Of a stretch of DNA of 64,000 bases, positions 1-64,000 are shown piece by piece. Each line of letters starts with the position of its first letter. Position 1 is the stretch's first letter. This DNA is from Hirudinaria manillensis (Eukaryota > Annelida > Clitellata > Hirudinida > Hirudinidae). A program made the position numbers and the translations under genes. The notes beneath the pieces were generated by a model that made no database searches, was not told the DNA's origin, and saw only the letters and a list, made by a program, of their open reading frames with translations. The DNA lies in contig CM067528.1 of assembly GCA_034509925.1 (NCBI GenBank), positions 6,740,001 through 6,804,000 on the forward strand, read 5' to 3'.

Positions 1-1744
1 TATGCACATTAGAAAATAGCATTTAAAATCATATCAATGTCCAATGAGAGTGCAATAGTCAAGCAATGAGTAAGATGAATTGATATGGAGAATCAGGTTA
101 ATATTGGGGCAATGTTTCAGCAACATGGTGCAGATGGGCGTTGTCTACCAGTAGTTATATAAATAGTTTTCTACATTAGTCATGACCCAACCACACTTCA
201 TCAAAGGATTCTTATTTAGATCTTCAACTTTACCACATGTAAGCATTATTATAATGTTACCAAAATAGCAATTTTTGATATTGTTGCAAATATTATTAAA
301 ATTCATTGAATTTTAGCAAGACAATCATCACTGATGCTAAGTTGCAACAGATGGTTGTATAATATATTCACAATAAAATTTGAATTATATTGATATCTTT
401 ATTCATGTGGAAGAGATTACACAAATTATAATTTATTATAAACATAATAAATATTCAATCAACTATATATTATATATTAAGGAATAAATTAGTATATTTC
501 ATATACATATGAATGTATATTTTTAATTTTCTAAGGTGTTAATCATTCATAACTACTTTCACCTAATTTATCCATCCACCAATCCAATACCTGCTCCTAC
601 AAGCTTATCAGTTAATAAGAAAAAAAATTGCACAACTCAAATTTTACGATTTGCTTCTAATCTCAGATATTCATCAGCATAAGATTACTGCTAACCAACT
701 AAAGATCCCTAAAGAAAGGAAGGCTGCTACCTCCTTCACTTGCCACCACTTTGATGCAAAAATATAAAAAAAAAAATAGATATTCCTATTACATGCACTA
801 CATCATTTGAGGTCACCACACCTGAGTGTCACAGGGTTGAACTTGAGAACAAATCAATGAATAGACAAAGGAAATAAATGACTGCTCACATTAATAAACA
901 ACCAGATATACATTTTGTGTAGATTAATTCTTCATGAGCCAGTGCAGATCTTGATATCATATAAACTCTAAGCCAGTCATATGCACTAAGACATGTAACT
1001 TAGGAGGAAAATTGTTTTGTGTCATCAGTTGTCAATGATGTGATCATCAATTTGAATAAACAATACTAAATAATAAGTAACTAATTAGGGTTCATTAAAA
1101 CAATATTAATGTATTTGTCAGTACAACAATCATCACAACTTTCATTAAGTTAATGATCATCACTTTTTACTTTGCTTCATAAAAGTTCCATAAAATCACT
1201 TCTTAATGCTAACATTTGTAATCAAAGCACTTACATAGATATTTATCAATAGTTTCTACATTTGCATCATTAATCTATCATTATCTATTAACAGAAATAT
1301 TATCTAAAGGGCAATAAACATTACAGAAACACTTAACTTAAACCATGCCAGCTTCTTTTGTGCACGATTTTTATGGAGAACATTATGTTAAATTAATGAC
1401 TAAGAAGAAAAAAAATGATGCAATGTATGTTTTTCTCAAATATCATTTTACTCATCTATAGTTATCCATCTATATTATTTATAAACTTCAAAAGCATTCA
1501 CAAGAAAGTATCCTTTTAATATTTTACAATTTTTCAGTAATTTGCCACTATGATATGAAGACAGTTCAAAATGCCAAATGCTTAAAATGACAATTAAGTC
1601 ATGAATTGATAATTTTCCGGAAGACTCAATTATTGACTTTTGGTTTTGTCAGCTAGTAACTAAAAAGCTAATAATTGATTCCTTAAAAACTAAAACAATA
1701 AACAAAGAAAATAGTCCTCAAAGATAACTGGAAAATAACGAAAA
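1..1744. other. AT-rich non-coding stretch
   Basis: No coding region, RNA gene or mobile element is recognised here. If the MAP1-like exon just to the right is real, this stretch is most simply the beginning of its first intron on the minus strand, because no further MAP1-like exon is seen before the window edge. Confidence 0.4.
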
Positions 1745-1747
1745 CAC

Positions 1748-1914
1748 TTGCCGGTAACAATCCTTTCGAGAATCAGATCCTTCTGCTCTACATTAAAAGG
1801 CTCCCCGACAACCAGCAGAAGGCTGCTTGTCATTTCTCCTGGATTTCCATTGCCACCGAAATTTGAATCGACAGCCCCCACGTCAGTTTTCGCCTCGGAG
1901 TCACAATTAGCCAT
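1748..1914 (-). CDS. First coding exon of a MAP1/Futsch-like microtubule-associated protein (partial)
   Basis: The exon starts at an ATG at 1914 in good context (AAGATGG) and encodes about 55 residues. After a Ser/Gly/Asn-rich start comes a hydrophobic strand ending VVGEP, then EQKDLILERIVTG. This resembles the N-terminal segment of MAP1 family proteins, where a V-V/L-G-E-P strand is followed by an amphipathic helix; the Drosophila Futsch N-terminus as I recall it is the closest. Such proteins bind and stabilise microtubules in neurons. The exon end is ambiguous: either a GT donor after 1748 or a GC donor after 1752 whose six intron bases, GCAAGT, fit the GC-donor consensus. The rest of the gene would lie beyond the left edge. 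An acceptor-like TTTCAG sits just upstream of the ATG, so the 5' UTR may be split. The family call rests on a short stretch. Confidence 0.5.
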
Positions 1915-1919
1915 CTTCC

Positions 1920-2922
1920 CTCCTGAAAGTCTAACTATAAAACACCGATGCAAAAATCAGCGACCTCCACTTGTACCAAAGATATTTCTGAAAATTGTAG
2001 TAATTTAAAAATATTATATTTCTATATTTATGCTATTATTTTTATGTACAATCTTGACAATATATTTTAAGAGGAATTAGAAGATTGCAGTAAGCGAGAA
2101 ATGTCAGAGCAAGTAAGATAATTTCATTCAAAATCATGGTACATTAAACTTAATAAATTAATTTTCAGCGGAATAAATTAGTTGATCAACACAATGTAAG
2201 GGAGAGGATTCATTTTCTAAATTTAATATTTGAATAGGTATGTCTCCTCCCCACCCAGTGGCGTTCCATCTGTTTTTGCCGCCCCCTTCCAATTGATATC
2301 CCGATGGCAATATAACCTTCAAAATCCCGGAAAACCCTCAGATTATCATTTTCATGAAGTTAGAATCAAAGACCGGGGCTGCGTCAGACACCAAAATATG
2401 CATTTTCTGCTATTTCATGTAGATAAAATAAAATAATGATTTAAGCAAAAAACAATAACCATACTTATTAATTTGCTTGTCAATTCACTAAGGATTACCG
2501 AGATAACAGTATGAGGAGTCCAATGTTACTAGGGTTGATTAAAATCATTTATGAAATTATTTGAAATCAAGGTCAAATCATGGGCAACTAAATGATTTCA
2601 AACCAAAATCATCGAATTTGTATTTCGGAAATCAATATTATTTGAAACTCTTGACAGCTTTCTGACAGAAACTTTCAGAAGATTGGCCCCCTAGACAAGC
2701 GTTTCAGTCCCGAATCTTGACACTCATGGACTGGGCCGCATCCGATGATAACCGCCAGCTTGTTCCTTCCAAATAAATTCTATAACCTCACCAATTTTTG
2801 GTAATTTTAATTTTAAGTAATTGAACAATCTCAATAAACAGCTAAATAAAACAATTAAAAATTAAATAATAATAGTTTTTCAAACATTTTGTCGTTTAGT
2901 GCGTTCCTTTTTGATGTTTCTA
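1920..2922. other. Intergenic, no gene recognised
   Basis: AT-rich sequence with a few short open frames that show no family resemblance or splice context. It probably contains the upstream region of the minus-strand MAP1-like gene. Confidence 0.4.
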
Positions 2923-4317
2923 TCAGTCCTCCTGAAATAAACAGTCTCTAGCAGAAGCTGCCCCTCTGGGGAAAGTTGCATTATATTTCATGAGCACTTT
3001 TTTTATTATTTCTTTGGAATGGAGGCTGCCTAAAGTGTTGTCCTCATCCAAAAAGTAGCAGTTCATATCATTACTCAAGTTGCTGGCTTTGCTGGCGTGA
3101 CTTTGTGTGTCCAATTCAGGGTATCCACCCACCTTCAGCAATGACATCTAAGCCTTCACCTTACGATCTGCTGCAGAGAGGAGTCAATAATTCATCCTAA
3201 AAAGAATTAAAATTCAAATTATAAATTGAGGCCCATATATTAATATATTTCATTTGAACTCACCTATTCAAAGCTTCTAAGAAACGCTTGGACTTAATTT
3301 CTTAGCTCTAGCGGCCCCTACTTCAATTTAAACATCGGGTGGGAAACCGAGGCTAAAAGTGCATCCCTCGCTGTAGTCTTGGATAGATCCGATGCTAAAG
3401 AGTTTTTGAAGCACAATTCCATTTAACAATGCAGTTACTAAAAGGTTGACAATATTTTAAATTGTCACTCATCTTGCAATTCAGTTTGAGACCGAGATCA
3501 AATTGGATAACAGCAGGCCGAGGAAACAATCGCTATCAGTAAGGAGTAGGTCCATAATGTTGCAAGTGGCTCCAATGTTTTTAAATAAAATTTCAGAATG
3601 GAAAAAAACTTATGTGAATTTTTGGCAACAAATATGGCCGTCAGTTTTTCATTTACTGTGAGATGTTATCTTCTGAGAATATTTGGTCATATTTAGAAGT
3701 CCATCATTTATTACAAGAAACTTTTAAATATACCTCAAAAATTTCAGCTATAAGATCGACGGCTTTGTCTCAGCTACTTAAAACTTTACTGAGGGATTCT
3801 GCCATAAGAGCTAAATATAGCTACAGCTTTATCAACATCTGAAACTGCTATTAGATTCATAATGTGGTTTACATATTTCACATGCCTTGGCAACTGAATA
3901 CTTGCAGCCTCTATGTCCCTATCCAAAACATCACCAACATTATCAAAACCCATCTCCTCACCCTCTACATTGAAATTTCGAAAGGCCTTAAAATAATGGC
4001 ATTATCAGTTACAGTGCTGACAACTTTGATTATGTCTGGATCAAATTGATCAATCACTGATAATTTCAGACATTTAGTCAAAGGTATGACCATCATTGAA
4101 CCTCCCGCATACTAAGGCAGATCTTCTAACTAATTCAAGTGTAATCCATTGTGCAGTCAGGCACAGGTAGCTTTTGCTTCAGTGAGCTAACTATTGACCC
4201 ATATTGCATTGTAATACGGTCGGAAAGATCCTTTCTGGCCATAACAGTAGCAGAATGTCCTGTAACTAAGGCTACAAAGGATTCTTTCTCAACCGTTTTG
4301 AGGGGACATACCTTCAA
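2923..4317 (-). pseudogene. Decayed hAT-family transposase
   Basis: Read on the minus strand from 4317 downwards, frame-broken segments follow the order of a hAT transposase. First comes an N-terminal stretch with VMARKDLSDRI and a following helix. Near 4030 is VVSTVTDNA, resembling the hAT catalytic T-D-N-A/G motif. Near 3890 is LPRHVKYVNHIMNLIAVSDV, equivalent to the conserved H-x-L-N-L segment after it. Near 3000 is a C-terminal dimerisation remnant with KYNATFPRGAASARDCLF, equivalent to the P-x-S-A-x-x-E-R-x-F block. Stops and frameshifts interrupt the sequence throughout, so it cannot make an active enzyme. No terminal inverted repeats or target duplication were found by eye. Confidence 0.7.
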
Positions 4318-5212
4318 TCAGATACAGTAATTCGCCACCAGACTTTTGTTCTCATTTTGAGAAATCTAACTTGAAATTAAGTGATAATCTAATCTTGCTA
4401 TCTTTTGAGGAACTGGCGATGAAAAAAATGCAAGCGCATTTTCTTAGTCGTGGAGCTACTTCTTTCCATTACGCTAATAATAAGACTTCGTAGGATCATG
4501 CAGAAAAGAGCCTATGTTAAATCTCAAGCCGGATAAAATTGCAACTCAGAAAGCAACATTTCTACCAAACGAAATTTAAAAAAAAACTGCCAAACAGATC
4601 AAGAGACTATCCTCTACTACTATTGGCCAACTCTTTTAAATATTTTATTCATCCATCTCGTCTTTAAACCGAAAATGTAATATTACTTTATTATGGATAC
4701 GCCTGATTTTAGCGTTATTCGCCAGTTGGGCAGCGGATTCGAAATGACTGGCGGTTGGAGAAATCAGACAGCGAAATGACAACGACGTCATTTGTCCCTC
4801 TATCTAAGCTCTACTCAACTTTTTTGAAACACGCTAATGATTTACTCTCACATTAGTCTTAGAGAGATCAAGGAGAGCACAAGACAATGTCCATTAGACG
4901 TGTTAATCTATCGGGTGAAAACCGCCATATTTTCTCTTACCTGAGTCGATCGATCCATGACCCCTATAGCGTTCTTTCAAAAAGCTCTTGACAAGTATCG
5001 AGATAACTGAGGAAAATTATATTGACGAATTATATGTTTTATAATTGTTAGTAAAATACAAACGAAGCAACTGATTTATTGTAGAGTTATTCGACCACAG
5101 TAAATCACAGCAGGTTGAGATATAAACCCAACTTATGCTAAGGAATTTTGCATTGTTTTAACAATGAAAATCAATCTTAATACTAAATCAATCTTAATTC
5201 GATAACTCCTCC
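4318..5212. other. Intergenic, no gene recognised
   Basis: No coding similarity seen. The right end carries the presumed 3' UTR of the minus-strand orphan gene. The 4680-4990 part is less AT-rich than its surroundings but shows nothing recognisable. Confidence 0.35.
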
Positions 5213-8200
5213 TTATCTATACTTATCAAAAATTTTCCTTATGTGCATTTTGGCACCTTCTAAGTCAAATGAATTTTTAATAAGAGGCTCATCATATTCG
5301 TTCTGATTAGTTGTTTCTCTTCCAAGCCCCCTAAGACACGAGGAATTAGGATTTCCAGTATCAGAAAACATATTTTTTGCATCCTCCATGAAAAGCTTGT
5401 TCCGAACGCTTTGCAAAATTTGAAATGTTTTATCAGACGGATGCGACTGTTCCCTTTCACAATCACTAATCATTGAGAACCTATGACCGCGAATTGCAGT
5501 AGGGTTGTCTTGAATTGTCTGATTAACTGACTTGGTTGGCATTGATTCTGAAAGACAGCCCCCTTTGAAGTGGGTGCTTGAGGTTTCCGTTCTTTCTCTA
5601 ATTTCTTCTCCGTCATGCATATCGCTCGCAGGACACATATAAAATACATCATTTTCTGCCTGTAAAGTTGGTTGATTGCTGTTGCTAGACATCTCAATTT
5701 CTTTTGTATCGTGCGTTGTCCCCATTTCATAACGAATTTGAATTGCTCTCTGTGTTGAATCTAACGTATTCTCGTTGTGGTTGGAATAAAAATGAGGCAG
5801 TAAACTGAATCTACTCCTACGCTTCGGTTCGAACACTATCGTATCATTGTCATTTCTTGAAGTAACATCTTTTCTTGCAGGATACGACGAGCTATTGCCT
5901 TGTAAATTTTCACTGTTGAGAATAACATTACTATTAATTTGATTGTAGTATTTTTTCGGAAAGTGTTCAGCTAGACTTTCTTTATTAATTTTTCCGGAAT
6001 TTCTTTTTCCAGAGCCGTTTAGCAGATTCACATTTTTTGCATCTCGGTTCGATTCAATAAAATCACCCGAAAGATGAGTTCTTAATCCATTTGCTGATGT
6101 TTTTGTGCTCTCAATTCGGTTCATTCCATTGCAAGCGACGTCTCGCGATGTAGATTTGTGTTCAGGATAAGAAATTATTTGTTGCGACCGATCGGAGACT
6201 TCATCATTCAAAAAACTTAAATCGAGCTTTGGAATGAGGATGTTTCCATGGATGATGGATGCTGATTCACACCAAGAGGATGAGTTGTGATAAAAATAGT
6301 CACTCGTTCCCTGGTTCTGGACGTCTGATAGTTCCTCTTGGAACTCTTGGAATTCTGAAGATGGAATATGATACTCAGGTGGTGAGGCCCAGTCTGTTAA
6401 TTTTGATAATTGCTCCTCTTTAAGCATTGCTTTGTCTATTTCCCCTGACATCATTTCCTGATCGTCTCCGATTTTGGATATCGACCTAATTTCACCGGCG
6501 TTCGATGTTTTCAGGCCAAATGGACTAGTAACTTGCATCCCAGGAGTTCCGATATGAGTAACGTGGTTGCTAGCATCCTTCTCCGCAGCATCGTCGTCCA
6601 TAATCGCATTATTGTTTCTACATGCGTTTAGGTCGCAATCGGCTAAATTATTTCGCATCACTTTAATTTTCTTATGGATTGATTTAGAAGCACCTCTAAT
6701 AATTGAAGTCGGATTGGCAGCACAAACACTCGTGTTTTCACGATTATTATAGTTCACTCCGGGTGAATTCATCTCCTCGCAACATTTGTGCCGCAATGTT
6801 TCTTGGCTATTGTTTACGAAAGTGTCACTGATTTTCTCATAAATTTTATTATCTGGAATGTCAAAAATTTCTGCAAACTTTTCGTCTAAATTCTTTAACA
6901 TGGACAGTTTATCACTTAACTGGACTTCAGTTTCAGCCCTTCTAAAGTCATCGTTAATGACGTCGCAAAAGCCGTCGGTGTTTGATAAGGACATGTCCAA
7001 TGATAAAGGCTTTTTAATTGAAGGATACGGTGTGACAGGGTCGGCTCCGACTGACGTTTGAGCATTATGACAAGACATGCACCAGCAACAACTGGGCGCA
7101 AAACATAGGTCAATTTCAACGTTTTTGGGCAATTTTCCGTTATATGAATTTAAAATATGACGGTCAAGCGATACACTCGAAGAACCAGATACGGTCTTAC
7201 GACCTTTTGGAACAGGATATCCATTCCGTGGCGAACAGTGACAAACCGATTGGTAGCTTTGTGCATGAGGACAACCACAGTTTTGAGTCAAGCAATTCGA
7301 AACTATTGACAAGCTTGGATAAATCTCAGTCGTCTGATTCACATTACTAGGACCTGAAGATTTCCGGCACAACGAACGATAATTCTGCAGACATCCTTCT
7401 ATGTAATCTCTAGATGGTCCAAAAATTTTGTTCTGTATTGATTTCGATCTGTTTTTTAATTGCTTACATTTCTTGTGAACGTCAGAATCAGTTCCTAATA
7501 ACGAACACTCCCTGTCGCTGAGACAATTTTTAGACCAGAGGAGTTCTTTGCAAGATTTTGATTGGTCATCTTTACCTGTTGGATGTGAGTATTGCTTTTT
7601 AAGAAAACAGTTTTTGCCTACTTTTAATGTTGTGCATGTTGCATTCTCAGAATTATTTAAACAAAATATTTTATCGTTCTCCCTTTTAGCGCCTTTACTC
7701 AGTTTTTCAGGTTTTTTAGTTTCGCATAAACGATTAAGTTTAACCAAAGTCTTTTTGACTTTACCATCCGCGGTTCTGATTTTCTTATTTCTTCTCAATG
7801 ACCCTTGAGACAATCTCTCTTTGAAGCTCCTTCTTATTATTCCTTCGTCATTAAATTCAACATCCTCATCAGACTTGATTTCATCCGATTTGTCTTTTAA
7901 TTTCCAAAAATGTCTCTGTTGCTCATCAATTTCTGTTTCAAATTGGCCGCTTTCGTCATCAGGAGAAGCGCACCCCGTGCTTTTCAAACTAGGCTTAACA
8001 GTGGCTTCCTCTGCGTGCTTGTGCAATGTACACGATTTGTAACGTTTTTTTGACGATTTTGTTGATGTTTTAGGCGATGAACTTTTGTGAAGCATCTTTT
8101 CCGTTAAAGGACTCTGAAGCCAGTTTTTTGGTTGTTGTTGCCTCGAAGAATTTATGTCACTTCTACGTGAGGACCTTATTCTCATCAAATTGAGTGCATT

Positions 8201-9686
8201 GGTGTCATTCACCCATGGATGGTAAAATGTACTCCCAGCGAACTCAAAACCATTTCGTTTTAGTGATTTTAAGTCACGTCTGACTCGATTAGCAGAAAAA
8301 AGTCCACATTCGTTTGGAGAGCCGTGTTTCCAATATCGTTTTTCTGAAGGCGCAGAGGAATCTAAGTTCAGTACATTATCGAAAACATTTTGAAAACTTG
8401 TCTTATTTTTGATGACAGGATTTCCAAGGTCGTTTGTTTCTACTTTGTCTCCATCCAATGCTTCATTTAACTGATGACATTTAGTTGTAGTTGTGTGTGT
8501 TTGACCTCGTTTATGAATAGAAACATCGCCCTTTTGGTATGAAGACCTTAACGAACTCCTATGAACTTTTTTTGGACAAGCATCAGATCCACCCAAAACT
8601 TGGTTATTTGTCTGGAAATTCTGACTGGAATGAAAGCTTGGAATCCTATGATATCCCACATTCAGTTGATTGTTCATAGCAAATCTATGATCTCTCAAAA
8701 CTGCATCTGTAAAATTCCTGATAGAGTATGCTTCTTTCGCCCTGGAATTAATTTATTATATCAAATTAATCAATAGCCATATAAACAGAATATATAGCAT
8801 CTGCTACAATAACTTTTATGATTAAAAGTGCACACTTTCTTATACATAATAATAAGTTTAATAACAATAGCAGCAATCATCTTAATAATACTGAAGCTCA
8901 AAGGTTAAGCATGAGCAAAAAATAGACGACCAAAGCCAAAATGTATAACTACAGCTTGCAGCAGCTTTTCATGTCCCAAATCAATATAAATTATGACATA
9001 AGTCAAATTTAAAAGTAGACATTATGATAAGAACGGCTCACTTGCGCGAAGCCTTATCAACCTGTCAACAGGAGTTGTCGGATAAATTTGAGTTCAAAAT
9101 TTACTACATAAGGAGAGTCGATTATTCAAATTAGTGGGAGAATTAATAACGACCGCCGAATATCTTAATTAATTGAATAATTTTCATATAATAATAAGTA
9201 AATAAACAGAATTATTTGAACAAAATAATATAATAATAAAATAAGTAAATAAACAGAATAATGGACAAAATACATCGTTATGACTGAGTCTTGGGGACTG
9301 TATTGAGAGCGAGCACAGCGCTAACTTTTGTCTATTACTTCACTCTATTATTAGGCATAATAATAATAATAAATCGAGATGAGATTGTACGAGGTACTAG
9401 ACGGGATTCAATTAGATTCAATCTTATTTCTATTATGCAAGTCATATTTTCTTAAAAGACAAATCACAGAATCTTCCCCAGTAACAAAAGTTCACATAAT
9501 CGACTCTCTAAGTACAAATTTAAGCTGCATATTTGAATTATATAGAAATTGACGAACGAAATTTAAAAAAAAAAAACCTAAATCTAAAATGGTCAACTCA
9601 CACTCTGTAAATGAAGAAGGACAAGATGGCAATAAAAGGTACAAAACTCACGAGAGCTGCTGAGACCACCCAAACATCTTTTTCAT
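5213..9686 (-). CDS. Unrecognised 1187-residue protein, two coding exons
   Basis: A 3.5 kb open frame (5213-8741) begins at a clean acceptor (TAATTCCAG). A short exon at 9652-9686 starts MKKMFGWSQQL and ends in a GTGAGT donor; its phase (two leftover bases) matches the acceptor exactly, giving S-A-K-E-A-Y across the junction. The protein is hydrophilic, rich in Ser, Asn, Lys and Asp, with no membrane segment or signal peptide. It has basic stretches in the first 350 residues (for example KTSTKSSKKRYKS) and a small Cys/His cluster near residues 485-565 (C-G-C-P-H and C-C-W-C-M-S-C-H). The C-terminus, AKMHIRKIFDKYR, looks helical. I do not recognise a family. It looks like a large, mostly disordered and fast-evolving protein. 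A pyrimidine-rich AG directly precedes the ATG, so an upstream UTR exon is possible. If the first exon is wrong, the next in-frame ATG is at about 8677. Confidence 0.75.
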
Positions 9687-10893
9687 CTAAAATAGAAGTT
9701 ATCGTAACGTGTGCTAGCATTTGAAAATTAGATTTCCGATTCTTCGCATCACTTTCTTAAACCAGAGGTCCTTAACCGATGTGCTACAACTTAATGGGAT
9801 TGGGACCAGGGTTGGGGCTCGAAGTCCATGTTCGAAAGTGGAACCACTCCAGCTATTAAAATCATAATGTTTTTCTACAAATCCTTAGACCTATTTTCAC
9901 TACGAAAATGAGAAATCAGTAACGAATGTTCTTTTTTCACTCGTCGTGTGAGTGACAAGCCTCGCCTGCCCTTCAAATAAAATAAAAAATAAAGACAATA
10001 TTGACGATGTTTCGGGAGAGCTACTGTCACTCCGATAACTTCATCACTAAAATTTCAATTTGGTTTTGTAGCATTCCACCTGCTATTTAAATGTGCTTTA
10101 CCATTTCAATCTTTGGCTTTTGAATGGAATTAAAATAATTTCACATATGCACCCGAATCTAACCTCCCTTTCAAAGCTTTGTATGAATATTGCACGAGGA
10201 CAGCCATTCTACGACGGAAATCAACATTCCCCAAATTGTTGAGAAAGTTTTTCAAAAAATCTACCATTTACGAAAGAATTCATGAAGTTCGAGACAAATA
10301 TCATAAAAGCAGAAATTTAAAACAAGAAAACAAGGACGGGTAGGTGGGGGAAACCCCCGAACTTTGGAATAAAGTCTTCCTTTGCTGAAGCAGCATCCAC
10401 GACTGCTGATGAGAAGAATAAAGTCGGACCTAGCAGAGAGGACAATGTGATTTAAGTCATAAATTGTTGCCAAGGAAAACATGAGCCTGAAGATGTCCAG
10501 AGATGACATATCCACCTGCTAATAGCTTGATTATCTTGACATGGATTTTGTTAAGTAATTGGTGTCTTTGGTTCAGCCTGTCAGCGGAGGCTTCCATAAG
10601 GCTGACCCATGAGTTATTATTGATAATTGTTTGTTTCCTTGTACTGATTAATAAATCTACTCAAAATAAAAAAAAAATATTCAGCTCAGAAAAATATTAA
10701 CTTATATAGAATAACCTGCATTATTAATATGGATTCGCTTCCAAGCAATTTCGGATAAGAACGTCTGTTAATATATGTTTGTGCGACATTACGAGAAATA
10801 TTAATATTTTACAGAGTCAAACAAAACAATAAATAATCGCAGAAAATAATGAAATTGAAGTTTAATTAGATCTATTTAAAATTTTATAGAATG
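9687..10893. other. Intergenic, no gene recognised
   Basis: Mixed AT-rich sequence between two minus-strand genes. Around 10200-10460 the plus strand gives a short run resembling generic degraded coding sequence with stops, too weak to assign. Confidence 0.3.
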
Positions 10894-12199
10894 CTAACAA
10901 GAACACGGTCTCAGATTACAAGTTTCTTTTATTTCGCCACAAAGTGCCCCGAACGAAGTGATGCAGCTTTTTGTTGTGACACCCTCGTCACACGATTTGC
11001 TGCATGCTGACCATTCACTCCAAATATTTCCAATATTTTTTCCAATTCCTTTGTCTGAAAATGGTCATAATTAACTTTATCTGAATTCCAATTTATATCT
11101 TTCATATACTGAAAGAAAAAAAAGAAACTTATTTATAGGAACGATTTCCATATTTCGAAAGATATATTTCAAAGTTTTTTTGTATGCTTATGATGTTACT
11201 ATTTACATTATGCTGGCCAACACTTATTTTTCTAGAATCCACCATTATGATATTATTATATTACTAAAAGTAATTTTAAAAAATTGACCAAATCAAACAT
11301 TATTTAGAGATTGCGCATAGCATATGATTTCTGTACAATCATGTGTTGCTTACGTATAAATTGTTCAAAGGAATTTAACAGAAATTTTCTTATTTATTTA
11401 TTTATTTTTCTAAACAAATTGAAGGGTCATCCGATGACCACTTTTGTAAAACATTTGTCAACAGAAAATTGGGTTCGCTTAATTAAGAGGTAGTTGTTGA
11501 GGTTTGAGGATGAAAAGCACGATTTAAAGCGAGAAAATGTCGAGGATTTAATTATGTCAAGAGTTCCAGGGTTTCATAATTCGATTAATGATAATTCAGA
11601 TGAAGAAATGATGCCTGTGACTCCGTTATGGCTAATGGCTGGTCAAATCGGTAAATTCTCTCTTTGGGATTTGTGCTCTTTATTTCTCTCTTGCAGAAAT
11701 GCAAAATGTGAACAATGTCAATTTGGTACAACTGTATGGGACATTTGACGATTGATCTCAGTTTACAAAACAATGACTGAGAGTGTAATTGAGATAGTCA
11801 AAATCGTTATGGCGAAAATTGAGACTTTGAGAAAACTATTACAACTAGGACACCCATCATGAACCATACGGCAATTAAATATGTTATGTAGGGACACCGA
11901 GAAAGACAATTATTTTGTCAGCCTCACTTGTTATGTTTCACAAAGGAATAATAAATTCACTCAAAACTTGAAAAATGTAATAACTAATTCAACATTAAAT
12001 TTAAAAACCGAATTACTAATTTGTAATATGGCGTATGATTAATGAGTGAGATGCCATCATCGTCTCATCTCCGACATTCAAGTTGAATAAAATTAAAGTT
12101 GACTACTCTCGACTTACCTCGAAAAAGCTTTGAACCTTCGGCTAATGCAAAATTCAGCCCAAATCCAACGAATTTGACACAAATCAAGCGATGCATCAT
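10894..12199 (-). CDS. Small secreted protein with one thrombospondin type 1 repeat
   Basis: Two exons. Exon 1 (12118-12199) starts MMHRLICVKFVGFGLNF and ends at a strong donor (CGAG then GTAAGT); its first 20 or so residues look like a modest signal peptide with A-L-A before the likely cleavage point. Exon 2 (10894-11054) follows a TTTTCAG acceptor; both exons join in phase 1, the usual phase for TSR exons. It encodes WSEWSACSKSCDEG, then spaced cysteines and CNLRPCSC before the stop. The W-x-x-W-x-x-C-S-x-x-C-x-x-G core is diagnostic of TSR domains, which are extracellular and often bind matrix or glycosaminoglycans. The spliced product is 80 residues, about 58 after cleavage, with seven cysteines; an odd number is unusual and leaves one possibly free. 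The domain call is strong. The link to exon 1 is inferred from matching phase over a 1.06 kb intron. Confidence 0.62.
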
Positions 12200-13343
12200 A
12201 TTCGATCGTTTAAAATGTCTAGTACCATGGCGGTTGTTTAGTATACAACATAACTCAGCATATTTATAAATAATACCTAAAATAAAAAGTTCATGGCATT
12301 TGTTTGTTTTTATAATGTAATAAATAAATTTCAAGTAATTGCCAATTAAAATTCTAAATTTACCGTGACACTCTTCACTAGAATGAAGGGCTGAAGGATT
12401 TCCGAAACTTCAGTCAGTAATAAATATTCATAACCTTGTTATTCAGGTCAAGAGGCGTGGTCTCGAATGTTCTACGCTTAACCCTCACTCTAAGTCTACT
12501 CTATCCTAGCCCTATTCTATTTAAATTTATTGTTAGAAATAATTCTTACAATGTAAAGAAAGACTTACATCTCTTAAACTCCTTGATAGTTGAGACCACG
12601 CCTCCCGCCACCGTACAGGATGATGCCGTTATTTTTTTAGAAACTAAAAGTGATATAAATATATTTTTGGTTGTACATTCTGTACATAAATATAATAACA
12701 TTATTTAAAAATAATTTTTAAACACATTTTTATTTCGAAAAGAGTAACAAAATTTAGAGTGTAGTGCCAATTTTGCGAAGCCGAAATAACTGAATACTCC
12801 CTAAGTGTACAATTTTTTTAAAGAAACTAACAATAGAATTTATTTTTTTTTAAAATTAGACCAGACCCTAAAAATGCATTTAATATAAATTTAAAAAAAA
12901 CTTTCATTGCGAAATTATTTATTGACATTGAATTTATAAAGTTAAAAATTAAATTAATATAAAAACGACACCACCTTACTTTCTGCGGCAAAATGACGCT
13001 TCTTCCCCAAGCATGGCAAGTACTGTTCGTTACTAATTGTCAGTCACTTTTAGGCTTTTTGTAACATCAACAGTCGAGTAATCTTGTGTAATGTTGTTTT
13101 TATTCATAGCTTAAATATCCATAATCTCGCCAAGTTAAATATTTATTCGTATGATATTAAGATGTTCATTTAAGTACTTATACAATATTTCATTTATATT
13201 ACTTTAAATAATAAAAATTTATTTCAAAACCATTATTGTCAATTATAAATAAAACTTTGGAAATGTAGCTCGTTTGTCGCGTTAGCTTTAACCAATCATT
13301 GAGAAGGCAGCAGTTAGAAGATAGTAAATTTTTACATAAGAAA
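12200..13343. other. Intergenic, contains a small inverted-repeat element
   Basis: AT-rich region between the TSR peptide gene (minus) and the first RING gene (plus). Apart from the small inverted-repeat element listed separately, nothing is recognised. Promoters of both divergent genes should lie here. Confidence 0.35.
12453..12603. repeat. 151-bp element bounded by 12-bp inverted repeats
   Basis: AGGCGTGGTCTC at 12453-12464 is an exact inverted match of GAGACCACGCCT at 12592-12603. The ends are GC-rich against AT-rich surroundings. Size and layout suit a MITE-like non-autonomous element, but no target-site duplication is evident and only one copy was noticed in the window. Confidence 0.35.
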
Positions 13344-14437
13344 ATGAGTTCGAGTGAAAGTAGACACGAAAGCGATTATTCCTCTGATGAGGAAGTGGAC
13401 AATAAATGTCAGAGCGAAAAGTTTGTGACAGTGTACTGCGATAACGATTCTTGTGCTGGGGAGAAAGTTGCTATTCAACCATTGGAAAGAGAGAATGTCG
13501 ATTGTGCAGTTTGCTATACCAGTTCAAGTAAAATTGGAATGTTTAAACCTTGTGGTCACATGTTTTGTAAACCGTGCATTACCAGTTGGCAGCCTAAGTG
13601 AGTATCAAAATGTGTGAAATTTATTTTATTATTTTAAAATAACTTGTAACATTCGTTTTTTTTAACCTTTTCAGTGGGAAGGGATGTCCTATGTGCAGAC
13701 AGATCGTCAGCAGAGTAATTTTCGTGGATAAACCTGTTGCCAGCGTATCAGATATTGAGAACATCGATATGAGGAATCATTTTTTCTGTTCATTCGGAGA
13801 CAACAAATATGTCTTAAAGCGCATCAGGTCTCTTAATGATGAATGGCTTGATCTGTTGAAATTCATATTCGAAGCCCATCAGGGTGGATCTCAATACGAT
13901 GGCATCCAAGGAACAGGCGTATTACATGTGAACGTACCATGTGTTAAAACAACAAAAACTTTTACTTTATACAAAAAGAAAGAAGATTCTACGAAGAAAA
14001 AGACAAACCTTATGATATGTGCATATTTGCCTAACCTATGTATAAGACTGAAGATTATATCCAGAAACCCATCTCGCAGCGTCGAACCTGACAATGAATA
14101 TGCTGACCAAGTTGTAAGGGAATTCAACGCACAATTGAGGGCATGTTGGAGAGTTGTTTCACAACTTTTTCCTCCAGGTAAAAGTGAATTTATATTCGTT
14201 CGAGAATTTCCGGAAGTCGTCTGCACTTTGCTCCTGACTGGTTTCCAGGAAGACGACTCTATCACACATAACAGACTTATGAAAAAAGAAATCGGGAGTT
14301 GGAAAACACGGAATTTTGGTCTTCATCACTACGATAAAATTAGGACTTCATTTTTGGCTCTAGATATATCAAAATTGACAATGGCATCAAATTACAAAAG
14401 GGATGCATGCTGCGATAGATTAAAAAATAACGCATAA
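13344..14437 (+). CDS. RING-finger protein 1 (338 residues)
   Basis: Two exons, 13344-13597 and 13675-14437, joined in phase 2 across a 77-bp intron (donor GTGAGT, acceptor CCTTTTCAG). Residues about 54-95 form a C3HC4 RING: C-A-V-C, then C-G-H-M-F-C-K-P-C and G-C-P-M-C-R. Such domains usually recruit E2 enzymes for ubiquitin ligation. The N-terminus is acidic and Ser-rich. The remaining 240 residues form a conserved but unnamed region shared with the two RING genes downstream; both paralogue types have N-E-Y-A-D-x-V-V and A-C-W-R. The start is the first ATG in frame. AATAAA at 14461 is a plausible poly(A) signal. The gene sits only 190 bp upstream of the first recognised FLVCR-like exon on the same strand. 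Ligase activity is inferred from the RING alone. Confidence 0.85.
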
Positions 14438-14626
14438 TTTTCACCGAACTTTTTAGCTTTAATAAATGATTGTTACAATTTATTTCTATTCTCACGTCTT
14501 TTGTGTGAATGTATTTTTGGACTTTTGGTTAAAATTTTAAGTGGTCGCTCTGGAATGCATATCCTATAATAATAGTTTATTATTTCCATTTCCTATTGTT
14601 TTCTGTCATTTTGCAATGCATTGCAG

Positions 14627-16146
14627 AGCGACCACGGCATTCATTTATCTCATGTCCTGCTTGGGAATGTTGGCCTTCACGATGGTCCTATTGACGAAAA
14701 ATACCATTCTCGTGTTCCTTTGCACTTTCGTGTTGGGGTAGGTCGATCGATTCTCGTTCGTGCCAATGATTTTTTTGACATTTCGCATGAAGTTTATTGA
14801 CTTTATTGAGGAGCACGAAAGATATATTGAAAATTAGATAGTATTGTTTACGTCATGGTCTAAGGCTTATTTATTACAAATAATTAATTGCATTAGAATA
14901 ACTTTTGAGGATAAATACTAATTAAAACTAGAATGATTAGGTACTTTGTGTAGGGTTTATTACATTTTTCTAGTCTGTAATATCTATGCTCTCTGACCAA
15001 CCGTAACATAATACCATTTGTCGTGAGAATAAAGTTAGACCTACAAAGAGTGAGGCTAACAACAGAGAAGCAGCAGCATTGAATAGGTTGATTTTAGAAA
15101 GAATTTTGTTAATTCATAAAATTAACACTGAAATATCATTTAACAGTAATTGTTTTGCAATTGTTTCCCTATGTAATGAATTAGTTATTGAAGCTACAAG
15201 CAGGAAACATATTCCAGTCATGCTTAAGTAAATATCATTATTAGATCTTAAAGCTAGATGCACCAAGGCTTTTTAACTACTGTAAATATATTTTTTTCAG
15301 AGTAAATTTGGCAAACATGAATTTCAATGATTTTTGGTTTTGAATCTTGGAAAAAATAGGGATCCCCAGTTTTTTTTTATGCAAACATAAGCATAAAGAC
15401 AGATTGCCTACTTTGGCTTGGTTTTGAAAAAACCATACTTGAGAAACTATGGAATGAAACCAACCCTTTGAGAACTTATCCAATTTGATTAGATTTTTAG
15501 CACAAATATTTTATTTCTGACAATTCTTTTCCTCATATCATCTTTGCACAATGCCAGTCACTTTGCAATGCACCGTTCAAGAATCTGGGTTTAAGGTGCT
15601 GTAAAATTGGCTAGTGGGCTCTTTTCTTGACAAGTTCCTCATCCAACGTGTCAGAATGATTTTAGTCTAAAGTCCTTAAAACTAGATTTAATTACCAAGT
15701 TTTCTAATGTTTGCTTCATGTGTTTAAAGCTTTTTCATGACTGGCTACTTGCCAGACTTTGAATATGCTGCTGAACTGACCTTCCCCGAACCAGAAGTTA
15801 CGTCCTCAGGCCTCATAAATGCCTCTGCCCAGGTATGTCCCTTCCCTTTACTCCTTTTCAGTGGTACAGAGATAAATTGGATGTTTGCAGATATTTGGCA
15901 TAATACTTACATTTGGAATCAGGGCCACGACACTGAACCTGGAGAATGGGATGTTAACGGGGATAACATCGTTGCTTCTGATCGGTGTTATTGGAACTAG
16001 TTAGAATATTAAGATAAATTTAAGTTCCATTTCCTAGATTTTTGTTAATTTGGTGATTCAATTATTGTTTATTTGTCCCAGTGTTCATTAAAGGCGACCT
16101 GAGGCGACAAAAGGCACAAAATGAGGTTGGAGTTTATCATATTTAA
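14627..16146 (+). CDS. FLVCR-family transporter, 3' exons only
   Basis: Four exons with compatible phases: 14627-14737, 15730-15832, 15891-15999 and 16082-16146. They encode the last part of a major-facilitator protein: a helix containing [15 protein letters not shown], then [37 protein letters not shown], a further hydrophobic helix, and the tail [14 protein letters not shown] before the stop. The [13 protein letters not shown]-x-N-A-S-A-Q and K-x-D-L-R-R motifs are typical of FLVCR1/FLVCR2-like proteins, whose vertebrate members transport haem, choline or related substrates at membranes. All splice sites look intact. Relative to the family, one residue is missing after G-Y-L-P and the following Gly is Asp. 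The exons for the first nine or so helices are not seen upstream, where RING gene 1 begins only 1.3 kb away, so this may be a partial duplicate or a gene with a very long intron. Confidence 0.75.
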
Positions 16147-17038
16147 AAAATTATCCACAAGTCATTAAAAAGAAATTAAATAATGGACTTCTTAGTCAAG
16201 GTGGGCCCAATGAAATTCCATTAGATATCCGGACTGTAACTCATGAGTCGATCGATTTCTAACGAGAAAGGTGTCTCGACCAGTCAGCACTGAATTTTTA
16301 AGGACCATTAGTTTAGTTAAATATGAGAGAGCATTGTTTAAAATAACTCAACAGTTTATACTGCATAAAATAAGAAAAAATAAACAATTGAAGGTATCTT
16401 ATTCTGCTGAATGATATGTTAAGTAAAAGATTATTTATTTATAAATATGATCCGTTAACAAAAATTGTTATGTTTATTATTCCCAACAATGGCGCACCTC
16501 GCCGGATGATAGAAAACAACACAATAAAAGCAAACAATTAAACTGCAAAGTAAATTCTAGCGACATGATAATTGTCAAGTTATTTCATGATAAAACTTGA
16601 AATAAGATGTATTTTGCCCAACACTACTAAAAGCATTTCAGCCAGTTTCAACTCTGGTAAAAAATTCTGATTATTTCTATGACACAGATGTTGATAGCCT
16701 TACTTAATGTCCCCTTGTTTTGATCTCTGGGAAACATGTCATTGATGGACTTACAGCCTCTGGGACAAAAACATTCAACATGCTATAGTTAAATGCTAAG
16801 CAACATATGAATAATTTAAGCTTATTAAGTAGGTTTATTGAACTAACATAATCAATAAATTTGATTTAATGACCTTTTTTAAAAAAAAAAAATTCTGATC
16901 TAGTTATGTCAATAGTGGTCATCATCTTAGAACGTGCGTCTTGGAGGTCAATGTGTTTCCATGGTCCTCTGGAGCTTGCTTTCCCTTAAAAATCTTGAAG
17001 CTCTTAGGTGCCTGCGCTCCAAAATATTTCAAATTTTT
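16147..17038. other. Intergenic, no gene recognised
   Basis: Presumed 3' UTR of the FLVCR-like gene followed by AT-rich sequence. No coding similarity seen. Confidence 0.35.
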
Positions 17039-17188
17039 ATTTACTTACTTAAATAAAATTTTGAAAAATATACTTTATAATCTATGAATTTAAAATTTTT
17101 CGAATTGAAGTCTAACTCATGTAAGGCCTGTTTACAACCGTGATAAGTTCAAGATACATTAAACCTAGATAAAAGTTGCCTGATAACC

Positions 17189-18387
17189 ATGAGTAGAGAG
17201 GAAGGAGCGAACAATGATATTGAGATTCTGGAAGGAAAAATGCGTATTTTCTGCTTCTACGAACATTGTGAAGGAACATTAGTAGAAGCAGATCAAACAG
17301 CTGTTGAGAAAGAATGTTCGATTTGCATGAATCCGCTCGAAGAAGATGAGATGCGCATAATTGACCCTTGCAAGCACATCTTTTGTAAACCTTGTTTAGA
17401 TGATTGGCATAGCAAGTGAGTAGTCTTAATTTTCTTTCACGTTTGTAATAATCCACTTTCGCCTTTAAATTGAATCTCATAATGAATATTTTTACACATA
17501 GTTTCAGGCGTGCCGATTGTCCTTTTTGTAGAAGCGCCATCAGTTCAGTTTGGCAAATTAAACAGATAGCAAAACCCTTAAAGTTCAATTTTAGTATGAT
17601 TGACCACTTACATTTCTATTCACATGCCGATACCAAAAGTTACGTGATGGCAATGAAAAGAAATTGGGGTCGTCTTTTACATTTCATACATCGTACCCAA
17701 AGTGAAACAACCAAATATTATGGAATTAGAGGAACGGAAGTTTTGAATTTAGACAGACACATGGAAGAAGGAAGATTGTTAAATCGTCATAAAGCAGCAG
17801 TCGTCCTGAAGACGGAAGAAGGCAAGATCCAAATCATGTTTTGTTGTCAGATTCCATGTCTAACAATAAGACTCGTTCTCATGGCCAATGAAGATGATAT
17901 TCCTATTGAAGCAGATAATGAATATGCCGACGAGGTTGTCGGATACTTGATGAATCAAGTCGATGCTTGCTGGAGAGCATTGCCGCAACTTCTCAACCGT
18001 AATTATTTGAGTAACATCTTCGTTCGCAAGTTCGAAAATCACACCGCTACTTTGTATCTCGGTGGAAGAGAGGAAGCCATAATCAGAGATTTTCATAAGA
18101 TTCCGATGAAGGATCAACTATTAAATATTAAACAGTTTAATTTCGATGAGGTTCATAAAACAAAACAATTTTACAAAATTCCGGGCTTAAATTACTGTGA
18201 AAATGTGGAAGATTACAGTCAAACGGATTGCCCCTGTATTACTGGTAAGAGTAATGAAGATTTTGCTGTTGTTAACAATATTGACATCGCTAACGATAAC
18301 GACAACAATAACAATAATGATAACGATGACAATAACAATGACGATAACGATAACAATAACAATGACGATAACGATAACAATGAATAG
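17189..18387 (+). CDS. RING-finger protein 2 (368 residues)
   Basis: Exons 17189-17415 and 17508-18387 join in phase 2 at the same place in the RING as in gene 1. The acceptor is TTTCAG ending at 17507, chosen over an AG a few bases earlier because it keeps the same RING spacing as gene 1. The ring is C-S-I-C, C-K-H-I-F-C-K-P-C and C-P-F-C. The central region is homologous to gene 1, including N-E-Y-A-D-E-V-V and A-C-W-R-A. Odd feature: the last 30 residues are an Asn/Asp-only tail (N-D-D-N-D-N-N-N-type units) encoded by a short minisatellite running up to the stop. A likely poly(A) signal, AATAAA, is at 18450. Probably a ubiquitin-ligase-like protein of unknown target. Confidence 0.85.
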
Positions 18388-19198
18388 AGTTAACAATACT
18401 CAACATTCGTGAGTCGGTTTAATTTGCGCTTTCCTTGTTGTTTCTATAAAATAAACTCCTTAAGAATTATGGCGTTCGACTTGTCTTCATATTGGTTTTT
18501 GGATACCGTTTAAACCGTGTAATTATAGTGTAAAGTTCAGTCGAAGGTAGGTTAGTCTTTGACAACGGCACTTTTTGAACGTCGTATCGAAATATGAAAT
18601 GCAATGAACTTAACAAGGACAAATGAAGATTCACCATCTTTAATCAAATTTCTCTAACATACGGATAACACAACTGATTTTCTCTTCACAAATTTATTTT
18701 TAAATAATCGAGTAATTAAAACTAAATGGAAATCTATAGAATTTTACTTACATAATATTTATGACGCGTAGTTTCGAAATAAAGCGAGTAAAATTAACAG
18801 CATTAAAAAATGTATGGTGCATCCGTACCACTTGTTTGAAATCGGATACTGTTTTTGAGTAATACATAAATAATATTTAAATTTCGGTTAATAAAATAAA
18901 AATCGTAATCGGCCAATAATCAATATCATCCACGAGACAGTACTTGAAAAGACAAAATTGCCTACCTTTCCAGCCTATACAACGGCTTCTAACAGAACAT
19001 CGTTACTTTCACCATTCATAATTGAAAACTTAATGCTATTTTTAGTTGAATGATTAAAAGCTTTTAAGCACTTATACTTGCTTTCTAATGAAAAACATTA
19101 ATTCTTCTGTGATAACTAACCATAGCTATAACCATAGCTAACTCACAAATAATGAGACCACCTTAAAACACAATGAAAGGAGTCGAAACAAATCAAAC
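18388..19198. other. Spacer between RING copies
   Basis: The left part is the 3' flank duplicated after RING gene 3. The segment 18755-18833 is a diverged match to 21908-21983. The rest, 18834-19198, has no match noticed elsewhere in the window and no coding potential. Confidence 0.45.
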
Positions 19199-19411
19199 CT
19201 GTAGTATCTGTGATTACCCAAAGTAGCACCCGGAGGAGGAGGTAGTATAAGTGGTGGAAGTGTAATATCTGTGGGAAAAAGGATTTTGAGTTTACATCTA
19301 AGGACGACATGACAAAATTATGTCTTTAAAAACTGATAATGTAAATTATAGCTATTAAATATAGCTGTCCATTTACTATCAGAAAGTACTTACCTGGAGG
19401 AGGTGGTGAAT
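19199..19411 (-). pseudogene. Fragment of RBM22 last exon and intron
   Basis: This stretch closely matches 24238-24440, which covers most of RBM22 exon 7, the last intron and part of exon 6. It keeps the Pro-rich codons, the acceptor ahead of exon 7 and part of the next exon, but lacks everything else, including the proper C-terminus. It has no promoter and cannot be expressed as RBM22. It is best explained as the end of the duplicated segment that carries the RING genes. Confidence 0.85.
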
Positions 19412-19615
19412 TTTTATTTGCTTATTTAATAAAATTTCAAAATTTTATTTAATTATTTAAATAAAATTTACTTACTTAAATAAAATTTTGAAAAATATAC
19501 TTTATAATCTATGAATTTAAAATTTTTCGAATTGAAGTCTAACTCATGTAAGGCCTGTTTACAACCGTGATAAGTTCAAGATACATTAAACCTAGATAAA
19601 AGTTGCCTGATAACC

Positions 19616-20838
19616 ATGAGTAGAGAGGAAGGAGCGAACAATGATATTGAGATTCTGGAAGGAAAAATGCGTATTTTCTGCTTCTACGAACATTGTGAAG
19701 GAACATTAGTAGAAGCAGATCAAACAGCTGTTGAGAAAGAATGTTCGATTTGCATGAATCCGCTCGAAGAAGATGAGATGCGCATAATTGACCCTTGCAA
19801 GCACATCTTTTGTAAACCTTGTTTAGATGATTGGCATAGCAAGTGAGTAGTCTTAATTTTCTTTCACGTTTGTAATAATCCACTTTCGCCTTTAAATTGA
19901 ATCTCATAATGAATATTTTTACACATAGTTTCAGGCGTGCCGATTGTCCTTTTTGTAGAAGCGCCATCAGTTCAGTTTGGCAAATTAAACAGATAGCAAA
20001 ACCCTTAAAGTTCAATTTTAGTATGATTGACCACTTACATTTCTATTCACATGCCGATACCAAAAGTTACGTGATGGCAATGAAAAGAAATTGGGGTCGT
20101 CTTTTACATTTCATACATCGTACCCAAAGTGAAACAACCAAATATTATGGAATTAGAGGAACGGAAGTTTTGAATTTAGACAGACACATGGAAGAAGGAA
20201 GATTGTTAAATCGTCATAAAGCAGCAGTCGTCCTGAAGACGGAAGAAGGCAAGATCCAAATCATGTTTTGTTGTCAGATTCCATGTCTAACAATAAGACT
20301 CGTTCTCATGGCCAATGAAGATGATATTCCTATTGAAGCAGATAATGAATATGCCGACGAGGTTGTCGGATACTTGATGAATCAAGTCGATGCTTGCTGG
20401 AGAGCATTGCCGCAACTTCTCAACCGTAATTATTTGAGTAACATCTTCGTTCGCAAGTTCGAAAATCACACCGCTACTTTGTATCTCGGTGGAAGAGAGG
20501 AAGCCATAATCAGAGATTTTCATAAGATTCCGATGAAGGATCAACTATTAAATATTAAACAGTTTAATTTCGATGAGGTTCATAAAACAAAACAATTTTA
20601 CAAAATTCCGGGCTTAAATTACTGTGAAAATGTGGAAGATTACAGTCAAACGGATTGCCCCTGTATTACTGGTAAGAGTAATGAAGATTTTGCTGTTGTT
20701 AACAATATTGACATCGCTAACGATAACGACAACAATAACAATAATGATAACGATGACAATAACAATGACGATAACGATAACAATAACAATGACGATAACG
20801 ATAACAATAACAATGACGATAACGATAACAATGAATAG
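19616..20838 (+). CDS. RING-finger protein 3 (376 residues)
   Basis: Exons 19616-19842 and 19935-20838. It has the same protein as RING gene 2 over all aligned residues, differing only by eight extra codons in the Asn/Asp tail (one additional 24-bp minisatellite unit). Exon junction, start context and 3' sequence are as in gene 2. The lack of substitutions in coding and intron sequence implies recent duplication or gene conversion, or an uncollapsed allele in the assembly. Confidence 0.85.
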
Positions 20839-21186
20839 AGTTAACAATACTCAACATTCGTGAGTCGGTTTAATTTGCGCTTTCCTTGTTGTTTCTATAA
20901 AATAAACTCCTTAAGAATTATGGCGTTCGACTTGTCTTCATATTGGTTTTTGGATACCGTTTAAACCGTGTAATTATAGTGTAAAGTTCAGTCGAAGGTA
21001 GGTTAGTCTTTGACAACGGCACTTTTTGAACGTCGTATCGAAATATGAAATGTAATGAACTTAACAAGGACAAATGAAGATTCACCATCTTTAATCAAAT
21101 TTCTCTAACATACGGATAACACAACTGATTTTCTCTTCACAAATTTATTTTTAAATAATCGATTAATTAAAACTAACTGGAATTCT

Positions 21187-21905
21187 ATTAATTTGTTAGA
21201 TGAAAGGAAATTTGACTTAGATGGTCCAGATGGATTCAAATATCATTGGCACGATGTCAAAAAATCAAAAAATTCAATTTTTTATTAAATGTGGCTCAGT
21301 GATAGTCTGGCTTGACATTTCCTGATGTTCTTCCGAACTTGTGTTCTTAGAGGGGAAGCAAAATATGTTCCAACACTTGAGCAGCATCTGTTTAAATCAT
21401 GTTTCAAATTTGGAAATGAAAGAGTCCAGCAGGACAATATCCCTCTACACACAACAAGATCAACCAAACTTTTTTCCAGGAAAGGAATTTGCAGGTTCTC
21501 AAGTGGCCATCTCGCTCTCCAGACTTGAACCCCATCGAAAACGTGTGGGGATTTCTTGCCAGGAAAATATATTGTAATGGCAAGCAATGTTCCAGTGTTC
21601 AAGAGCTGAAAGACTTTTTGGAAAAGGCCTGAAACCTTTTCCGGATTCATTAAAAAACAGAATTAAAGAGTTAATTAATAAGGAGACAAAATTCATTATT
21701 GACTTCGATATAAATCATAATTTAAAATTTTAAATCTAATATAATTTAAAATTTATTTTCCATTCTTTGTTGATGTTTATCTCTGCACAATAAATTTGAT
21801 ATATCTGTAAGACTATTGTATTTTAGTATATCCTGTAAAAAAACGGTTTACATAGTTCCACTACTTGGAATGACATTGTCAAGATACATGTGTATCTGTA
21901 TTTGT
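21187..21905 (+). mobile_element. Tc1/mariner-like transposon fragment
   Basis: The plus strand reads as a broken Tc1-type DDE transposase. DERKFDLDGPDGFKYHW at about 21200 matches the conserved block around the first catalytic Asp. QQDNIPLHTTRS at about 21430 corresponds to the second Asp block. WPSRSPDLNPIENVWG at about 21505 contains the conserved S-P-D-L-N-P-I-E-N motif, and helices after it are still recognisable. Stops and frameshifts show it is inactive. It interrupts sequence that is continuous at 18730-18755 in the other copy of the segmental duplication, so it probably inserted there. No terminal inverted repeats were identified, so the ends are approximate. Confidence 0.75.
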
Positions 21906-21983
21906 CCTATATTTATGACGCGCAGTGTCGAAATAATGCGAGTAAAATTAATAGCATTAAAAGATTTGTGGTGCATCACCAGC

Positions 21984-23019
21984 GTTATACGAACCCGTAA
22001 ACAAAGTGCGTGAGCCCGTCAACAAAGTGGATCAGAAAATAAACAAAAACAAGGTGATTTGCATATGATTAGGGCGAACCTGAAATAATAAAGTAAATAA
22101 TAAAATAAACTAATGAAGTAATTTTTAATTTTGAAGATTTAAGGACGAATAAATAAAAAATAATGCATATATATTTATAAACAATGGTAAAAGCAACTTT
22201 ATGGCCTAACACTTTTTTACGATAACCTTGATTTTAAAAGTCATATAATGCCCAAAATAAGAGGATATGTATAGTATTCACATAGAATATATATCTTTTT
22301 TTATTTTGATTAAGAATTAGGTGTAAATTCAAATGGATTCTTGGCCCAATCATTAATTGTCGGAAAAATATTGAGTTAAGATGATTAATGTAGAGATTTA
22401 ATATGGTCCAAGATTTGAGGATGATCACGTAACTCTTTCGTAGTGGGCAGGAAGAAACACTTTCCACCGGGTTTTCCTGGCCATGACTTTAAAGGAGTTC
22501 TCGAATAAATAAAAAAATAAATATATACAGCCAAGTCTCGCTACTGCCACCCTTCGGGACCGAGCAAAAGTGGCATATTAACATTGTAAAAATTGTCTTA
22601 TTTTATTAAATAAAAACGGCTTAATTTTCTCAAGTTAGCCAAAAGCTCAGTCTAAAGCTCTCATAATTGGCAATTGCTTTTTTTAAAGACGAAACACGGT
22701 TTAAAAGCACCATCGGATCTGTAGGAGAGCTATAAAATTTTAATGTAAATTCAACTTAACAAATTTGTAGGGATTTTTTTGGTCTCTAATCAAACTTTTT
22801 TTCGAAACATTTTTTACTTTACGCAACAGCTCAGTCTAAAACTCTCATAATCGTCGGCAATCGCATCTCCTTTGTGGAAATATGTCCTTAACTTCATTAG
22901 CAGGACCCTATGTCACCACAACTCGACATAGATAAACCCCTAGTTTGGATCCTTTTAGATTTTGGAACATGTTAGTTTAAATGAGATTGGTTAAATCAAG
23001 TGCATTGCTATCAAAATTG
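21984..23019. other. Non-coding with an imperfect direct repeat
   Basis: AT-rich. A roughly 45-bp motif beginning AGCTCAGTCTAAAGCTCTCA near 22650 recurs imperfectly near 22827 (AGCTCAGTCTAAAACTCTCA). No gene is recognised. Confidence 0.4.
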
Positions 23020-23425
23020 CTACGTTCATTCTCATGATCGGTGTGTCTATCTCCTCTTCTTTAAAGAACCTCACTTCGACCTTCTTCAGATCTTCCTGGA
23101 TATAACTGCAGCCTCTAGGGTCAAAGCCTAAACACAACGAATATGCATAGGCAATGGCCTTAAGGACGAAGTCATCAAACCCAGTTTGCTGCTGGACCCC
23201 CCTCCGGATAATTTTTAGTTCCTTGTCTCGAATACAATTTCTAGCCTTATAAGCTATAGACCTTGAGCTTGTTCGTTGATAGCCAAATTTAAGCTGTCAA
23301 ACAAACACACCTCGTCCGGCCCGCAATCGATATTGGAGATGGTGACCCAATGTGAACCAACGTTCAAAATTTGAACAAATTCACCCGAGGGAAGTTCAGC
23401 GATGAAGTTGTGATGAAAGTCAACT
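23020..23425 (-). pseudogene. Relic of a Ulp1/C48-like protease domain
   Basis: The minus strand reads GSHWVTISNIDCGPDEVCLF followed by D-S-L, and then, after a frame break, Q-Q-Q-T-G-F-D-D and FVLKAIAYAYSLCLGFDP. This follows the order of SUMO-protease-like domains often found with invertebrate transposons: H-W, D-S, then Q-x(n)-D-C-G. The catalytic Cys expected after the Asp is not present and the frame is broken, so the copy is dead. It may derive from a mobile element that carried such a protease. Confidence 0.55.
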
Positions 23426-24181
23426 TTTGAGCCTTTTCAAGAATGCTCATAGTCAAGTTTATCTCCTCCATTGAGTACTCAAGAAAATGTAATTTCAACT
23501 TCACACTTTCGTCAACTGTAAATTGGCAGTAAATTTGCTGTGGCTCAACTCTTTCGCAATCAGTAAAGCTTTTTCTTGTACTAACTGATCAGTTACGTGC
23601 AGATTCTTTAATTTGACAGAGCAGAGACATTCAAAGACTATCTCAATTACCTGACTGTATTGACACTCCATGTTTTTGATTATCTTTCACTTCTTGCTCC
23701 ACGTTCTCATTTCTTTCATATTTCTTATCTTCATTATGATGTTTGATATTTGGCCAGTTTTGTTAGACTCAATTCAATGTGCTTTCTCAACTCATGCTTA
23801 ATATCAATAACTATAAATATCTGCACCGAAAATACAAGACTCTGCAGCAATACCAGATACAATGACAGATCTGGAATGTTTGAGGACAAAGGTGGGAAAA
23901 GGGAGAAAACTCTTATGCTGGTACGAAATTTTCACGCTTGATTGAATCAATGTCCTCATTATTTTGACAAACTATGCAACCTGAACTTGATTCCAAATGC
24001 AGTGGGTTGATAATTAAAGCTTATCTCTACCAATAGACCATTAACATGGTGAAAGTTTCGTAAAAACATTTCATAATTTCAAAATTTGGCTTCAAAATCA
24101 ACACGAGCATTCAAAAAGACATATATTACAGTAAATGGTTTACTTTTAATAATCAAACACTACTTTGATGATAAAGTACAA
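23426..24181. other. Intergenic, no gene recognised
   Basis: May contain further decayed parts of the protease relic on the minus strand up to about 23550. The remainder is AT-rich sequence downstream of RBM22. Confidence 0.3.
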
Positions 24182-26181
24182 TCAGAATTTGGACTGCTTG
24201 TAATTCCCTGATCCAAGGCGCTCTGGATCCTGTGAAGGGTAGTACCTGTGATTACCCAAAGTAGCACCCGGAGGAGGAGGCAGTATAGGTGGTGGAAGTG
24301 TCATATCTGTGGGAAAAAAGATTTTGAGTTTACATCTAAGGACGACATAACAAAATTATGTATTTAAAAACTGATAATGTTAATTATAGCCATTAAATAT
24401 AGCTGAGCATTTACTATCAGGAAGTATTTACCTGGAGGAGGTGGGGGTGGAGGATAAGCTCCAGCATAAAACTCTGATCCTGTTGCAGATGCTGTCAAAA
24501 ATATTTTATAAATTTCAGTTACAAAATAATTTGCAAAAATTGGATTAAAACTAACAAGCTTTAGAGATATATATATATATATAAACCTAGATCTATTAGT
24601 AATGCCATAAATAATCATAGAGAAGCTTCAAAATAAATAGCAATTCTACTAACATGATGTTGGAGTTGCACTAGAGCCTTTGCCCTGTTCATCTTCAAGA
24701 CTCGAACCATCCTGGAGTCTTTTTATGAGCTTTTCAGCAACTGGATCATTGATGCCAAAATATCTGTCCTTGATGTTCTGATCGGCCAACGGGTCATCAG
24801 GGTCGGTGGGTTTCTCGTGCCTGTACGGACATTCTTCGCCCCTCTTGCAAGCACCCTTCACCCAGAATGAGCATATATGCGGTCGATTTCTCTTGTAATA
24901 AGGAGCTGTCCTTGCCAATTTTGCAAGCATGTCGCTGGTGCCACGAACTTTCCCAAGAGTTCCATGAGGCATAGTTCCATCTGTGTTTGCCAACTGGGTT
25001 GGAAAGCAAATAACTATGTTATTTTTAATTATTAAAGTAAAATAATAAATAATTTAAAAACTATATAAAGCCTAAACCTACTGGTTAGTATAATATATAA
25101 ATGAGTAAGAAAAAATAAGTAAAATGAAATACCTCTTTCTCCAACTTTTGAACATGGAATTCCCTTCCAACATCAGATTTAGGCATCTCATCTTGCTGTA
25201 TGTTCAGTGCTGCATCTCTCACCTGGACAGGCAGACCTTTGAATAGACAGTAATAATAAGTAATGATGAATATATAGTATTGGCAAGATATTCATATAGT
25301 CTAGTAAAGCATCATGTATTACAATATGAGAGTCTAATATGCCAGTATATGGATCATGTATAACTGATTTGTGAAAGATTATGAATTCCAATAGCATTAC
25401 TAACCATATTCAAGATCAAGCAAACATGTCTGGCAGACATTCTTCATCCTGCAGCAAGACTGGCATATTTCTGTTTTTTTGAAACGCATTCCTTTACCGG
25501 GACACCACCTGAAAACTGTGAATGGTCTTGCACAGATCTTGCATTCTTTGCCATATTTCTCTCTTGTCTGTCAACAAAGGCATGTCATGAAAGTGTTTTA
25601 GGAAACAATAATTTTAAAAACATAAGGTGATTAAAATTCAATATATCTTCATAAAAATAGTAAAAGCCTTGAAACTAGGCTTTCAAGTGAATGACATGAG
25701 TTAAGTTCATGAGTTTCTAACATATTCTGGATAATAATACAACATTAGTTTGACATTTCTAATTATCAGGTCATGCGTGATTGGGAACTCGGTTGAAAAG
25801 TTTAAATAAAATTGTTAAAACATTCAAAACTCATTCTTACCATTCTAAGATATGGATTGTCTCCAAGACATGTCTGACACAGTATTGGAAAATCCTAAAA
25901 AATTGGAGACATGATAACCAATGTAAAAAGAATTAAACCAATGACTACAATCTGAATTATTTTGTAGATGTGAATCGTTTGTAACTCATTTCAGGTAGAA
26001 AAATAAACTATTGTTCATTTTCATGCTACATTCTATTTGATTCATTGGAAGCTTAATGTTACGTCAGTAATTTTGGAATGACAATCGGTAACAATCATCC
26101 AATGCTTGAAATATTTCATTCACTTACACTCTCTTCCCAATTTTGCCTGTTATATAAATTTCCTGACTTCGACAAGGCCAT
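24182..26181 (-). CDS. RBM22: RBM22-like splicing factor lacking its RRM (299 residues)
   Basis: Seven exons, all with GT-AG sites and matching phases: 26128-26181, 25841-25894, 25405-25567, 25133-25236, 24654-24993, 24432-24491 and 24182-24306. RBM22 (yeast Slt11/Ecm2) belongs to the activated spliceosome, where it contacts U6 and the pre-mRNA. The N-terminus has the expected NRQNWEES, then [11 protein letters not shown], then a Cys-rich zinc-binding region ([17 protein letters not shown]). Exon 5 carries a CCCH zinc finger ([20 protein letters not shown]) and [20 protein letters not shown]. In known RBM22 an RRM of about 75 residues follows; here KLIKRLQ runs straight into a Ser/Gly linker and the Pro-rich tail ending [11 protein letters not shown]. 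The product is about 120 residues shorter than the vertebrate protein. It could be a derived paralogue, an unusual orthologue, or a deletion allele. Confidence 0.88.
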
Positions 26182-27848
26182 AATTTGGAATTATGCTGGC
26201 CTAAAGTTTCTTTTATGGGGATATAAACAAACGACGAAGCGATAGGTCGATAACCGAATGAAGCAAAGATTATTAATGCCTTAAGGTAATTAAAATTTAA
26301 AATAACAATATAATATGATCTATTTTATTACATAATAATATATTATTTTGTTAAAAGTATCTTTAAGGACATTTTATTTAATTAAAAATGATGAAATTTT
26401 CCAAATTAACTAATTACTTTAATATTTGTTAAAAAATATCTTTAATGATTTAAAATTTCAGTTTTTATTTTAATATTTTTATTCCTCAAAATGTCGCCCG
26501 GGCACTCCACTGAATCCAGGTATGCCACTAATCATTATTAATGGTGTAACAATGAATTCTGAGCAGGTAAAAATAACTTTTTTATGAAGTTTATGGAAAC
26601 TCGGATGAAACAATAAAAAGGCTGTAAAACAAATTGTGGTGTTTCTGAAGAAAATAACTGCTATATGATCGAGCGAGTTGAAATTTGTAGAAATATTATA
26701 CTTTTATTTGAGGATCTCTATCTAGAAGTTTAGATTATAAACACAATTATATTCGTTACGGCGGGAGCCTTGAGATAGACCCAAGAAATGTAAGAGAGAA
26801 GAAAAGATGACGAAAATAAAAAATGTTAAAGCTTTTAACTGTACAATAATTATAAACCATAATTAGTGATGTAACTAGGTTTTTCTTGACAACGAAAATG
26901 AGCAATTTTTGCCTTGTAAGTGTTACTAAACCTTCACGTCTATTTTATTACGTTTGTTACAAGATAATCAACATTTATTTACGAATAATTATTGGAAAAT
27001 ATCAATTTTTAGCTAAATATGTAAAAAATATCAACAATTCTTTATTTCACGATTTTACACATAAAATTCAAATAAACTGCTCTGTAGTTAGCCACGACTT
27101 TCCATCTTAATGGCAGACAAGATACATACATAGAGATATGTATATCTTATCTAAGAGGGAAACCGTTAACCCTTCAAAGAGAAGCAATAAATCTCCATCA
27201 GTATTTCTACTTTGATGGTCTCCCATTTTATTTTTAACCTGGATGTCAGGAAGATCATTTCTCCCTCCCTTTGATTTAAACTTGCCACCCTTCACCAATT
27301 GAATGGTGAAACAAGCCTCTCTTAGACCTACTTGTAAGCAGAGCAGAGCTAGTTACAATACAATCATAGCTTATTGACGTGTCTAAAAGAAGATATCAGA
27401 ATCACTCAGCTTTAAAGATTTTTGCATAATATGACATTACATGTTAATGACATTATAATAATTTGCTTATTATAAATAATATTAGCAATGTCTGCAAACA
27501 ATATATAAACCTAATGTGGTTTTGGTTTATAGCTTATTAAGAACTTGAAAATCAATTTTTTTATTAGAAAATTGCTTCTTATGAGTATCTTACATCAGAA
27601 CTCTTACTTTCAAATACATCAGAAAATATAAATACTTTCCCTAGAAAAAGAAACGCAAAGCACCGTTGTAGATGGCGAGCAGAATTGCTTGATAAATGGA
27701 GTTTTAATACGAATATAATACAAAATTACACTCGTTAGGAGCAGGTTAAAGACAAACTGAATAATTCTGATATTCGCAGTGACTAAGACTTTTTTTATTT
27801 ATGAAAATTAATTTAAAAAACTTTCTTGTGCTGTTCCAAAGTGCCGAA
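26182..27848. other. Intergenic, no gene recognised
   Basis: AT-rich spacer between the RBM22 start and the homeobox gene 3' end (both genes on the minus strand). Short open frames show no family motifs. Confidence 0.35.
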
Positions 27849-29074
27849 TTATTTATTTTGATTCCTTCTGACCTTGGACCTCATGTTCTGAAACCAAACT
27901 TGGACTCGGTAAGGATCCAGTTGTGTCTCTTTGGCAAGCTTCTCCCTTCTGTCTTTGACGAGATTCGGACATTTTTCGAACTCTCTCATCATGATATTTA
28001 TCTGCCAAGGGTGATAAGGCTGTCGATAACAATTTGTAGTTCTTGTAGGATGAGCTGTAAAAAGAAGTTTGTGGTCATTAATCCGATTGAAGACAATTAA
28101 CAGGGTTTAAAAGTAATAATATTAGTTCAAGTAATATTATTGCTTGAAGCCAACGAAATGAAAGGAGTCTGACTTACTCTTGTGAGGTCGTTCGGTGCAT
28201 TCCTCACTAAATGAATTATCTGGTGCTACAATGGGCGTCAATTTCAGCTTGGATGGATCGAATGCAAACACATTTTCACTGGTTTCTAACAAGTCATTAA
28301 GAATTAAATTAGACAATGAATAAATTTGTGGTTTTATTTTATGCCAATTAGTATTATACTAATAAATAGTTTATATTATATTCAAGACTCATTGTAATCT
28401 TAACTCTAGTTTAGGAACTTTAATATAATGAAACATTTCATCATTTGAAATTCCTGGAGTTTACCTGGAATTTGATCTGCATAATTATAGCTATGAATGT
28501 GTTTATTCCGTCTTTTTTTGGATGACATAAGTTCAAGGTCGTTTGCTTTCGATGAAGAATCAACGAATTCTTTAGCATTGACCAGCATCGCAACTTTTGA
28601 AATCTTTTGACTGTCTTTCATCTGGATTATTGAGTCTGGTTGAATTGATTTCATTCTTTTAGCGGATACTCGGTTAACCACTGTTGCCAGAAGCTTTCTC
28701 TTCGATGGTAGCGCATGGCGTTGTGTCTTTTTCATCGCGTGAGTTGTAAGTGAAGCCACCAGGAGCTTCTCATTAACATCAACATCTCCAATCCCCTCCT
28801 CTGAACATTTTTCGTCAGAACTATCTTCTTCACAAGAGAAAGTTGACGAATCTATTATATTAGAATTTGGTGGAAGGTGAAGACAATCCCTCATTGGGAC
28901 TACACCCGGGTATTTGTTCGACATGGAACACGAGTTTTGTTCATTATTCGTTCTGATTCGTCTGAATTTTTCAATGATTTTGTTGCAAGTTTGTTGGAAG
29001 TTGAATGTTCTAGCGCCATGCAACTCTTCTTTTAGTTTTTCAATTGATAATACCGTGTAATTTTTTAATTGCAT
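27849..29074 (-). CDS. Divergent homeodomain protein (307 residues)
   Basis: Three exons in agreeing phases: 28465-29074, 28178-28285 and 27849-28054. The last exon encodes a homeodomain: Y-H-P-W-Q-I-N-I-M-M-R-E-F-E-K, then DRREKLAKETQLDPY and the recognition helix RVQVWFQNMRSKVRRNQ, ending a few residues before the stop. W48, F49, Q50, N51 and R53 of the standard numbering are kept; position 52 is Met instead of Arg. The first 200 residues hold an acidic Ser-rich patch (CEEDSSDEKCSEEG) and a basic Lys-rich region. It is presumably a nuclear DNA-binding transcription factor. I cannot assign a named homeobox class. The start at 29074 was chosen because sequence upstream in frame looks non-coding; an ATG at 29161 is the alternative. 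Confidence 0.8.
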
Positions 29075-29581
29075 TATGATTACAGAGTGACAGCGGAAAA
29101 TATTAAATAGAATTAAGTTAGATTTGTGACAATGGTTATCAAGAGCAATAATAATAAACATCACAATATAAAAGATATTCAGTTAATAAATTATATATCA
29201 ATAATATTATAAATTTTTGAATTTGTTACAAATTTATTGATGTGTAAATAAATTACACAAACAACATTCAATTACATGCAACATAGTGCAGCTATAAATT
29301 TAACAATAAGTAATTATGTTGTATTACATGAATCAAACATAAAACCATCTTTGACCATCGCGAAGAACATACAAAGAATTCAGATGAGCTTGTTTAAGTC
29401 ACCATATGAAAAAAAACTAAAGTAGTAATTAAATTCAATTAAGTCGAAAGCTTGAGATAAATTCCTCATGATAATAACTTTAGTGAACGATCACACATAT
29501 GCAAAGATTTACATTATATTAAGAGAATTTTACCAATATGCATCACAATTAAAAATAGGCGATAATAATTTCAAAGGTTTA
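29075..29581. other. Spacer left of the TFIIA-like array
   Basis: AT-rich sequence with no recognised feature. It abuts the truncated leftmost unit of the array and holds the upstream region of the homeobox gene. Confidence 0.35.
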
Positions 29582-29789
29582 GAGAGCAGATATGCTGCCG
29601 AGGTTTCTCGCTAAAGCAGTGGTTCTTGTCAGGTTCCACCACTTTCGCTTTAATCAAATTGTCCTTCCACAAGTTTTTGAAGACTTGCAGAGCAGCCTCG
29701 TCCTTGCCTTCTTCTAAAAAGTCGTTGTGGACGTCAGAGGCCACTTCGTCGATTATCGACATGAACAATTCGTAATCCGAACCCGCCAT
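29582..29789 (-). pseudogene. Truncated TFIIA-like copy 0
   Basis: Only the first 68 or so codons of the gene remain, up to the H-I-C-S equivalent of residues 66-69; the frame then runs into unrelated flanking sequence and stops. The promoter and leader are complete, so a short N-terminal fragment could still be transcribed. Residue 66 is His here, against Lys or Gln elsewhere, and the surrounding bases are closest to subtype B. Confidence 0.85.
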
Positions 29790-30140
29790 ATCGTGCCGTA
29801 AACTGTAAGCGAGAGAGAGAGAGAGAGCGTGCCGTTCGAACGAGGACCGAGTGCAGAATGACTTTGCGATCGAATTTCCTACTTATATAGGCTTCGGAAC
29901 AATAGACCCGATGCGTGCAGCTGCATGCGCCAGCTCGAGTTGCGCGCGGCTTTGAATAATTAATCGCGCCATGTTTTTTTTCGCGCCGTAATACTATTTT
30001 TTTTTATTTATTTGTTTTAAGCTCAAATAAAAAATAACGACGAATTATATGATTAAATTTAAAGACCCCAAAAAATAGAACACTAGTTTTGCATTTGAAC
30101 ACTGTTTATATTTAATAAAAATATTTACAACAGCTTAAGT

Positions 30141-30938
30141 TTACATGCCTGCTTCGCCTTTGGCCGATCGAAAAATTTGTTCTTTGCCCTTCAGAAGAAG
30201 TATTCCGGATTTCAAGTCCATCTTGAAATGTCGTGCAATTTTATTGACCTTGTCAAACTTGCAAATCATGACATTTTCGCACTCGAATAATTCTTCGTAA
30301 TCGGAAAGCTCCGGAGCATTCTCTACGTCATCTATGTCAATAACTTCTTCGTCGTCATCGTCGTCGTTATCATCGTCTCCTTCGAAAGGGGGAGAAGCTT
30401 CGTCATGTTCGCCGATTTGATAGTCCCCATCGTCGTCATCATCATCATCGTCGTCGTCGTCGTCTATATATTGGATATCCGACGGTCCGTCAACCTGTCC
30501 GATCCTTCGTTTCGGATTCGGTGGCTTGATTCTCAAGTTCAGGAGCGCAGACGACTGCGGTCGAGAGGACGAAATTTGGGGAATTTCGGCTTTCTTAGGC
30601 TCTTGACTGACGACTTTCGCTTCTGGCACCGGGGCAGGACCACGGACTTTAACGTTCGGCGCCGGAATCCTATAATTTAATAGGAGTTCCAACGTATTCG
30701 TATTTTTCGGTTCAGCGACCGGTACGACTCGAGAGCAGATTTTCTGCCGAGGTTTCTCGCTAAAGCAGTGGTTCTTGTCAGGTTCCACCACTTTCGCTTT
30801 AATCAAATTGTCCTTCCACAAGTTTTTGAAGACTTGCAGAGCAGCCTCGTCCTTGCCTTCTTCTAAAAAGTCGTTGTGGACGTCAGAGGCCACTTCGTCG
30901 ATTATCGACATGAACAATTCGTAATCCGAACCCGCCAT
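30141..30938 (-). CDS. TFIIA alpha/beta-like protein, array copy 1 (type A)
   Basis: A 265-residue intronless ORF. Residues 4-50 (YELFMSIIDEVASDVHNDFL and following, ending W-K-D-N-L-I-K-A-K) match the N-terminal helical domain of the TFIIA large subunit. Residues 213-265 (YEELFECENVMICKFDKV, then FKMDLKSGILLLKGKEQIF) match its C-terminal beta-barrel part. TFIIA stabilises TBP on the TATA box. The middle is Pro-rich, then has Q148-V-D-G-P-S-D, which fits the taspase-1 cleavage motif of TFIIA precursors, followed by 12 Asp (159-170) and further acidic runs. Total length is shorter than the 370 or so residues of usual TFIIA large subunits because the Gln-rich centre is missing. Type A markers are K66, V72, V74 and V149. 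The lack of introns suggests origin by retroposition followed by amplification; germline use, as for the ALF/GTF2A1L paralogue, is only a guess. Confidence 0.92.
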   Translation of the reverse strand: MAGSDYELFMSIIDEVASDVHNDFLEEGKDEAALQVFKNLWKDNLIKAKVVEPDKNHCFSEKPRQKICSRVVPVAEPKNTNTLELLLNYRIPAPNVKVRGPAPVPEAKVVSQEPKKAEIPQISSSRPQSSALLNLRIKPPNPKRRIGQVDGPSDIQYIDDDDDDDDDDDDGDYQIGEHDEASPPFEGDDDNDDDDDEEVIDIDDVENAPELSDYEELFECENVMICKFDKVNKIARHFKMDLKSGILLLKGKEQIFRSAKGEAGM

Positions 30939-31004
30939 ATCGTGCCGTAAACTGTAAGCGAGAGAGAGAGAGAGAGCGTGCCGTTCGAACGAGGACCGAG
31001 TGCA

Positions 31005-31038
31005 GAATGACTTTGCGATCGAATTTCCTACTTATATA
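31005..31038 (-). promoter_or_regulatory. Core promoter of array copy 1 (TATA plus initiator)
   Basis: On the minus strand TATATAAG (31031-31038) lies 30 bases ahead of the A of an initiator-like TCATTC (31005-31010), the ideal spacing for a TATA/Inr promoter. The leader of about 70 bases contains a CT tract just before the ATG. The same arrangement is present in every unit. In units 1-11, and in the truncated copy, a near-palindrome centred on TGCAGCTGCA and a GCGCATGC motif lie further upstream. Confidence 0.7.
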
Positions 31039-31289
31039 GGCTTCGGAACAATAGACCCGATGCGTGCAGCTGCATGCGCCAGCTCGAGTTGCGCGCGGCT
31101 TTGAATAATTAATCGCGCCATGTTTTTTTTCGCGCCGTAATACTATTTTTTTTTATTTATTTGTTTTAAGCTCAAATAAAAAATAACGACGAATTATATG
31201 ATTAAATTTAAAGACCCCAAAAAATAGAACACTAGTTTTGCATTTGAACACTGTTTATATTTAATAAAAATATTTACAACAGCTTAAGT

Positions 31290-32087
31290 TTACATGCCTG
31301 CTTCGCCTTTGGCCGATCGAAAAATTTGTTCTTTGCCCTTCAGAAGAAGTATTCCGGATTTCAAGTCCATCTTGAAATGTCGTGCAATTTTATTGACCTT
31401 GTCAAACTTGCAAATCATGACATTTTCGCACTCGAATAATTCTTCGTAATCGGAAAGCTCCGGAGCATTCTCTACGTCATCTATGTCAATCACTTCTTCG
31501 TCGTCATCGTCGTCGTTATCATCGTCTCCTTCGAAAGGGGGAGAAGCTTCGTCATGTTCGCCGATTTGATAGTCCCCATCGTCGTCATCATCATCATCGT
31601 CGTCGTCGTCGTCTATATATTGGATATCCGACGGTCCGTCAAACTGTCCGATCCTTCGTTTCGGATTCGGTGGCTTGATTCTCAAGTTCAGGAGCGCAGA
31701 CGACTGCGGTCGAGAGGACGAAATTTGGGGAATTTCGGCTTTCTTAGGCTCTTGACTGACGACTTTCGCTTCTGGCACCGGGGCAGGACCACGGACTTTA
31801 ACGTTCGGCGCCGGAATCCTATAATTTAATAGGAGTTCCAACGTATTCGTATTTTTCGGTTCAGCGATCGGTGCGACTCGAGAGCAGATTTGCTGCCGAG
31901 GTTTCTCGCTAAAGCAGTGGTTCTTGTCAGGTTCCACCACTTTCGCTTTAATCAAATTGTCCTTCCACAAGTTTTTGAAGACTTGCAGAGCAGCCTCGTC
32001 CTTGCCTTCTTCTAAAAAGTCGTTGTGGACGTCAGAGGCCACTTCGTCGATTATCGACATGAACAATTCGTAATCCGAACCCGCCAT
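31290..32087 (-). CDS. TFIIA alpha/beta-like protein, array copy 2 (type B)
   Basis: 265 residues. It differs from copy 1 at four positions: Q66, A72, I74 and F149. The last makes the putative taspase site Q-F-D-G instead of Q-V-D-G. A synonymous marker also separates the types in the codons for residues 200-202. Promoter, leader and 3' end are as in copy 1. Confidence 0.92.
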   Translation of the reverse strand: MAGSDYELFMSIIDEVASDVHNDFLEEGKDEAALQVFKNLWKDNLIKAKVVEPDKNHCFSEKPRQQICSRVAPIAEPKNTNTLELLLNYRIPAPNVKVRGPAPVPEAKVVSQEPKKAEIPQISSSRPQSSALLNLRIKPPNPKRRIGQFDGPSDIQYIDDDDDDDDDDDDGDYQIGEHDEASPPFEGDDDNDDDDDEEVIDIDDVENAPELSDYEELFECENVMICKFDKVNKIARHFKMDLKSGILLLKGKEQIFRSAKGEAGM

Positions 32088-32439
32088 ATCGTGCCGTAAA
32101 CTGTAAGCGAGAGAGAGAGAGAGAGCGTGCCGTTCGAACGAGGACCGAGTGCAGAATGACTTTGCGATCGAATTTCCTACTTATATAGGCTTCGGAACAA
32201 TAGACCCGATGCGTGCAGCTGCATGCGCCAGCTCGAGTTGCGCGCGGCTTTGAATAATTAATCGCGCCATGTTTTTTTTCGCGCCGTAATACTATTTTTT
32301 TTTTATTTATTTGTTTTAAGCTCAAATAAAAAATAACGACGAATTATATGATTAAATTTAAAGACCCCAAAAAATAGAACACTAGTTTTGCATTTGAACA
32401 CTGTTTATATTTAATAAAAATATTTACAACAGCTTAAGT

Positions 32440-33237
32440 TTACATGCCTGCTTCGCCTTTGGCCGATCGAAAAATTTGTTCTTTGCCCTTCAGAAGAAGT
32501 ATTCCGGATTTCAAGTCCATCTTGAAATGTCGTGCAATTTTATTGACCTTGTCAAACTTGCAAATCATGACATTTTCGCACTCGAATAATTCTTCGTAAT
32601 CGGAAAGCTCCGGAGCATTCTCTACGTCATCTATGTCAATAACTTCTTCGTCGTCATCGTCGTCGTTATCATCGTCTCCTTCGAAAGGGGGAGAAGCTTC
32701 GTCATGTTCGCCGATTTGATAGTCCCCATCGTCGTCATCATCATCATCGTCGTCGTCGTCGTCTATATATTGGATATCCGACGGTCCGTCAACCTGTCCG
32801 ATCCTTCGTTTCGGATTCGGTGGCTTGATTCTCAAGTTCAGGAGCGCAGACGACTGCGGTCGAGAGGACGAAATTTGGGGAATTTCGGCTTTCTTAGGCT
32901 CTTGACTGACGACTTTCGCTTCTGGCACCGGGGCAGGACCACGGACTTTAACGTTCGGCGCCGGAATCCTATAATTTAATAGGAGTTCCAACGTATTCGT
33001 ATTTTTCGGTTCAGCGATCGGTGCGACTCGAGAGCAGATTTGCTGCCGAGGTTTCTCGCTAAAGCAGTGGTTCTTGTCAGGTTCCACCACTTTCGCTTTA
33101 ATCAAATTGTCCTTCCACAAGTTTTTGAAGACTTGCAGAGCAGCCTCGTCCTTGCCTTCTTCTAAAAAGTCGTTGTGGACGTCAGAGGCCACTTCGTCGA
33201 TTATCGACATGAACAATTCGTAATCCGAACCCGCCAT
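32440..33237 (-). CDS. TFIIA alpha/beta-like protein, array copy 3 (B/A hybrid)
   Basis: 265 residues. The 5' half carries type B markers (Q66, A72, I74) while the 3' half is type A (V149 and the type A synonymous marker). The switch lies between codons 74 and 149, consistent with unequal crossover or gene conversion inside the ORF. Confidence 0.92.
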   Translation of the reverse strand: MAGSDYELFMSIIDEVASDVHNDFLEEGKDEAALQVFKNLWKDNLIKAKVVEPDKNHCFSEKPRQQICSRVAPIAEPKNTNTLELLLNYRIPAPNVKVRGPAPVPEAKVVSQEPKKAEIPQISSSRPQSSALLNLRIKPPNPKRRIGQVDGPSDIQYIDDDDDDDDDDDDGDYQIGEHDEASPPFEGDDDNDDDDDEEVIDIDDVENAPELSDYEELFECENVMICKFDKVNKIARHFKMDLKSGILLLKGKEQIFRSAKGEAGM

Positions 33238-33589
33238 ATCGTGCCGTAAACTGTAAGCGAGAGAGAGAGAGAGAGCGTGCCGTTCGAACGAGGACCGAGT
33301 GCAGAATGACTTTGCGATCGAATTTCCTACTTATATAGGCTTCGGAACAATAGACCCGATGCGTGCAGCTGCATGCGCCAGCTCGAGTTGCGCGCGGCTT
33401 TGAATAATTAATCGCGCCATGTTTTTTTTCGCGCCGTAATACTATTTTTTTTTTATTTATTTGTTTTAAGCTCAAATAAAAAATAACGACGAATTATATG
33501 ATTAAATTTAAAGACCCCAAAAAATAGAACACTAGTTTTGCATTTGAACACTGTTTATATTTAATAAAAATATTTACAACAGCTTAAGT

Positions 33590-34387
33590 TTACATGCCTG
33601 CTTCGCCTTTGGCCGATCGAAAAATTTGTTCTTTGCCCTTCAGAAGAAGTATTCCGGATTTCAAGTCCATCTTGAAATGTCGTGCAATTTTATTGACCTT
33701 GTCAAACTTGCAAATCATGACATTTTCGCACTCGAATAATTCTTCGTAATCGGAAAGCTCCGGAGCATTCTCTACGTCATCTATGTCAATCACTTCTTCG
33801 TCGTCATCGTCGTCGTTATCATCGTCTCCTTCGAAAGGGGGAGAAGCTTCGTCATGTTCGCCGATTTGATAGTCCCCATCGTCGTCATCATCATCATCGT
33901 CGTCGTCGTCGTCTATATATTGGATATCCGACGGTCCGTCAAACTGTCCGATCCTTCGTTTCGGATTCGGTGGCTTGATTCTCAAGTTCAGGAGCGCAGA
34001 CGACTGCGGTCGAGAGGACGAAATTTGGGGAATTTCGGCTTTCTTAGGCTCTTGACTGACGACTTTCGCTTCTGGCACCGGGGCAGGACCACGGACTTTA
34101 ACGTTCGGCGCCGGAATCCTATAATTTAATAGGAGTTCCAACGTATTCGTATTTTTCGGTTCAGCGATCGGTGCGACTCGAGAGCAGATTTGCTGCCGAG
34201 GTTTCTCGCTAAAGCAGTGGTTCTTGTCAGGTTCCACCACTTTCGCTTTAATCAAATTGTCCTTCCACAAGTTTTTGAAGACTTGCAGAGCAGCCTCGTC
34301 CTTGCCTTCTTCTAAAAAGTCGTTGTGGACGTCAGAGGCCACTTCGTCGATTATCGACATGAACAATTCGTAATCCGAACCCGCCAT
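33590..34387 (-). CDS. TFIIA alpha/beta-like protein, array copy 4 (type B)
   Basis: 265 residues with type B markers (Q66, A72, I74, F149). The CT tract in the leader is longer by one dinucleotide than in most copies. Confidence 0.92.
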   Translation of the reverse strand: MAGSDYELFMSIIDEVASDVHNDFLEEGKDEAALQVFKNLWKDNLIKAKVVEPDKNHCFSEKPRQQICSRVAPIAEPKNTNTLELLLNYRIPAPNVKVRGPAPVPEAKVVSQEPKKAEIPQISSSRPQSSALLNLRIKPPNPKRRIGQFDGPSDIQYIDDDDDDDDDDDDGDYQIGEHDEASPPFEGDDDNDDDDDEEVIDIDDVENAPELSDYEELFECENVMICKFDKVNKIARHFKMDLKSGILLLKGKEQIFRSAKGEAGM

Positions 34388-34740
34388 ATCGTGCCGTAAA
34401 CTGTAAGCGAGAGAGAGAGAGAGAGAGCGTGCCGTTCGAACGAGGACCGAGTGCAGAATGACTTTGCGATCGAATTTCCTACTTATATAGGCTTCGGAAC
34501 AATAGACCCGATGCGTGCAGCTGCATGCGCCAGCTCGAGTTGCGCGCGGCTTTGAATAATTAATCGCGCCATGTTTTTTTTCGCGCCGTAATACTATTTT
34601 TTTTTATTTATTTGTTTTAAGCTCAAATAAAAAATAACGACGAATTATATGATTAAATTTAAAGACCCCAAAAAATAGAACACTAGTTTTGCATTTGAAC
34701 ACTGTTTATATTTAATAAAAATATTTACAACAGCTTAAGT

Positions 34741-35538
34741 TTACATGCCTGCTTCGCCTTTGGCCGATCGAAAAATTTGTTCTTTGCCCTTCAGAAGAAG
34801 TATTCCGGATTTCAAGTCCATCTTGAAATGTCGTGCAATTTTATTGACCTTGTCAAACTTGCAAATCATGACATTTTCGCACTCGAATAATTCTTCGTAA
34901 TCGGAAAGCTCCGGAGCATTCTCTACGTCATCTATGTCAATAACTTCTTCGTCGTCATCGTCGTCGTTATCATCGTCTCCTTCGAAAGGGGGAGAAGCTT
35001 CGTCATGTTCGCCGATTTGATAGTCCCCATCGTCGTCATCATCATCATCGTCGTCGTCGTCGTCTATATATTGGATATCCGACGGTCCGTCAACCTGTCC
35101 GATCCTTCGTTTCGGATTCGGTGGCTTGATTCTCAAGTTCAGGAGCGCAGACGACTGCGGTCGAGAGGACGAAATTTGGGGAATTTCGGCTTTCTTAGGC
35201 TCTTGACTGACGACTTTCGCTTCTGGCACCGGGGCAGGACCACGGACTTTAACGTTCGGCGCCGGAATCCTATAATTTAATAGGAGTTCCAACGTATTCG
35301 TATTTTTCGGTTCAGCGACCGGTACGACTCGAGAGCAGATTTTCTGCCGAGGTTTCTCGCTAAAGCAGTGGTTCTTGTCAGGTTCCACCACTTTCGCTTT
35401 AATCAAATTGTCCTTCCACAAGTTTTTGAAGACTTGCAGAGCAGCCTCGTCCTTGCCTTCTTCTAAAAAGTCGTTGTGGACGTCAGAGGCCACTTCGTCG
35501 ATTATCGACATGAACAATTCGTAATCCGAACCCGCCAT
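34741..35538 (-). CDS. TFIIA alpha/beta-like protein, array copy 5 (type A)
   Basis: 265 residues with type A markers (K66, V72, V74, V149). It is the first of two adjacent type A units, which break the A/B alternation. Confidence 0.92.
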   Translation of the reverse strand: MAGSDYELFMSIIDEVASDVHNDFLEEGKDEAALQVFKNLWKDNLIKAKVVEPDKNHCFSEKPRQKICSRVVPVAEPKNTNTLELLLNYRIPAPNVKVRGPAPVPEAKVVSQEPKKAEIPQISSSRPQSSALLNLRIKPPNPKRRIGQVDGPSDIQYIDDDDDDDDDDDDGDYQIGEHDEASPPFEGDDDNDDDDDEEVIDIDDVENAPELSDYEELFECENVMICKFDKVNKIARHFKMDLKSGILLLKGKEQIFRSAKGEAGM

Positions 35539-35890
35539 ATCGTGCCGTAAACTGTAAGCGAGAGAGAGAGAGAGAGCGTGCCGTTCGAACGAGGACCGAG
35601 TGCAGAATGACTTTGCGATCGAATTTCCTACTTATATAGGCTTCGGAACAATAGACCCGATGCGTGCAGCTGCATGCGCCAGCTCGAGTTGCGCGCGGCT
35701 TTGAATAATTAATCGCGCCATGTTTTTTTTCGCGCCGTAATACTATTTTTTTTTTATTTATTTGTTTTAAGCTCAAATAAAAAATAACGACGAATTATAT
35801 GATTAAATTTAAAGACCCCAAAAAATAGAACACTAGTTTTGCATTTGAACACTGTTTATATTTAATAAAAATATTTACAACAGCTTAAGT

Positions 35891-36688
35891 TTACATGCCT
35901 GCTTCGCCTTTGGCCGATCGAAAAATTTGTTCTTTGCCCTTCAGAAGAAGTATTCCGGATTTCAAGTCCATCTTGAAATGTCGTGCAATTTTATTGACCT
36001 TGTCAAACTTGCAAATCATGACATTTTCGCACTCGAATAATTCTTCGTAATCGGAAAGCTCCGGAGCATTCTCTACGTCATCTATGTCAATAACTTCTTC
36101 GTCGTCATCGTCGTCGTTATCATCGTCTCCTTCGAAAGGGGGAGAAGCTTCGTCATGTTCGCCGATTTGATAGTCCCCATCGTCGTCATCATCATCATCG
36201 TCGTCGTCGTCGTCTATATATTGGATATCCGACGGTCCGTCAACCTGTCCGATCCTTCGTTTCGGATTCGGTGGCTTGATTCTCAAGTTCAGGAGCGCAG
36301 ACGACTGCGGTCGAGAGGACGAAATTTGGGGAATTTCGGCTTTCTTAGGCTCTTGACTGACGACTTTCGCTTCTGGCACCGGGGCAGGACCACGGACTTT
36401 AACGTTCGGCGCCGGAATCCTATAATTTAATAGGAGTTCCAACGTATTCGTATTTTTCGGTTCAGCGACCGGTACGACTCGAGAGCAGATTTTCTGCCGA
36501 GGTTTCTCGCTAAAGCAGTGGTTCTTGTCAGGTTCCACCACTTTCGCTTTAATCAAATTGTCCTTCCACAAGTTTTTGAAGACTTGCAGAGCAGCCTCGT
36601 CCTTGCCTTCTTCTAAAAAGTCGTTGTGGACGTCAGAGGCCACTTCGTCGATTATCGACATGAACAATTCGTAATCCGAACCCGCCAT
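35891..36688 (-). CDS. TFIIA alpha/beta-like protein, array copy 6 (type A)
   Basis: 265 residues, same predicted protein as copy 5. The pair probably arose by duplication or conversion of a single unit. Confidence 0.92.
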   Translation of the reverse strand: MAGSDYELFMSIIDEVASDVHNDFLEEGKDEAALQVFKNLWKDNLIKAKVVEPDKNHCFSEKPRQKICSRVVPVAEPKNTNTLELLLNYRIPAPNVKVRGPAPVPEAKVVSQEPKKAEIPQISSSRPQSSALLNLRIKPPNPKRRIGQVDGPSDIQYIDDDDDDDDDDDDGDYQIGEHDEASPPFEGDDDNDDDDDEEVIDIDDVENAPELSDYEELFECENVMICKFDKVNKIARHFKMDLKSGILLLKGKEQIFRSAKGEAGM

Positions 36689-37039
36689 ATCGTGCCGTAA
36701 ACTGTAAGCGAGAGAGAGAGAGAGAGCGTGCCGTTCGAACGAGGACCGAGTGCAGAATGACTTTGCGATCGAATTTCCTACTTATATAGGCTTCGGAACA
36801 ATAGACCCGATGCGTGCAGCTGCATGCGCCAGCTCGAGTTGCGCGCGGCTTTGAATAATTAATCGCGCCATGTTTTTTTTCGCGCCGTAATACTATTTTT
36901 TTTTATTTATTTGTTTTAAGCTCAAATAAAAAATAACGACGAATTATATGATTAAATTTAAAGACCCCAAAAAATAGAACACTAGTTTTGCATTTGAACA
37001 CTGTTTATATTTAATAAAAATATTTACAACAGCTTAAGT

Positions 37040-37837
37040 TTACATGCCTGCTTCGCCTTTGGCCGATCGAAAAATTTGTTCTTTGCCCTTCAGAAGAAGT
37101 ATTCCGGATTTCAAGTCCATCTTGAAATGTCGTGCAATTTTATTGACCTTGTCAAACTTGCAAATCATGACATTTTCGCACTCGAATAATTCTTCGTAAT
37201 CGGAAAGCTCCGGAGCATTCTCTACGTCATCTATGTCAATCACTTCTTCGTCGTCATCGTCGTCGTTATCATCGTCTCCTTCGAAAGGGGGAGAAGCTTC
37301 GTCATGTTCGCCGATTTGATAGTCCCCATCGTCGTCATCATCATCATCGTCGTCGTCGTCGTCTATATATTGGATATCCGACGGTCCGTCAAACTGTCCG
37401 ATCCTTCGTTTCGGATTCGGTGGCTTGATTCTCAAGTTCAGGAGCGCAGACGACTGCGGTCGAGAGGACGAAATTTGGGGAATTTCGGCTTTCTTAGGCT
37501 CTTGACTGACGACTTTCGCTTCTGGCACCGGGGCAGGACCACGGACTTTAACGTTCGGCGCCGGAATCCTATAATTTAATAGGAGTTCCAACGTATTCGT
37601 ATTTTTCGGTTCAGCGATCGGTGCGACTCGAGAGCAGATTTGCTGCCGAGGTTTCTCGCTAAAGCAGTGGTTCTTGTCAGGTTCCACCACTTTCGCTTTA
37701 ATCAAATTGTCCTTCCACAAGTTTTTGAAGACTTGCAGAACAGCCTCGTCCTTGCCTTCTTCTAAAAAGTCGTTGTGGACGTCAGAGGCCACTTCGTCGA
37801 TTATCGACATGAACAATTCGTAATCCGAACCCGCCAT
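37040..37837 (-). CDS. TFIIA alpha/beta-like protein, array copy 7 (type B, A33V)
   Basis: 265 residues with type B markers. It has a private Ala-to-Val change at residue 33 in the N-terminal helical domain (E-A-V-L-Q), the only such missense difference seen among the full copies outside the A/B markers. Confidence 0.92.
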   Translation of the reverse strand: MAGSDYELFMSIIDEVASDVHNDFLEEGKDEAVLQVFKNLWKDNLIKAKVVEPDKNHCFSEKPRQQICSRVAPIAEPKNTNTLELLLNYRIPAPNVKVRGPAPVPEAKVVSQEPKKAEIPQISSSRPQSSALLNLRIKPPNPKRRIGQFDGPSDIQYIDDDDDDDDDDDDGDYQIGEHDEASPPFEGDDDNDDDDDEEVIDIDDVENAPELSDYEELFECENVMICKFDKVNKIARHFKMDLKSGILLLKGKEQIFRSAKGEAGM

Positions 37838-38188
37838 ATCGTGCCGTAAACTGTAAGCGAGAGAGAGAGAGAGAGCGTGCCGTTCGAACGAGGACCGAGT
37901 GCAGAATGACTTTGCGATCGAATTTCCTACTTATATAGGCTTCGGAACAATAGACCCGATGCGTGCAGCTGCATGCGCCAGCTCGAGTTGCGCGCGGCTT
38001 TGAATAATTAATCGCGCCATGTTTTTTTTCGCGCCGTAATACTATTTTTTTTTATTTATTTGTTTTAAGCTCAAATAAAAAATAACGACGAATTATATGA
38101 TTAAATTTAAAGACCCCAAAAAATAGAACACTAGTTTTGCATTTGAACACTGTTTATATTTAATAAAAATATTTACAACAGCTTAAGT

Positions 38189-38986
38189 TTACATGCCTGC
38201 TTCGCCTTTGGCCGATCGAAAAATTTGTTCTTTGCCCTTCAGAAGAAGTATTCCGGATTTCAAGTCCATCTTGAAATGTCGTGCAATTTTATTGACCTTG
38301 TCAAACTTGCAAATCATGACATTTTCGCACTCGAATAATTCTTCGTAATCGGAAAGCTCCGGAGCATTCTCTACGTCATCTATGTCAATAACTTCTTCGT
38401 CGTCATCGTCGTCGTTATCATCGTCTCCTTCGAAAGGGGGAGAAGCTTCGTCATGTTCGCCGATTTGATAGTCCCCATCGTCGTCATCATCATCATCGTC
38501 GTCGTCGTCGTCTATATATTGGATATCCGACGGTCCGTCAACCTGTCCGATCCTTCGTTTCGGATTCGGTGGCTTGATTCTCAAGTTCAGGAGCGCAGAC
38601 GACTGCGGTCGAGAGGACGAAATTTGGGGAATTTCGGCTTTCTTAGGCTCTTGACTGACGACTTTCGCTTCTGGCACCGGGGCAGGACCACGGACTTTAA
38701 CGTTCGGCGCCGGAATCCTATAATTTAATAGGAGTTCCAACGTATTCGTATTTTTCGGTTCAGCGACCGGTACGACTCGAGAGCAGATTTTCTGCCGAGG
38801 TTTCTCGCTAAAGCAGTGGTTCTTGTCAGGTTCCACCACTTTCGCTTTAATCAAATTGTCCTTCCACAAGTTTTTGAAGACTTGCAGAGCAGCCTCGTCC
38901 TTGCCTTCTTCTAAAAAGTCGTTGTGGACGTCAGAGGCCACTTCGTCGATTATCGACATGAACAATTCGTAATCCGAACCCGCCAT
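38189..38986 (-). CDS. TFIIA alpha/beta-like protein, array copy 8 (type A)
   Basis: 265 residues, type A. A longer CT tract in the leader happens to leave the frame open upstream of the ATG, but that extension runs back through the TATA box and is not expected to be translated, so the usual M-A-G-S start is kept. Confidence 0.92.
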   Translation of the reverse strand: MAGSDYELFMSIIDEVASDVHNDFLEEGKDEAALQVFKNLWKDNLIKAKVVEPDKNHCFSEKPRQKICSRVVPVAEPKNTNTLELLLNYRIPAPNVKVRGPAPVPEAKVVSQEPKKAEIPQISSSRPQSSALLNLRIKPPNPKRRIGQVDGPSDIQYIDDDDDDDDDDDDGDYQIGEHDEASPPFEGDDDNDDDDDEEVIDIDDVENAPELSDYEELFECENVMICKFDKVNKIARHFKMDLKSGILLLKGKEQIFRSAKGEAGM

Positions 38987-39340
38987 ATCGTGCCGTAAAC
39001 TGTAAGCGAGAGAGAGAGAGAGAGAGCGTGCCGTTCGAACGAGGACCGAGTGCAGAATGACTTTGCGATCGAATTTCCTACTTATATAGGCTTCGGAACA
39101 ATAGACCCGATGCGTGCAGCTGCATGCGCCAGCTCGAGTTGCGCGCGGCTTTGAATAATTAATCGCGCCATGTTTTTTTTCGCGCCGTAATACTATTTTT
39201 TTTTTATTTATTTGTTTTAAGCTCAAATAAAAAATAACGACGAATTATATGATTAAATTTAAAGACCCCAAAAAATAGAACACTAGTTTTGCATTTGAAC
39301 ACTGTTTATATTTAATAAAAATATTTACAACAGCTTAAGT

Positions 39341-40138
39341 TTACATGCCTGCTTCGCCTTTGGCCGATCGAAAAATTTGTTCTTTGCCCTTCAGAAGAAG
39401 TATTCCGGATTTCAAGTCCATCTTGAAATGTCGTGCAATTTTATTGACCTTGTCAAACTTGCAAATCATGACATTTTCGCACTCGAATAATTCTTCGTAA
39501 TCGGAAAGCTCCGGAGCATTCTCTACGTCATCTATGTCAATCACTTCTTCGTCGTCATCGTCGTCGTTATCATCGTCTCCTTCGAAAGGGGGAGAAGCTT
39601 CGTCATGTTCGCCGATTTGATAGTCCCCATCGTCGTCATCATCATCATCGTCGTCGTCGTCGTCTATATATTGGATATCCGACGGTCCGTCAAACTGTCC
39701 GATCCTTCGTTTCGGATTCGGTGGCTTGATTCTCAAGTTCAGGAGCGCAGACGACTGCGGTCGAGAGGACGAAATTTGGGGAATTTCGGCTTTCTTAGGC
39801 TCTTGACTGACGACTTTCGCTTCTGGCACCGGGGCAGGACCACGGACTTTAACGTTCGGCGCCGGAATCCTATAATTTAATAGGAGTTCCAACGTATTCG
39901 TATTTTTCGGTTCAGCGATCGGTGCGACTCGAGAGCAGATTTGCTGCCGAGGTTTCTCGCTAAAGCAGTGGTTCTTGTCAGGTTCCACCACTTTCGCTTT
40001 AATCAAATTGTCCTTCCACAAGTTTTTGAAGACTTGCAGAGCAGCCTCGTCCTTGCCTTCTTCTAAAAAGTCGTTGTGGACGTCAGAGGCCACTTCGTCG
40101 ATTATCGACATGAACAATTCGTAATCCGAACCCGCCAT
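39341..40138 (-). CDS. TFIIA alpha/beta-like protein, array copy 9 (type B)
   Basis: 265 residues with type B markers including F149 in the putative taspase site. Confidence 0.92.
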   Translation of the reverse strand: MAGSDYELFMSIIDEVASDVHNDFLEEGKDEAALQVFKNLWKDNLIKAKVVEPDKNHCFSEKPRQQICSRVAPIAEPKNTNTLELLLNYRIPAPNVKVRGPAPVPEAKVVSQEPKKAEIPQISSSRPQSSALLNLRIKPPNPKRRIGQFDGPSDIQYIDDDDDDDDDDDDGDYQIGEHDEASPPFEGDDDNDDDDDEEVIDIDDVENAPELSDYEELFECENVMICKFDKVNKIARHFKMDLKSGILLLKGKEQIFRSAKGEAGM

Positions 40139-40489
40139 ATCGTGCCGTAAACTGTAAGCGAGAGAGAGAGAGAGAGCGTGCCGTTCGAACGAGGACCGAG
40201 TGCAGAATGACTTTGCGATCGAATTTCCTACTTATATAGGCTTCGGAACAATAGACCCGATGCGTGCAGCTGCATGCGCCAGCTCGAGTTGCGCGCGGCT
40301 TTGAATAATTAATCGCGCCATGTTTTTTTTCGCGCCGTAATACTATTTTTTTTTATTTATTTGTTTTAAGCTCAAATAAAAAATAACGACGAATTATATG
40401 ATTAAATTTAAAGACCCCAAAAAATAGAACACTAGTTTTGCATTTGAACACTGTTTATATTTAATAAAAATATTTACAACAGCTTAAGT

Positions 40490-41287
40490 TTACATGCCTG
40501 CTTCGCCTTTGGCCGATCGAAAAATTTGTTCTTTGCCCTTCAGAAGAAGTATTCCGGATTTCAAGTCCATCTTGAAATGTCGTGCAATTTTATTGACCTT
40601 GTCAAACTTGCAAATCATGACATTTTCGCACTCGAATAATTCTTCGTAATCGGAAAGCTCCGGAGCATTCTCTACGTCATCTATGTCAATAACTTCTTCG
40701 TCGTCATCGTCGTCGTTATCATCGTCTCCTTCGAAAGGGGGAGAAGCTTCGTCATGTTCGCCGATTTGATAGTCCCCATCGTCGTCATCATCATCATCGT
40801 CGTCGTCGTCGTCTATATATTGGATATCCGACGGTCCGTCAACCTGTCCGATCCTTCGTTTCGGATTCGGTGGCTTGATTCTCAAGTTCAGGAGCGCAGA
40901 CGACTGCGGTCGAGAGGACGAAATTTGGGGAATTTCGGCTTTCTTAGGCTCTTGACTGACGACTTTCGCTTCTGGCACCGGGGCAGGACCACGGACTTTA
41001 ACGTTCGGCGCCGGAATCCTATAATTTAATAGGAGTTCCAACGTATTCGTATTTTTCGGTTCAGCGACCGGTACGACTCGAGAGCAGATTTTCTGCCGAG
41101 GTTTCTCGCTAAAGCAGTGGTTCTTGTCAGGTTCCACCACTTTCGCTTTAATCAAATTGTCCTTCCACAAGTTTTTGAAGACTTGCAGAGCAGCCTCGTC
41201 CTTGCCTTCTTCTAAAAAGTCGTTGTGGACGTCAGAGGCCACTTCGTCGATTATCGACATGAACAATTCGTAATCCGAACCCGCCAT
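40490..41287 (-). CDS. TFIIA alpha/beta-like protein, array copy 10 (type A)
   Basis: 265 residues, same predicted protein as the other type A copies. Confidence 0.92.
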   Translation of the reverse strand: MAGSDYELFMSIIDEVASDVHNDFLEEGKDEAALQVFKNLWKDNLIKAKVVEPDKNHCFSEKPRQKICSRVVPVAEPKNTNTLELLLNYRIPAPNVKVRGPAPVPEAKVVSQEPKKAEIPQISSSRPQSSALLNLRIKPPNPKRRIGQVDGPSDIQYIDDDDDDDDDDDDGDYQIGEHDEASPPFEGDDDNDDDDDEEVIDIDDVENAPELSDYEELFECENVMICKFDKVNKIARHFKMDLKSGILLLKGKEQIFRSAKGEAGM

Positions 41288-41640
41288 ATCGTGCCGTAAA
41301 CTGTAAGCGAGAGAGAGAGAGAGAGCGTGCCGTTCGAACGAGGACCGAGTGCAGAATGACTTTGCGATCGAATTTCCTACTTATATAGGCTTCGGAACAA
41401 TAGACCCGATGCGTGCAGCTGCATGCGCCAGCTCGAGTTGCGCGCGGCTTTGAATAATTAATCGCGCCATGTTTTTTTTCGCGCCGTAATACTATTTTTT
41501 TTTTTATTTATTTGTTTTAAGCTCAAATAAAAAATAACGACGAATTATATGATTAAATTTAAAGACCCCAAAAAATAGAACACTAGTTTTGCATTTGAAC
41601 ACTGTTTATATTTAATAAAAATATTTACAACAGCTTAAGT

Positions 41641-42438
41641 TTACATGCCTGCTTCGCCTTTGGCCGATCGAAAAATTTGTTCTTTGCCCTTCAGAAGAAG
41701 TATTCCGGATTTCAAGTCCATCTTGAAATGTCGTGCAATTTTATTGACCTTGTCAAACTTGCAAATCATGACATTTTCGCACTCGAATAATTCTTCGTAA
41801 TCGGAAAGCTCCGGAGCATTCTCTACGTCATCTATGTCAATCACTTCTTCGTCGTCATCGTCGTCGTTATCATCGTCTCCTTCGAAAGGGGGAGAAGCTT
41901 CGTCATGTTCGCCGATTTGATAGTCCCCATCGTCGTCATCATCATCATCGTCGTCGTCGTCGTCTATATATTGGATATCCGACGGTCCGTCAAACTGTCC
42001 GATCCTTCGTTTCGGATTCGGTGGCTTGATTCTCAAGTTCAGGAGCGCAGACGACTGCGGTCGAGAGGACGAAATTTGGGGAATTTCGGCTTTCTTAGGC
42101 TCTTGACTGACGACTTTCGCTTCTGGCACCGGGGCAGGACCACGGACTTTAACGTTCGGCGCCGGAATCCTATAATTTAATAGGAGTTCCAACGTATTCG
42201 TATTTTTCGGTTCAGCGATCGGTGCGACTCGAGAGCAGATTTGCTGCCGAGGTTTCTCGCTAAAGCAGTGGTTCTTGTCAGGTTCCACCACTTTCGCTTT
42301 AATCAAATTGTCCTTCCACAAGTTTTTGAAGACTTGCAGAGCAGCCTCGTCCTTGCCTTCTTCTAAAAAGTCGTTGTGGACGTCAGAGGCCACTTCGTCG
42401 ATTATCGACATGAACAATTCGTAATCCGAACCCGCCAT
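41641..42438 (-). CDS. TFIIA alpha/beta-like protein, array copy 11 (type B)
   Basis: 265 residues, type B. The T-run in the spacer upstream of copy 10 (about 41491) is the longest noticed in the array. Confidence 0.92.
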   Translation of the reverse strand: MAGSDYELFMSIIDEVASDVHNDFLEEGKDEAALQVFKNLWKDNLIKAKVVEPDKNHCFSEKPRQQICSRVAPIAEPKNTNTLELLLNYRIPAPNVKVRGPAPVPEAKVVSQEPKKAEIPQISSSRPQSSALLNLRIKPPNPKRRIGQFDGPSDIQYIDDDDDDDDDDDDGDYQIGEHDEASPPFEGDDDNDDDDDEEVIDIDDVENAPELSDYEELFECENVMICKFDKVNKIARHFKMDLKSGILLLKGKEQIFRSAKGEAGM

Positions 42439-42789
42439 ATCGTGCCGTAAACTGTAAGCGAGAGAGAGAGAGAGAGCGTGCCGTTCGAACGAGGACCGAG
42501 TGCAGAATGACTTTGCGATCGAATTTCCTACTTATATAGGCTTCGGAACAATAGACCCGATGCGTGCAGCTGCATGCGCCAGCTCGAGTTGCGCGCGGCT
42601 TTGAATAATTAATCGCGCCATGTTTTTTTTCGCGCCGTAATACTATTTTTTTTTATTTATTTGTTTTAAGCTCAAATAAAAAATAACGACGAATTATATG
42701 ATTAAATTTAAAGACCCCAAAAAATAGAACACTAGTTTTGCATTTGAACACTGTTTATATTTAATAAAAATATTTACAACAGCTTAAGT

Positions 42790-43581
42790 TTACATGCCTG
42801 CTTCGCCTTTGGCCGATCGAAAAATTTGTTCTTTGCCCTTCAGAAGAAGTATTCCGGATTTCAAGTCCATCTTGAAATGTCGTGCAATTTTATTGACCTT
42901 GTCAAACTTGCAAATCATGACATTTTCGCACTCGAATAATTCTTCGTAATCGGAAAGCTCCGGAGCATTCTCTACGTCATCTATGTCAATAACTTCTTCG
43001 TCGTCATCGTCGTCGTTATCATCGTCTCCTTCGAAAGGGGGAGAAGCTTCGTCATGTTCGCCGATTTGATAGTCCCCATCGTCGTCATCATCATCATCGT
43101 CGTCGTCTATATATTGGATATCCGACGGTCCGTCAACCTGTCCGATCCTTCGTTTCGGATTCGGTGGCTTGATTCTCAAGTTCAGGAGCGCAGACGACTG
43201 CGGTCGAGAGGACGAAATTTGGGGAATTTCGGCTTTCTTAGGCTCTTGACTGACGACTTTCGCTTCTGGCACCGGGGCAGGACCACGGACTTTAACGTTC
43301 GGCGCCGGAATCCTATAATTTAATAGGAGTTCCAACGTATTCGTATTTTTCGGTTCAGCGACCGGTACGACTCGAGAGCAGATTTTCTGCCGAGGTTTCT
43401 CGCTAAAGCAGTGGTTCTTGTCAGGTTCCACCACTTTCGCTTTAATCAAATTGTCCTTCCACAAGTTTTTGAAGACTTGCAGAGCAGCCTCGTCCTTGCC
43501 TTCTTCTAAAAAGTCGTTGTGGACGTCAGAGGCCACTTCGTCGATTATCGACATGAACAATTCGTAATCCGAACCCGCCAT
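42790..43581 (-). CDS. TFIIA alpha/beta-like protein, array copy 12 (type A, short Asp run)
   Basis: 263 residues; the Asp run is two codons shorter than elsewhere. It is the copy at the 5' edge of the array with respect to transcription. Its TATA box and initiator are intact, but the shared sequence stops 16 bases further upstream, so it lacks the palindromic upstream region of the other units and sits next to unrelated DNA. Confidence 0.92.
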   Translation of the reverse strand: MAGSDYELFMSIIDEVASDVHNDFLEEGKDEAALQVFKNLWKDNLIKAKVVEPDKNHCFSEKPRQKICSRVVPVAEPKNTNTLELLLNYRIPAPNVKVRGPAPVPEAKVVSQEPKKAEIPQISSSRPQSSALLNLRIKPPNPKRRIGQVDGPSDIQYIDDDDDDDDDDGDYQIGEHDEASPPFEGDDDNDDDDDEEVIDIDDVENAPELSDYEELFECENVMICKFDKVNKIARHFKMDLKSGILLLKGKEQIFRSAKGEAGM

Positions 43582-43647
43582 ATCGTGCCGTAAACTGTAA
43601 GCGAGAGAGAGAGAGAGAGCGTGCCGTTCGAACGAGGACCGAGTGCA

Positions 43648-43681
43648 GAATGACTTTGCGATCGAATTTCCTACTTATATA
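43648..43681 (-). promoter_or_regulatory. Core promoter of array copy 12, without the shared distal region
   Basis: TATATAAG at 43674-43681 and the initiator TCATTC at 43648-43653 are retained with the same 30-base spacing. Array similarity ends at 43697, so distal elements are replaced by unrelated sequence. Confidence 0.65.
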
Positions 43682-43697
43682 GGCTTCGGAACAATAG

Positions 43698-44761
43698 TCT
43701 TTGTGCTATTTTGTCTTTATGGACCCAACATTTCCCGCCGGCTGTGAGAGTCATTTGGTGGCCTTGTTATGCCGGTCACTAATTCCTGGACTTGAGGGAT
43801 TGCTAATGCTCTTAATGCCTTCTTTATGTCGCACGCGACATGCTTTCATTTTATAAACTGGGTGGTTCTCTTTGGCCTTGTTATGTCGATCGACTCCATC
43901 TTTGTATCGTATAGCTCATGAAAGCTCTCAGTGGCTTCTTCACATGGTGTACTTCATACAAAAATTCTTATGAATTTCTTTATAGAGTCATCTATATAGA
44001 AATTTTTCGAAAAGGCCCGCAGTTCAAATCGCTTTGCGAGTCCGCGGTCGTCCCATTTCTCACGACAATACAACGTATCTCGGCCAATGATGTGGATCAT
44101 TCATACCGGAGACCGACGGCTTTCCCCGGCTTTCCTACAGACACTTTTTAAGACTTCTCCTGCCTCGTTAAGTGCCAGATCCAGAATGAAGTCGCTTCTG
44201 CGGCCTCAGACATAGTACACCCCATAGCTATTCCAACTTCTACAGGCACCCACAGTGCAGTGTACGTCTTTGTTGAAAACCTCATCATGAACCCGTTAAA
44301 TTATTCCTTTTGAACTGAAATGTCCTTGTACTGATTAGACATCACGAACTCCGTGAGCCTCGTTCCATGATAGAGAAAAATATTTTCCCTTTAACATTCA
44401 TTTAGTTGGTTTGAATTTATCCATTTGTAAACCAAAGGACATTATTCCTGTGTATAGTCTTTCACTCGTGCTCGCTACCAGTTGATTATTGACGCCCATT
44501 TGCAGTGTTCCTAATCAATTAAGTCTCACATAAAGGGGTTCCATATCTGCATTCCATATAGTCTAACTGAACTTTTATCTTACATAAAACTTTGCAAAAT
44601 CATCCTAACATTGTTTAGGCTGACGACAACACGATTGAAGATTCCAATCACTGAATGTCTTTATTGAACCTAAGAAAATGTGACGTTCCAAGCTGAAAAT
44701 GTGTTGACGATCAGGTGACTCAGAACTTTGCCTAAAGTTCACATGGTCGAATAACTCGTTC
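43698..44761. other. Unassigned flank between the array and the SLC6 duplication
   Basis: Less AT-rich than most of the window. Several stretches on the minus strand read open for 20-40 codons (near 43700-43850 and 44000-44200) and CATAACAAGGCCA occurs more than once, hinting at an old mobile element, but no family could be named. Confidence 0.3.
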
Positions 44762-45216
44762 GGTGAGAAAACAAGCGAACATTTGAACAGAATCTAACAA
44801 CTAGAAAGATAGATCTTGGCTAGTTTATTTTGTTCAATTAAAAAAAAAAAAGTAGAAATAAACTTCAAAGACTCGTGAACGCGTTAGGATGAAATTAGGC
44901 TATCGATCATGATCCAACAACAAGTATTATTACTCCTGCCTGCATTGTGAAAAGCAAGTGCTTACAATAACGACGACTACAACAACACGACATCACCGAG
45001 TAAACAGTCGACTAACGAAGTATTCAAACCTCCAGAAAGCAACAACAACAACGACGACGACGACGACACGAGAACTAATCCTCGCATGACTGAAACATCG
45101 ACACTTCTTTGGAAAGAAGAGGTAAAATCACAAACAATAACAACAACACAAACAATACATCAAAACAACAGAAAAATAAAAGAGGAGGAATACGTGAAGG
45201 ACTTCTTTGTTGTTGC

Positions 45217-45253
<37 letters not shown>

Positions 45254-47155
45254 GTTGTTGTTGTTGTTGCTATTTTAGTTACTATTGTTTCAAGCCGTTT
45301 CTTTAGCATCGGCTGCGGTATCCTTGAGATTGGCAGTGTCCGAACTGATTTCAATTATTTCAGCTGCAATCTTGGAGGACTTGTTGAGTCTGAGGCTGTC
45401 GATCCTCGCGCGATCTGCTGGTCCCCAGTCTCTCGTTGGTTTAGAAACTTCTTTCAATCTCTGTTTGGATCGATCACCATAATCACGTCGTTTAAAAAAA
45501 TAATTAAAAATAAATAAATAATAAACAGATAGATAAATAAACAAACAAATAACTAACTAATAAGTAAATAAAGGGATTGACTTACAATTCATTCTATTAG
45601 ATTCATTGAATAATTATTCTAACCTCCAGAAGAGATCCTTTGACTTTAACTAATTGGCATATGGCAATGACTGGTATAGGGATAATGGAGCTGAGCGAGA
45701 AGACAAGGCCGAGTAAAATTGCCCAGGTCGGGTACTTGTACTTTCCATATGACACGGGAGTATGCATAACGACGTTCGTTATGAACAGGAACTAAGGAAG
45801 CGATATTGGCAATTACCAGTACAGCTATGACATAGTTGCATCTAATAATACTTCTGTGCTTGTTATTCATGGTTCTATTTCATGTAGTGAAGGCAATAAA
45901 TTAAATAACCTTCACTTTATGTATAATAATATTAACTAAAATTATTATTATTATTATTATTATTATTATTGTTGTTGTTTTTGTTATTATCGCTGCATCT
46001 AGACTATTGTGAAGATTGGAAAATAATCTGGTCACGCTGAGGAATAAAAGCGATCAAAAAACATATCCAGTAAGGAAATAAATTAATATTTAAAGATTAA
46101 TAAGTTTAAAATTTAATGTTTAAAAATAGTAATAGAAACTGATCGTTTCATTAAGTTAGTACTTTTGAAGTGGCCTTTAATTTTTGCAATGTTTAAAATT
46201 GTTTGTCTTCAACTAGAATCGTACAAAAGACGTCCTTCTATGGACCTTATGGATCTTAGCAACATCAGTAATAAATGATATTGGCAATCAGATGATCTGT
46301 TGTCCTGATTTGAAGTAACGAAAAGGTTCGTACCAATATGAGTGTGGGGGTGATGAATCTCCAACAGTAGCACCACCATTTCGTCGGTGTCCAGCCCAGC
46401 ATGAGAGTCATGTCTTGATAAAAATTCGAGCAACCTGAGTGATGAAGCGAAGTTAGAATGAAATAAACTAATCAAACTTCTCATTGACAATGCATCTCCA
46501 TCCACTTAGAAACCCGATCGAGCACCTTAGACTATTAGATATCCAACAGCCGTGATGGATGCTGAAATGATGGCTATTACCACCACAGACATACACAGAT
46601 ACAACCCATTGAGTCAACGTGTCATGAGACAGATTCAAGATTTGATGATTACTCATCTGTGGTATGACTTCAAGTTACAATAACAACTACTAACTTTATA
46701 ATTACATTACGCGAGCCCTATTTTTTTTGCATTTCTTTGATAATTAATCATCTTTTGACAATTGAATCATCTACATACCAAGCAAAATGCTTTTAATAAG
46801 AAACAAAACGTGACAAAAGTAATTGAAATAAAGAATTATTTGAACCCACCGTAAACCCAGGCTATAGCAATGCACTCCAACAACGACAGAATCATCAGAG
46901 AGAACGTTGAACAATACCAATCCAGAATTTGGAAAAAGTAAATACCACCCTTGAAATAAAAATAGCAACGCTTTCTTCACTAACAGATTTGAACCTCTAA
47001 CGAAATGTTTTTCAAATTATTTTGAATTTCCTCATTTAATATTCACCTAATAAAAATTGGTGAAAGTCAATTAAAATCTCTAATATATAAAAAAAATAAC
47101 ATTTAATCTCAAAATGACAGACCCTGGTAACACACGCTAGTCCAAACATGAGTTC
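44762..47155. repeat. Tandem duplication, unit 1 (SLC6 3' end)
   Basis: This 2394-bp segment matches 47156-49543 almost perfectly. The differences seen are lengths of TTA runs. The GTTC at 44758-44761, 47152-47155 and 49540-49543 is shared by both edges and the junction, so the duplication probably used 4 bp of microhomology. The right edge cuts inside an SLC6 exon. Confidence 0.93.
45290..46949 (-). other. Second set of the last four SLC6 exons
   Basis: Exons 46850-46949, 46334-46434, 45624-45791 and 45290-45460 repeat the four terminal exons of the SLC6 gene with intact splice sites, frame and stop. The preceding exon is only partly duplicated: its last 33 bases lie at 47123-47155, without an acceptor. 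These exons could therefore be used only by splicing from the shared exon at 49511-49639 past the nearer set. The encoded residues appear identical, so use of either set would change the 3' UTR but not the protein. They may be spare copies, alternative 3' ends or an assembly duplicate. Confidence 0.85.
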
Positions 47156-47610
47156 GGTGAGAAAACAAGCGAACATTTGAACAGAATCTAACAACTAGAA
47201 AGATAGATCTTGGCTAGTTTATTTTGTTCAATTAAAAAAAAAAAAGTAGAAATAAACTTCAAAGACTCGTGAACGCGTTAGGATGAAATTAGGCTATCGA
47301 TCATGATCCAACAACAAGTATTATTACTCCTGCCTGCATTGTGAAAAGCAAGTGCTTACAATAACGACGACTACAACAACACGACATCACCGAGTAAACA
47401 GTCGACTAACGAAGTATTCAAACCTCCAGAAAGCAACAACAACAACGACGACGACGACGACACGAGAACTAATCCTCGCATGACTGAAACATCGACACTT
47501 CTTTGGAAAGAAGAGGTAAAATCACAAACAATAACAACAACACAAACAATACATCAAAACAACAGAAAAATAAAAGAGGAGGAATACGTGAAGGACTTCT
47601 TTGTTGTTGC

Positions 47611-47644
<34 letters not shown>

Positions 47645-49543
47645 GTTGTTGTTGTTGTTGCTATTTTAGTTACTATTGTTTCAAGCCGTTTCTTTAGCAT
47701 CGGCTGCGGTATCCTTGAGATTGGCAGTGTCCGAACTGATTTCAATTATTTCAGCTGCAATCTTGGAGGACTTGTTGAGTCTGAGGCTGTCGATCCTCGC
47801 GCGATCTGCTGGTCCCCAGTCTCTCGTTGGTTTAGAAACTTCTTTCAATCTCTGTTTGGATCGATCACCATAATCACGTCGTTTAAAAAAATAATTAAAA
47901 ATAAATAAATAATAAACAGATAGATAAATAAACAAACAAATAACTAACTAATAAGTAAATAAAGGGATTGACTTACAATTCATTCTATTAGATTCATTGA
48001 ATAATTATTCTAACCTCCAGAAGAGATCCTTTGACTTTAACTAATTGGCATATGGCAATGACTGGTATAGGGATAATGGAGCTGAGCGAGAAGACAAGGC
48101 CGAGTAAAATTGCCCAGGTCGGGTACTTGTACTTTCCATATGACACGGGAGTATGCATAACGACGTTCGTTATGAACAGGAACTAAGGAAGCGATATTGG
48201 CAATTACCAGTACAGCTATGACATAGTTGCATCTAATAATACTTCTGTGCTTGTTATTCATGGTTCTATTTCATGTAGTGAAGGCAATAAATTAAATAAC
48301 CTTCACTTTATGTATAATAATATTAACTAAAATTATTATTATTATTATTATTATTATTGTTGTTGTTTTTGTTATTATCGCTGCATCTAGACTATTGTGA
48401 AGATTGGAAAATAATCTGGTCACGCTGAGGAATAAAAGCGATCAAAAAACATATCCAGTAAGGAAATAAATTAATATTTAAAGATTAATAAGTTTAAAAT
48501 TTAATGTTTAAAAATAGTAATAGAAACTGATCGTTTCATTAAGTTAGTACTTTTGAAGTGGCCTTTAATTTTTGCAATGTTTAAAATTGTTTGTCTTCAA
48601 CTAGAATCGTACAAAAGACGTCCTTCTATGGACCTTATGGATCTTAGCAACATCAGTAATAAATGATATTGGCAATCAGATGATCTGTTGTCCTGATTTG
48701 AAGTAACGAAAAGGTTCGTACCAATATGAGTGTGGGGGTGATGAATCTCCAACAGTAGCACCACCATTTCGTCGGTGTCCAGCCCAGCATGAGAGTCATG
48801 TCTTGATAAAAATTCGAGCAACCTGAGTGATGAAGCGAAGTTAGAATGAAATAAACTAATCAAACTTCTCATTGACAATGCATCTCCATCCACTTAGAAA
48901 CCCGATCGAGCACCTTAGACTATTAGATATCCAACAGCCGTGATGGATGCTGAAATGATGGCTATTACCACCACAGACATACACAGATACAACCCATTGA
49001 GTCAACGTGTCATGAGACAGATTCAAGATTTGATGATTACTCATCTGTGGTATGACTTCAAGTTACAATAACAACTACTAACTTTATAATTACATTACGC
49101 GAGCCCTATTTTTTTTGCATTTCTTTGATAATTAATCATCTTTTGACAATTGAATCATCTACATACCAAGCAAAATGCTTTTAATAAGAAACAAAACGTG
49201 ACAAAAGTAATTGAAATAAAGAATTATTTGAACCCACCGTAAACCCAGGCTATAGCAATGCACTCCAACAACGACAGAATCATCAGAGAGAACGTTGAAC
49301 AATACCAATCCAGAATTTGGAAAAAGTAAATACCACCCTTGAAATAAAAATAGCAACGCTTTCTTCACTAACAGATTTGAACCTCTAACGAAATGTTTTT
49401 CAAATTATTTTGAATTTCCTCATTTAATATTCACCTAATAAAAATTGGTGAAAGTCAATTAAAATCTCTAATATATAAAAAAAATAACATTTAATCTCAA
49501 AATGACAGACCCTGGTAACACACGCTAGTCCAAACATGAGTTC
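47156..49543. repeat. Tandem duplication, unit 2 (SLC6 3' end)
   Basis: This 2388-bp unit is next to the upstream SLC6 exons. It contains the last 33 bases of exon 10, exons 11-14 and the 3' UTR start, including CAA/TAA triplet runs directly after the stop codon. Confidence 0.93.
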
Positions 49544-52500
49544 AATGAAGCACAGGAAGCCGGTGAAGATGTACTTCCTTCTCGCTAAGACTGGAAACTC
49601 ATCGAATATTCCACTTAGGACAGTCTCAAACATACCGAACTGTTGCAGAAACAACAATAGTTGTCATCATTATGGGCTTTCTTATAATTACAAATTCATA
49701 TTTATGACCAATGCACGTAATAATATCATCATCACCATCATCAATGAAATCAATCACGAATTCTTCTTCCTCATCCTCAATTTGAAATAATTTCATTTAG
49801 TAATTTAGTCAACAAACCAACACCCTTGCCGTTATCATCATCGTCATCGTCGTTATCATCATCATTACCATCATCATCATCAGCGCTACCACCACCACCA
49901 CCAACTTGGCTGTCGACCCCGACAAAGAAGATGAAGACGAAGAAGAGGACAGCCCAGCCGGGTGCAAAGGGCATCGAAGAAATGGCTTCCGGAAGGACGA
50001 TGAATACCAAACCTGGCCCTGAAAGTTGTTATAAAAAAGTCATGGCATGTTAACTTGGAGTTAATATTGATATTTAATATTTAATATTAATTCAGTAGCC
50101 CTGCCCTTAATTCAGTAATTAACATTAATCCTCATTTCAATGCTCTGCCAAAGTTTACTCCATTACAAATCAGAACAGGAATACATTAGGAGCAAGAAAC
50201 ACCATCATCATCGTCGTCGACACCATTACTATCATCATCACCGTCGTCACCAACACCATCATCGTGATCATCATCATCATCGCCATCATCTTGAAGATGC
50301 AAATCACTTCCATCGTTGAGATCAGCAAAGACAAGGAATGGCCTCAACATGTTGTCGAGACATTAATCTCGGGAAATGAATGATCGAGAAAGGAAGATGT
50401 GTGCTAACGAGCTGTACAGTATTCAGTAACTTACGGTTACAGGAATTACCTGATATCAATTAATTAATCAATCAATATATTATTATGTTATTATATTCGT
50501 AAATATTAAAATAAGATTGTTAATTAAAACGAGATACTTAAGTCGTGTTTGATTACAATCTGATTAACGTTACAAGAATTTATTTCAGGCTGCGCTTATC
50601 TATTCCTCAAGCATAAAAGCAATGAATAAATGATTAAAATTATCACGTAATTTACATAATCATAATCATAATTTCTACGACCTTGCACGACGACATCTTC
50701 TACCTTGAGACCCGTCTGCCTGGCCATGTAACCAATGGTCGAGAAGATGACGAAGCCTACATCAATAAAATGACTTAAAAGGCTTAAATTGATTGTCAAT
50801 GACATTTCCATGTTTTTAAATTTTATTGTCCACGTTTTTGATCAGCTGTTCTTCTCTGCACGTCATTTGTTACGTTATTCCCATTGGCATTCATTATGAA
50901 TTGGAACTATTGGACATCCAAACCCCATCCTACACTAAAAATGTGGATGACCTGCTTTCTTTTGAATACTTTACAGAGGAGTTTCAAAACTGAAGAAAGC
51001 TTGTCTCAATCGTTATGGGCGATGTTTGGTTGGTTCTATCTATTTGTGCGAGAAGTTCAGTTACATAATCATTCAACACTTGTCATCTCCCGGTCGTTAC
51101 GTGTTTTTGAATTTATATAAAAATAAATTTTATTCGATGATTTCAATTTAATGTGCGGATGTTATTTCGTGCTATTACGATATATCAAGGTCAAATCGTC
51201 CATATTTGGACTCTGCTGGTGCGGTAAATGATTCTCGAAATGTTGGGTTCAATAAATAAATCCCTGAGATGGAGAGAAGCCACCTTTCAGTAAAGGAATC
51301 AACTATTACTTTGTAACTATATCCTTTCTTTATAATAGGTTCAAAGTTGCGGCCATATTCATTAAGTTACAATTAAAAACTAAAATAATTTTAATACACG
51401 AATAAATAAATATTTATTTACCTGACAGGAAGGCCGTCAGAGTATCGATCAATGAAACGATTACGGCGTCTCTGAAATGAAATGATAAACATTAACGTCT
51501 AATGGCGCATAAATGTTAAACCGATTTAATATTACTTATCATTTATTATCAATGACAATGCTTTGAATGATGTTAACATCCACCATATAAGTAACCCAAC
51601 CCTAACCCGCACTTAATTACTTAATTATTATGAAAATATTATGATTAATATTTTCCTTTAATAACCAAATAGCTAGTCATACACATTGAAGCCTGAAAGT
51701 AATACCTTATTGGTCAATGACAGAGGAATAACAAATAAATACATTCGCTACTATAATCTAATATTACAATATATGAAATAAATATTATTTTTATTATTAG
51801 TCTTTAAAAATTGAAGTAATTGCTTAAACTCGCATTTCAGGGTATAACCTTTTGGAGATTAAAACTAACAATAGTACAGATGCAAACATATAATAAGAGA
51901 AACGATGACAGAAACATTGATAATAAGATTGACAGAAATAATGATAACGAGGTCACCTGTAGAAATTGTTATTAAATTTATTGTAACTGGCCATGGTTAT
52001 CCAGGCTCCCCAAGCCACGCCCATGCTGTAGAACATTTGCTGGGCTGCTTCTGCCCACGGCTGGATAAAGAAAACAGGTCGAATAAATAGTTGTAATATT
52101 CATTAATGATTGCTTGATAATAATTAAACTATTTGTAAAGAAAAATTAAAATTATTTGAAAAAATGGTTTCGATATAATTCATCGAGTGAAATATTTCTA
52201 ATATTGGCTCTAAAGAAAGATAAATAATAGGCTTGCCAAGTGTTTGAACACTTGATGTGCAGCCAATAGGGTTCAAGTACATAGCCAGAGTGCTTAATAA
52301 TTTCATTCCATTCGTAATAAGATGATTATGGCTTGAAATAAGATATTTTTCAACAATAAACAAACAAGGCACATTAACAATTGAATCGAATCTTACAAGG
52401 CACATGACAAATTAATATGCATCTCCAGTAGTAACTTGATTCATTTGAATACAACCTCTCATTGAAATACACTAACAATCGATCAATTATGCATTCCAAG

Positions 52501-55500
52501 ATGTCTCCAAATTCTTTCTGGGGAGGCTGAACTAATGCAATTATCTGATTAATTTTCACATCCAACAATTGCAAGAATTAAATGTTTTAAGACACTTTGA
52601 CTACATTACTCGGTTTCGCTTTCGTTTGACTGATGACGATATTATTTAGTATGACAGCTTTTTAACTAGACCAACAACAGTTTCTTGTACTTTCATACAA
52701 CTTCCATACTTTCATAACTAATCCTTATTGCTCAATATGGTGTTACATATAATATAAAATTGATGAGTTTATATTTTGTATTTGAACATTTAAGAGATTA
52801 AATGCATAATAAGGTCAATAAGATCAATTAATAAGAAACAATTGACAGAAATCGACAAAATATTTTCAAAATCACTGACATTGCAAATGCTTGATAAGAA
52901 ATAGATTTTTTGGAAACAAAAAAATGAAAATCAAATGAAACGAAGCTCATGTGACCTGGTATTCGTTCGTTTAACGTCAGACTAAGTTAAAATAAATCGT
53001 TAAACAAACAATTTCCTACTGCAAACATAAATTCAACTATACCAGCAAATAATGACAAATTGTTTTGAAGGACCTTGCTATATAATTCACATTTACCAAT
53101 ATTGGTATCATGATCAAAACCTTCATCTCGTTTGTGGCATTATTGTCACATTGTTTAACCGTCATCGCCTCCATCACATCATCATCGTTGTCGTCATCAT
53201 CATCGTCATAATGATTATAATCGTCATCATCATCATAATGAATGAGTGGGCAGCAGAACCAACTACACTATTGACTTAAGCAACTGATCTAAAACACTGC
53301 TTCGGTTTGACTATTGACTGATAAGAGATACGTAAACACAAAGAAACATTAATCAGATATTCAGAATAATTACTTTAATAATTTAATATCAAATAAATTT
53401 AATAATATCAAACAATAATAAGAAATAATAACAATAATAATATAAATAATAACAATAATAATAAGAATAATATTAAGAAGAAGAAAGAGAAGAACAGAAA
53501 CCAATTCTCGGTTAGGTATTTCTGTATCCGGACACGTGAACAATCTTATTCATGACCTTAAATCATATTTGATTGAATAATTAATTAAGAAATATTCTTA
53601 AATTTCGCTCAGAATTCCATAACGACATCTTCTACGCAATACATGTTTACATTTTACCAGTGATTAAGTAAACAAATATCTTATTCATTATCTGCAGATA
53701 AATGCATGCAATTGAAATAAATTGAATATTGTGTAAAAAGTAGTTTAAAATGTTTTAATCAAGAAACATGAGTGATACATTGACAATGCTCAGCTTAAGT
53801 TAAATTAAAATGAGAAATCAAAGACCATTAAGTATTTCAGTCAGCGATGAATCTTTTAATAAAATCCTTTCAAAACAATAAGTTATAATAATTAAATAAT
53901 AATATTAATAATAACATCCATAATTAATAACAATAATATTATTATTACATATTATTATTTTGGTAAATAAAAAGAAGATGAAAAGTGAAAGTGATTTTTT
54001 TTACCTGGAATCTAAGAAGATGGTGCCACTTGGGTACAACGTAGAACTTGATTCCATCGATTGCACCCTCCATGGTGAGACCTTTGATGATGAAGATGAG
54101 TAAAAGTACGTAAGGAAGGGTGGCTGTCACGTACACTACCTGAGTGATTGAATGAAATCATTTACATAAATTCGGTCTGTAAATTGAAAGAAAACATTAT
54201 ATTATATTATCTAATATATTATATATTATATTATATTGTTTTATATTATATCACATTATATTATCGAGTGAAACTATTTACAGGAAGTAACATTGCATGT
54301 TGTTGCTACATGTTAATCGGGAATGAGTTCATATTTTAATTGGACGAGAAAGAAAATCACAAATTCATCAACATAAACATAAACATGATTATACTAACGA
54401 CAACTAAATAGGTCATGGTGGTGATGATAATGATGATGATGACTGTCATGGAGGTAACAAGAATAGCAATTAATCTATCATTTAAAGCAAATAACGTCAT
54501 TACCAGAAAGTTTCAAATAAACTGGACATAAACTGAATAATTGATTAACCAATTAAATAAATTAATGATTAAAATTAAAATTAATTATTAAAATAAAAAT
54601 AAATTAGTAATTAATTAAAGCTCATCAGGTCACCTTGCCAGAGGTTTTGACACCTCTGTACAGACAGAGGAATATGAATATCCAGGCTATGAGTAAACAG
54701 AAAGCCAACGGCCATTGGGGTGATCCTGGTTCGTCAATACCAGGTGATATGTTCAGTACCTTGTAACTGAAATTACAATCGATATTTTCAAGTTTACGAC
54801 TTAAACTGATTAAATACTGCATTATATTATAAGATTTTATTAAAAATTATTTCACAAGTATTTATAACAAATAACTCTTATAGTCAACCAGTTGTTTCAT
54901 TACCGAGAATAATTTAAAACGACTTCTATTTAATTAAATTAAAATCTAATATAATTTAATAGAAAATAATTAAGCAATTAAAACCTGTAAAGAAAGAAAC
55001 ATTAATAAATTTCGAATTAAGAAAATTTTTGAAAATTAAGAAAATTTTGAAAACACAAATTCAAGTCTTTAATGGAACTAATTAAAAAAATAATAATTTA
55101 AGGATTTATCTTAAAATTGCACGAAATATGATTTTTTATCCTGAAAACATTAAAATGGGTTTAAAATGTTAAATAAGTTGAAATTCATTATAAAACCATT
55201 TACTGACTTAACTTTCAGCTTCAATTAAAATAATCAGAATTAATCGAAGAATTCACAACCTGAACTTTCGATTTACATTTTGCGATTCATTTTATTAATT
55301 ATTTAATTCCACGATTAAATTGGAACTTTAGTTTTAAAAAATGGATTTCCAAATTGACGCCGAGCAATTTAAACAGCGATTTTAAAATCTTAGAATGATA
55401 CTCAGGTTGCCGATGATATGAGAAGACTTTTAGGTTTCAAAATTGCTAAATTTTAATTAAGCCCATTTTTTTAGCAATTATTATTTGAGCGTTATTAATC

Positions 55501-58500
55501 TTAGCATTTTGAATCAATTATTATTAATCTGAAATCTCAGTATTGTGAATTCAGCTAAAAACAAAGCAGTTCCACTCTTTCGTATCATGAAAATCTGTCG
55601 CTCAAAACAAGTTCTTAGTAAATATTGTTGGATCCCTAGATCCAATAAATTGAAGAATAATTAAAATTATATTGCCGATTAATTAATTTAATAATTAATT
55701 AAATTTAGTGGCAATATAATTTGAGAATTAATTGGTGCTATTCAGACTCTTTGGTTATGTACCTTGACAAATGGATTTATCTCGGAAAGTAGAGCGAGAA
55801 TTAGAGAACAGCAGATTTCAAGACTTAGACTTTTGAAGCATCGTGCATCTTCCAAGCCTCTGACAACTTTCAATAAACCTGACCTTCTATAATTAGTTTG
55901 AGGACCCCGGGTTATTACAATATTATCAATCATTGTTTCATTGGCCACATTGAACAATGGAAAACATTATTAAAAGAAACATTTTAAGAAGAAGAATTGT
56001 AAAATACATTTTATTAGCAGCTCAAAAGATTGACAATTCGTGGAAAACTAATTCGAATTTCATCTAAAAAATACTTTAATGGAACTCTTTGAAGAAAAGT
56101 TTTAGCATTTTGTTACGTGTATGTTGTTAAGAAGTAAGTTATGCATGTGAAGAAATTCATTTGAAATCATGGCCTTGGGACAGGATGCTTCAGCTGGCGA
56201 TGAGGGTTATATGCTTCTACTTAAAAACTTTGAACAATGAATGCTACCACTGGATTATTTATGGATTACATCACAACAGATCATTCATCATGGAATTCGA
56301 TAGGTTTCCACCAGGTCAGTGGTCAGTTGAGATAAATAAGGTCATCAACTATGCTTTCTGACATGTTAATAATAAAATAATTGTCCCTTAAGCATATTTT
56401 TGTCCAACTGAGTAAGTTACTGAAAAATTAAATATTCAAATATTCTAAAACAAAAATATAAAGCATTTATATTTTTACATATTTATAATTTTTTAAAGCT
56501 TGATAAATTAATAATTAATTAATATTTTTCTCAGCTCACTGTTTACGCAGAAAAGACAAAGAAAGAGCATATCTTTCTAGGTTTAACAGCTGTTTAAGGC
56601 AGAATAATATCATTAGCAAAACAAAGGATACTTTTTACAGCATTTATTGAGACCGGTTCAAAATAAAATCTTTATTCGATGCAATAAACCATGAATTTAT
56701 TTGGCAATTTTCTCAAATAATTCGTTTAATTAAATTTTATATTTTTTAAATTTGTTAATTATTCGATAATTAATTGGTTATATGCGTTTCGTGGCATTCA
56801 AACAAAATGCGCAAGAAGCAAGCAGATAGGCAGAAGATAAGCTCTTGTAGTGGAGGTGGTCGGTGTGAAAGCATTTGCCGAATCTCTAAACATCGTTTCA
56901 GTTACTTCTGAACGTCATACTTTATCATGCCCCATGTTTGCCTCATTCTTTCTCAATATATCTCTCACTGACAGGCCACTTATTTACTGGATTGCAACCT
57001 TGGACAACATCTCATGGTCTTATCCCATCTCGGCTGATGCGGCTGTTGTGTCAATAACACATTATTGTATTGTTTTTGCGCGATTAGCCTAATTTTAATA
57101 TATTATTCTATTAAATTGACATGAAAGGCCCTGAAATTCTTAAGGAAAAACAAGCTAAAATGAATCTGCGCTTCGAAGCTAGATCATGAATCACCCGAAA
57201 AGAAATTGAAATTGTTCCTAAGAAACAGCAAGAAGTTGATAAAAATAAATTAAAACGAAACTTTCAGCAATTAACGGAGCATTTATCAGGCAATTTATTC
57301 GTAGTTATACACAGAGTTCCCTTTTGACCAGTCAACTAACTGTGACATCCCTACCTTGGATAAGTCACAGGCAAAAGCCAACGACCTAGGAGCAAATTTC
57401 GCCGGTCAACTTTTTTTCCCAGTTATGGGTCAGGGTTACAGATAAGGTCAATGAATGAACGCAAAAAAAAAATATAACCAATAAGTTGGCTAATGCCCGT
57501 GACTTGGCTAACATTCCTTGTAACAAACGACCAAAAAACAATCGAACCTCCAAAATTCTTCACTGGCGGTCCTAGGGTTAGAGATATTGGACACATTGAT
57601 AACACCGCTCGTATTATCGTCCTTCCATCTGGTAACGCAGGATGGTGTATTCCAGGGGTTCTCGCAGGTTTTCCACGGAAGAGTCCACGAAAAAGAGTGG
57701 TAAAAATAGTAGAGAGTCCAAGCGATGATGACGTTGTAGTAAACACAGGTTATACCGGATACTATGACCATCCCTAAGCCGACACCTATTTATATAAAGA
57801 GTACTTGTTATTTACAACAGCTTTTGAAGTTGCTTTTATTTATCCTGAGCATTAAAATAGCTAATAATGAATGATTATTGATTCTTTATTAAATTATTAT
57901 TACTATTATTATTATTATTATTATTATTATTGGACAAACTGAATTTATAGAATCTCGTACTCAGCAATTAGTCGGTGGATGAAAAGAATGCAATTATCCA
58001 AGACACCTGCTTTAACTAAATATATTCACATATTACTTATGCCGAGATGTGTAATCTCCTATTGAGGCAGTACTGCTTCGGACTCCATCTGATAAAAAAA
58101 AAGCATCGAATGCGAGTAGACGCTCAAGTCACTAAACAACAACATCCCTTTGGAAAACAACCCTTGATTGCGTGGTGCAGGTGGCCGAATAAGTAGCGTT
58201 CCTGCTTGCGACAGTAATGGCAATCAGACGTTATTTGTCGTGTTCGACACCTAGGAGTGCGTTGCTTTGGAGCGCTCTCGGACGGGGACGACACGCGGAT
58301 AGAGATCGCTTAGCAGTGCCCTCTTATATCTCCGGGACTCATAAGGGCACTCAAAAGTTGAATATGCGGGTTGAGATCAATTAATTTCATCTCATTAATA
58401 TAACGATAATAATATAAATTTCAAATGCAGGCATTCACAACATACATTGTACTTTGGAGCATTACTCCTACCTTAATAGACAAAGAATTATACCGTAGTA

Positions 58501-60608
58501 TATTTCTGATTTTATTTATTATAATATATTAAAGATATGCGTATATATTTCCATAGAACAAAATCTTAAATAAAAATAATTTTGTCGGAAACAGCCAAAA
58601 CGATAATTAAGTTTGTTATTCAACGAATCGAGAAATTACAATATATTAATATGTAAATTACAATATATTAATACATAAATTATACATTTTAATACATAAA
58701 TTATAATATATTAATATAATTTTAAGATGTACTTTTTATTTCTTTTTGTGGATGAAATATCGGTCCGGCATTCATAACAGGCCATCATAATGGTAATGTT
58801 TATATTTTCTCAATATATTAATATACATTATTATTATTTATTTAATAATTTAATATTATTAGTATATTATCTTAGTATACTAATTCATATATGATATATT
58901 TTTATTTGAAAATAAACAACCCTTTAAAGATAGCTGCAAGTAAAACATTGATGAGGCCATAGATTTCATCGAACAAAGAATTTCTTTTTATGCATGAAAT
59001 GAGGTAAGTTTTTCAAAAGTACACATACAAGTATCGCATGAGTATCACAACGTTGCCTTGGCAATCATCCCTTTAGAGACTTTAAAAAAGAAGCCAATGA
59101 AAGTATTTTAAAAAAATTTTCATTTATTTGGGAGGTGGGTCATCAAAAGATATAAAACGTAAAAGCCCTCCTTGTCAATATTGTGCCAATATTATTATAC
59201 TTCAATAATTAATTAAATATAACTGATTGAATAAATAATTAGAAAATAATAAAGTTACCTGAAAATTTGAACCTAAATAACTGACTGAATGTAATAAAAA
59301 AAAATATTAATAACGTCGACGACAACAGCACCAGCAGTACTAACAACAACAACAACAACAACAGCAACAATAGCAACAGCAGCAATAAAACCATGCGTTT
59401 AATGGGACAAAAAAATGCAAAGGTTATATTGGGAATCTGATAACTACCGAACTCCAAAAATACTCTCACAACTATGGTCTTACCAGACTAGGCACGATAC
59501 AACTGAGCACTAATGATATAAATTTACAGTGGCTTACCAGGAGGGGTGAACGAATGCCCCAGGCAAAAAAAAATAGTTGGTACATCACAGATGACTTATG
59601 ATTTAAACCAAGATTTATTTAGGGTTACGGTTTTAATTCATTAAATTCTTGTACACAAAATGAATGTAAGAATATCAACAATAATGTATGAACAGTGTTT
59701 CAGAAAAATACTGATTTAAGTAATAGTTTTTTATTATTACTATTATTATTATTTTAATAAATTAAAAAGAAATCAAATAATATCATTGACTTTAATGTAC
59801 TTTTTTAAAATAATACTTCGTTTAATGAATTTGAAGTGCACCGTGATGTCAAGAATCGCTTTTAAGTCCCACTTTGAAACATTTCATTGAGGGACGCATT
59901 GACTAAATACTTGAGCACATTGTTCGATTGTTATTAACACAACTTGCTTAATTATTATAATTAATGTCTGCATACTAATTACTCCTTCCGGCTTATCTTG
60001 GGATGCTCCGCTTTCATAAAATAACTGCTATTGAAAGTTATTCAATTATTTGGTGCAATTAAGAATCTCAGTTTTGCTCGAACTATTGCAACAGTCAACG
60101 TCACAATCCAGCCCGTGGTACCCTGATTGCAGGCGTTACATAAATATTAGGGTATCCTAGAATATATCAGCAACAACAAAAACAACATTAATAAAGACGG
60201 AGAGAAGATTTATGAGAGATACAACAATAATAATTCTTGACTAATTGTGCTTATTTAAGTCCAAGCCACCATTTCACTTGGCTATTTTTAGGCACAAAGT
60301 AATTTTGCACTGGAGGATTGTCTATGAATAAGAGAAAATAATGATAAAATGATTAAACGTTGAAGTGCTCCAGAAGTTATTTTCTGAATTTTGCGGAATA
60401 TTATTTCCATATTTATCAAGAAATCTCTAAAAAATATTTTTTCAACCCCCCACAAGTGAAGCTGCCAAGTTTAAGATAAAAGTAAATAAGGACAAAAGTT
60501 TATTTTTTTAACACAAAAAGTCACTCAATGTAAACTTGTGCTTCCCTTCTTTCTTTATTTTTATGAAACTCATTTCTACCTTATTCAGTGTCAAGAATCG
60601 TTGTATAG

Positions 60609-60646
<38 letters not shown>

Positions 60647-62033
60647 ATATTGAAAGATATATAAAATATATGAAAGGTGAAAGTCAAATAAAAAATCTGA
60701 TATATGAACAATCACTTCGCCAAAGAGCCCACCTTTGAATACTGGGGACAACCTCCAAATAGAGATTGGACTGAGGCTGGCAAATTGTCCGAAGCCCATC
60801 TCCATGATGACGAGGGGCATTCCCAGCAACAGCATGTAGATGACGTATGGGATCAAGAAGGCTCCTGTTAATTGCAATGGAAATGATTCATAAATTATAA
60901 GTATTTATAAGTCGACTAACATTATTCTTAAGAGTAACATTAAGACAAAGAAGATGCTAAGAAGGTGCTTCTAATTCGATTCGAATTTTGCTGAAATTGG
61001 ATTCCAGGAAGCAAATAAGATTCAATCAATTGTTAAACATTCAAATAATTCATGCCAATCAATGCTATTTGCACAATTAACCGTAATAAATAGGATTATG
61101 TGCGATTAAAGTTTCCATTAGTGCTGCTAAAAATAAAATTACTTTTAATATAAGAAATAATAATTAAGATGAAACTGTTCAAGCCCTCAGCTAAAAGCTT
61201 AGGTTCAGAGAACGAATTAATTCAAAATAAAGCACGATTTATTCACAATAATCAATTAGAATTTATCCATAATTTATCATCGACCGAAATGGTTATTAAA
61301 TGAATAATATTTATTGTTATTATAATAATAATTATCATCTCAAAGTGGTCTTCGAAATTAGAGGCGAGTCAGTCAAAATGTGTATATTACGCCGGAATGT
61401 CCGGCCGTGAGAGCGCGTGGGTAATATTTGTGCACGCGTACACACAAACATTCACACATCCACGTACGAACACTAAACACACCTAATGAAATAAGGTCGA
61501 CACCAGAGGGACCACACGACGCGTTCAATTTTACTTCCTCCTCTTAACAATTAATAAATTTAAAAACAATTATTTAACTTATCTTTGCACTTAAATGCAA
61601 TTTCTGATGAGCGATATCTGTTCCACGTGGTAACGAATTCATTTGTGGAACGACATTGAAGCACCATTATTTTACATACAAATATTATTTTGAAGAAAGT
61701 AAATTAAACAAAAACTTAGATAAATTAGATAATTTCTCTTTAGCGAAAGAAAAAACATTTTAGGAATAAAGACAAGAATGTTAACACTTAAAAACCTCGA
61801 GGTGGCAAAACGCGATACTCGACGAAACACGAGTAACGAAACACCAACCAACCTCCGCCATTCCTGTAGCAGACGTAAGGAAATCTCCAAATAGTACCGA
61901 GTCCGACAGCGTATCCAATGCAGGACAGGAGAAAGTCAAACTTTCCAACCCAACTGTCCCTCTTCTTGAGGCTCACAGAAGCAATCGACGAACTCAATCT
62001 TCGAACGAGTTCTCTAGGATTGGCCTTTGTCAT
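47681..62033 (-). CDS. SLC6-family sodium-coupled transporter (609 residues, 14 exons)
   Basis: Exons, 5' to 3': 61853-62033, 60733-60864, 57548-57785, 54634-54766, 54005-54139, 51957-52060, 51422-51471, 50682-50756, 49906-50018, 49511-49639, 49238-49337, 48722-48822, 48015-48182, 47681-47851; all phases agree. Family signatures in order: TM1 [15 protein letters not shown]2 G-M-P-L-x-x-M-E-M-G-F-G-Q, TM3 V-Y-Y-N-V-I-I-A-W, a large extracellular loop with two cysteines and N-x-S/T sites, TM6 to [10 protein letters not shown]8 to G-V-D-S-Q, TM10 DWY and [12 protein letters not shown]12 YKYPTW, and tail R-L-K-E-V-S-K-P-x-R-D-W-G-P. Length fits the family. These plasma-membrane proteins import neurotransmitters or amino acids with Na+ and Cl-. 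The tail resembles the glycine/proline/GABA group, but the substrate cannot be fixed. Unusual: Thr47 replaces the conserved TM1 Asn, and TM7 has Asp317 and Ala321. Confidence 0.93.
49828..49900. repeat. ATC/CCA-type trinucleotide tract
   Basis: A run of CATCAT, CGT and CCA triplets lies directly after the donor of the ninth SLC6 exon. A similar tract is at about 50195-50290. Confidence 0.7.
58150..58345 (+). mobile_element. Probable tRNA-derived SINE in SLC6 intron 2
   Basis: TGGCCGAATAAGTAGC at 58182-58197 fits a pol III A box. GTTCGACAC at 58242-58250 fits the B-box consensus GWTCRANNC, about 60 bases later as in tRNA-derived SINEs. The intervening CCTGCTTGCGAC is typical of SINE heads in invertebrates. 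Further on, AGTGCCC and GGGCACT can pair in a hairpin (about 58315-58354). The element is GC-rich against the intron. No A-tail or target duplication was identified, so the ends are approximate. Confidence 0.55.
59341..59388. repeat. AAC/AGC trinucleotide tract
   Basis: A run of CAA and CAG triplets in the second SLC6 intron. Confidence 0.8.
60613..60642. repeat. AT dinucleotide microsatellite
   Basis: About 15 uninterrupted AT repeats, just inside the second SLC6 intron near its donor. Confidence 0.9.
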
Positions 62034-64000
62034 TATCTGATGATCGGTTAATGATTTCTTTAATGTAATCGAGTCAGTGGTCAGCGTTCAAAGTTGACAC
62101 TCTTGCTATTGATTGCTTAAAGTCAAAGAACACTTTAGAAATGTCTGTAGTAAGTTTGTGATTTTCTTCTTTAAAATGTTTTTAAACTATCCAGTTAGAA
62201 ATAATCGTCAATGACTTTAATAATAAGTATTATGATATATCAAACAAATATGTTCTGAAGTATTGAGAAGCAAATAAACGGCTTCTATACCCAGGATTAC
62301 TCGCGAGACAAACAATGATTTTTAAAATTCTAAAAATTTCCAAATCTCGGAACCAGACAATCCACTTCAGAAAGTCTGTGTTGTCTGATCATCAATGCGG
62401 TTTATATAAGTATCCCCACACGTTCGTTTTAAGGTATGCGTGTGCGCTCACACCAACGGGATCATTTTGAAAGGCTATATTCATCGCTGGAAATGTATAA
62501 GTAGATGTAATCGTCTATTAATTTTTTCTAAAATGGTGTGCCATTCTCAATTCTATCAAGTTCTACACATCGTTCCGAGTGTTCCTCAATAGTAAATATT
62601 TTTCAAAGATTTTCCACAGATAATCGGCAGTTAGCAGGGTCTTCCTGCTTTTGGAAATTCTGCTGCAACCTGAAATTACTCACGTCCTGTGGTAATGATC
62701 CACCACTTTGGAGGGTCAAATAACAGAAATTATGTCAATTGTCGGTCCTTATTGTCCTGTTGTTGTGCAAAGCGATACGTTTTCTAGATTTTATTTCATC
62801 CAATCATTTAAAGCTCTTAAAAGGAACGTATTTTTTTATATCTTTTAAATCAATGTTTGCATAAGTTAGTTCTTTATTTGAGATAATTTTATCTTTCAAG
62901 TGTTACGAATATAAAATGTATGCGATCAGTCATCAATCAGCAGCTACGTTGAACTGACTATTACTATGGCTATTATTTACCTATTGAAAGGTGGTACAGG
63001 TAATGCATACACACATACAAACATACAAACATGCAATGCATACAAACTGTCATCGATCTGCACTCGGCATAGGTTTTTACTAATCGAAATGTCAGAACGT
63101 AAAACAAGTGTCTTCGCGTCCTACTTAGTAGGCTTCTTCAGATCAACTGATGGCATTTACAAGATATAATAATAATAATATTACATTAATATTACAATAT
63201 TATTAGTATTAAATAAATGTGACATGTCTGCAAAAAAATAAAATTAAAAACAAGAAATTTAATTTAAAAATAATTAATTAAAGAGTCACTCTATTCATTA
63301 TTATCCGTTAGAAATGTAAAAAAAAGAAAGATTACTTTATCGAACGCATGGCTAGTTAATAATAACATCCCTTAGAAATGAAATGATAATCACTACTTTG
63401 GTTACTGATAGGAAATTATACCTAAACAAAGTTAATAAGGCTCATAAAATTTTTAACTGTTTTATGTGACTCTGATACACGAGAGAGCATATCAAATAGA
63501 AGATGAAGTTCAAATTGGATAATGTATTTCGAATAGATTATGAACCCGTTACGAATGCTAACCTTTGCTTCTAAAATATGGAGAGAATATCAATAAACAA
63601 CTCAATTATATCGAAAGTCAGCACTGCTTGAAGGTCGGCAACAACTTTTTTTGTTTCGAAAAATGACATTTACATGGAGGACAGCAGACATTTTTAAAGA
63701 AAATATAGCACTAACGGTTAGACTAATACGACTAATATTTCAGATATTTAAAGCATAACGCCACGAAAGAAAACAAGTGTATCACGACACTAACCAATAA
63801 GCTTTCCGAATGTTAGCAGAAAAGCATCGGTCGGCAGACAAGTCTGTAGATTTAACTCTTTCACGAGATATTAAACTCAATTATGGATTACAGCTAGAAA
63901 TATTTCAATCAATCTATCTTACTATCATTATCATCTTGTAAATCCAAGCCTTTAAATAAACTAATTGAAATATTTTCGAATCTCTGCCTAAAGACGCAAC
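62034..64000. other. Upstream region of the SLC6 gene, no gene recognised
   Basis: No further coding exon, RNA gene or mobile element is recognised. The 5' UTR and promoter of the SLC6 gene should lie in the left part, but no confident core promoter could be picked. Short open frames lack family similarity. Confidence 0.35.

Follow-up and report, generated by a model that had tools for sequence, protein, structure and literature searches.

The TFIIA large-subunit (TFIIA-L) array of the window, that is, of the whole 64,000-nucleotide stretch of Hirudinaria manillensis DNA analysed here, is, as judged from the genome sequence, part of a set of eleven intronless tandem arrays found across the genome. 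The products of nine belong to recognised families of transcription or DNA-binding proteins; seven of these arrays have exactly the same promoter pattern, and two have a close variant of it. The arrays, the identities of their products, the shared promoter and the presence elsewhere of intron-split genes for TFIIA-L and TFIIA-gamma are all evident in the assembly. The explanation that is favoured, without being secure, is an alternative module for Pol II initiation and elongation, co-regulated and amplified for dosage, which is probably used in the germline or early embryo; both the function and the stage are proposed on the basis of sequence. General transcription factors are textbook low-copy, slowly evolving genes. 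In this leech, several of them are present as strongly diverged intronless copies in arrays of 12 to 83, with a common type of promoter. If the arrays are co-expressed, this leech would provide a natural case of an animal with a second basal transcription system. Two questions would then become directly testable: how the initiation machinery of a cell is exchanged among germline, embryo and soma, and whether the dosage of initiation factors can be limiting. The common promoter offers a ready reporter for the stage of use. No report of tandem or expanded general transcription factors was found in the open-licence literature, as judged by titles and abstract openings, and the terms "TFIIA" and "transcription factor" are both absent from the main text of the leech genome paper (PMC10671345).

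The array in the window comprises 12 complete intronless TFIIA-L open reading frames of 263-265 aa, arranged head to tail at 30141..43581 on the minus strand. The units are spaced by 1143-1152 bp (~1,150 bp), and the whole array spans 14.1 kb. The first-pass annotation had described a dozen near-identical head-to-tail intronless units, each with a TATA box and an initiator, and this description holds in both respects. In addition, a truncated 13th copy (29582..29789, minus strand) closes the array at 29582; it retains only the 5' part of the coding sequence, ~208 nt, and has its own promoter. The locus is a homogenised tandem array: all 13 copies have a promoter, and 12 of them have a complete open frame. 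Pairwise differences among the ten inner units amount to 1-12 alignment positions; units u01 and u12 were left out of this comparison because their edges adjoin other DNA. The repeat homology stops ~115 bp upstream of the ATG of the first-transcribed copy (copy 12). Downstream of the stop codon lie an A-rich tract and ATTAAA/AATATAAA-like candidate poly(A) signals, which makes the poly(A) feature noted in the first pass plausible. A DNA search with one unit returned 72 short matches, nearly all in the low-complexity stretch of Asp codons, and did not return the array itself; because this search skips common words, it is uninformative on copy number. The window also contains two other short tandem duplications.

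All complete copies lie on the minus strand, and each retains a putative Taspase1-type cleavage site, Q[V/F]DG. The QVDGPSD form occurs in seven of the twelve, namely copies 1 (30141..30938), 3 (32440..33237, an apparent recombinant between two haplotypes), 5 (34741..35538), 6 (35891..36688), 8 (38189..38986), 10 (40490..41287) and 12 (42790..43581). The remaining five carry QFDGPSD: copies 2 (31290..32087), 4 (33590..34387), 7 (37040..37837, with a private A>V change), 9 (39341..40138) and 11 (41641..42438). Copy 12 encodes 263 aa, with two Asp fewer, and all the others encode 265 aa. The F in the second motif position is presumably accepted by Taspase1. The cleavage motif of human TFIIA is QVDG (PMC4513858), and the intron-containing leech gene has QLDGVVD at this site.

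The identity of the product as TFIIA alpha/beta, proposed in the first pass, was borne out by a profile search and by a sequence search of the PDB, each carried out with one copy. The Pfam family PF03153 was matched with E=3.4e-18 and 67.3 bits, above the cut-off of 36.2, and human TFIIA in the PDB with E=1.5e-19. The PDB protein aligns to query residues 7-52 and 145-263, so that both the N-terminal helical and the C-terminal beta regions appear to be present. An intron-containing parent gene, which had been suggested as a target for searching, lies on contig C1 (exons read by eye), and a third paralogue, single and intronless, is located at C3:2198k; its identity to the array protein is only 38%. 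Matches to PF03153 in the genome are limited to the array, the parent and this one single gene, with 57 of 7301 first-look candidates scored. A transposon or retroviral nature of the unit was considered and rejected on this distribution, on the absence of inverted repeats of at least 40 bp at 26-46 kb and on the lack of a transposon-like open reading frame in the unit.

The promoter signature, derived from the arrays, consists of CTATATAA, 21-22 nt and TCATT. All 13 TFIIA-L copies carry CTATATAA, 21 nt and TCATT. On the minus strand, the TATA-Inr core promoter lies at 29857..29890 for the truncated copy and, for copies 1 to 12 in order, at 31006..31039, 32155..32188, 33305..33338, 34457..34490, 35606..35639, 36756..36789, 37905..37938, 39056..39089, 40206..40239, 41355..41388, 42506..42539 and 43649..43682. 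A genome-wide search with the exact pattern gave 322 matches, compared with 32 for a reversed control pattern. Nine arrays account for 298 of them, one cluster alone containing 76, and 24 lie elsewhere, against the 32 of the reversed pattern. About 86 chance matches had been predicted beforehand from base composition, which is more than either of these two numbers. It was solely the promoter that led to six of the nine arrays: those of Elongin A, a homeodomain protein, two C2H2 zinc-finger proteins and two of an unnamed basic protein. The exact pattern is present in nine of the eleven arrays, and the TFIIB and kinase-TFIIB arrays have close variants (CTATATAT; TTATT) that escape it.

The set was assembled through the promoter pattern and through searches for general transcription factors of the TFIIA, TBP, TFIIB and TFIIF-beta families. 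The largest array encodes TFIIA-gamma, the small subunit, in 83 copies, one of them truncated, and 80 of these specify an identical 102-aa protein; an intron-split TFIIA-gamma gene exists elsewhere in the genome. The TBP-like array on contig C2 has 14 intronless copies, the product of which belongs to the TBP core fold family (PF00352, E=1.3e-32; PDB TBP, E=3.1e-19). At three of the four positions which we take to be the DNA-intercalating phenylalanines of TBP, it differs from TBP (by eye, in the PDB alignment), and it looks like TRF2/TBPL1 rather than TBPL2. A single intronless TBP copy at C8:2727k is separate from this array. TFIIB is encoded by 19 intronless tandem copies; in five of them the length of the open frame is not 331 codons but 195, 246, 307, 318 or 362. 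On contig C8, 26 intronless tandem copies encode a fusion of a kinase with TFIIB repeats. A CDK-like kinase, and with it a "P-TEFb fusion", was dropped for this array, since the best match among the 60 solved structures listed is DYRK1A. The unnamed basic protein occurs in two versions, one array each, and sequence searches detected no link to transcription. A search for an array of TFIIF-beta found none; this factor has expanded to six dispersed intronless single genes, and the arrays therefore fall short of a whole pre-initiation complex.

Two levels of variation bear on function. Within the TFIIA-L array, the coding differences comprise five nonsynonymous changes, one synonymous change and one in-frame 6-bp indel, and there is no purifying signal. 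The twelve open frames, which had been put forward as an argument for function, are weak evidence, given how nearly identical the copies are and what these few differences consist of. In the gamma array, with the truncated copy excluded, variable sites number 3 among 309 in the coding sequence and 22 among 225 downstream (Fisher p=2.4e-6); this low variation is not restricted to the coding sequence, as the upstream 250 nt also have few variable sites (5/250). A dN/dS-type comparison, another check named in the first pass, gave pN well below pS in the five paralogue pairs examined (0.27-0.39 versus 0.63-0.87), which indicates that the array proteins are under long-term constraint. For both TFIIA-L and TFIIA-gamma, the intronless paralogues are 38-50% identical to one another.

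According to the favoured explanation, the set would encode a second Pol II apparatus composed of TFIIA-L, TFIIA-gamma, the TBP-like protein, TFIIB, the kinase-TFIIB-repeat fusion and Elongin A, and it also includes the homeodomain protein, the two zinc-finger proteins and the unnamed basic protein. Each array would have been founded by an intronless copy, retroposed or of other origin, and would have expanded through unequal exchange, and the copies would be held alike by conversion. The arrays would be activated jointly, with the germline or the onset of embryonic transcription as the most likely setting, and dosage would be provided by copy number, as with histone genes. The earlier idea of selection for dosage or for expression at a particular stage is strengthened by the existence of parallel arrays, among them those of TFIIA-gamma, the TBP-like protein, TFIIB and Elongin A, whose promoters are identical or closely similar in type. 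A bolder form of this explanation, advanced tentatively and judged to fall short of an even chance, is that the leech lineage built a second, complete-enough Pol II apparatus under a private core promoter. This promoter would be read by a TBP paralogue, for example the one at C8:2727k, in a burst circuit that amplifies itself and activates the genome in the germline or the embryo. The promoter-recognition and elongation parts may then be intronless paralogues, many of them in homogenised tandem arrays.

Alternative explanations must be weighed against the same evidence. The most closely related one, rather unlikely as it stands, is a narrower, overlapping form in which the module serves sperm formation only and combines a TRF2-like protein with Taspase1-cleaved TFIIA, as in mammalian male germ cells. 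The apparent resemblance of the array TBP-like protein to TRF2/TBPL1 at presumed DNA-contact positions and the retention of the Taspase1-type motif in every complete TFIIA-L copy both speak for it, and TFIIA cleavage by Taspase1 and TRF2 has reportedly been linked in male germ cells, going by the title of a paper. However, the same components would suit oogenesis or the early embryo equally well, and mutants of TBPL1 and TBPL2 have embryonic phenotypes outside mammals (PMC7755920). Passive or selfish amplification is a less probable alternative. In this case, intronless copies with strong promoters would have been multiplied by unequal exchange and kept alike by conversion without any dosage function, and the common promoter would only reflect a shared, retroposition-prone expression class. 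The copies are indeed young and nearly identical, and the internal changes of TFIIA-L carry no sign of purifying selection. At the 3' ends of five arrays, the last copy breaks off inside the coding sequence in four (TFIIA-L, gamma and both zinc-finger arrays), as expected from arbitrary exchange or insertion; the last homeodomain copy has a complete open reading frame. Nevertheless, the concentration of transcription and DNA-binding families in nine of eleven arrays, seven with the exact promoter and two with a close variant, the far lower variability of the gamma coding sequence relative to its downstream spacer and the low pN relative to pS in paralogue pairs all count against it. A purely selfish array, one of the options raised initially, fails to explain a promoter common to many arrays or their transcription-protein content.

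Use of the arrays in a somatic tissue with very high activity, for instance the salivary glands or the glands that secrete the cocoon, is improbable. Multicopy tandem genes fit mass output in general, but such tissues usually amplify secreted products rather than basal factors, and the homeodomain and zinc-finger regulators of the set point to a developmental programme. Hardly any weight is given to an assembly artefact in which one or two copies were inflated into arrays, as the units are distinguished by SNPs and indels, and no sign of such an artefact was seen in the arrays. At 14.1 kb, the TFIIA-L array also fits within the mean HiFi read length given for this assembly (18.73 kb; PMC10671345). 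The longer arrays are too long to be bridged by such reads.

Several known systems resemble the leech set in part. The array proteins share with GTF2A1 (TFIIA alpha/beta) and its germline paralogue GTF2A1L/ALF the N- and C-terminal TFIIA regions, the acidic spacer and the Taspase1-type site, but the leech genes are intronless, encode ~265 aa and form twelve tandem copies. Orthology to GTF2A1L is unlikely; that family is known from vertebrates. The mouse oocyte system uses single-copy genes and ordinary TFIIA. Its TBPL2/TFIIA complex is a dedicated germline initiation machinery that prefers TATA-like motifs with sharp starts (PMC7755920). This complex is a precedent for the proposed module. The leech set would be similar in pairing a TBP paralogue with TFIIA as an alternative machinery at TATA-type promoters; it differs in that the paralogues of TFIIA and TFIIB, like the TBP-like one, are distinct genes organised as tandem arrays that have promoters in common. 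Histone and rRNA gene arrays provide dosage through copy number and likewise consist of homogenised head-to-tail units, whereas the leech product is basal transcription machinery and its arrays are distributed over several chromosomes. Arrays of the DUX4/D4Z4 type contain an intronless homeobox gene in tandem and are tied to early embryonic activation. The leech set includes a comparable intronless homeodomain array, but only as one of eleven, alongside general factors.

The base composition of the arrays is a further point in favour of the module. The seven measured have CpG observed/expected ratios of 1.40-1.65 and GC contents of 0.40-0.50; for the flanks and for the two parent loci of TFIIA, the corresponding values are 0.50-0.98 and 0.31-0.35. 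An insect source, at first suggested by base composition and small size, was rejected on other features of the assembly: the start of contig C4 carries a TTAGGG-type repeat, and the mitochondrial gene order cox1-trnN-cox2-trnD-atp8 (genes other than tRNAs read by eye) is of the annelid type.

The array of intronless TFIIA large-subunit (TFIIA-L) genes comprises 12 complete open reading frames of 263–265 codons on the minus strand, from 30141 to 43581 of the window and spaced 1143–1152 bp apart, in agreement with the dozen near-identical head-to-tail units described by the first-pass annotation. All that is left of a 13th copy, reaching 29582, is its promoter with some 208 nt of the reading frame, and homology of the first-transcribed copy to the other units ends about 115 bp 5' of its ATG. 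Between 1 and 12 positions differ among the ten inner copies, and the differences group as two linked haplotypes, with copy 3 an apparent recombinant. The coding sequence shows six SNPs, five of them nonsynonymous and one synonymous, plus a single 6-bp indel that preserves the frame; indels are the sole variation seen in the flanks of the reading frames (115 nt 5', 195 nt 3'). It follows that the units are young and swap sequence, and that the twelve open frames, earlier taken to argue for function or active homogenisation, say little by themselves. At 14.1 kb, the array is shorter than the mean HiFi read of 18.73 kb given for the H. manillensis assembly (PMC10671345).

The proposed similarity to TFIIA was borne out by the Pfam TFIIA profile in the one copy tested (E=3.4e-18), and a copy also matched human TFIIA in the PDB in both its N-terminal and C-terminal regions (E=1.5e-19). 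The predicted Taspase1 motif reads QVDGPSD in 7 of the 12 complete copies and QFDGPSD in 5; human TFIIA is described as processed at QVDG (PMC4513858). The corresponding motif is QLDGPAD in a single intronless paralogue on the same contig (C3, 2198 kb) and QLDGVVD in the intron-containing TFIIA-L gene. This parent gene was found on contig C1 with PF03153, and is known from its exons. At least 21 matches to PF03153 occur genome-wide, comprising the exons of the C1 gene, the window array and the one single gene.

In contig coordinates, the window corresponds to C3:6740001-6804000. The genome search covered 148,429,096 bases in 23 contigs (C1 having 14,755,599 bases) with profiles of transcription families, namely PF03153, PF02268, PF00352, PF00382 and PF02270, whose repeat counts are lower bounds. 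For the N-terminal domain of TFIIA-gamma, the small subunit, at least 87 matches to PF02268 were obtained. An array at C2:7857897-7922710 accounts for 83 of them; C2 also carries two intronless genes that stand singly, and an intron-split gene on C6 is matched in two pieces. The 80 kb examined around this array contain 83 start sites, 80 of which yield an identical 102-aa protein; two of the other copies carry one changed residue, and one is truncated inside its coding sequence at the array edge. With the truncated copy left out, variable sites number 5/250 upstream, 3/309 in the coding sequence and 22/225 downstream, the coding sequence being less variable than the downstream region (Fisher p=2.4e-6).

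At least 45 matches to PF00352 include an array (C2:12753116-12766256) of 14 intronless genes for a 180-aa TBP-like protein. Further matches lie in two intronless genes on C8, in copies on C6 and in an intron-split TBP on C1. The C8 paralogues adjoin each other (C8:2725505-2727597), and by eye the second keeps phenylalanine at the four DNA-contact positions. The intron-containing TBP region occurs twice, at C1:7377391 and at C15:106227 on a 180-kb contig, possibly as a retained haplotype. At least 77 matches to PF00382 include a TFIIB array of at least 19 intronless genes (C10:5075328-5102985), 15 on the plus strand followed by 4 inverted on the minus strand, with an open frame other than 331 codons in 5 of 19 copies. 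A further array of at least 26 genes (C8:3219606-3267813) encodes, in 471 codons, a protein kinase domain (E=8.8e-42) and a TFIIB repeat (E=9.3e-7), scored as separate pieces. DYRK1A is the best match for the kinase among the PDB chains listed, and a DYRK-like kinase with a TFIIB repeat in one protein is an unusual pairing. For TFIIF-beta, the genome-wide matches to PF02270 (at least 8) include no array; they are two pieces of an intron-split C10 gene and six dispersed intronless paralogues (C8:552007, 601920, 709251, 1133677 and 5497413; C1:10324782).

The arrays have in common a promoter consisting of CTATATAA, a spacer of 21–22 nt and TCATT, with the variants CTATATAT in the TFIIB array and TTATT in the kinase-fusion array. 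The exact pattern matches 322 times genome-wide, divided 53 to 269 between the strands (split patterns giving 59 + 45 + 47 + 0 + 76, plus 95 counted separately); the reversed pattern, used as a chance control, matches 32 times. Nine arrays hold 298 of the matches. The 13 in the TFIIA-L array agree with the TATA box and initiator initially noted for each unit, and the others fall in the gamma (82), TBP-like (14), homeodomain (8), Elongin A-like (28 and one stray copy), C5 zinc-finger (28), C4 zinc-finger (47) and basic-protein (72 and one variant) arrays and in an array of a paralogue of the basic protein (4). C1 has none of the 24 scattered matches (22 + 2 from two split patterns), and none is close to the C6 gene for TFIIA-gamma that is split by introns. 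The 24 do not exceed the reversed control, and the promoter excess therefore sits in the arrays.

Six arrays were exposed by the promoter search alone, a step free of choice by transcription family; the bias left is that the pattern was derived from transcription-factor arrays. Four of the six encode transcription or DNA-binding proteins: an Elongin A-like protein (PF06881, E=1.7e-10), a homeodomain protein (E=1.4e-17) and two C2H2 zinc-finger proteins of 205 and 227 aa. The other two (C4:9335607-9402496, about 72 promoter copies, and C4:9957410-9960297, 4 copies) encode versions of a basic protein with C-terminal KE[F/S]RYHPYA, for both of which searches gave no named relative. Three versions of 133, 186 and 200 aa were read, and the units come mainly in two sizes, about 750 and 967 bp. 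Within C4:9287525-9402496, the 47-copy zinc-finger array directly adjoins the larger basic-protein array in the same orientation.

In the seven arrays measured, CpG observed/expected is 1.40–1.65 and GC content 0.40–0.50; the window flanks, the gamma flanks and the two intron-split TFIIA loci give 0.50–0.98 and 0.31–0.35. The array values are consistent with DNA that lacks germline methylation, or with GC-biased conversion. Across five paralogue pairs, pN is 0.27–0.39 and pS 0.63–0.87 (dS saturated in three), marking the proteins as old and constrained within young arrays. Four arrays stop at their 3' ends inside the coding sequence of a copy (window 29582, C2:7858k, C5:1061k and C4:9287k), a pattern suggestive of cutting and joining at arbitrary positions; the 3' end of the homeodomain array does not lie inside coding sequence.

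The protein encoded by the TBP-like array can be aligned to TBP and, by eye, looks TRF2-like at DNA-contact positions. TRF2/TLP keeps its TFIIA- and TFIIB-binding residues but makes no stable contact with the TATA box (PMC4513858). TBPL2/TFIIA replaces TFIID on TATA-like sharp promoters in mouse oocytes, and in non-mammalian species mutants of TBPL1 or TBPL2 show embryonic phenotypes (PMC7755920). Because of the TRF2-like product and these precedents, we infer that the arrays probably constitute a machinery devoted to the germline or the early embryo, their copy number giving dosage; the TFIIA-L product might partner the array-encoded gamma subunit. In the literature covered, mostly open-licence journals, general transcription factors in tandem arrays are not described, and the main text of the H. 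manillensis genome paper (PMC10671345) does not mention TFIIA. Tandem arrays, germline paralogues of general factors and retrogenes are each precedented; their combination is, to our knowledge, new.

Elsewhere in the window, a tandem duplication at 17112-18387 and 19539-20838, with copies about 2.43 kb from each other, involves a gene in which one exon looks RING-like by eye. A diverged relative of this gene lies at 13269-14437; the gene's long second exon has no Pfam match. A Tc1/mariner-like transposase fragment (by eye) lies at 21420-21629, and an RBM22-type CCCH zinc finger (PF25584, E=4.1e-17), either an exon or a truncated copy, at 24649-24972. A 2.39-kb tandem duplication at about 44760-49540, with near-identical reading frames at 45086 and 47480, sits among what appear by eye to be transporter exons. 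The 15,581-base contig C23 begins with cox1 and has trnN after cox1 and trnD after cox2 (ARAGORN, mitochondrial mode).
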